Part shown: positions 1 through 64,000 of the stretch, in pieces
Position numbering within the stretch: the first letter of the stretch is position 1
Layout: the number at the start of each line of letters is the position of its first letter
Assembly: GCA_019828595.1 (NCBI GenBank)
Contig: JAHQRK010000008.1
Span: 2,108,001-2,172,000 of the forward strand
Length of the DNA stretch: 64,000 nt
Direction of reading: 5' to 3'
Source of the DNA: Aphanomyces cochlioides
Taxonomy: Eukaryota; Oomycota; Saprolegniomycetes; Saprolegniales; Verrucalvaceae
The notes under the pieces: generated by a model
The model's input: only the letters and a program-made list of their open reading frames with translations
What the model was told of the DNA's origin: nothing
Database searches by the model: none
Made by a program: the position numbers and the translations under genes

Positions 1-2099
1 TCACCAAGAGGTTCTAGGTATAGGACGAACAGTAGGCATGATAAAGGACAGCCTTGTTTGACGCCTCGGGTAGGTCGGATCTTAGGGCCAAGCTCGCCAT
101 TGAAGATGATCTGGACCAAAGGTGAGTCGTACAAAAGAGCTACCCACGCAATGAAACCATCACCAGTGTTGACTTCTCTCAGCACATCAAGCATGAATTC
201 TCGATCCACCATGTCGTACGCTTTCGAAAAGTCAAGGAATGTTGCATAGTAGTCGTGATCTTCGTTGGTGCAAAACGTTTGCAAAGTTTGCACAAGCAGG
301 ACGTGGTCATGCAGCCGTCGTCCTGGGACAAAGCCAGCTTGACTTGGGTGAATGAGATGAGGAGCTACTGTAGCCAGGCGATAAGCGAGGGCACGGGATA
401 GTATCTTCACCTCCACTGACATGAGTGCAATAGGTCGGTAGTTTCCAGGATCGCCTCGATCACCAGCTTTGAAGAGCAGAGCCACAGCACTACGCCTTTG
501 TTGAAGGAGTAGTTTACCGTGGTGGTGAAGTTGGTAGTTGAAGACCCTGACCAGGATTTCGGAGAAAGCCTCGGGTGCTACTTGGAAGAAGGCCGCTGGC
601 CATCCATCAGGACCAGGAGACTTGTTTGGACTCATTGTCTTGAGAGCACTACACAGCTCGGCTGCTGCTGTGATAGGTCTGTCTAGCTCCTCGCGTTGCT
701 CATCATTGAGTTTGCGGGAGATAAACCGTATGACAGCCCTCCGCCTCGCCCGGTTTAGCCGAGGTTGTTCGCCACGAGTGGTAGTCATTATTGCCTTCCA
801 ATGGGCAGTGAATCTCTCTTTGATAGTGGTAGGATCAGACACGGGAATGCCATCGACGTTGACCGTCGTGATAGGAACCTTGAGTCCTTGTGGCCTTCGA
901 AAGAAGTGGCTCGTACCGCGTTCGTTGACATTTGCATGAAAATCGAATTGCTGATCCATGCGGTATTGGCGATATTCGATTCGTGCGTTTTCCAGCGCCA
1001 ACCGAGTAGCATCAACGGCAGCCTCGTCGAGCAAGCCAGCTTCGTATGATCGTTGTGCAGATATATGTCTCAGTTTTAGGCTTTTGAGCTCGTGTTGCAT
1101 GGATTGGAGGTGGTGGCGATGACATTGTTGTAAACGTCGTTTGATTCGCTTAAGCCACCCATACCAGACGGCTCCCATGTTTGTCGATTCGTCCGCACGC
1201 ATCTCAGAGAGGAGGTGTGATGCCTCTTCTCGTATGGCTTTGATGACGAGCGGGTCTTTGAGTAGCTCTCTCGGCAGCCTCCAGTAGCCACGGGTCGTGG
1301 GTGTATGACTTGTAGAGAGAACGACAGTGTGCTCCAAGTGATCTCCGGCAAAGCTGTTAGTGGCATATTTTGAGCTTTGGTAGGATTGGGCAACTAAATC
1401 TTGGTCAATGAACCAGTAGTCCAGACGATTGCTTCGTCCTGGACCGCTTGCCAGTCTTTCGTGAGGGTGGTGTAGGCGCCACGCGTCGATGACTCCTAGT
1501 TGTGACAGCCAGGCAAGACATTCGACTTTTCCAAAGGTGTGATCTTGCCGTGGTTTGGAAGCATCGAGGTGTTCGTTGACAGGAAGGTTAAAATCTCCCC
1601 CAACCAGGTGTACACTGTTAGCTTCAAAAGCGCGAGGGAGACTGTCAAAGAAACTAGCCCGATGTTGAGGGGTAACTGGCGCGTAAATGTTGTGGATGTA
1701 GACTGGGGTTTCATCCCAGTACGTTTTGATCACAATATAACGGCCAGGGATATCGTGTTGTGATAAGTGCACCAGGCTTGAGAATCCAGGCATCGATTCG
1801 TGAAAGTATGATGCAACGCCACATCGACGGTTGTTCAAATTGTCCGTGCGGGTTGTTCGTAAGTCGTTGGTAAAAAGTTTGTACTTGCTAACACCCACTT
1901 CGTTGTCGAGGTGAGTGTGGAAAGTGTCAAGATGTTTTGCGTTGTTGAGTTTCGTTTCTTGAAAGAGAACAGCTTGTGTCGGTTTCCGAAGACGCCGTGC
2001 AACAAGATGTCCGTTTTCTTTCAGCCCATTGAGGTTGCTCGTCGTCACTTCAAGTATGGGGAGCTTGACAAAATGACCAGCCGCGACCACTTTAGCCAC
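1..2099 (-). CDS. E1 ORF2, N-terminal part: APE/EEP endonuclease and start of reverse transcriptase (partial)
   Basis: ORF2 makes the target nick and copies the element RNA into DNA. The frame runs off the left edge within the reverse transcriptase, just upstream (on + coordinates) of the region encoding the RGVKQGCPLS motif. The endonuclease motifs are the same as in E9: TSNLNGL, FQETK, GGDFNLP and GDHLEH. An in-frame 3-bp insertion near 661-670 adds one alanine codon compared with E9. The TAA that interrupts E9 is absent here, so the visible part is open. The start is uncertain: the frame has no ATG before the endonuclease, and 2099 marks a GTG just inside the overlap with the ORF1 stop (2092-2094). 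Confidence 0.85.
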   Translation of the reverse strand, partial: MAKVVAAGHFVKLPILEVTTSNLNGLKENGHLVARRLRKPTQAVLFQETKLNNAKHLDTFHTHLDNEVGVSKYKLFTNDLRTTRTDNLNNRRCGVASYFHESMPGFSSLVHLSQHDIPGRYIVIKTYWDETPVYIHNIYAPVTPQHRASFFDSLPRAFEANSVHLVGGDFNLPVNEHLDASKPRQDHTFGKVECLAWLSQLGVIDAWRLHHPHERLASGPGRSNRLDYWFIDQDLVAQSYQSSKYATNSFAGDHLEHTVVLSTSHTPTTRGYWRLPRELLKDPLVIKAIREEASHLLSEMRADESTNMGAVWYGWLKRIKRRLQQCHRHHLQSMQHELKSLKLRHISAQRSYEAGLLDEAAVDATRLALENARIEYRQYRMDQQFDFHANVNERGTSHFFRRPQGLKVPITTVNVDGIPVSDPTTIKERFTAHWKAIMTTTRGEQPRLNRARRRAVIRFISRKLNDEQREELDRPITAAAELCSALKTMSPNKSPGPDGWPAAFFQVAPEAFSEILVRVFNYQLHHHGKLLLQQRRSAVALLFKAGDRGDPGNYRPIALMSVEVKILSRALAYRLATVAPHLIHPSQAGFVPGRRLHDHVLLVQTLQTFCTNEDHDYYATFLDFSKAYDMVDREFMLDVLREVNTGDGFIAWVALLYDSPLVQIIFNGELGPKIRPTRGVKQGCPLSCLLFVLYLEPLG

Positions 2100-4557
2100 G
2101 GGAAGCGATCGTTGTGAGATCCGCTAGGTCGCCGTGAATTAAAGTAGGTTCGCTTGGGTGAAACATGACTTGATTGTGGAGAGTGATATCCAAATCGTTG
2201 CTTTCGTGTAGTTGAAGGATTTTTGTCATGATGTGACACATCGATTCTCCGTCGCCAGTGTACATGAATTCCATTCTGTTCCATATGTGGAGGCCAAGGT
2301 CGGTGTACATCAGGAGTGACATGAGCGTTTCGGAGGATAGACTGCGTTTACCAAGGCGAGAGGGTAACGCTGTCACTGGACTTTTTGTTGAGGCCAAAAT
2401 TGCCGCATCGCTATTGAAATATAGTGGAGCATGAACTGCCATCAATACTTCTGCAATGGCCAGCACTTCTTCGACTTCAACTCTGTTGAGGACGATGTCA
2501 TCATCGGTGATGATTGCCTCGATGAGTGGGAGGTTGTTGACCATCTTCTGGTCACTGAACACCGAGATCACGTGGTCGTGAGTGATTGGAGTGCCGAATG
2601 TTGCCTCGTAGAGCTGACCAAAAGATTTTGTGCCACCACCAGACGCTCTTAGCCAACGATTAAGCAGTCGAAGACGAACAAAGTATTCGAAGCTGTCACG
2701 ATTGGAGACAAAAATTTGGTGCAGTTGCAGTCCAAATTCGATTGGCGCACGTTCTAGATGGATGCAGATCGTGTCAACACGCCCGTCCGTAATCAATTTC
2801 AATAAGTTGAAGGAATCGTGCGCTAACGCTTCCTTAACTTGGGCCGGGATATGTTGTGGTGCGTTTTGAGCCTTGGTGTCAAGGTCGTTGAGCTCGGCAA
2901 GTATGGCATCGAGAGACTTCTCAAACCTTTGGATTGAGCCCTCGTGGGGTTTGATCCCGCTAATGAACTCTTCAGCGGCAACGTGCACCTTGTCACCAGA
3001 TTTGAGTGTCAGCTTTGGAACAAATACTTTGACAGTGGTGTTGCCAACTGTCGTTTCGTGTTCCTCGGGCTCAACATTAGCGCGTTCGTCCAGAGCCGCA
3101 AACATGTTCGGGGAGATCCAAGGACGATCAGGAGCTGGGATTGAGCCAGCGGAGATTGGGGTTTTCTTTCTTTTGCCTGTAGTTTGAACTTCAGTCCATT
3201 CCTTGTTGCTGTCTCGGGTCGTTTTCTGCCGTTTGGCAGTGGATGTCGAGACAGCGGCGTCTCCCCGTGGGCGGTGAGGGGTTGCGTGAAGTCCATGTTG
3301 GGTGGCGATTACATCGAGGTCAAGGCGCGCGAGCTTCTTGTCACGGTAAAACCATCCTTGACCAAACACGCGGAGGCACCGACCCTTGAAAATGAATTCT
3401 TCAATTGATCGACCGTCATTGTGCATAGATTCGGGTATAGCTGTCCCTTCAAAATACAAGCGATAACGAGAGCTAGCCAAGCCAGTCGTCGAGGAAACTG
3501 TGGAGTATGAGCCCCACAAAAAGCGCGGCTCAAGCTTTGACATGATGCTGAACATGAGACGTTCTTCATCCTGTCCTTGGAGACCAGATGGGATATCGAT
3601 GAAATATCCATCAAGTATATGGGGCTCTGTCATGACAAATCTCTGAGAGCTGCCATCCTTTGCCACTTGGATCTTGAGAGAGACTCCACGCAGCTTTTTA
3701 AGAGCATCTTCAGAGGCTATGCCCCACTTGAGAAGACGATTGGAGACATCTTTCTCGCACTTGATGACATCGACAAATGCATCGTCCAAATCAAGCGCTT
3801 GGTTGTCAAACAATAGAGATGTCATTGCCTTGGAGATGTCGATGTATTTGGTGTATTGGCCAGTGGACATTTGTAGCCAGCCAACAACATCTCTGGGGGA
3901 ATGTTTTTGGATGGGCAAAGTGTCGTCAAACGTGAGAGATCCTGTCGCGCGTTTTTGCAACAAGGACGCCAGCTCGGCCATAGTTGGTCGATAATGGCCG
4001 ACGTCACTGTTCCGCTGAGCCTTGGCAGATTTAGCTCTCTGCTTGGCTTGGAATTCCCACACGCATTCGTTTGGCTTTTTGGTCGAGGTGTTCGACTCGG
4101 GTGGTATTGGCACGGAGCGTGTTGTAGCAGGAGGCGAGGCATCGATTTGAGCTTCAGGCTCCATTTCCACATCAACATTGGTGTCGCGAATCGATTGGTC
4201 TTCAGAGCGCGGCTCCAGCTCAGTGGCTTGAGTAATCGGTGGGGTATGTGGTTGGTTGTTGTTGGAGATATCCTCTATGTCTTCATCAGGCATCGGAGAA
4301 ACATTATCCTTGTTGACAGTTTTGTCGCTGGTACGAGCGCTTGGTAATGGCACGCGACCACCGAGTGTAGCAAGACGTATGGGCGGTTGAGCAGCAGGCG
4401 GAGTTTTGTCGATGATTGAGTCAGGTTCATCGTCATCATCATCGTCAACAATCACCTCCATGATACTAGAAGCGTCCGAGGTATTGCGAAAGGGAGAGGC
4501 AGAAAAAGCTGAGGGCTTGTGTGCATGAGCACGGCTGGAAGAGCGGGTAGTCGCCAT
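2092..4557 (-). CDS. E1 ORF1, 821 aa, LINE RNA-binding/coat-type protein
   Basis: ORF1 proteins of LINEs package the element RNA; here that role is inferred from position and layout. The ATG is at 4555-4557, about 55 nt from the element 5' end, so the 5' UTR is very short. Visible features are an acidic, Ser/Thr/Pro-rich N-terminus with a run of Asp near residues 38-43, and an RRM-like stretch at about 290-405 (GYFIDIP, then EERLMFSIMSKLEPRF, then YRLYFEG, then GRCLRVFGQGW). Basic nuclear-localisation-like patches follow (AKRQK and GKRKK, about 441-466), then a helical C-terminal region. No zinc knuckle is visible. The stop overlaps the ORF2 frame by a few bases. Confidence 0.85.
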   Translation of the reverse strand: MATTRSSSRAHAHKPSAFSASPFRNTSDASSIMEVIVDDDDDDEPDSIIDKTPPAAQPPIRLATLGGRVPLPSARTSDKTVNKDNVSPMPDEDIEDISNNNQPHTPPITQATELEPRSEDQSIRDTNVDVEMEPEAQIDASPPATTRSVPIPPESNTSTKKPNECVWEFQAKQRAKSAKAQRNSDVGHYRPTMAELASLLQKRATGSLTFDDTLPIQKHSPRDVVGWLQMSTGQYTKYIDISKAMTSLLFDNQALDLDDAFVDVIKCEKDVSNRLLKWGIASEDALKKLRGVSLKIQVAKDGSSQRFVMTEPHILDGYFIDIPSGLQGQDEERLMFSIMSKLEPRFLWGSYSTVSSTTGLASSRYRLYFEGTAIPESMHNDGRSIEEFIFKGRCLRVFGQGWFYRDKKLARLDLDVIATQHGLHATPHRPRGDAAVSTSTAKRQKTTRDSNKEWTEVQTTGKRKKTPISAGSIPAPDRPWISPNMFAALDERANVEPEEHETTVGNTTVKVFVPKLTLKSGDKVHVAAEEFISGIKPHEGSIQRFEKSLDAILAELNDLDTKAQNAPQHIPAQVKEALAHDSFNLLKLITDGRVDTICIHLERAPIEFGLQLHQIFVSNRDSFEYFVRLRLLNRWLRASGGGTKSFGQLYEATFGTPITHDHVISVFSDQKMVNNLPLIEAIITDDDIVLNRVEVEEVLAIAEVLMAVHAPLYFNSDAAILASTKSPVTALPSRLGKRSLSSETLMSLLMYTDLGLHIWNRMEFMYTGDGESMCHIMTKILQLHESNDLDITLHNQVMFHPSEPTLIHGDLADLTTIASRG

Positions 4558-4704
4558 GTTGTCAGTTTTGGACAGTGGTACTGCGGGGTAGCTGGCAAAT
4601 TGGAAACTGCTCGCTCCTATGGCTCAATGTCAATGGGGAGTCTATTTGTAGTTAATGTAAACTACAAACTAATATTGCCCGAAGGCTCATCCCATTTCCA
4701 ACTG

Positions 4705-6075
4705 CTAGGCTGAATTGGAAATCAATTTGGCTTTTCGTTTTCTTGATTCGCTTCGACGTTGGGACTTCGATTTCTTCGGTGTTTGTAAGCTAACACGGCG
4801 AATATGTCGGATAAAACTGACTCTTGGCATCTGACCCAGGGGGTATACATTTTCATTGTCTTGGATCATACATAGACTTCGGTCTATGCAGCGCTTGTAT
4901 CGCTTGGCGAGGACCCAGCAATGGGATGTTGAATCAGTGACAGAAACAACCAAGAATTCTCCGTCAGGCTCATCCAATATCGCTCTACAGATATCACGAA
5001 TTGGATCACCCACCGATTGCTTGAGCAGTTGACGGGAGAATATGGCGTCGTTGTAGTGGAATCCATGTGTGTATGCCAGCTTGAGAAAATCATGCATCTT
5101 GGAAGGGGGAATGCCCGCGTCTTGAGGAACTCCATGGGCCTCTTTGAAACCCGAAATGACTTCTTCGCTGAGCTCAAAATTGGAGACATTCAAATTGGTA
5201 GCAACGATTCGGATTGCAGCCGCAAGACAAGATTTGTCACTGTTGTTGCCAATTTCTAGCCACAGAGGATCCATCGCTCGAAATTCAGCAAGCGTTGGGG
5301 CGAGACCAGTGTTCGTGAGGAAGTGGGCTCCAGCTTGTCGCCATCGTTGGTACATCGCCACGGCTTCTTGACACCCGCTGAGGTCTTTTTCGTCGAACCA
5401 GTCTTTGTCGAGTCCATCCGGGCGTTGAAACTTCCAGTTGACTTGGTATTGAATAGTTGAAATTCGATTTCGCATTGATGCCACTTCGCGGTGGTCATCG
5501 ATAAACAACACTTCATCGATGTCATCATCGTCGGTTGGAATTCGCAGAGTGCGTGGGCGGTTGGTTGGGGCATCAGCCGTTGTCGCATTCGTTTGTGGCC
5601 TGGCTGGAACAGAAACATCGTCCAATAGATCCATGAGGGATGGTAGCGGAGATCCATTGTCATTGCCCAAGGGGTCAAATTCGCGGGTGCTCGAGTTCAA
5701 AATGGACATATCAGGAGTAAATTGGTGTTCTTCAGTTGTAACTGGACTTGAAGGACGAGTGTCTTGCGTCATAGGTACAGAAATCTCAACTCCATCCACT
5801 CCCTCAAGAGTAATCCCTGGAGACATCGAGCTCCCCACACCTCGTGTAGTTATGGGTCTCGACGTCTGCGCGGGGAGTACGCTATCGGCAGTGAAAATCG
5901 TTGAAGCTTCCATTGTTGTTGTCTTGGGTAAAATCAAAAGTGAGTCTTGGAGAATTGTTTTGAGATTCTCACTGAACTTATTCTCAGTTGCGACACTTGA
6001 GGCAGGCACGATTTGATTGGGCAGTGAAATGTTTTGCGCGGATCGTGAGTGATGGTCGCCAGGATTCCCAATCAA
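4705..6075 (-). CDS. E2 ORF3, 456 aa, chromodomain plus cysteine protease-like protein
   Basis: This is the third ORF of family A, placed after ORF2. It matches E9 ORF3 except for a 6-bp deletion that removes two serines (MTQDTR instead of MTQSSDTR) and a few substitutions. The N-terminal 185 residues or so look disordered. A chromodomain-like segment follows (DEVLFIDDHR, then YQVNWKF, then DWFDEKDLSGCQEAV), then a C-terminal domain with a candidate Cys-His-Asp triad (KSCLAAA, TSHCWVLA, IQDNEN) and a Lys/Arg-rich tail. The frame begins at a TTG (6075); the first ATG is codon 55. Function in transposition is unknown. Confidence 0.75.
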   Translation of the reverse strand: MIGNPGDHHSRSAQNISLPNQIVPASSVATENKFSENLKTILQDSLLILPKTTTMEASTIFTADSVLPAQTSRPITTRGVGSSMSPGITLEGVDGVEISVPMTQDTRPSSPVTTEEHQFTPDMSILNSSTREFDPLGNDNGSPLPSLMDLLDDVSVPARPQTNATTADAPTNRPRTLRIPTDDDDIDEVLFIDDHREVASMRNRISTIQYQVNWKFQRPDGLDKDWFDEKDLSGCQEAVAMYQRWRQAGAHFLTNTGLAPTLAEFRAMDPLWLEIGNNSDKSCLAAAIRIVATNLNVSNFELSEEVISGFKEAHGVPQDAGIPPSKMHDFLKLAYTHGFHYNDAIFSRQLLKQSVGDPIRDICRAILDEPDGEFLVVSVTDSTSHCWVLAKRYKRCIDRSLCMIQDNENVYPLGQMPRVSFIRHIRRVSLQTPKKSKSQRRSESRKRKAKLISNSA

Positions 6076-6126
6076 AAATTCAGCTGGGATACCAAGTCAA
6101 GAATACAGCTGGGGCTTGTAATCAAA

Positions 6127-6384
6127 TTACTGGTGTTCAACTCGAAAAGACATGGGATATTTTTCGAATAGCTCGTTGTATCCAGCTTGAGAGAAAAGGA
6201 CTGAGACCGCTTCGATGATGTTTCGATAGTCGAAGTCGTCAGGCGAGAGCAAACGAATTGTTCGCCTGATGGAAGCTGTCCAACTGACAAATATAATCTC
6301 GTTCCATAGTAAAATCGGTAGAGGCCTTTTGCCATCGAACTTGGTTGCATTTCTTTGAGTCCATAAGGAGTACGTGATGGAAGC
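6127..6384 (-). pseudogene. E2 ORF2 C-terminal remnant
   Basis: These are the last ~86 residues of family A ORF2, ending in the same FRVEHQ tail as E9. The catalytic domains are lost by 5' truncation at 6384. There is a 51-nt gap before the ORF3 frame. Confidence 0.9.
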
Positions 6385-6398
6385 GCTCCTATGGCTCA

Positions 6399-7325
6399 AT
6401 GTCAATGGGGAGTCTATTTGTAGTTAATGTAAACTACAAACTAATATTGCCCGAAGGCTCATCCCATTTCCAACTGCTAGGCTGAATTGGAAATCAATTT
6501 GGCTTTTCGTTTTCTTGATTCGCTTCGACGTTGGGACTTCGATTTCTTCGGTGTTTGTAAGCTAACACGGCGAATATGTCGGATAAAACTGACTCTTGGC
6601 ATCTGACCCAGGGGGTATACATTTTCATTGTCTTGGATCATACATAGACTTCGGTCTATGCAGCGCTTGTATCGCTTGGCGAGGACCCAGCAATGGGATG
6701 TTGAATCAGTGACAGAAACAACCAAGAATTCTCCGTCAGGCTCATCCAATATCGCTCTACAGATATCACGAATTGGATCACCCACCGATTGCTTGAGCAG
6801 TTGACGGGAGAATATGGCGTCGTTGTAGTGGAATCCATGTGTGTATGCCAGCTTGAGAAAATCATGCATCTTGGAAGGGGGAATGCCCGCGTCTTGAGGA
6901 ACTCCATGGGCCTCTTTGAAACCCGAAATGACTTCTTCGCTGAGCTCAAAATTGGAGACATTCAAATTGGTAGCAACGATTCGGATTGCAGCCGCAAGAC
7001 AAGATTTGTCACTGTTGTTGCCAATTTCTAGCCACAGAGGATCCATCGCTCGAAATTCAGCAAGCGTTGGGGCGAGACCAGTGTTCGTGAGGAAGTGGGC
7101 TCCAGCTTGTCGCCATCGTTGGTACATCGCCACGGCTTCTTGACACCCGCTGAGGTCTTTTTCGTCGAACCAGTCTTTGTCGAGTCCATCCGGGCGTTGA
7201 AACTTCCAGTTGACTTGGTATTGAATAGTTGAAATTCGATTTCGCATTGATGCCACTTCGCGGTGGTCATCGATAAACAACACTTCATCGATGTCATCAT
7301 CGTCGGTTGGAATTCGCAGAGTGCC
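6399..7325 (-). mobile_element. E3: family A LINE, 5'-truncated (0.93 kb)
   Basis: Target copies are at 6385-6398 and 7326-7339. Only the 3' UTR and the C-terminal ORF3 remain. The right junction carries CC before the 14-mer, as in the array flank, so the duplication is 15-16 bp here. Confidence 0.95.
6477..7324 (-). pseudogene. E3 ORF3 fragment (chromodomain and protease-like domain, no N-terminus)
   Basis: This is the C-terminal ~280 codons of ORF3, from just before the chromodomain-like segment to the stop. The candidate Cys, His and Asp residues are all retained. It has lost its own start; the first in-frame possible start lies at about 7283. Confidence 0.9.
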
Positions 7326-7349
7326 GCTCCTATGGCTCAGTGTACAATC

Positions 7350-7490
7350 GCGTATATTGAATTTAATTATACGCTAAATAGTAATGACCGTCATTAATCA
7401 CTCTTGAGTGAATAATATTGGTGCTTGTGAGATTTGAACTCAAGAAGTTTTACCTCTTGAAACTTGATTTCTGTTGTATCAGTTGATACA
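7350..7490 (-). promoter_or_regulatory. E4 3'-terminal hairpin series
   Basis: Five short inverted repeats follow one another near the element 3' end: GCGTATA/TATACGC (7350-7356 with 7368-7374), TAATGAC/GTCATTA (7382-7396), TCACTC/GAGTGA (7398-7411), TCAAGA/TCTTGA (7440-7460) and TGTATCA/TGATACA (7475-7490). They probably form the RNA structure recognised by the reverse transcriptase (inference). Confidence 0.55.
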
Positions 7491-8159
7491 GTGCAATGTT
7501 GACACTTGACACGTCGAATCTTGGACTTGGGTGAGGGTCATCATGTTTCGTGACAAGGTGACTGGTCTTGGGTGTTGTAGACATGGGACAGAAGTGTCTG
7601 TTCTTCGTCATCAGATGGCTGTGGAATAATCTTGGACGGGGCCATCATCTGGAGAACTCCCAAATGTTGGCTTGACTCATCTTGGACGGGACCAGTGCCA
7701 TAGGAAATATCCACATGTTGGTTGGACTCATCTTGGACGGAGCAGATTTCTTGTCTCAATGGCGCGTCATTGTCGGAACATGGGTGCGCTGTGTCCAAAT
7801 GTTTCTTCGGCCACATCTTGTATCTTGATTTTTGTATAGGGCGTCTTGGAGTCCACTCGTTGGGTAGTGTGAAATTCTTGAGGATGAGATTGGAGAACTT
7901 CCTTGTGGATTTAATGGCTGCGGGTTCATTTTCCGATTTGCCTGCTGCCCAACACACCGTCAGGCTGCCTCTCCGTTGCCTCGCTTTGGTTGCTTGCCTC
8001 TCGTTTGCGTTCCTTCTCGTCCGTGGTTTGGCCTTGCTTGTCCGACGTTGTTCCCTCTGCCTTGAAGCTCGACCTGCCTCGTTGTGTTCCTGCTTTGCGC
8101 CACACTTGTTGCTGCGTCTCTCGTGTTCTCCTGTCTCGCTGTTCGATCGTCGTTGTTGC
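7491..8159. other. E4 3' region, short direct repeats
   Basis: Contains a repeated ACTCATCTTGGACGG-type motif (near 7630, 7675 and 7725). A 138-codon - strand frame (7541-7957) crosses it but resembles no known family, so I do not call it a gene. Confidence 0.4.
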
Positions 8160-8650
8160 CGTCGCTGTCGTCTCTGCCGTGTGGCTGCTCGCTTGTCTCT
8201 GTCTTGGCCGTGTCGCTGTCTCTGTCGTGTCTGCCGTGTGGCTGCTCGCTTGTCTCTGTCTTGGCCGTGTCGCTGTCTCTGTCGTGTCTGCTGTGTGATT
8301 GCTCGCTTGTATCTGTTGTGGCCGTGTCGCTGTCTCTGTCGTCTCTGCCGTGTGGCTGCTCGCTTGTCTCTGTCTTGGCCGTGTCGCTGTCTCTGTCGTG
8401 TGATTGCTCGCTTATCTCTGTCTTGGCCGTGTCGCTGTCTCTGTCGTGTCTGCCGTGTGACTGCTCGCTTGTCTCTGTTGTGGCCGTGTTGCTGTCGCTG
8501 TCGTGTCTGCCGTGTGGCTGCTCGCTTGTCTCTGTTTTGGCCGTGTCGCTGTCGCTGTCATCTCTGCCGTGTGGCTGCTCGCTTGTCTCTGTTTTGGCCG
8601 TGTCGCTGTCGCTGTCGTCTCTGCCGTGTGGCTGCTCGCTTGTCTGCTGC
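8160..8650. repeat. 57-bp minisatellite in the E4 3' region
   Basis: About nine units with a 57-bp period; the CTGCCGTGTG-type motif recurs at 8174, 8231, 8288 (variant), 8345, 8450, 8507, 8564 and 8621. One unit, around 8400, is shortened. Because 57 is a multiple of 3, several frames stay open through the repeat by chance. Confidence 0.9.
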
Positions 8651-9681
8651 TACGATGGGCGTTTCCAAGGAAGAATTTCAAGGCGTTGAAGACATCAAGG
8701 CGTTCAAGACTTGGTTTTTTGAAGCTATGGCTCCGAATGGCGACCATCCTGTGTACTTCGCTCGTCGGAGGAAGGGGTGGTAGAAGGAGTCTGAACTGCC
8801 AGCGATGGGGGCCTTCCTGGAGGGCTCTCTACGCATATGGACGTCTTCTCGCAATGACCCCGGTCTGAGGGTAGCGGTTGACTTGCTTCGACATTTTTTG
8901 GCCTCAATTCATGGAGCCGGACAGTTCTGCGGAAGTGTATGTTGGCTGACTCCCTTCATGCATGGATGCAGGGCTAAGAACCTGGTCAGTTCGTGTCCGT
9001 GGAAGTGGATTGAGTGCTTTGGGTTTGCCTCTTTGTGGGTTTGTCTCTTTATGGCTTTATGCCTTTCGGCCTTTGGCCTTGATTTTGGGTGTCCCTTTCT
9101 TTTTACTCCTTTGTTGGAGCCCCCGGGGGTAGCGGTCAAGTCAAGACTTCGTCGGAAAAGGAAAAGGAGGTTTGGCGACTTTGGCTTTGATGACTTGTTT
9201 GTGTAGGGTGGCGAGCGCGCGCGATATTTGCTTTTTGTGTTTGTTGGCGATCAAGTTTGGCGATTTTCGACTTCAAGAAAGCGCGAAGAAACGTGGGGGT
9301 TAGCACACGAGCGCAGCTATGGGCGGCCCGTTCACCAACTTTCGGTAAGTTTCTTCTTTGTTTTTGTGGCTTGACTTTTGCTTAGTTTGCTTTTGGTTTG
9401 CGACGAAACCTTCTGAAAATCGCTAAGTCTTCAAGAAATTCTCGCCGATTTCACGCGAAGCGCTGCCCAAATTCTTAATTTTGTAATTCAGCCTTGAATT
9501 ACCAATTTTTCTTGTGTTTTTTGGTTTGATTTCAAGTTTGCCTTGGCTGCAAGTAAGTTGGTCAGCTAGAATCACTTCTAACTTGAAAATTTAGTTTGAA
9601 TTTGCATTGGATCGATCAAGTTCAAATCCACTCTTGAAATTTGGAGCGGCTTTATGTTGGCTGAAGAAGGCGAGTCGATTT
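8651..9681. other. E4 3' region without recognised gene
   Basis: About 1 kb between the minisatellite and the ORF2 stop. I recognise no protein family. On the + strand a short open stretch (MGVSKEEFQG..., about 8655-8780) is followed by a second one in another frame (about 8805-9206). At about 9319-9345 an ATG-led stretch runs into the splice-donor-like GGTAAGTTTC. It may be captured host sequence or just 3' UTR. Confidence 0.4.
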
Positions 9682-12600
9682 TTATGAAGTTGATCCTCCG
9701 CGTCCATGACTTGCAAACGCCTTGGTATGTCGTTTGAAATATTCCTTGTATTGAGTTTGTCGTTTTAGGACAACAAGAATGCGGTTGACGGTTTGGAGCG
9801 TCTGCTCATCGTTATTTTGACGAAGCCATCGGCGAACGTTTGAACTCCAAAACGTGAACGCGATATCATTGAGAGCAGGTATGTATGGTGTTGGAGCATT
9901 GTCGAATTTGACTCGGTTGCGGTGTGTCCATAGGAGATGAAGGATGGTGCACATCAACATGAACCATAACTGGTGCAACAAGTCCTTGTGCGAAGACCAA
10001 CGCCTTGCGACTTGAAAGGAGTCAAGATTTTCAATCCAATCCCAACTGAAGCGTACTCCGAATGGACCCCAAGCTTCTCTGTGAGGTAACCAAACACTGC
10101 GGATCCGTCGGCAATCCATGAATAGATGCTGCTTAGTCTCGCGTTCGTAGCACTGGGGATAGCAGCATTGTACAGCATTGGGGTGAGCAGATTCCATGAA
10201 TCGAAACTTGTCGCTAACGGGAAGAATGTCATAGATAGCACGAAACCAAACGTCCGCCTGAACTGGTGTAACAATCTTGGACAATGGCTTGACGTATCTC
10301 GACAGGTAAACGCTGATCGTTTTCTTGTCTGGTCTCATTGATGTTTCTAGGGGATGCTTCTTCGTCATTGGCGGTGCATGGAAGGTTATCTGCTTCAGTA
10401 TCTTGGCTGTCCAGGAACAGAAAGGTATGTCTTGTTCATTGTGTCGAAAGACAATGAAGCTTTGTTGTTCAGGACTACGTGGAACTGCACCTGCAACCGG
10501 CACGTCAGCCTGAGTCCAAACATCGGTTGCCATTGAGGTCAAGAGCTTGTAGAAGTGTTGGAAACTCGTTGGAATTGGTGAGTCATCGACAAAGTCGTCT
10601 TCGAGTGCGGTCATCATGGCTTTGAATTCGTCGTAGGTTGGCCATGTCCTTGTTGGAGTCAAGAAATCTTGCAAGCTTTGAAAGCCACTGCGGGCCAAGT
10701 GACGATACCAATCGCGATGATTTTTCAACTTGATCGCCAAGGAAGACGTCCCCTCTCGACCGGACACTTGGAACAGTGGGTGCGACGACAACCAAATCGG
10801 CATTTGGATCATCTGATGAATTGTAGGTTCATGTGGCGTTTTGGCAGTCATTGGAATTTTGGCCCAATGCTTCCAAATGTCTTGCCATAATGGCGACAGC
10901 AAATTGCGTTGGACAAGCTTGTTGTTGAGCGATGGATGGTATACCAAGAAATCCCACCGATCATTACGAGAATATGGGCTCATACATCGGCGCAATCGAT
11001 CTGAAGGTAAAATTGCCCACGATTGCGATGTATCATGCTCCTCTTTGACTAGAAGCTGGAGCCGTATGAGTCGTTGTTTGCGAATAGTTGAGGCTATGTG
11101 AGGCACTTTCAAGCCAATTTTTGGGTCGTGCACAAGGCCACCAGCAGCAAGAGCCAGATATTTTTCTGTCGTTTGAGTCCTGCGACTGAGAACAAATTTG
11201 TTCACCATGGATTGCCACTGCTGAATGGTACTGTCTTGAATTGGTAAAACCATGGTGTAATGCCACAACTGTGATAGGAGCATGGTGTTTACGAGTAATC
11301 TTCGACCTTTGATCGTTCTCGCTCGACACGCCCAAGTGGTGAAGGATTTGTAGAACTTGTCGGTGATGGTTTTGATTTGTAGGTTTGGATCCAAGTTATG
11401 ACCTAGGTGGATGCCCAGATACTTGACTGGAAATCCACTGGGAACCATATTCAATCTCGGGTGGTGGACAACGGGCTGTTTGCTGTCGAGAGTGAGTACT
11501 TTGCTTTTGCTCCTGTTTAACTTGGCACCAGAGTGACGACAAAACTTGTCGACAAGTTGCAATTGCGCTTCAAGGTCTACCAGAGATCCAGAAACAAGGG
11601 TTGTGTCGTCTGCGAACAAGAGGACCGAAGCGATCCCTCCTTCTGCGTTGGAAAAGGCGAAGCCGCGCTCCGGGTGGTTGCGCAACAATTGTGCAAGTGG
11701 CTCGATCGTCATCACAAACAACATTGAAGACAAAGGGTCGCCTTGCTTGACTCCCCGCGTTGGATGGAACGGCTGTGTAAGTTCTCCATTGATGTTCAAA
11801 CTTACTTTGGTGTCTTTGTAGAGGAGTTTGATCCAGTTAATAAAGTTGTCTCCCACATTAAACTTTTGGAGTACTTGATACATGAAGTTGTGGTTCACGC
11901 GGTCATAAGCTTTCTCGAAATCCAAGAACATGGCGTAAGCTTCTTCACTGAATATTGTGCAATAATGCTGAAGATCTTGAAGGAAAATGACGTGATCATG
12001 AATACGTCTGCCTTTGACGAATCCATTTTGCTCTGGTTGGATGATACTTGGCAATACATGCGATAGCCTGTAGGCCAAAGCTCTCGACAAGACCTTCACC
12101 TCCACTGGAATCAATGCAATGGGACGATAGTTGGCGGGATTCCGACGGTTGCCGCCCTTGAAGAGCAATGAGATTGCTGACCATCGCTGGAAGTCAAGTA
12201 AGCTTCCCTTGCGACTTCGATCTTGAAACACAATTCGTAGAATTTCGCCGAAGAGAAGTGAGTCCACTTGGTAAAAACAAGCTGGGAATCCATCGATGCC
12301 AGGCGACTTGTGTGGATTCATTGTTCTTATGGATTGAGCGAGTTCCGCCGCTGTCACTGGTATATCTAGCGAAGCGGACTCGTCCTCCGACAGTTCGCGT
12401 TCCAGGACTTCAAGGAAGGAGTTGAGCTCTTCAGTGTTTCTGTTTGACACGACGTCATCGTCAGTCATGACTGCAGACCAATGGTTATTGAATGCTTGGT
12501 GGATTTCTTCAGGTATGTCTGTGATGTTCCCTTCACTGTCATAACATTCCACGATAGGAACTGCGTAACGACTTGATTGGGGCTTTCGAAAGAAGTGAGA

Positions 12601-12714
12601 TGTAGCCGTTTCGTTGTGCGTGGCATGGAAGTCAAAGCTGAGGTCGGCGCGACGTTGTTTTATATTCTTGTTTACGTTCTTCATAGTTGGCTTTTGCGAC
12701 CTCGAGCGCGTCAT
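9682..12714 (-). CDS. E4 ORF2, reverse transcriptase part (after frameshift)
   Basis: Reverse transcriptase of family C. Visible motifs in order: AISLLFKGGNRRNPANYRPI, MFLDFEKAYDRV (motif A Asp), RGVKQGDPLSS, LLFADDTTLV (catalytic FADD), KYLGIHLGH. Near the C-terminus is a CX3CX7HX4C zinc motif (CYPQC ... H ... C). It continues the endonuclease frame (12632-13825) but is shifted by one base. One extra base in the A-run at 12658-12661 explains the break exactly: removing it restores the EYxQ...FDFHA junction seen in families A and B. The upstream end at 12714 is only where the open frame begins, not a true start. The copy is probably inactive. Confidence 0.9.
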   Translation of the reverse strand: MTRSRSQKPTMKNVNKNIKQRRADLSFDFHATHNETATSHFFRKPQSSRYAVPIVECYDSEGNITDIPEEIHQAFNNHWSAVMTDDDVVSNRNTEELNSFLEVLERELSEDESASLDIPVTAAELAQSIRTMNPHKSPGIDGFPACFYQVDSLLFGEILRIVFQDRSRKGSLLDFQRWSAISLLFKGGNRRNPANYRPIALIPVEVKVLSRALAYRLSHVLPSIIQPEQNGFVKGRRIHDHVIFLQDLQHYCTIFSEEAYAMFLDFEKAYDRVNHNFMYQVLQKFNVGDNFINWIKLLYKDTKVSLNINGELTQPFHPTRGVKQGDPLSSMLFVMTIEPLAQLLRNHPERGFAFSNAEGGIASVLLFADDTTLVSGSLVDLEAQLQLVDKFCRHSGAKLNRSKSKVLTLDSKQPVVHHPRLNMVPSGFPVKYLGIHLGHNLDPNLQIKTITDKFYKSFTTWACRARTIKGRRLLVNTMLLSQLWHYTMVLPIQDSTIQQWQSMVNKFVLSRRTQTTEKYLALAAGGLVHDPKIGLKVPHIASTIRKQRLIRLQLLVKEEHDTSQSWAILPSDRLRRCMSPYSRNDRWDFLVYHPSLNNKLVQRNLLSPLWQDIWKHWAKIPMTAKTPHEPTIHQMIQMPIWLSSHPLFQVSGREGTSSLAIKLKNHRDWYRHLARSGFQSLQDFLTPTRTWPTYDEFKAMMTALEDDFVDDSPIPTSFQHFYKLLTSMATDVWTQADVPVAGAVPRSPEQQSFIVFRHNEQDIPFCSWTAKILKQITFHAPPMTKKHPLETSMRPDKKTISVYLSRYVKPLSKIVTPVQADVWFRAIYDILPVSDKFRFMESAHPNAVQCCYPQCYERETKQHLFMDCRRIRSVWLPHREAWGPFGVRFSWDWIENLDSFQVARRWSSHKDLLHQLWFMLMCTILHLLWTHRNRVKFDNAPTPYIPALNDIAFTFWSSNVRRWLRQNNDEQTLQTVNRILVVLKRQTQYKEYFKRHTKAFASHGRGGSTS

Positions 12715-13825
12715 CGTTGATCCGTCGTTGTCGATGTTTCAATTGAGCTTGAAGCCACTGAATTTGAGCCGCTTGAAGTTCATTGCGCTGGTCGGTTATC
12801 AATCGAGCATGATACTTCTGCAGGAACTTCTTCGTCCGATGTTTCCAACGGGACCACAGTGATCCTGGCTCCTGAGATGCTCTCAACTCATTGAGGAGTG
12901 CATCCGCTTCATTTTTGATGGCTTCTCTTACTTCTGAGATGGTCATCAATTCTTTTGGTAATTTCCAATAGCTCTTCTGGCGCTTAATTTGGATAGGTTG
13001 AAGCTCCACGAAGTGCCAAAGGTGGTCGGTGTCTGCTGTGGGTTCGAAGTATTCCGTTGTACGAACCCAGCTAGATAAGATTGGATCCAGCAGAATGTAA
13101 TCCAGCCGATTGAGTCTTTGAGGTGACGAATAAACCCTTCGTGTAGGATTGTAGCTGCGCCAAGCGTCCACGACATTGAGCTCTTGGATCCAAGCAAAGC
13201 AAGATTGTCGGTGAGTGTGATGATTTGAAACTTCTGACCCCCTGGAATCAAGGTCTCTGTCCATTGGAAGGTTGAAGTCACCCAAGACGACATGCCTAGA
13301 GTTGAGCGGAAAATTTCGCGGCAAGGAATTGAAGAACGCGTCACGTTCATTGTCTTGCACTGGCGCGTATATATTGTGGTAATAAATCGGATCATCACCC
13401 CACATAGAGCTAACCACCATGTAGCGATCCTCGATGTCGTATTGGGTTTCGTGGTGAAGATGTTCGAAACCCGGCACTGTGGCTTGGAAGACCATCGCAA
13501 CACCACCTGAGCGGTATTGCTCCACTTGGTCGGAATTTTGTCGATGGTCGTTTGAAGCAAGGAAGTACTGGTCTTTGCCAAGAGCATGCGTCAAGTGGAA
13601 TTGGAACTTGTCGAATTGCACGATACCAGCAAATTTGGTCTCTTGTAAGCCGACAATGTTGTACCTCGAGATCATGGAATTTACAAGTAAGTTTCCACTA
13701 TCTCTCGATACACCATTGATATTGGCTGTGGCGATAGATAACTTGGATAGCGAAGAGTTTGGAAAGGATGGTTGCGTTGAGTTTGTTGGTGGATTGTTTG
13801 GGTGTGTTTGTGGTTGACCTTGCAC
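12632..13825 (-). CDS. E4 ORF2, APE/EEP endonuclease part (before frameshift)
   Basis: N-terminal part of family C ORF2. Endonuclease motifs: ATANINGV (metal/phosphate-binding Asn), LQETKF (catalytic Glu), VLGDFNLP (Asp and Asn), RLDYILLD and TDHLWH (Asp-His pair). The frame ends at a TGA at 12632 because of the 1-bp insertion at 12658-12661. As in family A, there is no ATG upstream of the first catalytic motif; 13825 is a GTG. The frame is open back through the ORF1 stop to a TAG near 13930. ORF2 is therefore probably translated by reinitiation, frameshifting or a non-AUG start. Confidence 0.88.
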   Translation of the reverse strand: MQGQPQTHPNNPPTNSTQPSFPNSSLSKLSIATANINGVSRDSGNLLVNSMISRYNIVGLQETKFAGIVQFDKFQFHLTHALGKDQYFLASNDHRQNSDQVEQYRSGGVAMVFQATVPGFEHLHHETQYDIEDRYMVVSSMWGDDPIYYHNIYAPVQDNERDAFFNSLPRNFPLNSRHVVLGDFNLPMDRDLDSRGSEVSNHHTHRQSCFAWIQELNVVDAWRSYNPTRRVYSSPQRLNRLDYILLDPILSSWVRTTEYFEPTADTDHLWHFVELQPIQIKRQKSYWKLPKELMTISEVREAIKNEADALLNELRASQEPGSLWSRWKHRTKKFLQKYHARLITDQRNELQAAQIQWLQAQLKHRQRRINDDALEVAKANYEERKQEYKTTSRRPQL

Positions 13826-13841
13826 AACAGCCGCGAGGACT

Positions 13842-16535
13842 TTAGTACAAGAGGATGTGTCGGCGCTGCAGACGGGTATTGTCCTGGCCGACGAATGCCA
13901 TTGACGAGTTGTTTGTAGGTTGATATGCGTCTAGGCTGAGTTGCCAGATCCACGAAGTCATTTCCGTTTTGCACAAGTGGTGCAATTCCTCTGCGAATTG
14001 TTGTCCAAACGACGATTTCAACAGCGCCCAGAGCGTATTCGATGCAAGCATCCTTACATGCTTGGTTGGGAGCCACTCAACGGGTTGGCGTGTGAGGTAA
14101 AGTAGCCAAATGTCATTCTTGAAGACTAACGGTGCTTGGACAGAGAGCCATAACTCGAATGCTGAGAGGGCGTCTTCGACGTGCTCAGATGAAAAGGCTG
14201 GATGGTTTGCGGCGTCCTTGAAGAACTCGGGAGAGTTTGAGATTTCTTCAAGTCGTGACCACCGTGGGTGTTCCTGGAACGTAAATTTGAACCCGTTGGT
14301 GAATGAATCCACTAAAGGAAGTTGAGTCGCGGCAATCCATCGATGCCAGGTATGCATTCGGACGACTTTGGAGTATTCATGGTACGAATTGATAGCGAGT
14401 TTGGTGAGCACGACGTTCATGCTTTGAGGTTGCGTGTGGATTATCTTCCACAAAGAGTCCACATTGCACCGTCGGATCGAATCGACTACATCAAGTTCTG
14501 TTCCTGAGTAGTCTGTGGTTGCGATGACTTGAGTGTGTTGCTCGAAGGAGGTTCCGTCTTCAGCACTTTGTTGCAGGACATTCATGAACTCTTCCATGGT
14601 AAGGTTGTCTGGATGCCAGTCGAGTTTGTTGCTAACGACGTGTTGCTTCTTGACGTAGGCAGACTTCATGGCCGCTACGTCGGTGGGGAGTTTGTTGACT
14701 TTTGGTATGTACACTCGAGTTGAAACATCTTGATGTATTTCAAGTGTGCGTGTGCTGGCCTCGATTTGATTGAGGACATCGAAGAAGTTGTCGGATGCCC
14801 ACGACTTGACAGTCGGCGATGACTGCTGAACTGCCGTTCTCTTCTTGCGTCGTGGTGCTTCAAATCCGTCTTCTTCGCCGGTCTGACTTGTGTTTCTCTT
14901 GGTAGATTTGGCATCGACTTCCATCTCTTCTCCCTTATCAGCGTTGCGGCCATCAAGGGAGGAGGTGCTGTCGTTCGTTTGTTGATTGGGATCATTATTG
15001 GATTCCTCGACTTCCATTTCCTCGGCTTGTTCCTCCTGCTGAGGTTCTTCCGTTTGGTTGGAGCCTTGGTGCAACTCCTCGACTTCCATTTCCTCGCCTT
15101 GTTCCTCCTGCTGAGGCTTAGCTGCTTCGCGGGGTGGCTGGTCGTCGGTCTTTGGACGCTTGGGTTGTTGTTGCGATTCTGATTCTTCTTCCTTGTGGGG
15201 ACTTGACGGCTGTGAAGCCATAGATTCCACGAGTTGGTCAAGATCCAAGCAATGAGGAGAACGCGCGCCCGTACGTTGGCTTGGCTTTTCGTAGTCTTTG
15301 ACGAAGACATTGTAGGTTACGCCGTCCATGCGCAATTGATCGGTGGCGTGTCCGTTAACAATGAGTTGATTAGGAGCGGTTGACTCCAAGAAGTAAACCC
15401 TCCACACATTCGACTGGCACGTGATATTGGGTAAATGTTGACGGTACGCTTGAAAGACTGGTTTTGTCTTGAGTCGCTTCAATAGGCGAAACAGTTTGTC
15501 CGTATCAAAGTTGAAACGGATACCAACAATATCCATGAAGTAAAGTGCATCCATTGGGTCCTTTGGCGCTTTTGATCCTCCCGAGAAGTGACGCGGCGTC
15601 TTGTTGGTTGTGGCTGTCGAGAATGGGTACGACTTGCCATAGATGGAGATCTCTTGACCTTCCAATTCAGAGCGAACGAATGGCGACGTGATAGACACCA
15701 CGATATCACCATCGCGTGCCTTGTTGAGTTGAACAAACTCGAGCAAGAGGTGAGCCCAAGAAGCCTGGGCGTTCTCCTTGAAGATTGCGGCAATGAGTTT
15801 CTCATTGGAGAACTCGCGGTCTTTGAACGCGTCGCCCGTTTTGATCCACACTGTGGCGGTAGCTGTTTTTGGTTTCGAAGGTGTGGCGTCTGAAATGACT
15901 TGTAGGACTTCATCCTCGTCAGCTTCTTCGTTGCGAGCAAGTTGCATCAACTTGTCGAGATACTCGGTCGTCGGGCGGGTCAAGACGGTCTTCACCCGCT
16001 CCGTAGTAGGTTTCCCTACCCCTTTGCGTAACAAATCCGCATAGGTCAATTTTTGAGGTGCTGGTTGCACGACACGTGGCGGAGTTCCTTCGGGGTCCGA
16101 GAGGTCGACATGGAGTCGAGTGCCAGGTGCGTTGTTCGAAGGAGTTGGTGGTGATGTTTCTTCATTAGGTGGCGAGTCATTTGAGCCAGGAGCGCTCATT
16201 GCGGCTTCAGCAGCGCGAGCGAGCGGCGCATCGTCTCGGTTGTGAGACTCGGCGGTTGGCTCGGGACTTGGAACGTTTCGAGCGTTCGAGTCGGTGGAAG
16301 GTTCCAGTGATTCACGACAGTCGTTTGGAGGCTGCGACAAGTGATCAGCATCCTCACGAGAGTCCAAAGAGGTGCTCGCGACGAGCGGTGGTTCGGTCAT
16401 CGGCGCATCGACAAGAGGTGCAAAGGACGAGGTTTCATCGTGGTGATTGTTTTCATTAGGCATGCGACCATAAGAATCTTCAAAGACGCGAGCGCTGGGA
16501 GCATTGGCGGTAGCTGACGTGGCGGTGGACGACAT
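13842..16535 (-). CDS. E4 ORF1, 897 aa, LINE RNA-binding/coat-type protein
   Basis: Family C ORF1. The ATG at 16533-16535 is about 82 nt from the element 5' end. The N-terminal ~150 residues are Ser/Pro/Glu-rich and probably disordered. A middle stretch resembles the RRM-like segment of families A and B (ALYFMDIVGIRF, then LFRLLKRLKTKP, then VWRVYFLEST). An acidic Gln/Glu-rich part contains the repeat QQEEQ-EEMEVEE twice, then a basic patch (RRKKR). The C-terminal helical part aligns with the other families (RWIAATQ; LWLSVQAPLVF). The stop overlaps the ORF2 frame in the same +1 relation as in families A and B. No zinc knuckle was seen. Confidence 0.82.
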   Translation of the reverse strand: MSSTATSATANAPSARVFEDSYGRMPNENNHHDETSSFAPLVDAPMTEPPLVASTSLDSREDADHLSQPPNDCRESLEPSTDSNARNVPSPEPTAESHNRDDAPLARAAEAAMSAPGSNDSPPNEETSPPTPSNNAPGTRLHVDLSDPEGTPPRVVQPAPQKLTYADLLRKGVGKPTTERVKTVLTRPTTEYLDKLMQLARNEEADEDEVLQVISDATPSKPKTATATVWIKTGDAFKDREFSNEKLIAAIFKENAQASWAHLLLEFVQLNKARDGDIVVSITSPFVRSELEGQEISIYGKSYPFSTATTNKTPRHFSGGSKAPKDPMDALYFMDIVGIRFNFDTDKLFRLLKRLKTKPVFQAYRQHLPNITCQSNVWRVYFLESTAPNQLIVNGHATDQLRMDGVTYNVFVKDYEKPSQRTGARSPHCLDLDQLVESMASQPSSPHKEEESESQQQPKRPKTDDQPPREAAKPQQEEQGEEMEVEELHQGSNQTEEPQQEEQAEEMEVEESNNDPNQQTNDSTSSLDGRNADKGEEMEVDAKSTKRNTSQTGEEDGFEAPRRKKRTAVQQSSPTVKSWASDNFFDVLNQIEASTRTLEIHQDVSTRVYIPKVNKLPTDVAAMKSAYVKKQHVVSNKLDWHPDNLTMEEFMNVLQQSAEDGTSFEQHTQVIATTDYSGTELDVVDSIRRCNVDSLWKIIHTQPQSMNVVLTKLAINSYHEYSKVVRMHTWHRWIAATQLPLVDSFTNGFKFTFQEHPRWSRLEEISNSPEFFKDAANHPAFSSEHVEDALSAFELWLSVQAPLVFKNDIWLLYLTRQPVEWLPTKHVRMLASNTLWALLKSSFGQQFAEELHHLCKTEMTSWIWQLSLDAYQPTNNSSMAFVGQDNTRLQRRHILLY

Positions 16536-16631
16536 ACTTCACTTCACTTGGGAGGCGGGAGGGGTACCTTACTTGAACTGACTACTGACTTGAGTGGTTG
16601 ACGGCAAAAGTAAAAGTGCTCCTATGGCTCA

Positions 16632-17990
16632 CTGCAATGGGGAGGTATATTAATAGACTTTCAATATCTACTAATACTAATATTGCCTACTAACGGCTCA
16701 TCCCACTTCCAAATGCTTCAGCAGATTTTCTACTTTGGGCTTTGGAGTACAGCGATTTTTGACTTGTTGAATAAATACTTGGGGCTTGTTAATTTGGGGC
16801 TGAAGGTTGGAGCGCGAGCAAAGTCGGGTACTTGGCTACCAGTGGGCGATAGACAGGTTGTCTATGCAAAGTATTGATTGCTGATATTGCTTCCACTCGT
16901 TGAGGGCTGTCAACTTCTTGGAGGCGAAGCCATCTGCGGATCGATGCATGCCATCGGATGAAGCTGACTTCTTGCCAAATTTCTGGCGGAGGCGGCTTCT
17001 TCGATTCGAACTTGGCGGCGTTGTGCGTTGTCCAAATATAGTGAAGGTTGGAAGCACACAGAAGAGCCCAGAGCACAAACAGTATGTCTTGAAGCTGGCT
17101 ACCGCGTTCGTTGACTTGAAAGCGGTCGATGTTGGTGATGGCAGTCCAATCGAAATTGACACCGAAGCATCGCCAAGCGGTCGCGTGAAAACGCCAAAGG
17201 GGATACACGCGAGAGCAGGTGTGGAAGGCGTGGTGTTGGTTCTCCGGTGCGTCGCAATTGGTATAGACACAGCAAATTACGTCTGGCTGCTGAGGTTGCA
17301 AGTAGAACAAGCGCGAGTTGACAGGCAGCATGTTGAACAACAGTCGAAACCAAACGTCGCCATGGAGGGGAGGCGGCCAACGGCATGTTTTGCGGATGAG
17401 TCGCACGTAGGTCGCAATATCTTGTTGCTCGACGCGGGACGATGTCGCCACTGGGTGCGGTTTTCCATCCGAAGGGGCGTGATGCGCCAAACGTGATACG
17501 AGTCGCTTGGGCCAACGCTCGAAGGATAGCAATTGATCTTTGAAAAGTGCCTTGAAAGGGTGACTTGTTGTATCGATATCGGTCAAAGCAGTTCCAGTTC
17601 GAACGCCAGACGTGCGGAGGACTTGGTCGAATATCTTGGTGAGGTGGCTATAAACTTGACCAGCACGTTCGGGTGCTGCAAATCCCATCGCGCCGTTCGC
17701 TTGTAACGTCACTTGTGCCGCACGGTTGTTGGATGACAGTCGATCAATAAACGCAGCTCTTGTAGGCCATGTCCCTTGCCGTGTCAAGAAGTCTTTGAGG
17801 CAGTGGAAACCGTTTTGAGACGCATGTCTACACCATCGACGACACAGAGCAGTCTTCACGACATTTGATGTAGCACCCGCAGGACCAACTTGCAGAGCGG
17901 GGTAGGATGTCAGCCACACGGGGAGGTTCAAAAGTTCTTCGAGGCTTGGTGGCGAAGCGGTTCGCTTGGCCATAGGTGTGGCGGCCCATT
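16632..17990 (-). mobile_element. E5: family B LINE, 5'-truncated (1.36 kb)
   Basis: Left target copy is 16618-16631; the right copy is the start of tRNA 1 (17991). Contains the family B 3' UTR and the C-terminal third of ORF2. Its truncation point is within 5 nt of that of E18, and both carry the same T variant near the ORF2 end. Confidence 0.95.
16789..17990 (-). pseudogene. E5 ORF2 C-terminal remnant (~400 codons)
   Basis: Same as residues ~985-1384 of E14 ORF2, including the CX4CX7HX4C zinc motif. Endonuclease and reverse transcriptase catalytic motifs are lost. Confidence 0.92.
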
Positions 17991-18063
17991 GCTCCTATGG
18001 CTCAGTTGGTAGAGCGTCAGTCTCATAATCTGAAGGTCGCCAGTTCGATCCTGGGTGGGAGCA
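17991..18063 (+). tRNA. tRNA 1, elongator tRNA-Met(CAT), T-stem variant
   Basis: 73 nt, cloverleaf as in tRNA 2: 7-bp acceptor stem, anticodon loop CTCATAA, variable loop AGGTC, T-loop TTCGATC, discriminator A. This copy has G instead of C at 18055 (nucleotide 65), which breaks the outer T-stem pair with G49. Internal A box (TGGCTCAGTTGG) and B box (GTTCGATCC) are intact. Its 5' flank is LINE E5 rather than array spacer. Confidence 0.93.
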
Positions 18064-19043
18064 GCCTTTTTCATCCCTTTTTCTTGCCGCACTTGAACCG
18101 ACATTCTCACAAAATCAAGCACACTACCATCGACACACAACAAGTATCACTCTGTCCCCTCGTCGTCAAAATAGCACCACCAGTCAACTAACACACACAT
18201 TCCATTTGCCACACAAGGCCAGACGCATCGAAATGTTGTACCAACACACTACTCAATATACCTGCACCGACATATGCGCAAGTCTGTGAACGCGGCCAAA
18301 AACATCGCTCGTTCAGTCCTCCTGAGATCTCTTCTTTGCATGCACTCATGCCACTTTGTGTCGTGACAACAAGAACACTACTAAACACCGCGGTCCCAAT
18401 CACTGATCACATGTATTACCTCGTTAGACGCAGAGGCTTAATATTGAATCCCCACGTTGCTTGATAAACGAAAGGTTGACAATACGACAGGAAAAACTCA
18501 CGAACGTCTCACTCTTAGCTCTCAAAAGCAGTTCAATAGTGCCAGTGATTTCGATAGTAGTGTCTACAGTCGAAATGAACCAGGGATCGTAGAGTCTCCA
18601 TATTGCGAATACTTTTACACAAATGAATGCCGCTGTGGCTACAGTGGTAAAGTGTCAATGGGTTTGTTTTGAATGGAATGAGAAGTGTGTTTACGCAAGG
18701 ACTCGATGTGTTTGTGCGCATCCTTCCAGCAAGCATACATCAAGAAAAGTGTAGCGTCGGTCACCGGGGTAAACGCCATGCATTTGTATATGTTTCTAAG
18801 GTTCAAGAATACATGAGAAAGGATCCGTCGATGAGTTCCAGCATTTTTAGTCGTTGGTGGCATGTATGAAGTCTTGTAGACGTCAGTATCTCTATTTTTG
18901 AGGTGGTTTCAAGTGGAAGAAATGTTTGAATTTTTGGTAAGGCGAAAGATGGAGTGCGAGTAGTTTGAGACGAGAGTGGGGTATGAATAGGAAGGTGTTT
19001 GAATGGTGGATTTAGAATTTGAAGTGTCCAATCAAGGCATGCC
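18064..19043. repeat. tRNA-Met array spacer, unit 1 (980 bp)
   Basis: Non-coding spacer; with the 73-nt tRNA it makes a 1,053-bp unit repeated nearly identically throughout the window. Short frames of 60-75 codons occur on both strands but have no recognisable content. It ends in CATGCC just before the next tRNA. Confidence 0.93.
18067..18071 (+). terminator. Pol III terminator of tRNA 1
   Basis: T5 run starting 4 nt after the tRNA; a second T5 lies at 18078-18082. Confidence 0.8.
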
Positions 19044-19116
19044 GCTCCTATGGCTCAGTTGGTAGAGCGTCAGTCTCATAATCTGAAGGTCGCCAGTTCG
19101 ATCCTGGCTGGGAGCA
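19044..19116 (+). tRNA. tRNA 2, elongator tRNA-Met(CAT)
   Basis: 73 nt. Acceptor GCTCCTA pairs with TGGGAGC (one T-G pair), D-stem GCTC/GAGC, anticodon stem TCAGT/TCTGA with loop CTCATAA (anticodon CAT), T-arm GCCAG-TTCGATC-CTGGC, discriminator A. The anticodon arm and variable loop match the usual eukaryotic elongator Met tRNA, not the initiator. No intron; CCA is not encoded. Preceded by spacer, so this is the undisturbed form of the unit. Confidence 0.97.
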
Positions 19117-20096
19117 GCCTTTTTCATCCCTTTTTCTTGCCGCACTTGAACCGACATTCTCACAAAATCAAGCACACTACCATCGACACACAACAAGTAT
19201 CACTCTGTCCCCTCGTCGTCAAAATAGCACCACCAGTCAACTAACACACACATTCCATTTACCACACAAGGCCAGACGCATCGAAATGTTGTACCAACAC
19301 ACTACTCAATATACCTGCACCGACATATGCGCAAGTCTGTGAACGCGGCCAAAAACATCGCTCGTTCAGTCCTCCTGAGATCTCTTCTTTGCATGCACTC
19401 ATGCCACTTTGTGTCGTGACAACAAGAACACTACTAAACACCGCGGTCCCAATCACTGATCACATGTATTACCTCGTTAGACGCAGAGGCTTAATATTGA
19501 ATCCCCACGTTGCTTGATAAACGAAAGGTTGACAATACGACAGGAAAAACTCACGAACGTCTCACTCTTAGCTCTCAAAAGCAGTTCAATAGTGCCAGTG
19601 ATTTCGATAGTAGTGTCTACAGTCGAAATGAACCAGGGATCGTAGAGTCTCCATATTGCGAATACTTTTACACAAATGAATGCCGCTGTGGCTACAGTGG
19701 TAAAGTGTCAATGGGTTTGTTTTGAATGGAATGAGAAGTGTGTTTACGCAAGGACTCGATGTGTTTGTGCGCATCCTTCCAGCAAGCATACATCAAGAAA
19801 AGTGTAGCGTCGGTCACCGGGGTAAACGCCATGCATTTGTATATGTTTCTAAGGTTCAAGAATACATGAGAAAGGATCCGTCGATGAGTTCCAGCATTTT
19901 TAGTCGTTGGTGGCATGTATGAAGTCTTGTAGACGTCAGTATCTCTATTTTTGAGGTGGTTTCAAGTGGAAGAAATGTTTGAATTTTTGGTAAGGCGAAA
20001 GATGGAGTGCGAGTAGTTTGAGACGAGAGTGGGGTATGAATAGGAAGGTGTTTGAATGGTGGATTTAGAATTTGAAGTGTCCAATCAAGGCATGCC
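19117..20096. repeat. tRNA-Met array spacer, unit 2
   Basis: 980-bp spacer; differs from the others by single bases (for example A at the CATTTACC position near 19261). Confidence 0.93.
19120..19124 (+). terminator. Pol III terminator of tRNA 2
   Basis: T5 run 4 nt after the gene, followed by a second T5 after CATCCC. Confidence 0.8.
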
Positions 20097-20169
20097 GCTC
20101 CTATGGCTCAGTTGGTAGAGCGTCAGTCTCATAATCTGAAGGTCGCCAGTTCGATCCTGGCTGGGAGCA
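20097..20169 (+). tRNA. tRNA 3, elongator tRNA-Met(CAT)
   Basis: Identical to tRNA 2, exactly 1,053 bp downstream, with spacer on both sides. Confidence 0.97.
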
Positions 20170-21149
20170 GCCTTTTTCATCCCTTTTTCTTGCCGCACTT
20201 GAACCGACATTCTCACAAAATCAAGCACACTACCATCGACACACAACAAGTATCACTCTGTCCCCTCGTCGTCAAAATAGCACCACCAGTCAACTAACAC
20301 ACACATTCCATTTGCCACACAAGGCCAGACGCATCGAAATGTTGTACCAACACACTACTCAATATACCTGCACCGACATATGCGCAAGTCTGTGAACGCG
20401 GCCAAAAACATCGCTCGTTCAGTCCTCCTGAGATCTCTTCTTTGCATGCACTCATGCCACTTTGTGTCGTGACAACAAGAACACTACTAAACACCGCGGT
20501 CCCAATCACTGATCACATGTATTACCTCGTTAGACGCAGAGGCTTAATATTGAATCCCCACGTTGCTTGATAAACGAAAGGTTGACAATACGACAGGAAA
20601 AACTCACGAACGTCTCACTCTTAGCTCTCAAAAGCAGTTCAATAGTGCCAGTGATTTCGATAGTAGTGTCTACAGTCGAAATGAACCAGGGATCGTAGAG
20701 TCTCCATATTGCGAATACTTTTACACAAATGAATGCCGCTGTGGCTACAGTGGTAAAGTGTCAATGGGTTTGTTTTGAATGGAATGAGAAGTGTGTTTAC
20801 GCAAGGACTCGATGTGTTTGTGCGCATCCTTCCAGCAAGCATACATCAAGAAAAGTGTAGCGTCGGTCACCGGGGTAAACGCCATGCATTTGTATATGTT
20901 TCTAAGGTTCAAGAATACATGAGAAAGGATCCGTCGATGAGTTCCAGCATTTTTAGTCGTTGGTGGCATGTATGAAGTCTTGTAGACGTCAGTATCTCTA
21001 TTTTTGAGGTGGTTTCAAGTGGAAGAAATGTTTGAATTTTTGGTAAGGCGAAAGATGGAGTGCGAGTAGTTTGAGACGAGAGTGGGGTATGAATAGGAAG
21101 GTGTTTGAATGGTGGATTTAGAATTTGAAGTGTCCAATCAAGGCATGCC
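20170..21149. repeat. tRNA-Met array spacer, unit 3
   Basis: 980-bp spacer leading to the tRNA copy that was split by the E6-E12 stack. Confidence 0.93.
20173..20177 (+). terminator. Pol III terminator of tRNA 3
   Basis: T5 run 4 nt after the gene. Confidence 0.8.
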
Positions 21150-21163
21150 GCTCCTATGGCTCA
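21150..21163 (+). pseudogene. tRNA-Met 5' remnant (nt 1-14) at the array side of the E6-E12 stack
   Basis: GCTCCTATGGCTCA in normal array context (preceded by CATGCC), then element 3' end. This is the left half of the split target; the rest of the gene is rebuilt at 35549. Confidence 0.95.
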
Positions 21164-21847
21164 ATGTCAATGGGGAGTCTATTTGTAGTTAATGTAAACT
21201 ACAAACTAATATTGCCCGAAGGCTCATCCCATTTCCAACTGCTAGGCTGAATTGGAAATCAATTTGGCTTTTCGTTTTCTTGATTCGCTTCGACGTTGGG
21301 ACTTCGATTTCTTCGGTGTTTGTAAGCTAACACGGCGAATATGTCGGATAAAACTGACTCTTGGCATCTGACCCAGGGGGTATACATTTTCATTGTCTTG
21401 GATCATACATAGACTTCGGTCTATGCAGCGCTTGTATCGCTTGGCGAGGACCCAGCAATGGGATGTTGAATCAGTGACAGAAACAACCAAGAATTCTCCG
21501 TCAGGCTCATCCAATATCGCTCTACAGATATCACGAATTGGATCACCCACCGATTGCTTGAGCAGTTGACGGGAGAATATGGCGTCGTTGTAGTGGAATC
21601 CATGTGTGTATGCCAGCTTGAGAAAATCATGCATCTTGGAAGGGGGAATGCCCGCGTCTTGAGGAACTCCATGGGCCTCTTTGAAACCCGAAATGACTTC
21701 TTCGCTGAGCTCAAAATTGGAGACATTCAAATTGGTAGCAACGATTCGGATTGCAGCCGCAAGACAAGATTTGTCACTGTTGTTGCCAATTTCTAGCCAC
21801 AGAGGATCCATCGCTCGAAATTCAGCAAGCGTTGGGGCGAGACCAGC
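21164..21847 (-). mobile_element. E6: family A LINE, 5'-truncated (0.68 kb)
   Basis: Target copies at 21150-21163 and 21848-21861. Holds the 3' UTR and the C-terminal ORF3 (21242-21847, about 200 codons, triad residues included). Truncated at the same base as its neighbour E7. Confidence 0.95.
21242..21847 (-). pseudogene. E6 ORF3 C-terminal fragment
   Basis: Covers the protease-like domain and basic tail only; chromodomain and start are missing. Confidence 0.9.
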
Positions 21848-21861
21848 GCTCCTATGGCTCA

Positions 21862-22546
21862 ATGTCAATGGGGAGTCTATTTGTAGTTAATGTAAACTAC
21901 AAACTAATATTGCCCGAAGGCTCATCGCATTTCCAACTGCTAGGCTGAATTGGAAATCAATTTGGCTTTTCGTTTTCTTGATTCGCTTCGACGTTGGGAC
22001 TTCGATTTCTTCGGTGTTTGTAAGCTAACACGGCGAATATGTCGGATAAAACTGACTCTTGGCATCTGACCCAGGGGGTATACATTTTCATTGTCTTGGA
22101 TCATACATAGACTTCGGTCTATGCAGCGCTTGTATCGCTTGGCGAGGACCCAGCAATGGGATGGATGAATCAGTGACAGAAACAACCAAGAATTCTCCGT
22201 CAGGCTCATCCAATATCGCTCTACAGATATCACGAATTGGATCACCCACCGATTGCTTGAGCAGTTGACGGGAGAATATGGCGTCGTTGTAGTGGAATCC
22301 ATGTGTGTATGCCAGCTTGAGAAAATCATGCATCTTGGAAGGGGGAATGCCCGCGTCTTGAGGAACTCCATGGGCCTCTTTGAAACCCGAAATGACTTCT
22401 TCGCTGAGCTCAAAATTGGAGACATTCAAATTGGTAGCAACGATTCGGATTGCAGCCGCAAGACAAGATTTGTCACTGTTGTTGCCAATTTCTAGCCACA
22501 GAGGATCCATCGCTCGAAATTCAGCAAGCGTTGGGGCGAGACCAGC
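21862..22546 (-). mobile_element. E7: family A LINE, 5'-truncated (0.69 kb)
   Basis: Target copies at 21848-21861 and 22547-22560. Same truncation point as E6, but with a local change at about 22161-22166 (GGATGGATGAAT for GGATGTTGAAT) and one C-to-G change in the 3' UTR. Confidence 0.95.
21940..22546 (-). pseudogene. E7 ORF3 C-terminal fragment, frameshifted
   Basis: ORF3 protease-like region with a net 1-bp insertion near 22163, immediately before the candidate His motif, so the frame is lost between the Cys and His parts. Confidence 0.9.
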
Positions 22547-22560
22547 GCTCCTATGGCTCA

Positions 22561-23649
22561 ATGTCAATGGGGAGTCTATTTGTAGTTAATGTAAACTACA
22601 AACTAATATTGCCCGAAGGCTCATCCCATTTCCAACTGCTAGGCTGAATTGGAAATCAATTTGGCTTTTCGTTTTCTTGATTCGCTTCGACGTTGGGACT
22701 TCGATTTCTTCGGTGTTTGTAAGCTAACACGGCGAATATGTCGGATAAAACTGACTCTTGGCATCTGACCCAGGGGGTATACATTTTCATTGTCTTGGAT
22801 CATACATAGACTTCGGTCTATGCAGCGCTTGTATCGCTTGGCGAGGACCCAGCAATGGGATGTTGAATCAGTGACAGAAACAACCAAGAATTCTCCGTCA
22901 GGCTCATCCAATATCGCTCTACAGATATCACGAATTGGATCACCCACCGATTGCTTGAGCAGTTGACGGGAGAATATGGCGTCGTTGTAGTGGAATCCAT
23001 GTGTGTATGCCAGCTTGAGAAAATCATGCATCTTGGAAGGGGGAATGCCCGCGTCTTGAGGAACTCCATGGGCCTCTTTGAAACCCGAAATGACTTCTTC
23101 GCTGAGCTCAAAATTGGAGACATTCAAATTGGTAGCAACGATTCGGATTGCAGCCGCAAGACAAGATTTGTCACTGTTGTTGCCAATTTCTAGCCACAGA
23201 GGATCCATCGCTCGAAATTCAGCAAGCGTTGGGGCGAGACCAGTGTTCGTGAGGAAGTGGGCTCCAGCTTGTCGCCATCGTTGGTACATCGCCACGGCTT
23301 CTTGACACCCGCTGAGGTCTTTTTCGTCGAACCAGTCTTTGTCGAGTCCATCCGGGCGTTGAAACTTCCAGTTGACTTGGTATTGAATAGTTGAAATTCG
23401 ATTTCGCATTGATGCCACTTCGCGGTGGTCATCGATAAACAACACTTCATCGATGTCATCATCGTCGGTTGGAATTCGCAGAGTGCGTGGGCGGTTGGTT
23501 GGGGCATCAGCCGTTGTCGCATTCGTTTGTGGCCTGGCTGGAACAGAAACATCGTCCAATAGATCCATGAGGGATGGTAGCGGAGATCCATTGTCATTGC
23601 CCAAGGGGTCAAATTCGCGGGTGCTCGAGTTCAAAATGGACATATCAGC
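22561..23649 (-). mobile_element. E8: family A LINE, 5'-truncated (1.09 kb)
   Basis: Target copies at 22547-22560 and 23650-23663. Keeps the 3' UTR and ORF3 from about residue 125 to the stop. Confidence 0.95.
22639..23649 (-). pseudogene. E8 ORF3 fragment (chromodomain, protease-like domain, basic tail)
   Basis: Starts in the disordered part at DMSILNSS and is open to the stop. An apparent N-terminal extension (MTLSHRS) is only the antisense tRNA target copy. Confidence 0.9.
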
Positions 23650-23668
23650 GCTCCTATGGCTCAATGTC

Positions 23669-23733
23669 AATGGGGAGTCTATTTGTAGTTAATGTAAACT
23701 ACAAACTAATATTGCCCGAAGGCTCATCCCATT
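23669..23733 (-). promoter_or_regulatory. Family A 3'-terminal three-way junction (E9)
   Basis: Written as + strand positions: outer stem AATGGG (23669-23674) with CCCATT (23728-23733); hairpin of 9 perfect pairs, 23682-23690 with 23697-23705; hairpin GCC/GGC (23714-23716 with 23721-23723) closing a UUCG tetraloop on the RNA strand. The same fold with different bases occurs in family B. It is probably the template-recognition structure for reverse transcription (inference). Confidence 0.7.
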
Positions 23734-23741
23734 TCCAACTG

Positions 23742-25118
23742 CTAGGCTGAATTGGAAATCAATTTGGCTTTTCGTTTTCTTGATTCGCTTCGACGTTGGG
23801 ACTTCGATTTCTTCGGTGTTTGTAAGCTAACACGGCGAATATGTCGGATAAAACTGACTCTTGGCATCTGACCCAGGGGGTATACATTTTCATTGTCTTG
23901 GATCATACATAGACTTCGGTCTATGCAGCGCTTGTATCGCTTGGCGAGGACCCAGCAATGGGATGTTGAATCAGTGACAGAAACAACCAAGAATTCTCCG
24001 TCAGGCTCATCCAATATCGCTCTACAGATATCACGAATTGGATCACCCACCGATTGCTTGAGCAGTTGACGGGAGAATATGGCGTCGTTGTAGTGGAATC
24101 CATGTGTGTATGCCAGCTTGAGAAAATCATGCATCTTGGAAGGGGGAATGCCCGCGTCTTGAGGAACTCCATGGGCCTCTTTGAAACCCGAAATGACTTC
24201 TTCGCTGAGCTCAAAATTGGAGACATTCAAATTGGTAGCAACGATTCGGATTGCAGCCGCAAGACAAGATTTGTCACTGTTGTTGCCAATTTCTAGCCAC
24301 AGAGGATCCATCGCTCGAAATTCAGCAAGCGTTGGGGCGAGACCAGTGTTCGTGAGGAAGTGGGCTCCAGCTTGTCGCCATCGTTGGTACATCGCCACGG
24401 CTTCTTGACACCCGCTGAGGTCTTTTTCGTCGAACCAGTCTTTGTCGAGTCCATCCGGGCGTTGAAACTTCCAGTTGACTTGGTATTGAATAGTTGAAAT
24501 TCGATTTCGCATTGATGCCACTTCGCGGTGGTCATCGATAAACAACACTTCATCGATGTCATCATCGTCGGTTGGAATTCGCAGAGTGCGTGGGCGGTTG
24601 GTTGGGGCATCAGCCGTTGTCGCATTCGTTTGTGGCCTGGCTGGAACAGAAACATCGTCCAATAGATCCATGAGGGATGGTAGCGGAGATCCATTGTCAT
24701 TGCCCAAGGGGTCAAATTCGCGGGTGCTCGAGTTCAAAATGGACATATCAGGAGTAAATTGGTGTTCTTCAGTTGTAACTGGACTTGAAGGACGAGTGTC
24801 GGATGATTGCGTCATAGGTACAGAAATCTCAACTCCATCCACTCCCTCAAGAGTAATCCCTGGAGACATCGAGCTCCCCACACCTCGTGTAGTTATGGGT
24901 CTCGACGTCTGCGCGGGGAGTACGCTATCGGCAGTGAAAATCGTTGAAGCTTCCATTGTTGTTGTCTTGGGTAAAATCAAAAGTGAGTCTTGGAGAATTG
25001 TTTTGAGATTCTCACTGAACATATTCTCAGTTGCGACACTTGAGTCAGGCACGATTTGATTGGGCAGTGAAATGTTTTGCGCGGATCGTGAGTGATGGTC
25101 GCCAGGATTCCCAATCAA
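23742..25118 (-). CDS. E9 ORF3, 458 aa, chromodomain plus papain-like cysteine protease-like protein
   Basis: Unusual third LINE ORF. Residues ~1-185 are Ser/Thr/Pro-rich and acidic, probably disordered. Residues ~189-248 resemble a chromodomain: DEVLFIDDHR, YQVNWKF with the conserved Trp, DWFDEKDLSGCQEAV, then MYQRW as the C-terminal helix. Only part of the methyl-lysine aromatic cage is obvious. Residues ~275-420 have Asn279/280, Cys285 (KSCLAAA), His387 (SHCWVLA) and Asp408 (IQDNEN) in the Cys-His-Asp order of papain-like folds (unlike Ulp1). Residues ~435-452 form a basic nuclear-signal-like tail. The frame opens at TTG (25118); the first ATG is codon 55 (24954-24956), which would still give both domains. 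It lies 51 nt after the ORF2 stop. Role unknown: targeting to chromatin or protein processing are guesses. Confidence 0.78.
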   Translation of the reverse strand: MIGNPGDHHSRSAQNISLPNQIVPDSSVATENMFSENLKTILQDSLLILPKTTTMEASTIFTADSVLPAQTSRPITTRGVGSSMSPGITLEGVDGVEISVPMTQSSDTRPSSPVTTEEHQFTPDMSILNSSTREFDPLGNDNGSPLPSLMDLLDDVSVPARPQTNATTADAPTNRPRTLRIPTDDDDIDEVLFIDDHREVASMRNRISTIQYQVNWKFQRPDGLDKDWFDEKDLSGCQEAVAMYQRWRQAGAHFLTNTGLAPTLAEFRAMDPLWLEIGNNSDKSCLAAAIRIVATNLNVSNFELSEEVISGFKEAHGVPQDAGIPPSKMHDFLKLAYTHGFHYNDAIFSRQLLKQSVGDPIRDICRAILDEPDGEFLVVSVTDSTSHCWVLAKRYKRCIDRSLCMIQDNENVYPLGQMPRVSFIRHIRRVSLQTPKKSKSQRRSESRKRKAKLISNSA

Positions 25119-25169
25119 AAATTCAGCTGGGATACCAAGTCAAGAATACAGCTGGGGCTTGTAATCAAA

Positions 25170-28145
25170 TTACTGGTGTTCAACTCGAAAAGACATGGGA
25201 TATTTTTCGAATAGCTCGTTGTATCCAGCTTGAGAGAAAAGGACTGAGACCGCTTCGATGATGTTTCGATAGTCGAAGTCGTCAGGCGAGAGCAAACGAA
25301 TTGTTCGCCTGATGGAAGCTGTCCAACTGACAAATATAATCTCGTTCCATAGTAAAATCGGTAGAGGCTTTTTGCCATCGAACTTGGTTGCATTTCTTTG
25401 AGTCCATAAGGAGTACGTGATGGAAGCACAAAGGAGGGACCATAATTTGAATAATGCGTCATGCAGGTGTTTTCCTCGCGTATTGGTCTTGAAGCGACTG
25501 ATATTCGTGGTGGTTGCCCAATCAAACTTAACACCATAAGCACTCCATGCTCGCTCTTGGAACATCCAAACTTGATGTACATGATGACATGTATGGAAGG
25601 CATGATGAAAAGTCTCAACATCCGAGCAATCTTCGTAGACACAACAAATAGCGTCAGGGTTTTGGATCTGCATATAGGAAAACCTCGAGTTGACGGGTAA
25701 CATCTTCATGTGCAATCGAAACCATACATCGCCTTGAACAGGTGGAGGTAGATTACACACAGTACGAATGAGACGGATATACTTTGCTATGTCTTTGTCA
25801 GTTCTTGTCGTAGTCTTCATAGGATGTATAGCTTCAGTCTGGGGGGCGTGGTAAGCTAAATGCACCACGTTTTTCTTGGGCCACGACTCGAAAGGTAAAT
25901 CAGCATCCTTGATTCTGGCTGTAAACGGATGTTGACAAGTCGGGACATTAGGCAGTGGCGACCCTTGCCGAATGTCAAACGATCGAACAACTTTGTCGAA
26001 GATTCGTGTGAGTTGATTGTAAATGTCGGTTGTGCGGGGCAATGTGGCAAAGTCCATGACTCCGTCCTGGTTTAGACAAACTTGGGCAGCTGGATTGTTC
26101 GACGACATTCGGTTCACGAACATGGTCTCTGTTGGCCAAGCGCCATGTGGGGTCAGGAAATCCTTCAGGCATCTGAGACCATTTTTGGCCCCGTGGCGGC
26201 ACCAGAGACGCATGTCTTCATCTTTCACGACATTTGCTAACATCTTAGCAGAGCCGAAGTGCATTGCGTCGTAGGCTGTGAGCCATACCGGGAGGTTCAG
26301 TACCGTGTCGAGATTTGGAGGCACGCCGATTCGCTTACTCATGTCTGTGGCTGACCAATGTTTCCAAGTATCAAGCCACAGTGGATGGAGCTCGCGAAGC
26401 AAAAGCCACTTGGAGCTTGCATTTGGGTAGTATGAAAGAAAATCGAATGGGTGACTGTCTCGGAATAACTGATGTATTGTGCGGCTAAATTGTCGCTGTA
26501 CAAGTTTCTTCCACACCAGGATTTCACCAGGAGAATCGGCAGACATAAAGAGCTGTAAACGAAGAAGGCGTTGTGTTCGCAGCCTCGATGCAATGTGGGG
26601 GATTCCCAAGCCTAAAGGCTTGTCGTACTGCCACCTTCTATGGATTGAGGGACGGTAACTCTCATCGAGCTGGGTCTTGCGGCAAAGTATGAACTTGTTT
26701 AACATTTGTTGCCACGTAACGACCATAGCAGGAGGCACAGGTACAACGGCTGTTACATGCCACAACATAGATAGCAACATCGTGGAGGCAATAAGCTTTC
26801 GGCCCTGCAATGTCCTTGCTCGTTTACCCCATAGTTGAAAGGACGAGATGAATTTGTCGTTGAGTTTTTGAAGTTGGGAGTCAGCCGAAAGTCGATGGCC
26901 AAAGAGAATACCAAGATATTTCGTACACTGACCAGTTGGTACGATATTGAGCAAACCATCTGCTTCGATGTCTTCTTGATCGAGATGGTCGTTGAGAACC
27001 AAGGTCATGCACTTGGAACGATTCAGACGGGCCCCTGAAGCCGTGCAAAACTCTTCCACAATTGCCATTTGCTCCACAGCAGATTGCAGCGAGTTTGATA
27101 ACAACGTCGAGTCGTCGGCAAAGAATATACTCGTAATAACTGAGTCGTGGGGGAGAGCGATTCCAAGATGTGGGGACGCTCGGAGCATCTCACCAAGAGG
27201 TTCTAGGTATAGGACGAACAGTAGGCATGATAAAGGACAGCCTTGTTTGACGCCTCGGGTAGGTCGGATCTTAGGGCCAAGCTCGCCATTGAAGATGATC
27301 TGGACCAAAGGTGAGTCGTACAAAAGAGCTACCCACGCAATGAAACCATCACCAGTGTTGACTTCTCTCAGCACATCAAGCATGAATTCTCGATCCACCA
27401 TGTCGTACGCTTTCGAAAAGTCAAGGAATGTTGCATAGTAGTCGTGATCTTCGTTGGTGCAAAACGTTTGCAAAGTTTGCACAAGCAGGACGTGGTCATG
27501 CAGCCGTCGTCCTGGGACAAAGCCAGCTTGACTTGGGTGAATGAGATGAGGAGCTACTGTAGCCAGGCGATAAGCGAGGGCACGGGATAGTATCTTCACC
27601 TCCACTGACATGAGTGCAATAGGTCGGTAGTTTCCAGGATCGCCTCGATCACCAGCTTTGAAGAGCAGAGCCACAGCACTACGCCTTTGTTGAAGGAGTA
27701 GTTTACCGTGGTGGTGAAGTTGGTAGTTGAAGACCCTGACCAGGATTTCGGAGAAAGCCTCGGGTGCTACTTGGAAGAAGGCCGCTGGCCATCCATCAGG
27801 ACCAGGAGACTTGTTTGGACTCATTGTCTTGAGAGCACTACACAGCTCGGCTGCTGTGATAGGTCTGTCTAGCTCCTCGCGTTGCTCATCATTGAGTTTG
27901 CGGGAGATAAACCGTATGACAGCCCTCCGCCTCGCCCGGTTTAGCCGAGGTTGTTCGCCACGAGTGGTAGTCATTATTGCCTTCCAATGGGCAGTGAATC
28001 TCTCTTTGATAGTGGTAGGATCAGACACGGGAATGCCATCGACGTTGACCGTCGTGATAGGAACCTTGAGTCCTTGTGGCCTTCGAAAGAAGTGGCTCGT
28101 ACCACGTTCGTTGACATTTGCATGAAAATCGAATTGCTGATCCAT
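25170..28145 (-). CDS. E9 ORF2, reverse transcriptase and zinc-motif part (downstream of internal stop)
   Basis: Catalyses target-primed reverse transcription. Motifs in order: ALLFKAGDRGDPGNYRPI, TFLDFSKAYDMVD (motif A), RGVKQGCPLSC, IFFADDSTLLS (FADD catalytic pair), KYLGILFGH, then a long thumb/connection region, and near the C-terminus CX4CX7HX4C (CVYEDC ... H ... C). It is in the same frame as the endonuclease part at 28161-29288; only one TAA separates them. The ATG at 28145 is a natural Met codon in the linker, not necessarily a real start. The same region of E17 is uninterrupted. Confidence 0.93.
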   Translation of the reverse strand: MDQQFDFHANVNERGTSHFFRRPQGLKVPITTVNVDGIPVSDPTTIKERFTAHWKAIMTTTRGEQPRLNRARRRAVIRFISRKLNDEQREELDRPITAAELCSALKTMSPNKSPGPDGWPAAFFQVAPEAFSEILVRVFNYQLHHHGKLLLQQRRSAVALLFKAGDRGDPGNYRPIALMSVEVKILSRALAYRLATVAPHLIHPSQAGFVPGRRLHDHVLLVQTLQTFCTNEDHDYYATFLDFSKAYDMVDREFMLDVLREVNTGDGFIAWVALLYDSPLVQIIFNGELGPKIRPTRGVKQGCPLSCLLFVLYLEPLGEMLRASPHLGIALPHDSVITSIFFADDSTLLSNSLQSAVEQMAIVEEFCTASGARLNRSKCMTLVLNDHLDQEDIEADGLLNIVPTGQCTKYLGILFGHRLSADSQLQKLNDKFISSFQLWGKRARTLQGRKLIASTMLLSMLWHVTAVVPVPPAMVVTWQQMLNKFILCRKTQLDESYRPSIHRRWQYDKPLGLGIPHIASRLRTQRLLRLQLFMSADSPGEILVWKKLVQRQFSRTIHQLFRDSHPFDFLSYYPNASSKWLLLRELHPLWLDTWKHWSATDMSKRIGVPPNLDTVLNLPVWLTAYDAMHFGSAKMLANVVKDEDMRLWCRHGAKNGLRCLKDFLTPHGAWPTETMFVNRMSSNNPAAQVCLNQDGVMDFATLPRTTDIYNQLTRIFDKVVRSFDIRQGSPLPNVPTCQHPFTARIKDADLPFESWPKKNVVHLAYHAPQTEAIHPMKTTTRTDKDIAKYIRLIRTVCNLPPPVQGDVWFRLHMKMLPVNSRFSYMQIQNPDAICCVYEDCSDVETFHHAFHTCHHVHQVWMFQERAWSAYGVKFDWATTTNISRFKTNTRGKHLHDALFKLWSLLCASITYSLWTQRNATKFDGKKPLPILLWNEIIFVSWTASIRRTIRLLSPDDFDYRNIIEAVSVLFSQAGYNELFEKYPMSFRVEHQ

Positions 28146-28160
28146 GCGGTATTGGCGATA

Positions 28161-29288
28161 TTATTCGATTCTTGCGTTTTCCAGCGCCAACCGAGTAGCA
28201 TCAACGGCAGCCTCGTCGAGCAAGCCAGCTTCGTATGATCGTTGTGCAGATATATGTCTCAGTTTTAGGCTTTTGAGCTCGTGTTGCATGGATTGGAGGT
28301 GGTGGCGATGACATTGTTGTAAACGTCGTTTGATTCGCTTAAGCCACCCATACCAGACGGCTCCCATGTTTGTCGATTCGTCCGCACGCATCTCAGAGAG
28401 GAGGTGTGATGCCTCTTCTCGTATGGCTTTGATGACGAGCGGGTCTTTGAGTAGCTCTCTCGGCAGCCTCCAGTAGCCACGGGTCGTGGGTGTATGACTT
28501 GTAGAGAGAACGACAGTGTGCTCCAAGTGATCTCCGGCAAAGCTGTTAGTGGCATATTTTGAGCTTTGGTAGGATTGGGCAACTAAATCTTGGTCAATGA
28601 ACCAGTAGTCCAGACGATTGCTTCGTCCTGGACCGCTTGCCAGTCTTTCGTGAGGGTGGTGTAGGCGCCACGCGTCGATGACTCCTAGTTGTGACAGCCA
28701 GGCAAGACATTCGACTTTTCCAAAGGTGTGATCTTGCCGTGGTTTGGAAGCATCGAGGTGTTCGTTGACAGGAAGGTTAAAATCTCCCCCAACCAGGTGT
28801 ACACTGTTAGCTTCAAAAGCGCGAGGGAGACTGTCAAAGAAACTAGCCCGATGTTGAGGGGTAACTGGCGCGTAAATGTTGTGGATGTAGACTGGGGTTT
28901 CATCCCAGTACGTTTTGATCACAATATAACGGCCAGGGATATCGTGTTGTGATAAGTGCACCAGGCTTGAGAATCCAGGCATCGATTCGTGAAAGTATGA
29001 TGCAACGCCACATCGACGGTTGTTCAAATTGTCCGTGCGGGTTGTTCGTAAGTCGTTGGTAAAAAGTTTGTACTTGCTAACACCCACTTCGTTGTCGAGG
29101 TGAGTGTGGAAAGTGTCAAGATGTTTTGCGTTGTTGAGTTTCGTTTCTTGAAAGAGAACAGCTTGTGTCGGTTTCCGAAGACGCCGTGCAACAAGATGTC
29201 CGTTTTCTTTCAGCCCATTGAGGTTGCTCGTCGTCACTTCAAGTATGGGGAGCTTGACAAAATGACCAGCCGCGACCACTTTAGCCAC
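28161..29288 (-). CDS. E9 ORF2, APE/EEP endonuclease part, ending at an acquired stop
   Basis: Endonuclease presumed to nick the tRNA gene. Motifs: TTSNLNGL, LFQETKLN (catalytic Glu), IHNIYAP, VGGDFNLP (Asp, Asn), RLDYWFIDQD, AGDHLEH (Asp-His). The TAA at 28161-28163 arises from an in-frame 3-bp insertion (GATATT to GATATTATT on the + strand); E1 and E17 lack it. 29288 is a GTG. The frame opens after a TAG about 35 nt further up and contains no ATG before the endonuclease, so the real start mechanism is unclear. Confidence 0.9.
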   Translation of the reverse strand: MAKVVAAGHFVKLPILEVTTSNLNGLKENGHLVARRLRKPTQAVLFQETKLNNAKHLDTFHTHLDNEVGVSKYKLFTNDLRTTRTDNLNNRRCGVASYFHESMPGFSSLVHLSQHDIPGRYIVIKTYWDETPVYIHNIYAPVTPQHRASFFDSLPRAFEANSVHLVGGDFNLPVNEHLDASKPRQDHTFGKVECLAWLSQLGVIDAWRLHHPHERLASGPGRSNRLDYWFIDQDLVAQSYQSSKYATNSFAGDHLEHTVVLSTSHTPTTRGYWRLPRELLKDPLVIKAIREEASHLLSEMRADESTNMGAVWYGWLKRIKRRLQQCHRHHLQSMQHELKSLKLRHISAQRSYEAGLLDEAAVDATRLALENARIE

Positions 29289-31746
29289 GGGAAGCGATCG
29301 TTGTGAGATCCGCTAGGTCGCCGTGAATTAAAGTAGGTTCGCTTGGGTGAAACATGACTTGATTGTGGAGAGTGATATCCAAATCGTTGCTTTCGTGTAG
29401 TTGAAGGATTTTTGTCATGATGTGACACATCGATTCTCCGTCGCCAGTGTACATGAATTCCATTCTGTTCCATATGTGGAGGCCAAGGTCGGTGTACATC
29501 AGGAGTGACATGAGCGTTTCGGAGGATAGACTGCGTTTACCAAGGCGAGAGGGTAACGCTGTCACTGGACTTTTTGTTGAGGCCAAAATTGCCGCATCGC
29601 TATTGAAATATAGTGGAGCATGAACTGCCATCAATACTTCTGCAATGGCCAGCACTTCTTCGACTTCAACTCTGTTGAGGACGATGTCATCATCGGTGAT
29701 GATTGCCTCGATGAGTGGGAGGTTGTTGACCATCTTCTGGTCACTGAACACCGAGATCACGTGGTCGTGAGTGATTGGAGTGCCGAATGTTGCCTCGTAG
29801 AGCTGACCAAAAGATTTTGTGCCACCACCAGACGCTCTTAGCCAACGATTAAGCAGTCGAAGACGAACAAAGTATTCGAAGCTGTCACGATTGGAGACAA
29901 AAATTTGGTGCAGTTGCAGTCCAAATTCGATTGGCGCACGTTCTAGATGGATGCAGATCGTGTCAACACGCCCGTCCGTAATCAATTTCAATAAGTTGAA
30001 GGAATCGTGCGCTAACGCTTCCTTAACTTGGGCCGGGATATGTTGTGGTGCGTTTTGAGCCTTGGTGTCAAGGTCGTTGAGCTCGGCAAGTATGGCATCG
30101 AGAGACTTCTCAAACCTTTGGATTGAGCCCTCGTGGGGTTTGATCCCGCTAATGAACTCTTCAGCGGCAACGTGCACCTTGTCACCAGATTTGAGTGTCA
30201 GCTTTGGAACAAATACTTTGACAGTGGTGTTGCCAACTGTCGTTTCGTGTTCCTCGGGCTCAACATTAGCGCGTTCGTCCAGAGCCGCAAACATGTTCGG
30301 GGAGATCCAAGGACGATCAGGAGCTGGGATTGAGCCAGCGGAGATTGGGGTTTTCTTTCTTTTGCCTGTAGTTTGAACTTCAGTCCATTCCTTGTTGCTG
30401 TCTCGGGTCGTTTTCTGCCGTTTGGCAGTGGATGTCGAGACAGCGGCGTCTCCCCGTGGGCGGTGAGGGGTTGCGTGAAGTCCATGTTGGGTGGCGATTA
30501 CATCGAGGTCAAGGCGCGCGAGCTTCTTGTCACGGTAAAACCATCCTTGACCAAACACGCGGAGGCACCGACCCTTGAAAATGAATTCTTCAATTGATCG
30601 ACCGTCATTGTGCATAGATTCGGGTATAGCTGTCCCTTCAAAATACAAGCGATAACGAGAGCTAGCCAAGCCAGTCGTCGAGGAAACTGTGGAGTATGAG
30701 CCCCACAAAAAGCGCGGCTCAAGCTTTGACATGATGCTGAACATGAGACGTTCTTCATCCTGTCCTTGGAGACCAGATGGGATATCGATGAAATATCCAT
30801 CAAGTATATGGGGCTCAGTCATGACAAATCTCTGAGAGCTGCCATCCTTTGCCACTTGGATCTTGAGAGAGACTCCACGCAGCTTTTTAAGAGCATCTTC
30901 AGAGGCTATGCCCCACTTGAGAAGACGATTGGAGACATCTTTCTCGCACTTGATGACATCGACAAATGCATCGTCCAAATCAAGCGCTTGGTTGTCAAAC
31001 AATAGAGATGTCATTGCCTTGGAGATGTCGATGTATTTGGTGTATTGGCCAGTGGACATTTGTAGCCAGCCAACAACATCTCTGGGGGAATGTTTTTGGA
31101 TGGGCAAAGTGTCGTCAAACGTGAGAGATCCTGTCGCGCGTTTTTGCAACAAGGACGCCAGCTCGGCCATAGTTGGTCGATAATGGCCGACGTCACTGTT
31201 CCGCTGAGCCTTGGCAGATTTAGCTCTCTGCTTGGCTTGGAATTCCCACACGCATTCGTTTGGCTTTTTGGTCGAGGTGTTCGACTCGGGTGGTATTGGC
31301 ACGGAGCGTGTTGTAGCAGGAGGCGAGGCATCGATTTGAGCTTCAGGCTCCATTTCCACATCAACATTGGTGTCGCGAATCGATTGGTCTTCAGAGCGCG
31401 GCTCCAGCTCAGTGGCTTGAGTAATCGGTGGGGTATGTGGTTGGTTGTTGTTGGAGATATCCTCTATGTCTTCATCAGGCATCGGAGAAACATTATCCTT
31501 GTTGACAGTTTTGTCGCTGGTACGAGCGCTTGGTAATGGCACGCGACCACCGAGTGTAGCAAGACGTATGGGCGGTTGAGCAGCAGGCGGAGTTTTGTCG
31601 ATGATTGAGTCAGGTTCATCGTCATCATCATCGTCAACAATCACCTCCATGATACTAGAAGCGTCCGAGGTATTGCGAAAGGGAGAGGCAGAAAAAGCTG
31701 AGGGCTTGTGTGCATGAGCACGGCTGGAAGAGCGGGTAGTCGCCAT
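29281..31746 (-). CDS. E9 ORF1, 821 aa, LINE RNA-binding/coat-type protein
   Basis: Same protein as E1 ORF1. ATG at 31744-31746. The frame is open back through the 5' UTR and into the antisense tRNA target copy (to 31818), which could add 24 meaningless residues; I prefer the internal ATG because it matches E1. RRM-like middle, two basic patches and a helical C-terminal region as in E1. Confidence 0.87.
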   Translation of the reverse strand: MATTRSSSRAHAHKPSAFSASPFRNTSDASSIMEVIVDDDDDDEPDSIIDKTPPAAQPPIRLATLGGRVPLPSARTSDKTVNKDNVSPMPDEDIEDISNNNQPHTPPITQATELEPRSEDQSIRDTNVDVEMEPEAQIDASPPATTRSVPIPPESNTSTKKPNECVWEFQAKQRAKSAKAQRNSDVGHYRPTMAELASLLQKRATGSLTFDDTLPIQKHSPRDVVGWLQMSTGQYTKYIDISKAMTSLLFDNQALDLDDAFVDVIKCEKDVSNRLLKWGIASEDALKKLRGVSLKIQVAKDGSSQRFVMTEPHILDGYFIDIPSGLQGQDEERLMFSIMSKLEPRFLWGSYSTVSSTTGLASSRYRLYFEGTAIPESMHNDGRSIEEFIFKGRCLRVFGQGWFYRDKKLARLDLDVIATQHGLHATPHRPRGDAAVSTSTAKRQKTTRDSNKEWTEVQTTGKRKKTPISAGSIPAPDRPWISPNMFAALDERANVEPEEHETTVGNTTVKVFVPKLTLKSGDKVHVAAEEFISGIKPHEGSIQRFEKSLDAILAELNDLDTKAQNAPQHIPAQVKEALAHDSFNLLKLITDGRVDTICIHLERAPIEFGLQLHQIFVSNRDSFEYFVRLRLLNRWLRASGGGTKSFGQLYEATFGTPITHDHVISVFSDQKMVNNLPLIEAIITDDDIVLNRVEVEEVLAIAEVLMAVHAPLYFNSDAAILASTKSPVTALPSRLGKRSLSSETLMSLLMYTDLGLHIWNRMEFMYTGDGESMCHIMTKILQLHESNDLDITLHNQVMFHPSEPTLIHGDLADLTTIASRG

Positions 31747-31889
31747 GTTGTCAGTTTTGGACAGTGGTACTGCGGGGTAGCTGGCAAATTGGAAACTGCT
31801 CCTATGGCTCAATGTCAATGGGGAGTCTATTTGTAGTTAATGTAAACTACAAACTAATATTGCCCGAAGGCTCATCCCATTTCCAACTG

Positions 31890-33266
31890 CTAGGTTGAAT
31901 TGGAAATCAATTTGGCTTTTCGTTTTCTTGATTCGCTTCGACGTTGGGACTTCGATTTCTTCGGTGTTTGTAAGCTAACACGGCGAATATGTCGGATAAA
32001 ACTGACTCTTGGCATCTGACCCAGGGGGTATACATTTTCATTGTCTTGGATCATACATAGACTTCGGTCTATGCAGCGCTTGTATCGCTTGGCGAGGACC
32101 CAGCAATGGGATGTTGAATCAGTGACAGAAACAACCAAGAATTCTCCGTCAGGCTCATCCAATATCGCTCTACAGATATCACGAATTGGATCACCCACCG
32201 ATTGCTTGAGCAGTTGACGGGAGAATATGGCGTCGTTGTAGTGGAATCCATGTGTGTATGCCAGCTTGAGAAAATCATGCATCTTGGAAGGGGGAATGCC
32301 CGCGTCTTGAGGAACTCCATGGGCCTCTTTGAAACCCGAAATGACTTCTTCGCTGAGCTCAAAATTGGAGACATTCAAATTGGTAGCAACGATTCGGATT
32401 GCAGCCGCAAGACAAGATTTGTCACTGTTGTTGCCAATTTCTAGCCACAGAGGATCCATCGCTCGAAATTCAGCAAGCGTTGGGGCGAGACCAGTGTTCG
32501 TGAGGAAGTGGGCTCCAGCTTGTCGCCATCGTTGGTACATCGCCACGGCTTCTTGACACCCGCTGAGGTCTTTTTCGTCGAACCAGTCTTTGTCGAGTCC
32601 ATCCGGGCGTTGAAACTTCCAGTTGACTTGGTATTGAATAGTTGAAATTCGATTTCGCATTGATGCCACTTCGCGGTGGTCATCGATAAACAACACTTCA
32701 TCGATGTCATCATCGTCGGTTGGAATTCGCAGAGTGCGTGGGCGGTTGGTTGGGGCATCAGCCGTTGTCGCATTCGTTTGTGGCCTGGCTGGAACAGAAA
32801 CATCGTCCAATAGATCCATGAGGGATGGTAGCGGAGATCCATTGTCATTGCCCAAGGGGTCAAATTCGCGGGTGCTCGAGTTCAAAATGGACATATCAGG
32901 AGTAAATTGGTGTTCTTCAGTTGTAACTGGACTTGAAGGACGAGTGTCGGATGATTGCGTCATAGGTACAGAAATCTCAACTCCATCCACTCCCTCAAGA
33001 GTAATCCCTGGAGACATCGAGCTCCCCACACCTCGTGTAGTTATGGGTCTCGACGTCTGCGCGGGGAGTACGCTATCGGCAGTGAAAATCGTTGAAGCTT
33101 CCATTGTTGTTGTCTTGGGTAAAATCAAAAGTGAGTCTTGGAGAATTGTTTTGAGATTCTCACTGAACTTATTCTCAGTTGCGACACTTGAGTCAGGCAC
33201 GATTTGATTGGGCAGTGAAATGTTTTGCGCGGATCGTGAGTGATGGTCGCCAGGATTCCCAATCAA
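31890..33266 (-). CDS. E10 ORF3, 458 aa, chromodomain plus cysteine protease-like protein
   Basis: Intact copy, nearly identical to E9 ORF3; the last residue is Thr instead of Ala. Candidate Cys285, His387 and Asp408 and the chromodomain-like Trp are all conserved. First ATG is codon 55 (33104). Whether a copy without ORF1 and ORF2 start is transcribed is unknown. Confidence 0.75.
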   Translation of the reverse strand: MIGNPGDHHSRSAQNISLPNQIVPDSSVATENKFSENLKTILQDSLLILPKTTTMEASTIFTADSVLPAQTSRPITTRGVGSSMSPGITLEGVDGVEISVPMTQSSDTRPSSPVTTEEHQFTPDMSILNSSTREFDPLGNDNGSPLPSLMDLLDDVSVPARPQTNATTADAPTNRPRTLRIPTDDDDIDEVLFIDDHREVASMRNRISTIQYQVNWKFQRPDGLDKDWFDEKDLSGCQEAVAMYQRWRQAGAHFLTNTGLAPTLAEFRAMDPLWLEIGNNSDKSCLAAAIRIVATNLNVSNFELSEEVISGFKEAHGVPQDAGIPPSKMHDFLKLAYTHGFHYNDAIFSRQLLKQSVGDPIRDICRAILDEPDGEFLVVSVTDSTSHCWVLAKRYKRCIDRSLCMIQDNENVYPLGQMPRVSFIRHIRRVSLQTPKKSKSQRRSESRKRKAKLISNST

Positions 33267-33332
33267 AAATTCAGCTGGGATACCAAGTCAAGAATACAGC
33301 TGGGGCTTGTAATCAAATTACTGGTGTTCAAC

Positions 33333-34111
33333 TCAAAAAGACATGGGATATTTGTCGAATAGCTCGTTGTATCCAGCTTGAGAGAAAAGGACTGAGACCG
33401 CTTCGATGATGTTTCGATAGTCGAAGTCGTCAGGCGAGAGCAAACGAATTGTTCGCCTGATGGAAGCTGTCCAACTGACAAATATAATCTCGTTCCATAG
33501 TAAAATCGGTAGAGGCTTTTTGCCATCGAACTTGGTTGCATTTCTTTGAGTCCATAAGGAGTACGTGATGGAAGCACAAAGGAGGGACCATAATTTGAAT
33601 AATGCGTCATGCAGGTGTTTTCCTCGCGTATTGGTCTTGAAGCGACTGATATTCGTGGTGGTTGCCCAATCAAACTTAACACCATAAGCACTCCATGCTC
33701 GCTCTTGGAACATCCAAACTTGATGTACATGATGACATGTATGGAAGGCATGATGAAAAGTCTCAACATCCGAGCAAACTTCGTAGACACAACAAATAGC
33801 GTCAGGGTTTTGGATCTGCATATAGGAAAACCTCGAGTTGACGGGTAACATCTTCATGTGCAATCGAAACCATACATCGCCTTGAACAGGTGGAGGTAGA
33901 TTACACACAGTACGAATGAGACGGATATACTTTGCTATGTCTTTGTCAGTTCTTGTCGTAGTCTTCATAGGATGTATAGCTTCAGTCTGGGGGGCGTGGT
34001 AAGCTAAATGCACCACGTTTTTCTTGGGCCACGACTCGAAAGGTAAATCAGCATCCTTGATTCTGGCTGTAAACGGATGTTGACAAGTCGGGACATTAGG
34101 CAGTGGCGACT
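33333..34111 (-). pseudogene. E10 ORF2 C-terminal remnant with early stop
   Basis: A CGA-to-TGA change removes the last five residues (ends KYPMSF). The zinc motif is kept, but the residue before its second Cys is Val instead of Asp (YEVC for YEDC). No catalytic domains. Confidence 0.9.
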
Positions 34112-34125
34112 GCTCCTATGGCTCA

Positions 34126-34823
34126 ATGTCAATGGGGAGTCTATTTGTAGTTAATGTAAACTACAAACTAATATTGCCCGAAGGCTCATCCCATTTCCAA
34201 CTGCTAGGCTGAATTGGAAATCAATTTGGCTTTTCGTTTTCTTGATTCGCTTCGACGTTGGGACTTCGATTTCTTCGGTGTTTGTAAGCTAACACGGCGA
34301 ATATGTCGGATAAAACTGACTCTTGGCATCTGACCCAGGGGGTATACATTTTCATTGTCTTGGATCATACATAGACTTCGGTCTATGCAGCGCTTGTATC
34401 GCTTGGCGAGGACCCAGCAATGGGATGTTGAATCAGTGACAGAAACAACCAGGAATTCTCCGTCAGGCTCATCCAATATCGCTCTACAGATATCACGAAT
34501 TGGATCACCCACCGATTGCTTGAGCAGTTGACGGGAGAATATGGCGTCGTTGTAGTGGAATCCATGTGTGTATGCCAGCTTGAGAAAATCATGCATCTTG
34601 GAAGGGGGAATGCCCGCGTCTTGAGGAACTCCATGGGCCTCTTTGAAACCCGAAATGACTTCTTCGCTGAGCTCAAAATTGGAGACATTCAAATTGGTGG
34701 CAACGATTCGGATTGCAGCCGCAAGACAAGATTTGACACTGTTGTTGCCAATTTCTAGCCACAGAGGATCCATCGCTCGAAATTCAGCAAGCGTTGGGGC
34801 GAGACCAGTGTTCGTGAGGAAGT
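34126..34823 (-). mobile_element. E11: family A LINE, 5'-truncated (0.70 kb)
   Basis: Target copies at 34112-34125 and 34824-34837. The element sequence at the truncation point itself contains GGCTCC, so microhomology with the target GCTCC may have set the junction. Confidence 0.95.
34204..34823 (-). pseudogene. E11 ORF3 C-terminal fragment
   Basis: Protease-like domain and tail; one substitution (NNSVKS for NNSDKS) next to the candidate Cys. Confidence 0.9.
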
Positions 34824-34837
34824 GCTCCTATGGCTCA

Positions 34838-35548
34838 ATGTCAATGGGGAGTCTATTTGTAGTTAATGTAAACTACAAACTAATATTGCCCGAAGGCTCA
34901 TCCCATTTCCAACTGCTAGGCTGAATTGGAAATCAATTTGGCTTTTCGTTTTCTTGATTCGCTTCGACGTTGGGACTTCGATTTCTTCGGTGTTTGTAAG
35001 CTAACACGGCGAATATGTCGGATAAAACTGACTCTTGGCATCTGACCCAGGGGGTATACATTTTCATTGTCTTGGATCATACATAGACTTCGGTCTATGC
35101 AGCGCTTGTATCGCTTGGCGAGGACCCAGCAATGGGATGTTGAATCAGTGACAGAAACAACCAAGAATTCTCCGTCAGGCTCATCCAATATCGCTCTACA
35201 GATATCACGAATTGGATCACCCACCGATTGCTTGAGCAGTTGACGGGAGAATATGGCGTCGTTGTAGTGGAATCCATGTGTGTATGCCAGCTTGAGAAAA
35301 TCATGCATCTTGGAAGGGGGAATGCCCGCGTCTTGAGGAACTCCATGGGCCTCTTTGAAACCCGAAATGACTTCTTCGCTGAGCTCAAAATTGGAGACAT
35401 TCAAATTGGTAGCAACGATTCGGATTGCAGCCGCAAGACAAGATTTGTCACTGTTGTTGCCAATTTCTAGCCACAGAGGATCCATCGCTCGAAATTCAGC
35501 AAGCGTTGGGGCGAGACCAGTGTTCGTGAGGAAGTGGGCTCCAGCTTG
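34838..35548 (-). mobile_element. E12: family A LINE, 5'-truncated (0.71 kb)
   Basis: Left target copy 34824-34837; the right copy is the 5' end of tRNA 4. Truncated only 13 nt beyond E11. Confidence 0.95.
34916..35548 (-). pseudogene. E12 ORF3 C-terminal fragment
   Basis: Protease-like domain and tail. The frame stays open through the antisense of tRNA 4 to 35701; that extension is not element protein. Confidence 0.9.
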
Positions 35549-35621
35549 GCTCCTATGGCTCAGTTGGTAGAGCGTCAGTCTCATAATCTGAAGGTCGCCA
35601 GTTCGATCCTGGCTGGGAGCA
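35549..35621 (+). tRNA. tRNA 4, elongator tRNA-Met(CAT), rebuilt behind E12
   Basis: 73 nt, identical to tRNA 2. Nucleotides 1-14 are the target duplication; the 5' flank is LINE DNA. Confidence 0.96.
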
Positions 35622-36601
35622 GCCTTTTTCATCCCTTTTTCTTGCCGCACTTGAACCGACATTCTCACAAAATCAAGCACACTACCATCGACACACAACA
35701 AGTATCACTCTGTCCCCTCGTCGTCAAAATAGCACCACCAGTCAACTAACACACACATTCCATTTGCCACACAAGGCCAGACGCATCGAAATGTTGTACC
35801 AACACACTACTCAATATACCTGCACCGACATATGCGCAAGTCTGTGAACGCGGCCAAAAACATCGCTCGTTCAGTCCTCCTGAGATCTCTTCTTTGCATG
35901 CACTCATGCCACTTTGTGTCGTGACAACAAGAACACTACTAAACACCGCGGTCCCAATCACTGATCACATGTATTACCTCGTTAGACGCAGAGGCTTAAT
36001 ATTGAATCCCCACGTTGCTTGATAAACGAAAGGTTGACAATACGACAGGAAAAACTCACGAACGTCTCACTCTTAGCTCTCAAAAGCAGTTCAATAGTGC
36101 CAGTGATTTCGATAGTAGTGTCTACAGTCGAAATGAACCAGGGATCGTAGAGTCTCCATATTGCGAATACTTTTACACAAATGAATGCCGCTGTGGCTAC
36201 AGTGGTAAAGTGTCAATGGGTTTGTTTTGAATGGAATGAGAAGTGTGTTTACGCAAGGACTCGATGTGTTTGTGCGCATCCTTCCAGCAAGCATACATCA
36301 AGAAAAGTGTAGCGTCGGTCACCGGGGTAAACGCCATGCATTTGTATATGTTTCTAAGGTTCAAGAATACATGAGAAAGGATCCGTCGATGAGTTCCAGC
36401 ATTTTTAGTCGTTGGTGGCATGTATGAAGTCTTGTAGACGTCAGTATCTCTATTTTTGAGGTGGTTTCAAGTGGAAGAAATGTTTGAATTTTTGGTAAGG
36501 CGAAAGATGGAGTGCGAGTAGTTTGAGACGAGGGTGGGGTATGAATAGGAAGGTGTTTGAATGGTGGATTTAGAATTTGAAGTGTCCAATCAAGGCATGC
36601 C
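35622..36601. repeat. tRNA-Met array spacer, unit 4
   Basis: 980-bp spacer with one G-for-A change near 36532. Confidence 0.93.
35625..35629 (+). terminator. Pol III terminator of tRNA 4
   Basis: T5 run 4 nt after the gene. Confidence 0.8.
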
Positions 36602-36615
36602 GCTCCTATGGCTCA
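36602..36615 (+). pseudogene. tRNA-Met 5' remnant (nt 1-14) left of E13
   Basis: Array-side half of a split tRNA, preceded by CATGCC; the whole gene reappears at 37051. Confidence 0.95.
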
Positions 36616-37050
36616 CTGCAATGGGGAGGTATATTAATAGACTTTCAATATCTACTAATACTAATATTGCCTACTAACGGCTCATCCCACTTCCAAATGC
36701 TTCAGCAGATTTTCTACTTTGGGCTTTGGAGTACAGCGATTTTTGACTTGTTGAATAAATACTTGGGGCTTGTTAATTTGGGGCTGAAGGTTGGAGCGCG
36801 AGCAAAGTCGGGTACTTGGCTACCAGTGGGCGATAGACAGGTTGTCTATGCAAAGTATTGATTGCTGAAATTGCTTCCACTCGTTGAGGGCTGTCAACTT
36901 CTTGGAGGCGAAGCCATCTGCGGATCGATGCATGCCATCGGATGAAGCTGACTTCTTGCCAAATTTCTGGCGGAGGCGGCTCCTTCGATTCGAACTTGGC
37001 GGCGTTGTGCGTTGTCCAAATATAGTGAAGGTTGGAAGCACACAGAAGCC
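36616..37050 (-). mobile_element. E13: family B LINE, 5'-truncated (0.43 kb)
   Basis: The simplest case in the window: array spacer, tRNA nt 1-14, one element, complete tRNA 5. Contains the B 3' UTR and about 90 codons of ORF2 (36773-37050). The duplication reads CCGCTCC..., so it is about 16 bp. Confidence 0.96.
36773..37050 (-). pseudogene. E13 ORF2 C-terminal remnant
   Basis: The last ~90 codons of family B ORF2, beyond the zinc motif. Confidence 0.9.
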
Positions 37051-37123
37051 GCTCCTATGGCTCAGTTGGTAGAGCGTCAGTCTCATAATCTGAAGGTCGC
37101 CAGTTCGATCCTGGCTGGGAGCA
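37051..37123 (+). tRNA. tRNA 5, elongator tRNA-Met(CAT), rebuilt behind E13
   Basis: 73 nt, identical to tRNA 2. Confidence 0.96.
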
Positions 37124-38103
37124 GCCTTTTTCATCCCTTTTTCTTGCCGCACTTGAACCGACATTCTCACAAAATCAAGCACACTACCATCGACACACAA
37201 CAAGTATCACTCTGTCCCCTCGTCGTCAAAATAGCACCACCAGTCAACTAACACACACATTCCATTTGCCACACAAGGCCAGACGCATCGAAATGTTGTA
37301 CCAACACACTACTCAATGTACCTGCACCGACATATGCGCAAGTCTGTGAACGCGGCCAAAAACATCGCTCGTTCAGTCCTCCTGAGATCTCTTCTTTGCA
37401 TGCACTCATGCCACTTTGTGTCGTGACAACAAGAACACTACTAAACACCGCGGTCCCAATCACTGATCACATGTATTACCTCGTTAGACGCAGAGGCTTA
37501 ATATTGAATCCCCACGTTGCTTGATAAACGAAAGGTTGACAATACGACAGGAAAAACTCACGAACGTCTCACTCTTAGCTCTCAAAAGCAGTTCAATAGT
37601 GCCAGTGATTTCGATAGTAGTGTCTACAGTCGAAATGAACCAGGGATCGTAGAGTCTCCATATTGCGAATACTTTTACACAAATGAATGCCGCTGTGGCT
37701 ACAGTGGTAAAGTGTCAATGGGTTTGTTTTGAATGGAATGAGAAGTGTGTTTACGCAAGGACTCGATGTGTTTGTGCGCATCCTTCCAGCAAGCATACAT
37801 CAAGAAAAGTGTAGCGTCGGTCACCGGGGTAAACGCCATGCATTTGTATATGTTTCTAAGGTTCAAGAATACATGAGAAAGGATCCGTCGATGAGTTCCA
37901 GCATTTTTAGTCGTTGGTGGCATGTATGAAGTCTTGTAGACGTCAGTATCTCTATTTTTGAGGTGGTTTCAAGTGGAAGAAATGTTTGAATTTTTGGTAA
38001 GGCGAAAGATGGAGTGCGAGTAGTTTGAGACGAGAGTGGGGTATGAATAGGAAGGTGTTTGAATGGTGGATTTAGAATTTGAAGTGTCCAATCAAGGCAT
38101 GCC
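37124..38103. repeat. tRNA-Met array spacer, unit 5
   Basis: 980-bp spacer; G for A at the ATATACC position near 37318. Confidence 0.93.
37127..37131 (+). terminator. Pol III terminator of tRNA 5
   Basis: T5 run 4 nt after the gene. Confidence 0.8.
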
Positions 38104-38117
38104 GCTCCTATGGCTCA
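38104..38117 (+). pseudogene. tRNA-Met 5' remnant (nt 1-14) left of E14
   Basis: Array-side half of a split tRNA gene; the matching complete gene is tRNA 6, about 14.9 kb away. Confidence 0.95.
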
Positions 38118-38121
38118 CTGC

Positions 38122-38193
38122 AATGGGGAGGTATATTAATAGACTTTCAATATCTACTAATACTAATATTGCCTACTAACGGCTCATCCCACT
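38122..38193 (-). promoter_or_regulatory. Family B 3'-terminal three-way junction (E14)
   Basis: + strand positions: outer stem AATGGG (38122-38127) with CCCACT (38188-38193), one G-U on the RNA strand; hairpin 38134-38143 with 38153-38162 (10 pairs, one G-U); hairpin GCC (38171-38173) with GGC (38181-38183). Same topology as family A, different sequence in the long hairpin. Confidence 0.68.
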
Positions 38194-38274
38194 TCCAAAT
38201 GCTTCAGCAGATTTTCTACTTTGGGCTTTGGAGTACAGCGATTTTTGACTTGTTGAATAAATACTTGGGGCTTG

Positions 38275-41200
38275 TTAATTTGGGGCTGAAGGTTGGAGCG
38301 CGAGCAAAGTCGGGTACTTGGCTACCAGTGGGCGATAGACAGGTTGTCTATGCAAAGTATTGATTGCTGAAATTGCTTCCACTCGTTGAGGGCTGTCAAC
38401 TTCTTGGAGGCGAAGCCATCTGCGGATCGATGCATGCCATCGGATGAAGCTGACTTCTTGCCAAATTTCTGGCGGAGGCGGCTTCTTCGATTCGAACTTG
38501 GCGGCGTTGTGCGTTGTCCAAATATAGTGAAGGTTGGAAGCACACAGAAGAGCCCAGAGCACAAACAGTATGTCTTGAAGCTGGCTACCGCGTTCGTTGA
38601 CTTGAAAGCGGTCGATGTTGGTGATGGCAGTCCAATCGAAATTGACACCGAAGCATCGCCAAGCGGTCGCGTGAAAACGCCAAAGGGGATACACGCGAGA
38701 GCAGGTGTGGAAGGCGTGGTGTTGGTTCTCCGGTGCGTCGCAATTGGTATAGACACAGCAAATTACGTCTGGCTGCTGAGGTTGCAAGTAGAACAAGCGC
38801 GAGTTGACAGGCAGCATGTTGAACAACAGTCGAAACCAAACGTCGCCATGGAGGGGAGGCGGCCAACGGCATGTTTTGCGGATGAGTCGCACGTAGGTCG
38901 CAATATCTTGTTGCTCGACGCGGGACGATGTCGCCACTGGGTGCGGTTTTCCATCCGAAGGGGCGTGATGCGCCAAACGTGATACGAGTCGCTTGGGCCA
39001 ACGCTCGAAGGATAGCAATTGATCTTTGAAAAGTGCCTTGAAAGGGTGACTTGTTGTATCGATATCGGTCAAAGCAGTTCCAGTTCGAACGCCAGACGTG
39101 CGGAGGACTTGGTCGAATATCTTGGTGAGGTGGCTATAAACTTGACCAGCACGTTCGGGTGCTGCAAATCCCATCGCGCCGTTCGCTTGTAACGTCACTT
39201 GTGCCGCACGGTTGTTGGATGACAGTCGATCAATAAACGCAGCTCTTGTAGGCCATGTCCCTTGCCGTGTCAAGAAGTCTTTGAGGCAGTGGAAACCGTT
39301 TTGAGACGCATGTCTACACCATCGACGACACAGAGCAGTCTTCACGACATTTGATGTAGCACCCGCAGGACCAACTTGCAGAGCGGGGTAGGATGTCAGC
39401 CACACGGGGAGGTTCAAAAGTTCTTCGAGGCTTGGTGGCGAAGCGGTTCGCTTGGCCATAGGTGTGGCGGCCCATTGATGCCAAATGTCGTGCCAAAGAG
39501 GATGCAGCTCCCACAAAAACAACCACTTGGAGCTGTGGTTGGGGAAGTACGTGAGAAAGTCGAACGGGTGGGTGTCGCGATACAGCTTGTTCATGACACG
39601 GGAAAATTGTCTCTTGACAAGCAACTTCCATGGGGCAAATGTGTTGGGTGAATTGGGCTGCATCAAGAGTTGGAGCCGCAGCAGTCGCTGAGTCCGAAGC
39701 TTCGAAGCCACATGCGGAATACCGAGGCCGAGTTTTTGATCGAACTGCCACTTGCGGCAAATAGTTGAGCGATGATGGTCGGTGATTTGCGTCTTCCGAC
39801 CAAGGATGTACTTGTTGACCATTCTTTGCCAAACGGCAACCATCGTTGGAGGCACATACACTGCAGCCGTGACATGCCATAACAACGACAACAACATGGT
39901 CGATACGATGAGTTTGCGGCCTTGGATGGTTCGCGCACGACTTCCCCACGTTTGAAACGCAGCCAGAAACTTGTCGTTCAGTTGCTGGACTTGAAAATCG
40001 CGCGGCAGTCGGTGGCCAAAGAGAATACCAAGGTATTTCACTGGCTTCTCGCTCGGCAAGACGTTCAAGAGGCCACCATCGTCGATGTCTTCGATATCGA
40101 GATTGTTGTTGAGCGCCAAAGTCATGCACTTGGCAACGTTGAGACGAGCTCCAGACACAGAGCAAAAGTCTTCGACAATTGCCATTTGCTCGACCGCCGC
40201 TTGGAGGGATGACGAGAGTAGAGTCGTGTCGTCGGCAAAGTAGATGCTCGTCAGTGAGTCTCCATTTGGAAGGGGAATACCAAAATCAGGAGATCCGCGT
40301 AGCATTTCGCCGAGTGGCTCGAGGTAAAGTACGAAGAGCATGCACGATAGGGGGCAACCTTGCTTGACTCCGCGGGTAGGCCGTATGGTAGGGCCAAGAC
40401 CGTCGTTGAAAATGATCTGGACCAGAGGCGTATTGTAAAGCAACTGAACCCAAGACACAAATGTGGGACCGATGTTCATCTCCTTGAGTACGTCGAAGAG
40501 AAAGCCTTGGTCAACCATATCGTATGCCTTGGAAAAGTCGAGAAACGTCGCGTAGTAGTCGTGGTCTTCATTGGTACAGAAAGTCTGCAATGCTTGTACC
40601 AGCATCACGTGGTCGTGCAAGCGACGGCCAGGGACAAAACCAGCTTGGCTTGGGTGAGCGAGGTATGGGGCAACTTGTGCAAGACGGTAGGCCAGCGCCC
40701 GCGATAGAATCTTGACTTCAACCGACATGAGAGTAATCGGCCGATAGTTGCCAGGGTCGCCTCTGTCTCCAGCCTTGAACAAGAGCGCCACTGCACTTCG
40801 GCGTTGTTGGAGCAGGAGGTGACCGTGATGGGTGAGTTGGTAGTTGAACACCTTGAGCAGGATTTGGGCGAATACGTCCGGGGAGACTTGAAAGAAAGCT
40901 GCAGGCCAGCCGTCTGAACCAGGAGACTTGTTCGGGTTCATAGACTTGAGCGCGCCGCACAGGTCTTCCGCCGTGAGAGGACTTTCCAGAGCGTCGCGCT
41001 GTTCTTGAGTGAGACGTCGAGTAATGGCTCGAATGATAGCTCGGCGACGGGCCCGATTCAACGGTGGTTGGTCTCTTGGAGTGACCATGATGTTTTTCCA
41101 ATGAGACGTAAAACCAGCCTTGACTTCAGACGGGTCAGTCGACGTTACACCGTTGATTGTCACGGACGAGAGCGGCACTTTGATCCCCTTGGGTCGACGA

Positions 41201-42429
41201 AAAAAGTGACTGGTACCTCGCTCGTTGACGTTGGCGTGAAAGTCGAATTGCTGATCCAGGTTGAACTGTCGGTACTCGCTGCGGGCAGTGTCAAGGGCTT
41301 GACGGGCGGTATTAACAATGGATGTCTCAACGAGTCCCATGTCGAATGCTCGGCGGGAAGTAAGCCACTTCATCTTGAGGCTGTTGAGTGTGTACTTCAT
41401 CGAGTCAATGTACTGGCGATGACTGACTTGGAGACGCTTCTTCATTCTCTTCAACCAGCCGTACCACTTTGCGCCAAAGTTTTGAGTGTCGTCTGCGCGC
41501 ATCTCGTCCAAAAGTTGATTGGCTTCGGCCTTGATCGCTGCGACTACTTGAGGGTTCTTTAAGAGCTCACGGGGGAGGCGCCAGTAACTTCGGTCGGGAG
41601 CTCGCTGCTCGCAGGAGAGGACCACTTTGTGTTCCATGTGGTCGCCTGCAAAGCTGCTTGGGGAATAGCTTGAACGTGCGTACGTTTGAGCGACGATATC
41701 TTGGTCCACAAACAGGTAGTCGAGGCGGTTGCTTCGACCAGGGCCGCTGTAAACGCGCTCGTTGGGGTGGTGCATCCTCCACGCATCGATAACACCAAGT
41801 GCTGAAAGCCAGGCAATGCATTCCGCCTTACCAGCGTTGTGGTCTTGGCGAGGTCGAGTCGCGTCCAGATGCTCTTCCAGGGGTAAGTTGAAATCGCCTC
41901 CGACAAAGTGAATGCTGTCGTCTTCAAAGTCGCGAGGCAGATCGTCGAAAAACGGTGCTCGAGAGTGAGCGATAACCGGGGCATAGACGTTGTGAAAGTA
42001 CACAGGAACGCCGTCCCACTGAGTTCGAACAACCATGTATCTTCCAGGTCGGTCATGGGTGGTCAAGTGTTGCAGGTCGAGGAATCCAGGCATGGATCCA
42101 TGGAAATACGATGCCACACCGCAGCGCCGATTGTTGAGTGAGTCGACGCGATCAGTGCGGAGATCGTTGGTGAAGAGCTTGTATTTGCCAACGCCTACTT
42201 CGTTGTTGAGGTGGAGTTGGAAGGTTTCGAGATGTTTGATGTTATTGATTTTGGTTTCTTGAAAGAAAACGGCTTGGGTCGGAATTTGGAGTCGCCGCGC
42301 CACAAGATGTCCGTTGTCTTTCAGCCCATTGAGGTTGGCAGTGGTCAGTTCGAGTATGGGGAACTTGGTGAAGAGACCGGCCGCGACCACCTTAGCCACG
42401 GAACGCGACAGACGTTGCGTTCGCAACAT
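38275..42429 (-). CDS. E14 ORF2, 1384 aa, endonuclease-reverse transcriptase
   Basis: Complete ORF2 with a real ATG (42427-42429), 38 nt inside ORF1. EEP endonuclease ~25-272: NLNGL (32-36), Glu58 in FQETK, Tyr149 in VYAP, Asp179 and Asn181 in GGDFN, Asp237 in RLDYLF, Asp263-His264 in AGDHMEH. Reverse transcriptase ~500-770: FKAGDRGDPGNYRPI, Asp631 in LDFSKAYD, RGVKQGCPLS (686-695), Asp733-Asp734 in FADD, KYLGILFGH. CX4CX7HX4C zinc motif at Cys1225, Cys1230, His1238, Cys1243. All key residues are present and the length fits L1/Tx1-like ORF2, so this copy could be functional. It is expected to nick tRNA-Met between A14 and G15 and prime cDNA there (inferred from junctions). Confidence 0.96.
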   Translation of the reverse strand: MLRTQRLSRSVAKVVAAGLFTKFPILELTTANLNGLKDNGHLVARRLQIPTQAVFFQETKINNIKHLETFQLHLNNEVGVGKYKLFTNDLRTDRVDSLNNRRCGVASYFHGSMPGFLDLQHLTTHDRPGRYMVVRTQWDGVPVYFHNVYAPVIAHSRAPFFDDLPRDFEDDSIHFVGGDFNLPLEEHLDATRPRQDHNAGKAECIAWLSALGVIDAWRMHHPNERVYSGPGRSNRLDYLFVDQDIVAQTYARSSYSPSSFAGDHMEHKVVLSCEQRAPDRSYWRLPRELLKNPQVVAAIKAEANQLLDEMRADDTQNFGAKWYGWLKRMKKRLQVSHRQYIDSMKYTLNSLKMKWLTSRRAFDMGLVETSIVNTARQALDTARSEYRQFNLDQQFDFHANVNERGTSHFFRRPKGIKVPLSSVTINGVTSTDPSEVKAGFTSHWKNIMVTPRDQPPLNRARRRAIIRAITRRLTQEQRDALESPLTAEDLCGALKSMNPNKSPGSDGWPAAFFQVSPDVFAQILLKVFNYQLTHHGHLLLQQRRSAVALLFKAGDRGDPGNYRPITLMSVEVKILSRALAYRLAQVAPYLAHPSQAGFVPGRRLHDHVMLVQALQTFCTNEDHDYYATFLDFSKAYDMVDQGFLFDVLKEMNIGPTFVSWVQLLYNTPLVQIIFNDGLGPTIRPTRGVKQGCPLSCMLFVLYLEPLGEMLRGSPDFGIPLPNGDSLTSIYFADDTTLLSSSLQAAVEQMAIVEDFCSVSGARLNVAKCMTLALNNNLDIEDIDDGGLLNVLPSEKPVKYLGILFGHRLPRDFQVQQLNDKFLAAFQTWGSRARTIQGRKLIVSTMLLSLLWHVTAAVYVPPTMVAVWQRMVNKYILGRKTQITDHHRSTICRKWQFDQKLGLGIPHVASKLRTQRLLRLQLLMQPNSPNTFAPWKLLVKRQFSRVMNKLYRDTHPFDFLTYFPNHSSKWLFLWELHPLWHDIWHQWAATPMAKRTASPPSLEELLNLPVWLTSYPALQVGPAGATSNVVKTALCRRWCRHASQNGFHCLKDFLTRQGTWPTRAAFIDRLSSNNRAAQVTLQANGAMGFAAPERAGQVYSHLTKIFDQVLRTSGVRTGTALTDIDTTSHPFKALFKDQLLSFERWPKRLVSRLAHHAPSDGKPHPVATSSRVEQQDIATYVRLIRKTCRWPPPLHGDVWFRLLFNMLPVNSRLFYLQPQQPDVICCVYTNCDAPENQHHAFHTCSRVYPLWRFHATAWRCFGVNFDWTAITNIDRFQVNERGSQLQDILFVLWALLCASNLHYIWTTHNAAKFESKKPPPPEIWQEVSFIRWHASIRRWLRLQEVDSPQRVEAISAINTLHRQPVYRPLVAKYPTLLALQPSAPN

Positions 42430-45391
42430 CTCCCAGCATGAGTGTCTGAGTGTCGGGTTGGAACATCACTTGGTTGTCGAAGGTGGGGTCCAGGGAGCCA
42501 GCCTCATGGAATTCCAGGATCGTGGTCAAGACGTATCGCGACTTCTCGTCTTCGCCGGCATACAACGTTTCCATGATATTCCAAATCAAGAGGCCGAAGC
42601 TCGTGTCAAGCAATATGGCAGATAGCGATACGCCCGACAAACAGCGGGAGCCCAAATGAGAAGCCAGTGCAGTGACCGGGTACTTGGTAGAGGCCACGAT
42701 CGCAGCATCACTGTTGTAGTACGTTGGAGCATGAATGGCCAAGAGAACTTCTGCCACAGCCAACACTTCTTCCAGGTCGCCGCGGTGGAGGGAAATCTCG
42801 TCGCCGTCAATGGTAGTATCGATGAAGTCGATGTTCTTGAATAGCTCGATGTTGCTGAAGATGGCTTGAACGTGCTCGCGGGTCATACGCACACCCCACG
42901 TCAATGAGTACAGCTGGGAGAACGGTTTGTCTCCACCCCAAGTCGCTCGAAGCCACCGATGGAGGAGGCGTTGTCTCACAAAGTACTCAAAGCATGCACG
43001 GTCTTCATCAAAAAGTCGGTGCAGTTGCAAGCCAAATTCAATCGGGGAACGCTCGAGATGGCTACACAGCATATCGACGCGGCCGTCGTTGATGAGTTGG
43101 GCAAGGTTGAACGAGCTGTTGGTCACTGCATCTTCGACTTGGGTTGAGAGATGCAATGGAACTTTGGCTGTCTTGGTGTCGAGGTCTTGTAGTTCGGCGA
43201 GAATTTCGTCAAGAGACATTTCTATGCGCTTGGGAACGCCATCTTGGATCTTGGTGCCGCCGACAAATTGACCGGACGTAGGGAGGTGGGGAGGGTCATC
43301 CGAGACGTCCAGCTTGGGTACAATCGTTGAGATCTTGTAATCGCCAAACTGAGCAACGTGTTCCTCGGGGTTGACACACACACGTTCGTCGAGGGCTTCA
43401 AACATGTTGGGCGAAATCCAAGAGCGGCCATGCTCGGGGGAATCCACTTGCTGTTGCGTCTTCTTGCGCTTGCCTCTCGACGCCTTGACGCCAGTCCACT
43501 GCGGAGGGTTGGCTTGCGCAGTTTTCCGACGTTTTGGCGCCTTGGGAGTCGAAGAAGGCGGGTTGGTTGGGCTGGGAGCTGGCTTGTTCAATCCATATTG
43601 GCGGGACGTTGCATCAAGGTCCAAACGAACCAAGTTCTTGTCACGAAAATACCACCCTTGACCGTACACGCGGAGACAACGGCCCTTGAAAAGAATTTCT
43701 TCGACGAGACGGCCGTCGCGCTGTATGGTCGTTGGTACGGAGGTTCCTTCAAAGTAAAGGCGGTACCGAGAGCTCGCCATACCGCTTGAAGAGGAAACGT
43801 TGGGGTAGGAGCCCCACAGGAAGCGTGGCTCCAACTTGGTCATGACGTCGAAGATCAGGCGCTCTTCGTCTTGATCTTGAAGGCCTTGAGGGATGTCCAT
43901 GAAAAATCCGCCGAGGACGTGCGGAACGTTCATCGTGAAGTGTTGGGACGAGCCATCTCGAGCGACTTGAATCTTAAACGCGATGCCTCGCAGCTTCGTC
44001 ATCGCTTCGTGAGAGGCAACACCCCACTTGAGCATGCGGTTCGGGATGTCCTTCTCGCATCTCACAATGTCAGCAATCGCAGTGTCGAGGCCGAGGGCTT
44101 GGTTGTCGAAAAGGATCGATGCCATGGCAGCTGAAACATCGATGGTCTTCGTGTGTGCACCCGTGGGCATCTGCAACCAGCCGACGATGCCGCGCGCCGA
44201 GTGCTTCTGGATCGGGAGGGTGTCTTCAAACGTGAGGGTTCCAGCAGCACGCTTGCGAAGGAGGGGTTCGAGTTCCTCCATCGTGGGCTGGTAAGGAGCA
44301 ACGTCCTTGGTCTTGATGGCCTTGGGAGACTGAGACCGCTGTTGCGCTTGGAAGGCCCATACGTCGTTGGGGGCCTGGCGGTTGTTGGGTTGGCCACGGC
44401 CAGGTGTCTGGGCTCCGCCAGATTGAGAAATGTTTTCCAAATGCGATCCGGGTGAAGCCTGAGACGATGGCTGGCGGACTGAGTGAGAGTCCGAGTCGTG
44501 CGTCAGACCAACACTCAAGCGTGCGTCAGAGGCTTGGTCTTGTCCGGACCCTGTCCCATGGTGGACAGAGTCACACGTTTGACCTTCACTCGCGTTGGAC
44601 TTCGAGAAGCTTCCATGGGTGACTTGGTCTTGAGTATTCCCATGACCAACACTGGCCACAGGGTTGTTCGCGATTGTTCCAGATCTTGCCCGATGATTCT
44701 TCGAGAAGAGACCATCACTCATGGAGCGACTAGTCTCGATGGGATCTTGACCTGTCGCCAGAGTGGACTTGTCGCTCGGGGGATTCTTCGAGAAGGGACC
44801 TTCACTCAGGGATGGACTGTTCTCGAATCTTCCTTGACATGTCGTCATGTTGACGTCGGTGCTTGAGCGAGTCTTCGAGAAGCCACTATCACTCGTCGAG
44901 AGAACATTCTCGAAAGGAACAGAACCCAACGGAGTCTTGCCAGGCAAGCCACCATCACTCACGATGGACGTGGTTGATGGAGATTCTTCGGGCAAGGTCG
45001 TTGACGTCATGAGCACATCTTCCGAGGTTGGAACGCCGTCTTGCCAGGCTTCGTCGCAAGTGTCAGAGGTCGTTGGATCATTCGCGGGATCGCAAGCCTT
45101 CGTCGAGCGAGTCACAGGCAAGGGTTCAAAACGGCGCGGTTTCGAAGGGGTTGCACGTTGACGTGGAAACGGAACGCGCGTTGGAGTAGGGAGCGGATTC
45201 GTAGACGCGTCATGATGCGAAGCGTTGGAAGCATCGTCGACGTCCTCTTCCAACGACGACGCCATGTCGGTATCGCTTGGGGATGGGTCAGCAACGACGA
45301 TGACGTCCATATCGCTGGGGCTGGACGCCGAGGGAGAGAACGCGGAGGAGCAAGATGGGGCACGAGGGTTGGTCGAGCGGGTAGCAACCAT
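42392..45391 (-). CDS. E14 ORF1, 999 aa, LINE RNA-binding/coat-type protein
   Basis: ATG at 45389-45391 (MVATRS, matching MATTRS of family A). The frame is open a further 14 codons to a TTG at 45433, in the 5' UTR. Residues ~1-340 are acidic and Ser/Thr-rich with repeats of a SDG-FSK-type pattern (LSEGPFSKN, MSDGLFSKN, SFSKSN), probably disordered. Then comes a conserved PYQPTMEELEPLLRKR region, an RRM-like stretch (GGFFMDIP ... YRLYFEG ... GRCLRVYGQGW), basic patches (KRRK, GKRKK) and a helical C-terminal domain shared with A and C. No CCHC knuckle was found. The stop lies within ORF2. Confidence 0.88.
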   Translation of the reverse strand: MVATRSTNPRAPSCSSAFSPSASSPSDMDVIVVADPSPSDTDMASSLEEDVDDASNASHHDASTNPLPTPTRVPFPRQRATPSKPRRFEPLPVTRSTKACDPANDPTTSDTCDEAWQDGVPTSEDVLMTSTTLPEESPSTTSIVSDGGLPGKTPLGSVPFENVLSTSDSGFSKTRSSTDVNMTTCQGRFENSPSLSEGPFSKNPPSDKSTLATGQDPIETSRSMSDGLFSKNHRARSGTIANNPVASVGHGNTQDQVTHGSFSKSNASEGQTCDSVHHGTGSGQDQASDARLSVGLTHDSDSHSVRQPSSQASPGSHLENISQSGGAQTPGRGQPNNRQAPNDVWAFQAQQRSQSPKAIKTKDVAPYQPTMEELEPLLRKRAAGTLTFEDTLPIQKHSARGIVGWLQMPTGAHTKTIDVSAAMASILFDNQALGLDTAIADIVRCEKDIPNRMLKWGVASHEAMTKLRGIAFKIQVARDGSSQHFTMNVPHVLGGFFMDIPQGLQDQDEERLIFDVMTKLEPRFLWGSYPNVSSSSGMASSRYRLYFEGTSVPTTIQRDGRLVEEILFKGRCLRVYGQGWYFRDKNLVRLDLDATSRQYGLNKPAPSPTNPPSSTPKAPKRRKTAQANPPQWTGVKASRGKRKKTQQQVDSPEHGRSWISPNMFEALDERVCVNPEEHVAQFGDYKISTIVPKLDVSDDPPHLPTSGQFVGGTKIQDGVPKRIEMSLDEILAELQDLDTKTAKVPLHLSTQVEDAVTNSSFNLAQLINDGRVDMLCSHLERSPIEFGLQLHRLFDEDRACFEYFVRQRLLHRWLRATWGGDKPFSQLYSLTWGVRMTREHVQAIFSNIELFKNIDFIDTTIDGDEISLHRGDLEEVLAVAEVLLAIHAPTYYNSDAAIVASTKYPVTALASHLGSRCLSGVSLSAILLDTSFGLLIWNIMETLYAGEDEKSRYVLTTILEFHEAGSLDPTFDNQVMFQPDTQTLMLGDVANATSVAFRG

Positions 45392-45458
45392 ATTGTCAGA
45401 TAGCGTAGAGTGGTACTGCGGGGTAGCTGGCAAATTGGAAACTGGCTCCTATGGCTCA

Positions 45459-45653
45459 ATGTCAATGGGGAGTCTATTTGTAGTTAATGTAAACTACAAA
45501 CTAATATTGCCCGAAGGCTCATCCCATTTCCAACTGCTAGGCTGAATTGGAAATCAATTTGGCTTTTCGTTTTCTTGATTCGCTTCGACGTTGGGACTTC
45601 GATTTCTTCGGTGTTTGTAAGCTAACACGGCGAATATGTCGGATAAAACTGAG
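45459..45653 (-). mobile_element. E15: family A LINE, 195-bp 3' stub
   Basis: Target copies at 45445-45458 and 45654-45667. Contains the entire 3' three-way junction and the last ~39 codons of ORF3 (45537-45653). Lies between two full-length B elements. Confidence 0.95.
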
Positions 45654-45824
45654 GCTCCTATGGCTCACTGCAATGGGGAGGTATATTAATAGACTTTCAA
45701 TATCTACTAATACTAATATTGCCTACTAACGGCTCATCCCACTTCCAAATGCTTCAGCAGATTTTCTACTTTGGGCTTTGGAGTACAGCGATTTTTGACT
45801 TGTTGAATAAATACTTGGGGCTTG

Positions 45825-48800
45825 TTAATTTGGGGCTGAAGGTTGGAGCGCGAGCAAAGTCGGGTACTTGGCTACCAGTGGGCGATAGACAGGTTGTCTA
45901 TGCAAAGTATTGATTGCTGAAATTGCTTCCACTCGTTGAGGGCTGTCAACTTCTTGGAGGCGAAGCCATCTGCGGATCGATGCATGCCATCGGATGAAGC
46001 TGACTTCTTGCCAAATTTCTGGCGGAGGCGGCTCCTTCGATTCGAACTTGGCGGCGTTGTGCGTTGTCCAAATATAGTGAAGGTTGGAAGCACACAGAAG
46101 AGCCCAGAGCACAAACAGTATGTCTTGAAGCTGGCTACCGCGTTCGTTGACTTGAAAGCGGTCGATGTTGGTGATGGCAGTCCAATCGAAATTGACACCG
46201 AAGCATCGCCAAGCGGTCGCGTGAAAACGCCAAAGGGGATACACGTGAGAGCAGGTGTGGAAGGCGTGGTGTTGGTTCTCCGGTGCGTCGCAATTGGTAT
46301 AGACACAGCAAATTACGTCTGGCTGCTGAGGTTGCAAGTAGAACAAGCGCGAGTTGACAGGCAGCATGTTGAACAACAGTCGAAACCAAACGTCGCCATG
46401 GAGGGGAGGCGGCCAACGGCATGTTTTGCGGATGAGTCGCACGTAGGTCGCAATATCTTGTTGCTCGACGCGGGACGATGTCGCCACTGGGTGCGGTTTT
46501 CCATCCGAAGGGGCGTGATGCGCCAAACGTGATACGAGTCGCTTGGGCCAACGCTCGAAGGATAGCAATTGATCTTTGAAAAGTGCCTTGAAAGGGTGAC
46601 TTGTTGTATCGATATCGGTCAAAGCAGTTCCAGTTCGAACGCCAGACGTGCGGAGGACTTGGTCGAATATCTTGGTGAGGTGGCTATAAACTTGACCAGC
46701 ACGTTCGGGTGCTGCAAATCCCATCGCGCCGTTCGCTTGTAACGTCACTTGTGCCGCACGGTTGTTGGATGACAGTCGATCAATAAACGCAGCTCTTGTA
46801 GGCCATGTCCCTTGCCGTGTCAAGAAGTCTTTGAGGCAGTGGAAACCGTTTTGAGACGCATGTCTACACCATCGACGACACAGAGCAGTCTTCACGACAT
46901 TTGATGTAGCACCCGCAGGACCAACTTGCAGAGCGGGGTAGGATGTCAGCCACACGGGGAGGTTCAAAAGTTCTTCGAGGCTTGGTGGCGAAGCGGTTCG
47001 CTTGGCCATAGGTGTGGCGGCCCATTGATGCCAAATGTCGTGCCAAAGAGGATGCAGCTCCCACAAAAACAACCACTTGGAGCTGTGGTTGGGGAAGTAC
47101 GTGAGAAAGTCGAACGGGTGGGTGTCGCGATACAGCTTGTTCATGACACGGGAAAATTGTCGCTTGACAAGCAACTTCCATGGGGCAAATGTGTTGGGTG
47201 AATTGGGCTGCATCAAGAGTTGGAGCCGCAGCAGTCGCTGAGTCCGAAGCTTCGAAGCCACATGCGGAATACCGAGGCCGAGTTTTTGATCGAACTGCCA
47301 CTTGCGGCAAATAGTTGAGCGATGATGGTCGGTGATTTGCGTCTTCCGACCAAGGATGTACTTGTTGACCATTCTTTGCCAAACGGCAACCATCGTTGGA
47401 GGCACATACACTGCAGCCGTGACATGCCATAACAACGACAACAACATGGTCGATACGATGAGTTTGCGGCCTTGGATGGTTCGCGCACGACTTCCCCACG
47501 TTTGAAACGCAGCCAGAAACTTGTCGTTCAGTTGCTGGACTTGAAAATCGCGCGGCAGTCGGTGGCCAAAGAGAATACCAAGGTATTTCACTGGCTTCTC
47601 GCTCGGCAAGACGTTCAAGAGGCCACCATCGTCGATGTCTTCGATATCGAGATTGTTGTTGAGCGCCAAAGTCATGCACTTGGCAACGTTGAGACGAGCT
47701 CCAGACACAGAGCAAAAGTCTTCGACAATTGCCATTTGCTCGACCGCCGCTTGGAGGGATGACGAGAGTAGAGTCGTGTCGTCGGCAAAGTAGATGCTCG
47801 TCAGTGAGTCTCCATTTGGAAGGGGAATACCAAAATCAGGAGATCCGCGTAGCATTTCGCCGAGTGGCTCGAGGTAAAGTACGAAGAGCATGCACGATAG
47901 GGGGCAACCTTGCTTGACTCCGCGGGTAGGCCGTATGGTAGGGCCAAGACCGTCGTTGAAAATGATCTGGACCAGAGGCGTATTGTAAAGCAACTGAACC
48001 CAAGACACAAATGTGGGACCGATGTTCATCTCCTTGAGTACGTCGAAGAGAAAGCCTTGGTCAACCATATCGTATGCCTTGGAAAAGTCGAGAAACGTCG
48101 CGTAGTAGTCGTGGTCTTCATTGGTACAGAAAGTCTGCAATGCTTGTACCAGCATCACGTGGTCGTGCAAGCGACGGCCAGGGACAAAACCAGCTTGGCT
48201 TGGGTGAGCGAGGTATGGGGCAACTTGTGCAAGACGGTAGGCCAGCGCCCGCGATAGAATCTTGACTTCAACCGACATGAGAGTAATCGGCCGATAGTTG
48301 CCAGGGTCGCCTCTGTCTCCAGCCTTGAACAAGAGCGCCACTGCACTTCGGCGTTGTTGGAGCAGGAGGTGACCGTGATGGGTGAGTTGGTAGTTGAACA
48401 CCTTGAGCAGGATTTGGGCGAATACGTCCGGGGAGACTTGAAAGAAAGCTGCAGGCCAGCCGTCTGAACCAGGAGACTTGTTCGGGTTCATAGACTTGAG
48501 CGCGCCGCACAGGTCTTCCGCCGTGAGAGGACTTTCCAGAGCGTCGCGCTGTTCTTGAGTGAGACGTCGAGTAATGGCTCGAATGATAGCTCGGCGACGG
48601 GCCCGATTCAACGGTGGTTGGTCTCTTGGAGTGACCATGATGTTTTTCCAATGAGACGTAAAACCAGCCTTGACTTCAGACGGGTCAGTCGACGTTGCAC
48701 CGTTGATTGTCACGGACGAGAGCGGCACTTTGATCCCCTTGGGTCGACGAAAAAAGTGACTGGTACCTCGCTCGTTGACGTTGGCGTGAAAGTCGAATTG

Positions 48801-49979
48801 CTGATCCAGGTTGAACTGTCGGTACTCGCTGCGGGCAGTGTCAAGGGCTTGACGGGCGGTATTAACAATGGATGTCTCAACGAGTCCCATGTCGAATGCT
48901 CGGCGGGAAGTAAGCCACTTCATCTTGAGGCTGTTGAGTGTGTACTTCATCGAGTCAATGTACTGGCGATGACTGACTTGGAGACGCTTCTTCATTCTCT
49001 TCAACCAGCCGTACCACTTTGCGCCGAAGTTTTGAGTGTCGTCTGCGCGCATCTCGTCCAAAAGTTGATTGGCTTCGGCCTTGATCGCTGCGACTACTTG
49101 AGGGTTCTTTAAGAGCTCACGGGGGAGGCGCCAGTAACTTCGGTCGGGAGCTCGCTGCTCGCAGGAGAGGACCACTTTGTGTTCCATGTGGTCGCCTGCA
49201 AAGCTGCTTGGGGAATAGCTTGAACGTGCGTACGTTTGAGCGACGATATCTTGGTCCACAAACAGGTAGTCGAGGCGGTTGCTTCGACCAGGGCCGCTGT
49301 AAACGCGCTCGTTGGGGTGGTGCATCCTCCACGCATCGATAACACCAAGTGCTGAAAGCCAGGCAATGCATTCCGCCTTACCAGCGTTGTGGTCTTGGCG
49401 AGGTCGAGTCGCGTCCAGATGCTCCTCCAGGGGTAAGTTGAAATCGCCTCCGACAAAGTGAATGCTGTCGTCTTCAAAGTCGCGAGGCAGATCGTCGAAA
49501 AACGGTGCTCGAGAGTGAGCGATAACCGGGGCATAGACGTTGTGAAAGTACACAGGAACGCCGTCCCACTGAGTTCGAACAACCATGTATCTTCCAGGTC
49601 GGTCATGGGTGGTCAAGTGTTGCAGGTCGAGGAATCCAGGCATGGATCCATGGAAATACGATGCCACACCGCAGCGCCGATTGTTGAGTGAGTCGACGCG
49701 ATCAGTGCGGAGATCGTTGGTGAAGAGCTTGTATTTGCCAACGCCTACTTCGTTGTTGAGGTGGAGTTGGAAGGTTTCGAGATGTTTGATGTTATTGATT
49801 TTGGTTTCTTGAAAGAAAACGGCTTGGGTCGGAATTTGGAGTCGCCGCGCCACAAGATGTCCGTTGTCTTTCAGCCCATTGAGGTTGGCAGTGGTCAGTT
49901 CGAGTATGGGGAACTTGGTGAAGAGACCGGCCGCGACCACCTTAGCCACGGAACGCGACAGACGTTGCGTTCGCAACAT
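45825..49979 (-). CDS. E16 ORF2, 1384 aa, endonuclease-reverse transcriptase
   Basis: Intact, with ATG at 49977-49979. Differs from E14 ORF2 by only a few residues (for example INGA for INGV, CSHVYP for CSRVYP, ESKEPP for ESKKPP). All endonuclease, reverse transcriptase and zinc-motif residues listed for E14 are conserved, so ORF2 could act in trans even though ORF1 of this copy is broken. Confidence 0.95.
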   Translation of the reverse strand: MLRTQRLSRSVAKVVAAGLFTKFPILELTTANLNGLKDNGHLVARRLQIPTQAVFFQETKINNIKHLETFQLHLNNEVGVGKYKLFTNDLRTDRVDSLNNRRCGVASYFHGSMPGFLDLQHLTTHDRPGRYMVVRTQWDGVPVYFHNVYAPVIAHSRAPFFDDLPRDFEDDSIHFVGGDFNLPLEEHLDATRPRQDHNAGKAECIAWLSALGVIDAWRMHHPNERVYSGPGRSNRLDYLFVDQDIVAQTYARSSYSPSSFAGDHMEHKVVLSCEQRAPDRSYWRLPRELLKNPQVVAAIKAEANQLLDEMRADDTQNFGAKWYGWLKRMKKRLQVSHRQYIDSMKYTLNSLKMKWLTSRRAFDMGLVETSIVNTARQALDTARSEYRQFNLDQQFDFHANVNERGTSHFFRRPKGIKVPLSSVTINGATSTDPSEVKAGFTSHWKNIMVTPRDQPPLNRARRRAIIRAITRRLTQEQRDALESPLTAEDLCGALKSMNPNKSPGSDGWPAAFFQVSPDVFAQILLKVFNYQLTHHGHLLLQQRRSAVALLFKAGDRGDPGNYRPITLMSVEVKILSRALAYRLAQVAPYLAHPSQAGFVPGRRLHDHVMLVQALQTFCTNEDHDYYATFLDFSKAYDMVDQGFLFDVLKEMNIGPTFVSWVQLLYNTPLVQIIFNDGLGPTIRPTRGVKQGCPLSCMLFVLYLEPLGEMLRGSPDFGIPLPNGDSLTSIYFADDTTLLSSSLQAAVEQMAIVEDFCSVSGARLNVAKCMTLALNNNLDIEDIDDGGLLNVLPSEKPVKYLGILFGHRLPRDFQVQQLNDKFLAAFQTWGSRARTIQGRKLIVSTMLLSLLWHVTAAVYVPPTMVAVWQRMVNKYILGRKTQITDHHRSTICRKWQFDQKLGLGIPHVASKLRTQRLLRLQLLMQPNSPNTFAPWKLLVKRQFSRVMNKLYRDTHPFDFLTYFPNHSSKWLFLWELHPLWHDIWHQWAATPMAKRTASPPSLEELLNLPVWLTSYPALQVGPAGATSNVVKTALCRRWCRHASQNGFHCLKDFLTRQGTWPTRAAFIDRLSSNNRAAQVTLQANGAMGFAAPERAGQVYSHLTKIFDQVLRTSGVRTGTALTDIDTTSHPFKALFKDQLLSFERWPKRLVSRLAHHAPSDGKPHPVATSSRVEQQDIATYVRLIRKTCRWPPPLHGDVWFRLLFNMLPVNSRLFYLQPQQPDVICCVYTNCDAPENQHHAFHTCSHVYPLWRFHATAWRCFGVNFDWTAITNIDRFQVNERGSQLQDILFVLWALLCASNLHYIWTTHNAAKFESKEPPPPEIWQEVSFIRWHASIRRWLRLQEVDSPQRVEAISAINTLHRQPVYRPLVAKYPTLLALQPSAPN

Positions 49980-52939
49980 CTCCCAGCATGAGTGTCTGAG
50001 TGTCGGGTTGGAACATCACTTGGTTGTCGAAGGTGGGGTCCAGGGAGCCAGCCTCATGGAATTCCAGGATCGTGGTCAAGACGTATCGCGACTTCTCGTC
50101 TTCGCCGGCATACAACGTTTCCATGATATTCCAAATCAAGAGGCCGAAGCTCGTGTCAAGCAATATGGCAGATAGCGATACGCCCGACAAACAGCGGGAG
50201 CCCAAATGAGAAGCCAGTGCAGTGACCGGGTACTTGGTAGAGGCCACGATCGCAGCATCACTGTTGTAGTACGTTGGAGCATGAATGGCCAAGAGAACTT
50301 CTGCCACAGCCAACACTTCTTCCAGGTCGCCGCGGTGGAGGGAAATCTCGTCGCCGTCAATGGTAGTATCGATGAAGTCGATGTTCTTGAATAGCTCGAT
50401 GTTGCTGAAGATGGCTTGAACGTGCTCGCGGGTCATACGCACACCCCACGTCAATGAGTACAGCTGGGAGAACGGTTTGTCTCCACCCCAAGTCGCTCGA
50501 AGCCACCGATGGAGGAGGCGTTGTCTCACAAAGTACTCAAAGCATGCACGGTCTTCATCAAAAAGTCGGTGCAGTTGCAAGCCAAATTCAATCGGGGAAC
50601 GCTCGAGATGGCTACACAGCATGTCGACGCGGCCGTCGTTGATGAGTTGGGCAAGGTTGAACGAGCTGTTGGTCACTGCATCTTCGACTTGGGTTGAGAG
50701 ATGCAATGGAACTTTGGCTGTCTTGGTGTCGAGGTCTTGTAGTTCGGCGAGAATTTCGTCAAGAGACATTTCTATGCGCTTGGGAACGCCATCTTGGATC
50801 TTGGTGCCGCCGACAAATTGACCGGACGTAGGGAGGTGGGGAGGGTCATCCGAGACGTCCAGCTTGGGTACAATCGTTGAGATCTTGTAATCGCCAAACT
50901 GAGCAACGTGTTCCTCGGGGTTGACACACACACGTTCGTCGAGGGCTTCAAACATGTTGGGCGAAATCCAAGAGCGGCCATGCTCGGGGGAATCCACTTG
51001 CTGTTGCGTCTTCTTGCGCTTGCCTCTCGACGCCTTGACGCCAGTCCACTGCGGAGGGTTGGCTTGCGCAGTTTTCCGACGTTTTGGCGCCTTGGGAGTC
51101 GAAGAAGGCGGGTTGGTTGGGCTGGGAGCTGGCTTGTTCAATCCATATTGGCGGGACGTTGCATCAAGGTCCAAACGAACCAAGTTCTTGTCACGAAAAT
51201 ACCACCCTTGACCGTACACGCGGAGACAACGGCCCTTGAAAAGAATTTCTTCGACGAGACGGCCGTCGCGCTGTATGGTCGTTGGTACGGAGGTTCCTTC
51301 AAAGTAAAGGCGGTACCGAGAGCTCGCCATACCGCTTGAAGAGGAAACGTTGGGGTAGGAGCCCCACAGGAAGCGTGGCTCCAACTTGGTCATGACGTCG
51401 AAGATCAGGCGCTCTTCGTCTTGATCTTGAAGGCCTTGAGGGATGTCCATGAAAAATCCGCCGAGGACGTGCGGAACGTTCATCGTGAAGTGTTGGGACG
51501 AGCCATCTCGAGCGACTTGAATCTTAAACGCGATGCCTCGCAGCTTCGTCATCGCTTCGTGAGAGGCAACACCCCACTTGAGCATGCGGTTCGGGATGTC
51601 CTTCTCGCATCTCACAATGTCAGCAATCGCAGTGTCGAGGCCGAGGGCTTGGTTGTCGAAAAGGATCGATGCCATGGCAGCTGAAACATCGATGGTCTTC
51701 GTGTGTGCACCCGTGGGCATCTGCAACCAGCCGACGATGCCGCGCGCCGAGTGCTTCTGGATCGGGAGGGTGTCTTCAAACGTGAGGGTTCCAGCAGCAC
51801 GCTTGCGAAGGAGGGGTTCGAGTTCCTCCATCGTGGGCTGGTAAGGAGCAACGTCCTTGGTCTTGATGGCCTTGGCAGACTGAGACCGCTGTTGCGCTTG
51901 GAAGGCCCATACGTCGTTGGGGGCCTGGCGGTTGTTGGGTTGGCCACGGCCAGGTGTCTGGGCTCCGCCAGATTGAGAAATGTTTTCCAAATGCGATCCG
52001 GGTGAAGCCTGAGACGATGGCTGGCGGACTGAGTGAGAGTCCGAGTCGTGCGTCAGACCAACACTCAAGCGTGCGTCAGAGGCTTGGTCTTGTCCGGACC
52101 CTGTCCCATGGTGGACAGAGTCACACGTTTGACCTTCACTCGCGTTGGACTTCGAGAAGCTTCCATGGGGCTTGGTCTTGAGTATTCCCATGACCAACAC
52201 TGGCCACAGGGTTGTTCGCGATTGTTCCAGATCTTGCCCGATGATTCTTCGAGAAGAGACCATCACTCATGGAGCGACTAGTCTCGATGGGATCTTGACC
52301 TGTCGCCAGAGTGGACTTGTCGCTCGGGGGATTCTTCGAGAAGGGACCTTCACTCAGGGATGGACTGTTCTCGAATCTTCCTTGACATGTCGTCATGTTG
52401 ACGTCGGTGCTTGAGCGAGTCTTCGAGAAGCCACTATCACTCGTCGAGAGAACATTCTCGAAAGGAACAGAACCCAACGGAGTCTTGCCAGGCAAGCCAC
52501 CATCACTCACGATGGACGTGGTTGATGGAGATTCTTCGGGCAAGGTCGTTGACGTCATGAGCACATCTTCCGAGGTTGGAACGCCGTCTTGCCAGGCTTC
52601 GTCGCAAGTGTCAGAGGTCGTTGGATCATTCGCGGGATCGCAAGCCTTCGTCGAGCGAGTCACAGGCAAAGGTTCAAAACGGCGCGGTTTCGAAGGGGTT
52701 GCACGTTGACGTGGAAACGGAACGCGCGTTGGAGTAGGGAGCGGATTCGTAGACGCGTCATGATGCGAAGCGTTGGAAGCATCGTCGACGTCCTCTTCCA
52801 ACGACGACGCCATGTCGGTATCGCTTGGGGATGGGTCAGCAACGACGATGACGTCCATATCGCTGGGGCTGGACGCCGAGGGAGAGAACGCGGAGGAGCA
52901 AGATGGGGCACGAGGGTTGGTCGAGCGGGTAGCAACCAT
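49942..52939 (-). pseudogene. E16 ORF1, frameshifted
   Basis: Same protein as E14 ORF1, but 2 bp are missing near 52168-52172 (CCATGGGGCTTGG for CCATGGGTGACTTGG), so the frame breaks in the disordered N-terminal region. The N-terminal part reads 52136-52939 and the main part 49942 to about 52170 in another frame. The conserved middle and C-terminal domains are otherwise undamaged. A DNA error or polymorphism cannot be excluded. Confidence 0.9.
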
Positions 52940-52992
52940 ATTGTCAGATAGCGTAGAGTGGTACTGCGGGGTAGCTGGCAAATTGGAAACTG

Positions 52993-53065
52993 GCTCCTAT
53001 GGCTCAGTTGGTAGAGCGTCAGTCTCATAATCTGAAGGTCGCCAGTTCGATCCTGGCTGGGAGCA
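52993..53065 (+). tRNA. tRNA 6, elongator tRNA-Met(CAT), rebuilt behind E16
   Basis: 73 nt, identical to tRNA 2; directly preceded by the 5' end of a full-length B element. Confidence 0.96.
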
Positions 53066-54045
53066 GCCTTTTTCATCCCTTTTTCTTGCCGCACTTGAAC
53101 CGACATTCTCACAAAATCAAGCACACTACCATCGACACACAACAAGTATCACTCTGTCCCCTCGTCGTCAAAATAGCACCACCAGTCAACTAACACACAC
53201 ATTCCATTTGCCACACAAGGCCAGACGCATCGAAATGTTGTACCAACACACTACTCAATATACCTGCACCGACATATGCGCAAGTCTGTGAACGCGGCCA
53301 AAAACATCGCTCGTTCAGTCCTCCTGAGATCTCTTCTTTGCATGCACTCATGCCACTTTGTGTCGTGACAACAAGAACACTACTAAACACCGCGGTCCCA
53401 ATCACTGATCACATGTATTACCTCGTTAGACGCAGAGGCTTAATATTGAATCCCCACGTTGCTTGATAAACGAAAGGTTGACAATACGACAGGAAAAACT
53501 CACGAACGTCTCACTCTTAGCTCTCAAAAGCAGTTCAATAGTGCCAGTGATTTCGATAGTAGTGTCTACAGTCGAAATGAACCAGGGATCGTAGAGTCTC
53601 CATATTGCGAATACTTTTACACAAATGAATGCCGCTGTGGCTACAGTGGTAAAGTGTCAATGGGTTTGTTTTGAATGGAATGAGAAGTGTGTTTACGCAA
53701 GGACTCGATGTGTTTGTGCGCATCCTTCCAGCAAGCATACATCAAGAAAAGTGTAGCGTCGGTCACCGGGGTAAACGCCATGCATTTGTATATGTTTCTA
53801 AGGTTCAAGAATACATGAGAAAGGATCCGTCGATGAGTTCCAGCATTTTTAGTCGTTGGTGGCATGTATGAAGTCTTGTAGACGTCAGTATCTCTATTTT
53901 TGAGGTGGTTTCAAGTGGAAGAAATGTTTGAATTTTTGGTAAGGCGAAAGATGGAGTGCGAGTAGTTTGAGACGAGAGTGGGGTATGAATAGGAAGGTGT
54001 TTGAATGGTGGATTTAGAATTTGAAGTGTCCAATCAAGGCATGCC
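53066..54045. repeat. tRNA-Met array spacer, unit 6
   Basis: 980-bp spacer, standard sequence. Confidence 0.93.
53069..53073 (+). terminator. Pol III terminator of tRNA 6
   Basis: T5 run 4 nt after the gene. Confidence 0.8.
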
Positions 54046-54059
54046 GCTCCTATGGCTCA
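54046..54059 (+). pseudogene. tRNA-Met 5' remnant (nt 1-14) left of E17
   Basis: Array-side half of a split tRNA; the complete gene reappears as tRNA 7 at 60593. Confidence 0.95.
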
Positions 54060-54137
54060 ATGTCAATGGGGAGTCTATTTGTAGTTAATGTAAACTACAA
54101 ACTAATATTGCCCGAAGGCTCATCCCATTTCCAACTG

Positions 54138-55514
54138 CTAGGCTGAATTGGAAATCAATTTGGCTTTTCGTTTTCTTGATTCGCTTCGACGTTGGGACTT
54201 CGATTTCTTCGGTGTTTGTAAGCTAACACGGCGAATATGTCGGATAAAACTGACTCTTGGCATCTGACCCAGGGGGTATACATTTTCATTGTCTTGGATC
54301 ATACATAGACTTCGGTCTATGCAGCGCTTGTATCGCTTGGCGAGGACCCAGCAATGGGATGTTGAATCAGTGACAGAAACAACCAAGAATTCTCCGTCAG
54401 GCTCATCCAATATCGCTCTACAGATATCACGAATTGGATCACCCACCGATTGCTTGAGCAGTTGACGGGAGAATATGGCGTCGTTGTAGTGGAATCCATG
54501 TGTGTATGCCAGCTTGAGAAAATCATGCATCTTGGAAGGGGGAATGCCCGCGTCTTGAGGAACTCCATGGGCCTCTTTGAAACCCGAAATGACTTCTTCA
54601 CTGAGCTCAAAATTGGAGACATTCAAATTGGTAGCAACGATTCGGATTGCAGCCGCAAGACAAGATTTGTCACTGTTGTTGCCAATTTCTAGCCACAGAG
54701 GATCCATCGCTCGAAATTCAGCAAGCGTTGGGGCGAGACCAGTGTTCGTGAGGAAGTGGGCTCCAGCTTGTCGCCATCGTTGGTACATCGCCACGGCTTC
54801 TTGACACCCGCTGAGGTCTTTTTCGTCGAACCAGTCTTTGTCGAGTCCATCCGGGCGTTGAAACTTCCAGTTGACTTGGTATTGAATAGTTGAAATTCGA
54901 TTTCGCATTGATGCCACTTCGCGGTGGTCATCGATAAACAACACTTCATCGATGTCATCATCGTCGGTTGGAATTCGCAGAGTGCGTGGGCGGTTGGTTG
55001 GGGCATCAGCCGTTGTCGCATTCGTTTGTGGCCTGGCTGGAACAGAAACATCGTCCAATAGATCCATGAGGGATGGTAGCGGAGATCCATTGTCATTGCC
55101 CAAGGGGTCAAATTCGCGGGTGCTCGAGTTCAAAATGGACATATCAGGAGTAAATTGGTGTTCTTCAGTTGTAACTGGACTTGAAGGACGAGTGTCGGAT
55201 GATTGCGTCATAGGTACAGAAATCTCAACTCCATCCACTCCCTCAAGAGTAATCCCTGGAGACATCGAGCTCCCCACACCTCGTGTAGTTATGGGTCTCG
55301 ACGTCTGCGCGGGGAGTACGCTATCGGCAGTGAAAATCGTTGAAGCTTCCATTGTTGTTGTCTTGGGTAAAATCAAAAGTGAGTCTTGGAGAATTGTTTT
55401 GAGATTCTCACTGAACTTATTCTCAGTTGCGACACTTGAGTCAGGCACGATTTGATTGGGCAGTGAAATGTTTTGCGCGGATCGTGAGTGATGGTCGCCA
55501 GGATTCCCAATCAA
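54138..55514 (-). CDS. E17 ORF3, 458 aa, chromodomain plus cysteine protease-like protein
   Basis: Intact, matching E9 ORF3 with minor single-base changes (one silent change near 54600). Triad candidates and chromodomain-like Trp kept. First ATG is codon 55 (55352). Confidence 0.75.
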   Translation of the reverse strand: MIGNPGDHHSRSAQNISLPNQIVPDSSVATENKFSENLKTILQDSLLILPKTTTMEASTIFTADSVLPAQTSRPITTRGVGSSMSPGITLEGVDGVEISVPMTQSSDTRPSSPVTTEEHQFTPDMSILNSSTREFDPLGNDNGSPLPSLMDLLDDVSVPARPQTNATTADAPTNRPRTLRIPTDDDDIDEVLFIDDHREVASMRNRISTIQYQVNWKFQRPDGLDKDWFDEKDLSGCQEAVAMYQRWRQAGAHFLTNTGLAPTLAEFRAMDPLWLEIGNNSDKSCLAAAIRIVATNLNVSNFELSEEVISGFKEAHGVPQDAGIPPSKMHDFLKLAYTHGFHYNDAIFSRQLLKQSVGDPIRDICRAILDEPDGEFLVVSVTDSTSHCWVLAKRYKRCIDRSLCMIQDNENVYPLGQMPRVSFIRHIRRVSLQTPKKSKSQRRSESRKRKAKLISNSA

Positions 55515-55565
55515 AAATTCAGCTGGGATACCAAGTCAAGAATACAGCTGGGGCTTGTAATCAAA

Positions 55566-58500
55566 TTACTGGTGTTCAACTCGAAAAGACATGGGATATT
55601 TTTCGAATAGCTCGTTGTATCCAGCTTGAGAGAAAAGGACTGAGACCGCTTCGATGATGTTTCGATAGTCGAAGTCGTCAGGCGAGAGCAAACGAATTGT
55701 TCGCCTGATGGAAGCTGTCCAACTGACAAATATAATCTCGTTCCATAGTAAAATCGGTAGAGGCCTTTTGCCATCGAACTTGGTTGCATTTCTTTGAGTC
55801 CATAAGGAGTACGTGATGGAAGCACAAAGGAGGGACCATAATTTGAATAATGCGTCATGCAGGTGTTTTCCTCGCGTATTGGTCTTGAAGCGACTGATAT
55901 TCGTGGTGGTTGCCCAATCAAACTTAACACCATAAGCTCTCCATGCTCGCTCTTGGAACATCCAAACTTGATGTACATGATGACATGTATGGAAGGCATG
56001 ATGAAAAGTCTCAACATCCGAGCAATCTTCATAGACACAACAAATAGCGTCAGGGTTTTGGATCTGCATATAGGAAAACCTCGAGTTGACGGGTAACATC
56101 TTCATGTGCAATCGAAACCATACATCGCCTTGAACAGGTGGAGGTAGATTACACACAGTACGAATGAGACGGATATACTTTGCTATGTCTTTGTCAGTTC
56201 TTGTCGTAGTCTTCATAGGATGTATAGCTTCAGTCTGGGGGGCGTGGTAAGCTAAATGCACCACGTTTTTCTTGGGCCACGACTCGAAAGGTAAATCAGC
56301 ATCCTTGATTCTGGCTGTAAACGGATGTTGACAAGTCGGGACATTAGGCAGTGGCGACCCTTGCCGAATGTCAAACGATCGAACAACTTTGTCGAAGATT
56401 CGTGTGAGTTGATTGTAAATGTCGGTTGTGCGGGGCAATGTGGCAAAGTCCATGACTCCGTCCTGGTTTAGACAAACTTGGGCAGCTGGATTGTTCGACG
56501 ACATTCGGTTCACGAACATGGTCTCTGTTGGCCAAGCGCCATGTGGGGTCAGGAAATCCTTCAGGCATCTGAGACCATTTTTGGCCCCGTGGCGGCACCA
56601 GAGACGCATGTCTTCATCTTTCACGACATTTGCTAACATCTTAGCAGAGCCGAAGTGCATTGCGTCGTAGGCTGTGAGCCATACCGGGAGGTTCAGTACC
56701 GTGTCGAGATTTGGAGGCACGCCGATTCGCTTACTCATGTCTGTGGCTGACCAATGTTTCCAAGTATCAAGCCACAGTGGATGGAGCTCGCGAAGCAAAA
56801 GCCACTTGGAGCTTGCATTTGGGTAGTATGAAAGAAAATCGAATGGGTGACTGTCTCGGAATAACTGATGTATTGTGCGGCTAAATTGTCGCTGTACAAG
56901 TTTCTTCCACACCAGGATTTCACCAGGAGAATCGGCAGACATAAAGAGCTGTAAACGAAGAAGGCGTTGTGTTCGCAGCCTCGATGCAATGTGGGGGATT
57001 CCCAAGCCTAAAGGCTTGTCGTACTGCCACCTTCTATGGATTGAGGGACGGTAACTCTCATCGAGCTGGGTCTTGCGGCAAAGTATGAACTTGTTTAACA
57101 TTTGTTGCCACGTAACGACCATAGCAGGAGGCACAGGTACAACGGCTGTTACATGCCACAACATAGATAGCAACATCGTGGAGGCAATAAGCTTTCGGCC
57201 CTGCAATGTCCTTGCTCGTTTACCCCATAGTTGAAAGGACGAGATGAATTTGTCGTTGAGTTTTTGAAGTTGGGAGTCAGCCGAAAGTCGATGGCCAAAG
57301 AGAATACCAAGATATTTCGTACACTGACCAGTTGGTACGATATTGAGCAAACCATCTGCTTCGATGTCTTCTTGATCGAGATGGTCGTTGAGAACCAAGG
57401 TCATGCACTTGGAACGATTCAGACGGGCCCCTGAAGCCGTGCAAAACTCTTCCACAATTGCCATTTGCTCCACAGCAGATTGCAGCGAGTTTGATAACAA
57501 CGTCGAGTCGTCGGCAAAGAATATACTCGTAATAACTGAGTCGTGGGGGAGAGCGATTCCAAGATGTGGGGACGCTCGGAGCATCTCACCAAGAGGTTCT
57601 AGGTATAGGACGAACAGTAGGCATGATAAAGGACAGCCTTGTTTGACGCCTCGGGTAGGTCGGATCTTAGGGCCAAGCTCGCCATTGAAGATGATCTGGA
57701 CCAAAGGTGAGTCGTACAAAAGAGCTACCCACGCAATGAAACCATCACCAGTGTTGACTTCTCTCAGCACATCAAGCATGAATTCTCGATCCACCATGTC
57801 GTACGCTTTCGAAAAGTCAAGGAATGTTGCATAGTAGTCGTGATCTTCGTTAGTGCAAAACGTTTGCAAAGTTTGCACAAGCAGGACGTGGTCATGCAGC
57901 CGTCGTCCTGGGACAAAGCCAGCTTGACTTGGGTGAATGAGATGAGGAGCTACTGTAGCCAGGCGATAAGCGAGGGCACGGGATAGTATCTTCACCTCCA
58001 CTGACATGAGTGCAATAGGTCGGTAGTTTCCAGGATCGCCTCGATCACCAGCTTTGAAGAGCAGAGCCACAGCACTACGCCTTTGTTGAAGGAGTAGTTT
58101 ACCGTGGTGGTGAAGTTGGTAGTTGAAGACCCTGACCAGGATTTCGGAGAAAGCCTCGGGTGCTACTTGGAAGAAGGCCGCTGGCCATCCATCAGGACCA
58201 GGAGACTTGTTTGGACTCATTGTCTTGAGAGCACTACACAGCTCGGCTGCTGTGATAGGTCTGTCTAGCTCCTCGCGTTGCTCATCATTGAGTTTGCGGG
58301 AGATAAACCGTATGACAGCCCTCCGCCTCGCCCGGTTTAGCCGAGGTTGTTCGCCACGAGTGGTAGTCATTATTGCCTTCCAATGGGCAGTGAATCTCTC
58401 TTTGATAGTGGTAGGATCAGACACGGGAATGCCATCGACGTTGACCGTCGTGATAGGAACCTTGAGTCCTTGTGGCCTTCGAAAGAAGTGGCTCGTACCG

Positions 58501-59224
58501 CGTTCGTTGATATTTGCATGAAAATCGAATTGCTGATCCATGCGGTATTGGCGATATTCGATTCTTGCGTTTTCCAGCGCCAACCGAGTAGCATCAACGG
58601 CAGCCTCGTCGAGCAAGCCAGCTTCGTATGATCGTTGTGCAGATATATGTCTCAGTTTTAGGCTTTTGAGCTCGTGTTGCATGGATTGGAGGTGGTGGCG
58701 ATGACATTGTTGTAAACGTCGTTTGATTCGCTTAAGCCACCCATACCAGACGGCTCCCATGTTTGTCGATTCGTCCGCACGCATCTCAGAGAGGAGGTGT
58801 GATGCCTCTTCTCGTATGGCTTTGATGACGAGCGGGTCTTTGAGTAGCTCTCTCGGCAGCCTCCAGTAGCCACGGGTCGTGGGTGTATGACTTGTAGAGA
58901 GAACGACAGTGTGCTCCAAGTGATCTCCGGCAAAGCTGTTAGTGGCATATTTTGAGCTTTGGTAGGATTGGGCAACTAAATCTTGGTCAATGAACCAGTA
59001 GTCCAGACGATTGCTTCGTCCTGGACCGCTTGCCAGTCTTTCGTGAGGGTGGTGTAGGCGCCACGCGTCGATGACTCCTAGTTGTGACAGCCAGGCAAGA
59101 CATTCGACTTTTCCAAAGGTGTGATCTTGCCGTGGTTTGGAAGCATCGAGGTGTTCGTTGACAGGAAGGTTAAAATCTCCCCCAACCAGGTGTACACTGT
59201 TAGCTTCAAAAGCGCGAGGGAGAC
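55566..59224 (-). CDS. E17 ORF2, 5'-truncated: C-terminal endonuclease and full reverse transcriptase
   Basis: Open to the truncation point at 59224, so about 1,219 codons remain. It lacks the N-terminal Asn and Glu endonuclease motifs but has the RLDY and AGDHLEH motifs, all reverse transcriptase motifs (LDFSKAYD, RGVKQGCPLS, FFADDSTL) and the CX4CX7HX4C motif. It shows the uninterrupted family A linker (IEYRQYRMDQQFDF) that proves the E9 stop is secondary. No ATG is retained near the truncated end. Confidence 0.92.
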
Positions 59225-59238
59225 GCTCCTATGGCTCA
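59225..59238 (+). repeat. Target-site copy between E17 and E18
   Basis: GCTCCTATGGCTCA, preceded by C. The other internal copies lie at 4613-4626, 6385-6398, 7326-7339, 16618-16631, 21848-21861, 22547-22560, 23650-23663, 31798-31811, 34112-34125, 34824-34837, 45445-45458 and 45654-45667; all are perfect. Confidence 0.95.
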
Positions 59239-60592
59239 CTGCAATGGGGAGGTATATTAATAGACTTTCAATATCTACTAATACTAATATTGCCTACTAA
59301 CGGCTCATCCCACTTCCAAATGCTTCAGCAGATTTTCTACTTTGGGCTTTGGAGTACAGCGATTTTTGACTTGTTGAATAAATACTTGGGGCTTGTTAAT
59401 TTGGGGCTGAAGGTTGGAGCGCGAGCAAAGTCGGGTACTTGGCTACCAGTGGGCGATAGACAGGTTGTCTATGCAAAGTATTGATTGCTGATATTGCTTC
59501 CACTCGTTGAGGGCTGTCAACTTCTTGGAGGCGAAGCCATCTGCGGATCGATGCATGCCATCGGATGAAGCTGACTTCTTGCCAAATTTCTGGCGGAGGC
59601 GGCTTCTTCGATTCGAACTTGGCGGCGTTGTGCGTTGTCCAAATATAGTGAAGGTTGGAAGCACACAGAAGAGCCCAGAGCACAAACAGTATGTCTTGAA
59701 GCTGGCTACCGCGTTCGTTGACTTGAAAGCGGTCGATGTTGGTGATGGCAGTCCAATCGAAATTGACACCGAAGCATCGCCAAGCGGTCGCGTGAAAACG
59801 CCAAAGGGGATACACGCGAGAGCAGGTGTGGAAGGCGTGGTGTTGGTTCTCCGGTGCGTCGCAATTGGTATAGACACAGCAAATTACGTCTGGCTGCTGA
59901 GGTTGCAAGTAGAACAAGCGCGAGTTGACAGGCAGCATGTTGAACAACAGTCGAAACCAAACGTCGCCATGGAGGGGAGGCGGCCAACGGCATGTTTTGC
60001 GGATGAGTCGCACGTAGGTCGCAATATCTTGTTGCTCGACGCGGGACGATGTCGCCACTGGGTGCGGTTTTCCATCCGAAGGGGCGTGATGCGCCAAACG
60101 TGATACGAGTCGCTTGGGCCAACGCTCGAAGGATAGCAATTGATCTTTGAAAAGTGCCTTGAAAGGGTGACTTGTTGTATCGATATCGGTCAAAGCAGTT
60201 CCAGTTCGAACGCCAGACGTGCGGAGGACTTGGTCGAATATCTTGGTGAGGTGGCTATAAACTTGACCAGCACGTTCGGGTGCTGCAAATCCCATCGCGC
60301 CGTTCGCTTGTAACGTCACTTGTGCCGCACGGTTGTTGGATGACAGTCGATCAATAAACGCAGCTCTTGTAGGCCATGTCCCTTGCCGTGTCAAGAAGTC
60401 TTTGAGGCAGTGGAAACCGTTTTGAGACGCATGTCTACACCATCGACGACACAGAGCAGTCTTCACGACATTTGATGTAGCACCCGCAGGACCAACTTGC
60501 AGAGCGGGGTAGGATGTCAGCCACACGGGGAGGTTCAAAAGTTCTTCGAGGCTTGGTGGCGAAGCGGTTCGCTTGGCCATAGGTGTGGCGGC
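59239..60592 (-). mobile_element. E18: family B LINE, 5'-truncated (1.35 kb)
   Basis: Left target copy 59225-59238; the right copy begins tRNA 7. Truncated within 5 nt of E5 and sharing its diagnostic base (GATATT near 59490). Confidence 0.95.
59396..60592 (-). pseudogene. E18 ORF2 C-terminal remnant (~399 codons)
   Basis: Equivalent to E5's remnant, zinc motif included. The open frame continues through antisense tRNA 7 to 60745, giving an accidental 449-codon chimera. Confidence 0.9.
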
Positions 60593-60665
60593 GCTCCTAT
60601 GGCTCAGTTGGTAGAGCGTCAGTCTCATAATCTGAAGGTCGCCAGTTCGATCCTGGCTGGGAGCA
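60593..60665 (+). tRNA. tRNA 7, elongator tRNA-Met(CAT), rebuilt behind E18
   Basis: 73 nt, identical to tRNA 2. Confidence 0.96.
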
Positions 60666-61645
60666 GCCTTTTTCATCCCTTTTTCTTGCCGCACTTGAAC
60701 CGACATTCTCACAAAATCAAGCACACTACCATCGACACACAACAAGTATCACTCTGTCCCCTCCTCGTCAAAATAGCACCACCAGTCAACTAACACACAC
60801 ATTCCATTTGCCACACAAGGCCAGACGCATCGAAATGTTGTACCAACACACTACTCAATATACCTGCACCGACATATGCGCAAGTCTGTGAACGCGGCCA
60901 AAAACATCGCTCGTTCAGTCCTCCTGAGATCTCTTCTTTGCATGCACTCATGCCACTTTGTGTCGTGACAACAAGAACACTACTAAACACCGCGGTCCCA
61001 ATCACTGATCACATGTATTACCTCGTTAGACGCAGAGGCTTAATATTGAATCCCCACGTTGCTTGATAAACGAAAGGTTGACAATACGACAGGAAAAACT
61101 CACGAACGTCTCACTCTTAGCTCTCAAAAGCAGTTCAATAGTGCCAGTGATTTCGATAGTAGTGTCTACAGTCGAAATGAACCAGGGATCGTAGAGTCTC
61201 CATATTGCGAATACTTTTACACAAATGAATGCCGCTGTGGCTACAGTGGTAAAGTGTCAATGGGTTTGTTTTGAATGGAATGAGAAGTGTGTTTACGCAA
61301 GGACTCGATGTGTTTGTGCGCATCCTTCCAGCAAGCATACATCAAGAAAAGTGTAGCGTCGGTCACCGGGGTAAACGCCATGCATTTGTATATGTTTCTA
61401 AGGTTCAAGAATACATGAGAAAGGATCCGTCGATGAGTTCCAGCATTTTTAGTCGTTGGTGGCATGTATGAAGTCTTGTAGACGTCAGTATCTCTATTTT
61501 TGAGGTGGTTTCAAGTGGAAGAAATGTTTGAATTTTTGGTAAGGCGAAAGATGGAGTGCGAGTAGTTTGAGACGAGAGTGGGGTATGAATAGGAAGGTGT
61601 TTGAATGGTGGATTTAGAATTTGAAGTGTCCAATCAAGGCATGCC
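60666..61645. repeat. tRNA-Met array spacer, unit 7
   Basis: 980 bp; carries CCTCCTCG instead of CCTCGTCG near 60765, shared only with unit 8. Confidence 0.93.
60669..60673 (+). terminator. Pol III terminator of tRNA 7
   Basis: T5 run 4 nt after the gene. Confidence 0.8.
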
Positions 61646-61719
61646 GCTCCTATGGCTCAGTTGGTAGAGCGTTCAGTCTCATAATCTGAAGGTCGCCAGT
61701 TCGATCCTGGCTGGGAGCA
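61646..61719 (+). tRNA. tRNA 8, tRNA-Met(CAT) variant with 1-nt insertion
   Basis: 74 nt: an extra T at 61672/61673 between nucleotide 26 and the anticodon stem. Everything else matches tRNA 2, including A and B boxes. The insertion may bulge or shift the anticodon arm, so this copy may be a pseudogene. Confidence 0.85.
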
Positions 61720-62699
61720 GCCTTTTTCATCCCTTTTTCTTGCCGCACTTGAACCGACATTCTCACAAAATCAAGCACACTACCATCGACACACAACAAG
61801 TATCACTCTGTCCCCTCCTCGTCAAAATAGCACCACCAGTCAACTAACACACACATTCCATTTGCCACACAAGGCCAGACGCATCGAAATGTTGTACCAA
61901 CACACTACTCAATATACCTGCACCGACATATGCGCAAGTCTGTGAACGCGGCCAAAAACATCGCTCGTTCAGTCCTCCTGAGATCTCTTCTTTGCATGCA
62001 CTCATGCCACTTTGTGTCGTGACAACAAGAACACTACTAAACACCGCGGTCCCAATCACTGATCACATGTATTACCTCGTTAGACGCAGAGGCTTAATAT
62101 TGAATCCCCACGTTGCTTGATAAACGAAAGGTTGACAATACGACAGGAAAAACTCACGAACGTCTCACTCTTAGCTCTCAAAAGCAGTTCAATAGTGCCA
62201 GTGATTTCGATAGTAGTGTCTACAGTCGAAATGAACCAGGGATCGTAGAGTCTCCATATTGCGAATACTTTTACACAAATGAATGCCGCTGTGGCTACAG
62301 TGGTAAAGTGTCAATGGGTTTGTTTTGAATGGAATGAGAAGTGTGTTTACGCAAGGACTCGATGTGTTTGTGCGCATCCTTCCAGCAAGCATACATCAAG
62401 AAAAGTGTAGCGTCGGTCACCGGGGTAAACGCCATGCATTTGTATATGTTTCTAAGGTTCAAGAATACATGAGAAAGGATCCGTCGATGAGTTCCAGCAT
62501 TTTTAGTCGTTGGTGGCATGTATGAAGTCTTGTAGACGTCAGTATCTCTATTTTTGAGGTGGTTTCAAGTGGAAGAAATGTTTGAATTTTTGGTAAGGCG
62601 AAAGATGGAGTGCGAGTAGTTTGAGACGAGAGTGGGGTATGAATAGGAAGGTGTTTGAATGGTGGATTTAGAATTTGAAGTGTCCAATCAAGGCATGCC
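61720..62699. repeat. tRNA-Met array spacer, unit 8
   Basis: 980 bp, sharing the CCTCCTCG variant with unit 7. Confidence 0.93.
61723..61727 (+). terminator. Pol III terminator of tRNA 8
   Basis: T5 run 4 nt after the gene. Confidence 0.75.
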
Positions 62700-62713
62700 G
62701 CTCCTATGGCTCA
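62700..62713 (+). pseudogene. tRNA-Met 5' remnant (nt 1-14) left of E19
   Basis: Array-side half of another split tRNA gene; the rebuilt gene must lie beyond the window. Confidence 0.95.
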
Positions 62714-64000
62714 CTGCAATGGGGAGGTATATTAATAGACTTTCAATATCTACTAATACTAATATTGCCTACTAACGGCTCATCCCACTTCCAAATGCTT
62801 CAGCAGATTTTCTACCTTGGGCTTTGGAGTACAGCGATTTTTGACTTTTGAATAAATACTTGGGGCTTGTTAATTTGGGGTTGAAGGTTGGAGCGCGAGC
62901 AAAGTCGGGTACTTGGCTACCAGTGGGCGATAGACAGGTTGTCTATGCAAAGTATTGATTGCTGAAATTGCTTCCACTCGTTGAGGGCTGTCAACTTCTT
63001 GGAGGCGAAGCCATCTGCGGATCGATGTATGCCATCGGATGAAGCTGACTTCTTGCCAAATTTCTGGCGGAGGCGGCTCCTTCGATTCGAACTTGGTGGC
63101 GTTGTGCGTTGTCCAAATATAGTGAAGGTTGGAAGCACACAGAAGAGCCCAGAGCACAAACAGTATGTCTTGAAGCTGGCTACCGCGTTCGTTGACTTGA
63201 AAGCGGTCGATGTTGGTGATGGCAGTCCAATCGAAATTGACACCGAAGCATCGCCAAGCGGTCGCGTGAAAACGCCAAAGGGGATACACGCGAGAGCAGG
63301 TGTGGAAGGCGTGGTGTTGGTTCTCCGGTGCGTCGCAATTGGTATAGACACAGCAAATTACGTCTGGCTGCTGAGGTTGCAAGTAGAACAAGCGCGAGTT
63401 GACAGGCAGCATGTTGAACAACAGTCGAAACCAAACGTCGCCATGGAGGGGAGGCGGCCAACGGCATGTTTTGCGGATGAGTCGCACGTAGGTCGCAATA
63501 TCTTGTTGCTCGACGCGGGACGATGTCGCCACTGGGTGCGGTTTTCCATCCGAAGGGGCGTGATGCGCCAAACGTGATACGAGTCGCTTGGGCCAACGCT
63601 CGAAGGATAGCAATTGATCTTTGAAAAGTGCCTTGAAAGGGTGACTTGTTGTATCGATATCGGTCAAAGCAGTTCCAGTTCGAACGCCAGACGTGCGGAG
63701 GACTTGGTCGAATATCTTGGTGAGGTGGCTATAAACTTGACCAGCACGTTCGGGTGCTGCAAATCCCATCGCGCCGTTCGCTTGTAACGTCACTTGTGCC
63801 GCACGGTTGTTGGATGACAGTCGATCAATAAACGCAGCTCTTGTAGGCCATGTCCCTTGCCGTGTCAAGAAGTCTTTGAGGCAGTGGAAACCGTTTTGAG
63901 ACGCATGTCTACACCATCGACGACACAGAGCAGTCTTCACGACATTTGATTTAGCACCCGCAGGACCAACTTGCAGAGCGGGGTAGGATGTCAGCCACAC
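62714..64000 (-). mobile_element. E19: family B LINE, 3' part (cut by window edge)
   Basis: 3' UTR with a 1-bp deletion (GACTTTTG for GACTTGTTG region, near 62846) and the C-terminal part of ORF2. Total length unknown. Confidence 0.93.
62870..64000 (-). CDS. E19 ORF2, C-terminal part (partial)
   Basis: About 376 codons matching the C-terminus of E14 ORF2, including the CX4CX7HX4C motif, with several substitutions (GAKSN for GATSN, NATKF for NAAKF, WHTSIRR for WHASIRR, final PSTPN). Open to the right edge. This is the most diverged B copy in the window. Confidence 0.88.
   Translation of the reverse strand: MWLTSYPALQVGPAGAKSNVVKTALCRRWCRHASQNGFHCLKDFLTRQGTWPTRAAFIDRLSSNNRAAQVTLQANGAMGFAAPERAGQVYSHLTKIFDQVLRTSGVRTGTALTDIDTTSHPFKALFKDQLLSFERWPKRLVSRLAHHAPSDGKPHPVATSSRVEQQDIATYVRLIRKTCRWPPPLHGDVWFRLLFNMLPVNSRLFYLQPQQPDVICCVYTNCDAPENQHHAFHTCSRVYPLWRFHATAWRCFGVNFDWTAITNIDRFQVNERGSQLQDILFVLWALLCASNLHYIWTTHNATKFESKEPPPPEIWQEVSFIRWHTSIRRWLRLQEVDSPQRVEAISAINTLHRQPVYRPLVAKYPTLLALQPSTPN

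Follow-up and report, generated by a model that had tools for sequence, protein, structure and literature searches.

The window, the whole stretch of 64,000 nucleotides that was analysed, harbors a full-length LINE of a family that we call family A. Between ORF2 and its 3' tail lies a third open frame, ORF3. The element and its target copy are composed of the following features:

23665-31797, minus strand: full-length family A LINE of 8.1 kb with 5' and 3' junctions, holding ORF3
29281-31746, minus strand: ORF1, 821 amino acids from AUG, no Pfam match
28161-29288, minus strand: endonuclease part of ORF2 (Exo_endo_phos, E 1.1e-4)
25170-28145, minus strand: reverse transcriptase part of ORF2 (RVT_1, E 1.1e-32)
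23742-25118, minus strand: ORF3, open frame of 458 codons
23665-23741, minus strand: 3' tail of 77 nt, a stem with an inner hairpin (z -3.4), homologous to the family B tail
23649-23663, minus strand: target copy TGAGCCATAGGAGCG, the antisense 5' end of tRNA-Met

Family A was classified as a LINE on the basis of its reverse transcriptase and endonuclease, its 5'-truncated copies and its target-site duplications. The Exo_endo_phos match to ORF2 scores 22.4 bits, which is under the cut-off of 24.5. An in-frame stop (28161-28163) separates the endonuclease and reverse transcriptase parts in this copy only and is missing from 85 others; a split ORF2 as a programmed feature was therefore rejected. 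Among the matches listed, the ORF2 closest to that of family A is P0008, and relatives of the reverse transcriptase occur in Aphanomyces astaci, Thraustotheca clavata and metagenomes. None of the 120 proteins listed, from 1281 found in the ORF2 search, has ORF3 attached or fused to it.

Target site of LINE families A, B and C

Family A is strictly site-specific and inserts antisense at a single point within box A of tRNA genes. In the genome, TGAGC is found directly after 203 of 203 exact family A tails (pattern counts of 53 and 150, obtained twice, with the 100 places listed each time coinciding; 0 in the control), and the approximately nine bases that follow TGAGC correspond to the antisense 5' end of a tRNA gene. 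The targets are tRNA-Met in the window, tRNA-Asn in C36 and tRNA-Phe and tRNA-Ala at other loci, and the genes of all four were found in the same sequences. Comparison of 55 family A ends from the window, C36:1-200000 and loci L001-L020, which are overlapping sets, showed that 48 match these Met, Asn, Phe or Ala tRNAs, the other seven being other or altered TGAGC sequences. Both filled and empty sites occur in the window:

60593-60665, plus strand: intact tRNA-Met (CAT) gene at the 5' side of a LINE; others at 17991, 35549, 37051 and 52993
19044-19116, plus strand: tRNA-Met gene without a LINE at this end, an empty site in a 1053-bp tandem unit; also at 20097 and 61646

Five of the eight tRNA-Met genes in the window have a LINE at the 5' side. 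At the window junctions, a filled site differs from an empty one by the LINE plus a copy of approximately 14-16 bp of the tRNA 5' end. The host flank GGCATGCC stands directly after the tRNA-Met genes at 19044, 20097 and 61646 and is also found after LINE 3' ends. The tRNA gene at the 5' side of a LINE is whole because the duplicated 5' end completes the tRNA. Head-to-tail stacks of LINEs would follow from reuse of such a whole gene, an order of events that we infer. The tRNA-Met genes lie 1053 bp apart (19044-20169 and 60593-61719) and represent the remnant of a tandem tRNA-Met array that houses the LINEs; tandem tRNA arrays occur in oomycetes according to the available text of PMC9584435.

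Two further LINEs in the window occupy the same target:

38118-45443, minus strand: family B LINE without ORF3; ORF1 frame at 42392-45433, ORF2 at 38275-42429
7340-16617, minus strand: family C LINE; ORF1 at 13842-16535, ORF2 at 12632-13825 and 9682-12714

All three families are antisense at box A, and the duplications of approximately 14-16 bp leave the tRNA gene whole. The ORF2 of family B matches that of family A at 68-70%, and 19 of 19 family B ends in the window and C36:1-200000 are at the same tRNA point; in one of these ends, five additional bases precede TGAGC. No ORF3 is present between ORF2 and the tail of family B. The tails of family A (23665-23741) and family B (38118-38201) are homologous, with 0 of 500 shuffles giving as good a match. 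Their minimum-energy folds (z -3.4 for family A and -2.5 for family B) have the outer stem in common; the inner parts differ and the family B ensemble is diffuse. This shared stem is a candidate recognition signal for the reverse transcriptase. Between the start of the family B 3' UTR and the stretch following ORF2 in family A, only a 10-nt match was found (6 of 500 shuffles as good); ORF3 may have been gained in family A or lost in family B.

The reverse transcriptase of family C is approximately 38% like that of P0005, a close relative of family B, and the single copy of family C in the window is located at the same tRNA target with no ORF3 match inside. The 2.3-kb region 3' of its ORF2 holds a 57-bp minisatellite (8154-8645) with open frames on both strands; since these frames look like a by-product of the minisatellite, no ORF3 is claimed for family C. 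Its ORF1 gave a sub-threshold match to DUF6840 (E 0.00065). The location of family B at the same point without ORF3 indicates that ORF3 is not needed for target choice. With both B and C at this site, the target preference appears to belong to the shared machinery, unless family B borrows ORF3 in trans.

The third open reading frame and its conservation

A sequence-only reading of the window had described ORF3 as a frame of about 458 codons 3' of ORF2 that is open in four copies. Four full-length copies were indeed located (4705-6075, 23742-25118, 31890-33266 and 54138-55514), and the further copies in the window are 5'-truncated. The frame at 23742-25118 is on the minus strand, and the plus strand there is full of stops. 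A search of the genome (76.2 Mb on 94 contigs) gave 234 candidate copies, the best 92 of which have no stop inside ORF3, and with P0003, a metagenomic homolog discussed below, as query, the best 113 of 222 candidates also lack a stop. This stop-free state is weak evidence, because the scored copies are the best-scoring ones and almost identical, a sample that leans toward intact copies. At the protein level, one of 30 ORF3 matches in the window and C36:1-200000 contains a stop, and this is a truncated copy. The truncated copy at 21943-22549 consists of two overlapping pieces with a broken frame. An apparent ORF3 remnant of 63% identity at C36:116668 was discarded, as this sequence is the junction of a tRNA-Asn gene with a truncated ORF3 tail. 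A degenerate SHCWVL pattern was used to look for an older ORF3 family; six of the 100 matches listed, out of 196 in the genome, do not belong to family A, and the three of those six that were inspected are unrelated.

The frame starts without an AUG. In 28 of 38 ORF2-ORF3 junctions the first AUG past the ORF2 stop is codon 55 (24956-24954) or its shifted equivalent, and the context of this AUG is ACAACAATGG. Nine junctions, the window copy included, have an additional AUG at codon 33, and one has no AUG within 240 nt; the 38 junctions were taken from the window, C36:1-200000 and loci L001-L020, sets that overlap, so they are not independent. Since most junctions offer codon 55 as the first AUG, the ORF3 product is likely a protein of approximately 404 amino acids read from this codon, and translation likely proceeds by reinitiation or from a separate RNA.

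A protein search with ORF3 gave three matches, and an alignment-based search found the same three proteins, both searches being limited to proteins whose length is about 0.55-1.75 times that of the query. Aphanomyces cochlioides is the source of two of them, both hypothetical proteins (identities of 95% across 66% of the query and 100% across 37%), which makes this oomycete the very likely host of the element; the third is the metagenomic P0003, which shows 59% identity over 71% of the query with the frame kept. The identity to P0003 is 25% for residues 55-172, 67% for residues 176-250, 45% for residues 251-270, 69% for residues 271-432 and 65% for the basic tail. When neutral decay to 60% identity was simulated, 0 of 2000 runs remained open (mean of 6.7 stops), and with the divergence split over two branches (77% identity) 1.6% of 1000 runs did so; the simulation leaves out indels and gives a rough guide. 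The frame kept in P0003, together with the 0 of 2000 open neutral runs, argues that ORF3 is not a chance frame.

The variants among copies number 11 N and 5 S in ORF3 (pN/pS 0.76, p 0.40), 18 N and 10 S in the family A reverse transcriptase (pN/pS 0.62, p 0.15) and 22 N and 11 S in the family B ORF2 (pN/pS 0.70, p 0.22). This copy-based comparison has no power because the copies are too young, and even the reverse transcriptase shows no significant constraint. Judged from the comparison with P0003, ORF3 is real and was likely kept by selection in two lineages.

Predicted domains of ORF3

The C-terminal part of ORF3 contains the following segments and proposed active residues:

24369-24593, minus strand: chromodomain-like segment, residues 176-250 (YQVNWKF ... 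DWFDEKDLSGCQ), with Pfam Chromo and Swi6 matches
23823-24308, minus strand: predicted papain-like cysteine peptidase domain, residues 271-432, based on structural neighbours
24264-24266, minus strand: Cys285, proposed nucleophile, conserved in P0003 and invariant among the compared copies
23958-23960, minus strand: His387, proposed catalytic base, conserved in P0003 and invariant among the compared copies
23895-23897, minus strand: Asp408, proposed third catalytic residue, conserved in P0003 and invariant among the compared copies
23745-23822, minus strand: basic C-terminal tail, residues 433-458

The basic character of the tail, noticed in the sequence-only reading, is borne out by 10 K+R versus 1 D+E in the last 28 residues.

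The same reading had assigned residues ~189-248, which lie within residues 176-250, to a chromodomain-like module. The segment matches Pfam Chromo (PF00385) with an E-value of 0.0066 and 16.8 bits in the window and with 0.015 and 15.7 bits in P0003, both below the curated cut-off of 25.1 bits; with scores below this cut-off, we call it chromodomain-like and not a PF00385 member. The top PDB match is the swi6 chain 2rso for both P0001 (E 0.93) and P0003 (E 0.02), and the core strand motif YxVxW, a downstream Trp and acidic residues are in register with it. Alignment by hhalign to 20 chromodomain stretches of the same genome gave a score of 17.7, with a probability of 5% and a P-value of 0.0073; the best of 60 column shuffles reached 16.2. 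This match is weak but in register. A three-sequence ORF3 profile found no chromodomain in the PDB, and ORF3 is absent from the best 150 of 262 chromodomain candidates scored in the genome (28.6-49.3 bits). Chromodomain-bearing repeats are abundant in this genome, as at least 150 scored matches exceed the cut-off and many lie in repeated 365-amino-acid frames.

Reading of methyl-lysine by chromodomains uses an aromatic cage of three residues. At what we take to be the cage positions, both swi6 alignments keep the Trp, the third position, a Tyr, is Gln with a Phe nearby, and the first position falls outside the alignments. The AlphaFold model of residues 176-458 is too poor (pLDDT 41.6) and the chromo fold was not seen in it; a structure search with this 283-residue model gave no meaningful match. 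The earlier assignment thus stands as far as sub-threshold Pfam and PDB matches go, but the fold itself was not recovered. Altogether, a chromo-like module in ORF3 is somewhat favored by the sequence matches, and the segment is at best a degenerate module of this type.

A papain-like peptidase fold for residues 271-432 is probable, judging from model-based comparisons. A Foldseek search with a low-confidence model of the peptidase domain gave C39 peptidases as the top three matches, and about 46 of the 50 VIA rows for this model are, as we presume, papain-like; rows 6, 36, 48 and 50, which are unsure or known to differ, were left out of this count. The Cys, His, Asp order of clan CA, which the sequence-only reading had recognized in Cys285, His387 and Asp408, is present in both ORF3 and P0003, the one diverged homolog found, where all three residues are conserved. 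Because all three are also retained in 17.7% of neutral runs, triad retention by itself is not strong evidence. Papain-like peptidases have a Gln or Asn a few residues before the Cys that forms the oxyanion hole, although other oxyanion residues are possible. The Asn279/Asn280 pair that had been proposed at this position is replaced by Asp/Ser in P0003 and is thus not conserved.

Searches with ORF3 gave no match to a Pfam peptidase family at E-values up to 10, with DUF1133 (0.21) as the only match. Close to the proposed active residues, single ORF3 copies show the substitutions N279Y, D282V and T385P. OTU peptidases possess a DxxC motif and a His-x-Asp/Asn motif. An OTU fold was considered and rejected, since D282-K-S-C285 fits DxxC but H387-C-W lacks His-x-Asp/Asn and no Pfam OTU match was found. 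The structure prediction that had been suggested as a check on the two domains gave papain-like neighbours on a low-confidence model and no chromo fold.

Possible role of ORF3 and relation to known systems

Our preferred reading, which is tentative, is that ORF3 is an accessory (iso)peptidase acting at chromatin and not the part that picks the target, combining a degenerate chromo-like module with a papain-like domain and a basic tail. The accessory role is suggested by the sister LINE that sits at the same tRNA sites without ORF3. To reach tRNA genes, the element RNA and the proteins of ORF1 and ORF2 would need no help. There, a nick made by the endonuclease in the tRNA sense strand, following GCTCA, would be the point from which the reverse transcriptase copies the folded 3' tail. 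The duplication of approximately 14-16 bp would arise from a second nick close to the 5' end of the tRNA, so that the tRNA gene remains whole and can be used again. Translated from the codon 55 AUG, ORF3 would bind a chromatin or Pol III-associated partner via its chromo-like module and cut a host protein or strip it of ubiquitin- or SUMO-like tags, which would raise the yield of insertion or lower the silencing of insertions. The substrate is a guess by analogy with other transposons that carry Ulp1 or OTU peptidases. In a more specific scenario, which is unlikely in its full form, a LINE lineage that lands repeatedly at box A of many tRNA genes has acquired a papain-like deconjugase, bound to chromatin, as a third and independent protein. 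Such an enzyme would let the element remove regulatory tags from chromatin associated with Pol III, either while it inserts or afterwards.

The papain-like fold could also be a catalytically idle binding domain, with ORF3 serving as an adaptor or counter-silencing factor. We consider this unlikely in view of the Cys285, His387 and Asp408 residues that are conserved in P0003 and unchanged among the compared copies, although an idle domain would fit the non-conserved oxyanion position, the missing peptidase family profile match, the N279Y, D282V and T385P substitutions in single copies and the 17.7% chance of triad conservation under neutrality. A role for the chromodomain of ORF3 in tethering the element to its insertion site or steering it there, as in some LTR-element integrases and as suggested in the sequence-only reading, is quite unlikely: 19 of 19 family B ends are at this site without ORF3, even if family B might borrow the ORF3 of family A in trans, the one window copy of family C has no ORF3 match within it, and the aromatic cage appears incomplete. 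The chromo-like segment, the strict site specificity of family A (203 of 203 exact tails) and the chromodomain reported for the oomycete Chronos LTR elements in the available text of PMC5348765 would agree with such steering. The other role suggested earlier, that of a maturation protease cutting the ORF1 or ORF2 protein of the element itself, has also lost ground and is very unlikely, as ORF1, ORF2 and ORF3 are separate frames and form no polyprotein. Family B retains ORF1 and ORF2 without ORF3, and processing of their products is thus not required in the lineage. LTR elements do process their polyproteins with their own protease, and this precedent and the papain-like prediction are what speaks for a maturation protease. 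Least credible is a captured sequence carried passively without a role in the element, which would match the existence of family B without ORF3 and a pN/pS of 0.76 that is not confidently below 1 (p 0.40) but conflicts with an open frame and two domains kept over a divergence of 41% of residues.

LINEs are usually viewed as elements with one or two proteins. Similar to family A with its predicted peptidase, the Dualen/RandI LINEs carry a cysteine protease domain, which is OTU-like and located within a polyprotein; we know of no chromodomain in these elements. The sequence-only reading knew of no described LINE with a chromodomain and a cysteine protease, and in agreement with this neither a LINE combining a chromodomain with a papain-like protease nor an APE-type LINE located inside box A was found in the available text of open-licence PMC papers.

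According to the available text of PMC4640811, NeSL and Utopia elements resemble family A in being LINEs, some with a cysteine protease, that target multicopy small-RNA genes: among the relatives of NeSL, NeSL-1_TV targets tRNA-Pro, LIN15_SM tRNA-Arg and LIN25_SM tRNA-Glu genes, and an Ulp1 domain is present in NeSL and one Utopia element. Their protease is Ulp1-like, N-terminal and part of one protein with a restriction-like endonuclease, whereas family A is APE-type, has a predicted papain-like domain that shares a separate 3' ORF with the chromo-like module and uses at least four tRNA types at one box A point. The TRE5, TRE3 and NLTR-A/B elements of dictyostelids are, like family A, APE-type LINEs aimed at tRNA genes, the dictyostelid ones belonging to the L1 clade; unlike family A, which inserts inside box A, their insertions lie 2-64 bp upstream or 40-150 bp downstream, and no chromo-peptidase ORF is described in the available parts of PMC5911963 and PMC5006619. 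Chronos is likewise an oomycete retroelement with a captured chromodomain, but it is a Ty3/Gypsy LTR element with the chromodomain beside the integrase and no papain-like peptidase described in the accessible text of PMC5348765. In Ginger1, a transposon protein carries a C-terminal OTU or Ulp1 cysteine peptidase for which a ubiquitin-linked role was proposed; this element differs in being a DNA transposon with the peptidase fused to the transposase (PMC2836005, from the text available).

The box A target with its whole tRNA gene shows how an element can stack copies on one gene without destroying that gene. The sister family without ORF3 at the same target is a natural control, which makes the role of a peptidase in transposons testable. 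If true, a likely selected third ORF with a predicted peptidase and a chromo-like module would add an independent example of a transposon-borne cysteine peptidase, an arming that has its parallels in the Ulp1 domain of NeSL/Utopia and the OTU or Ulp1 domain of Ginger1.
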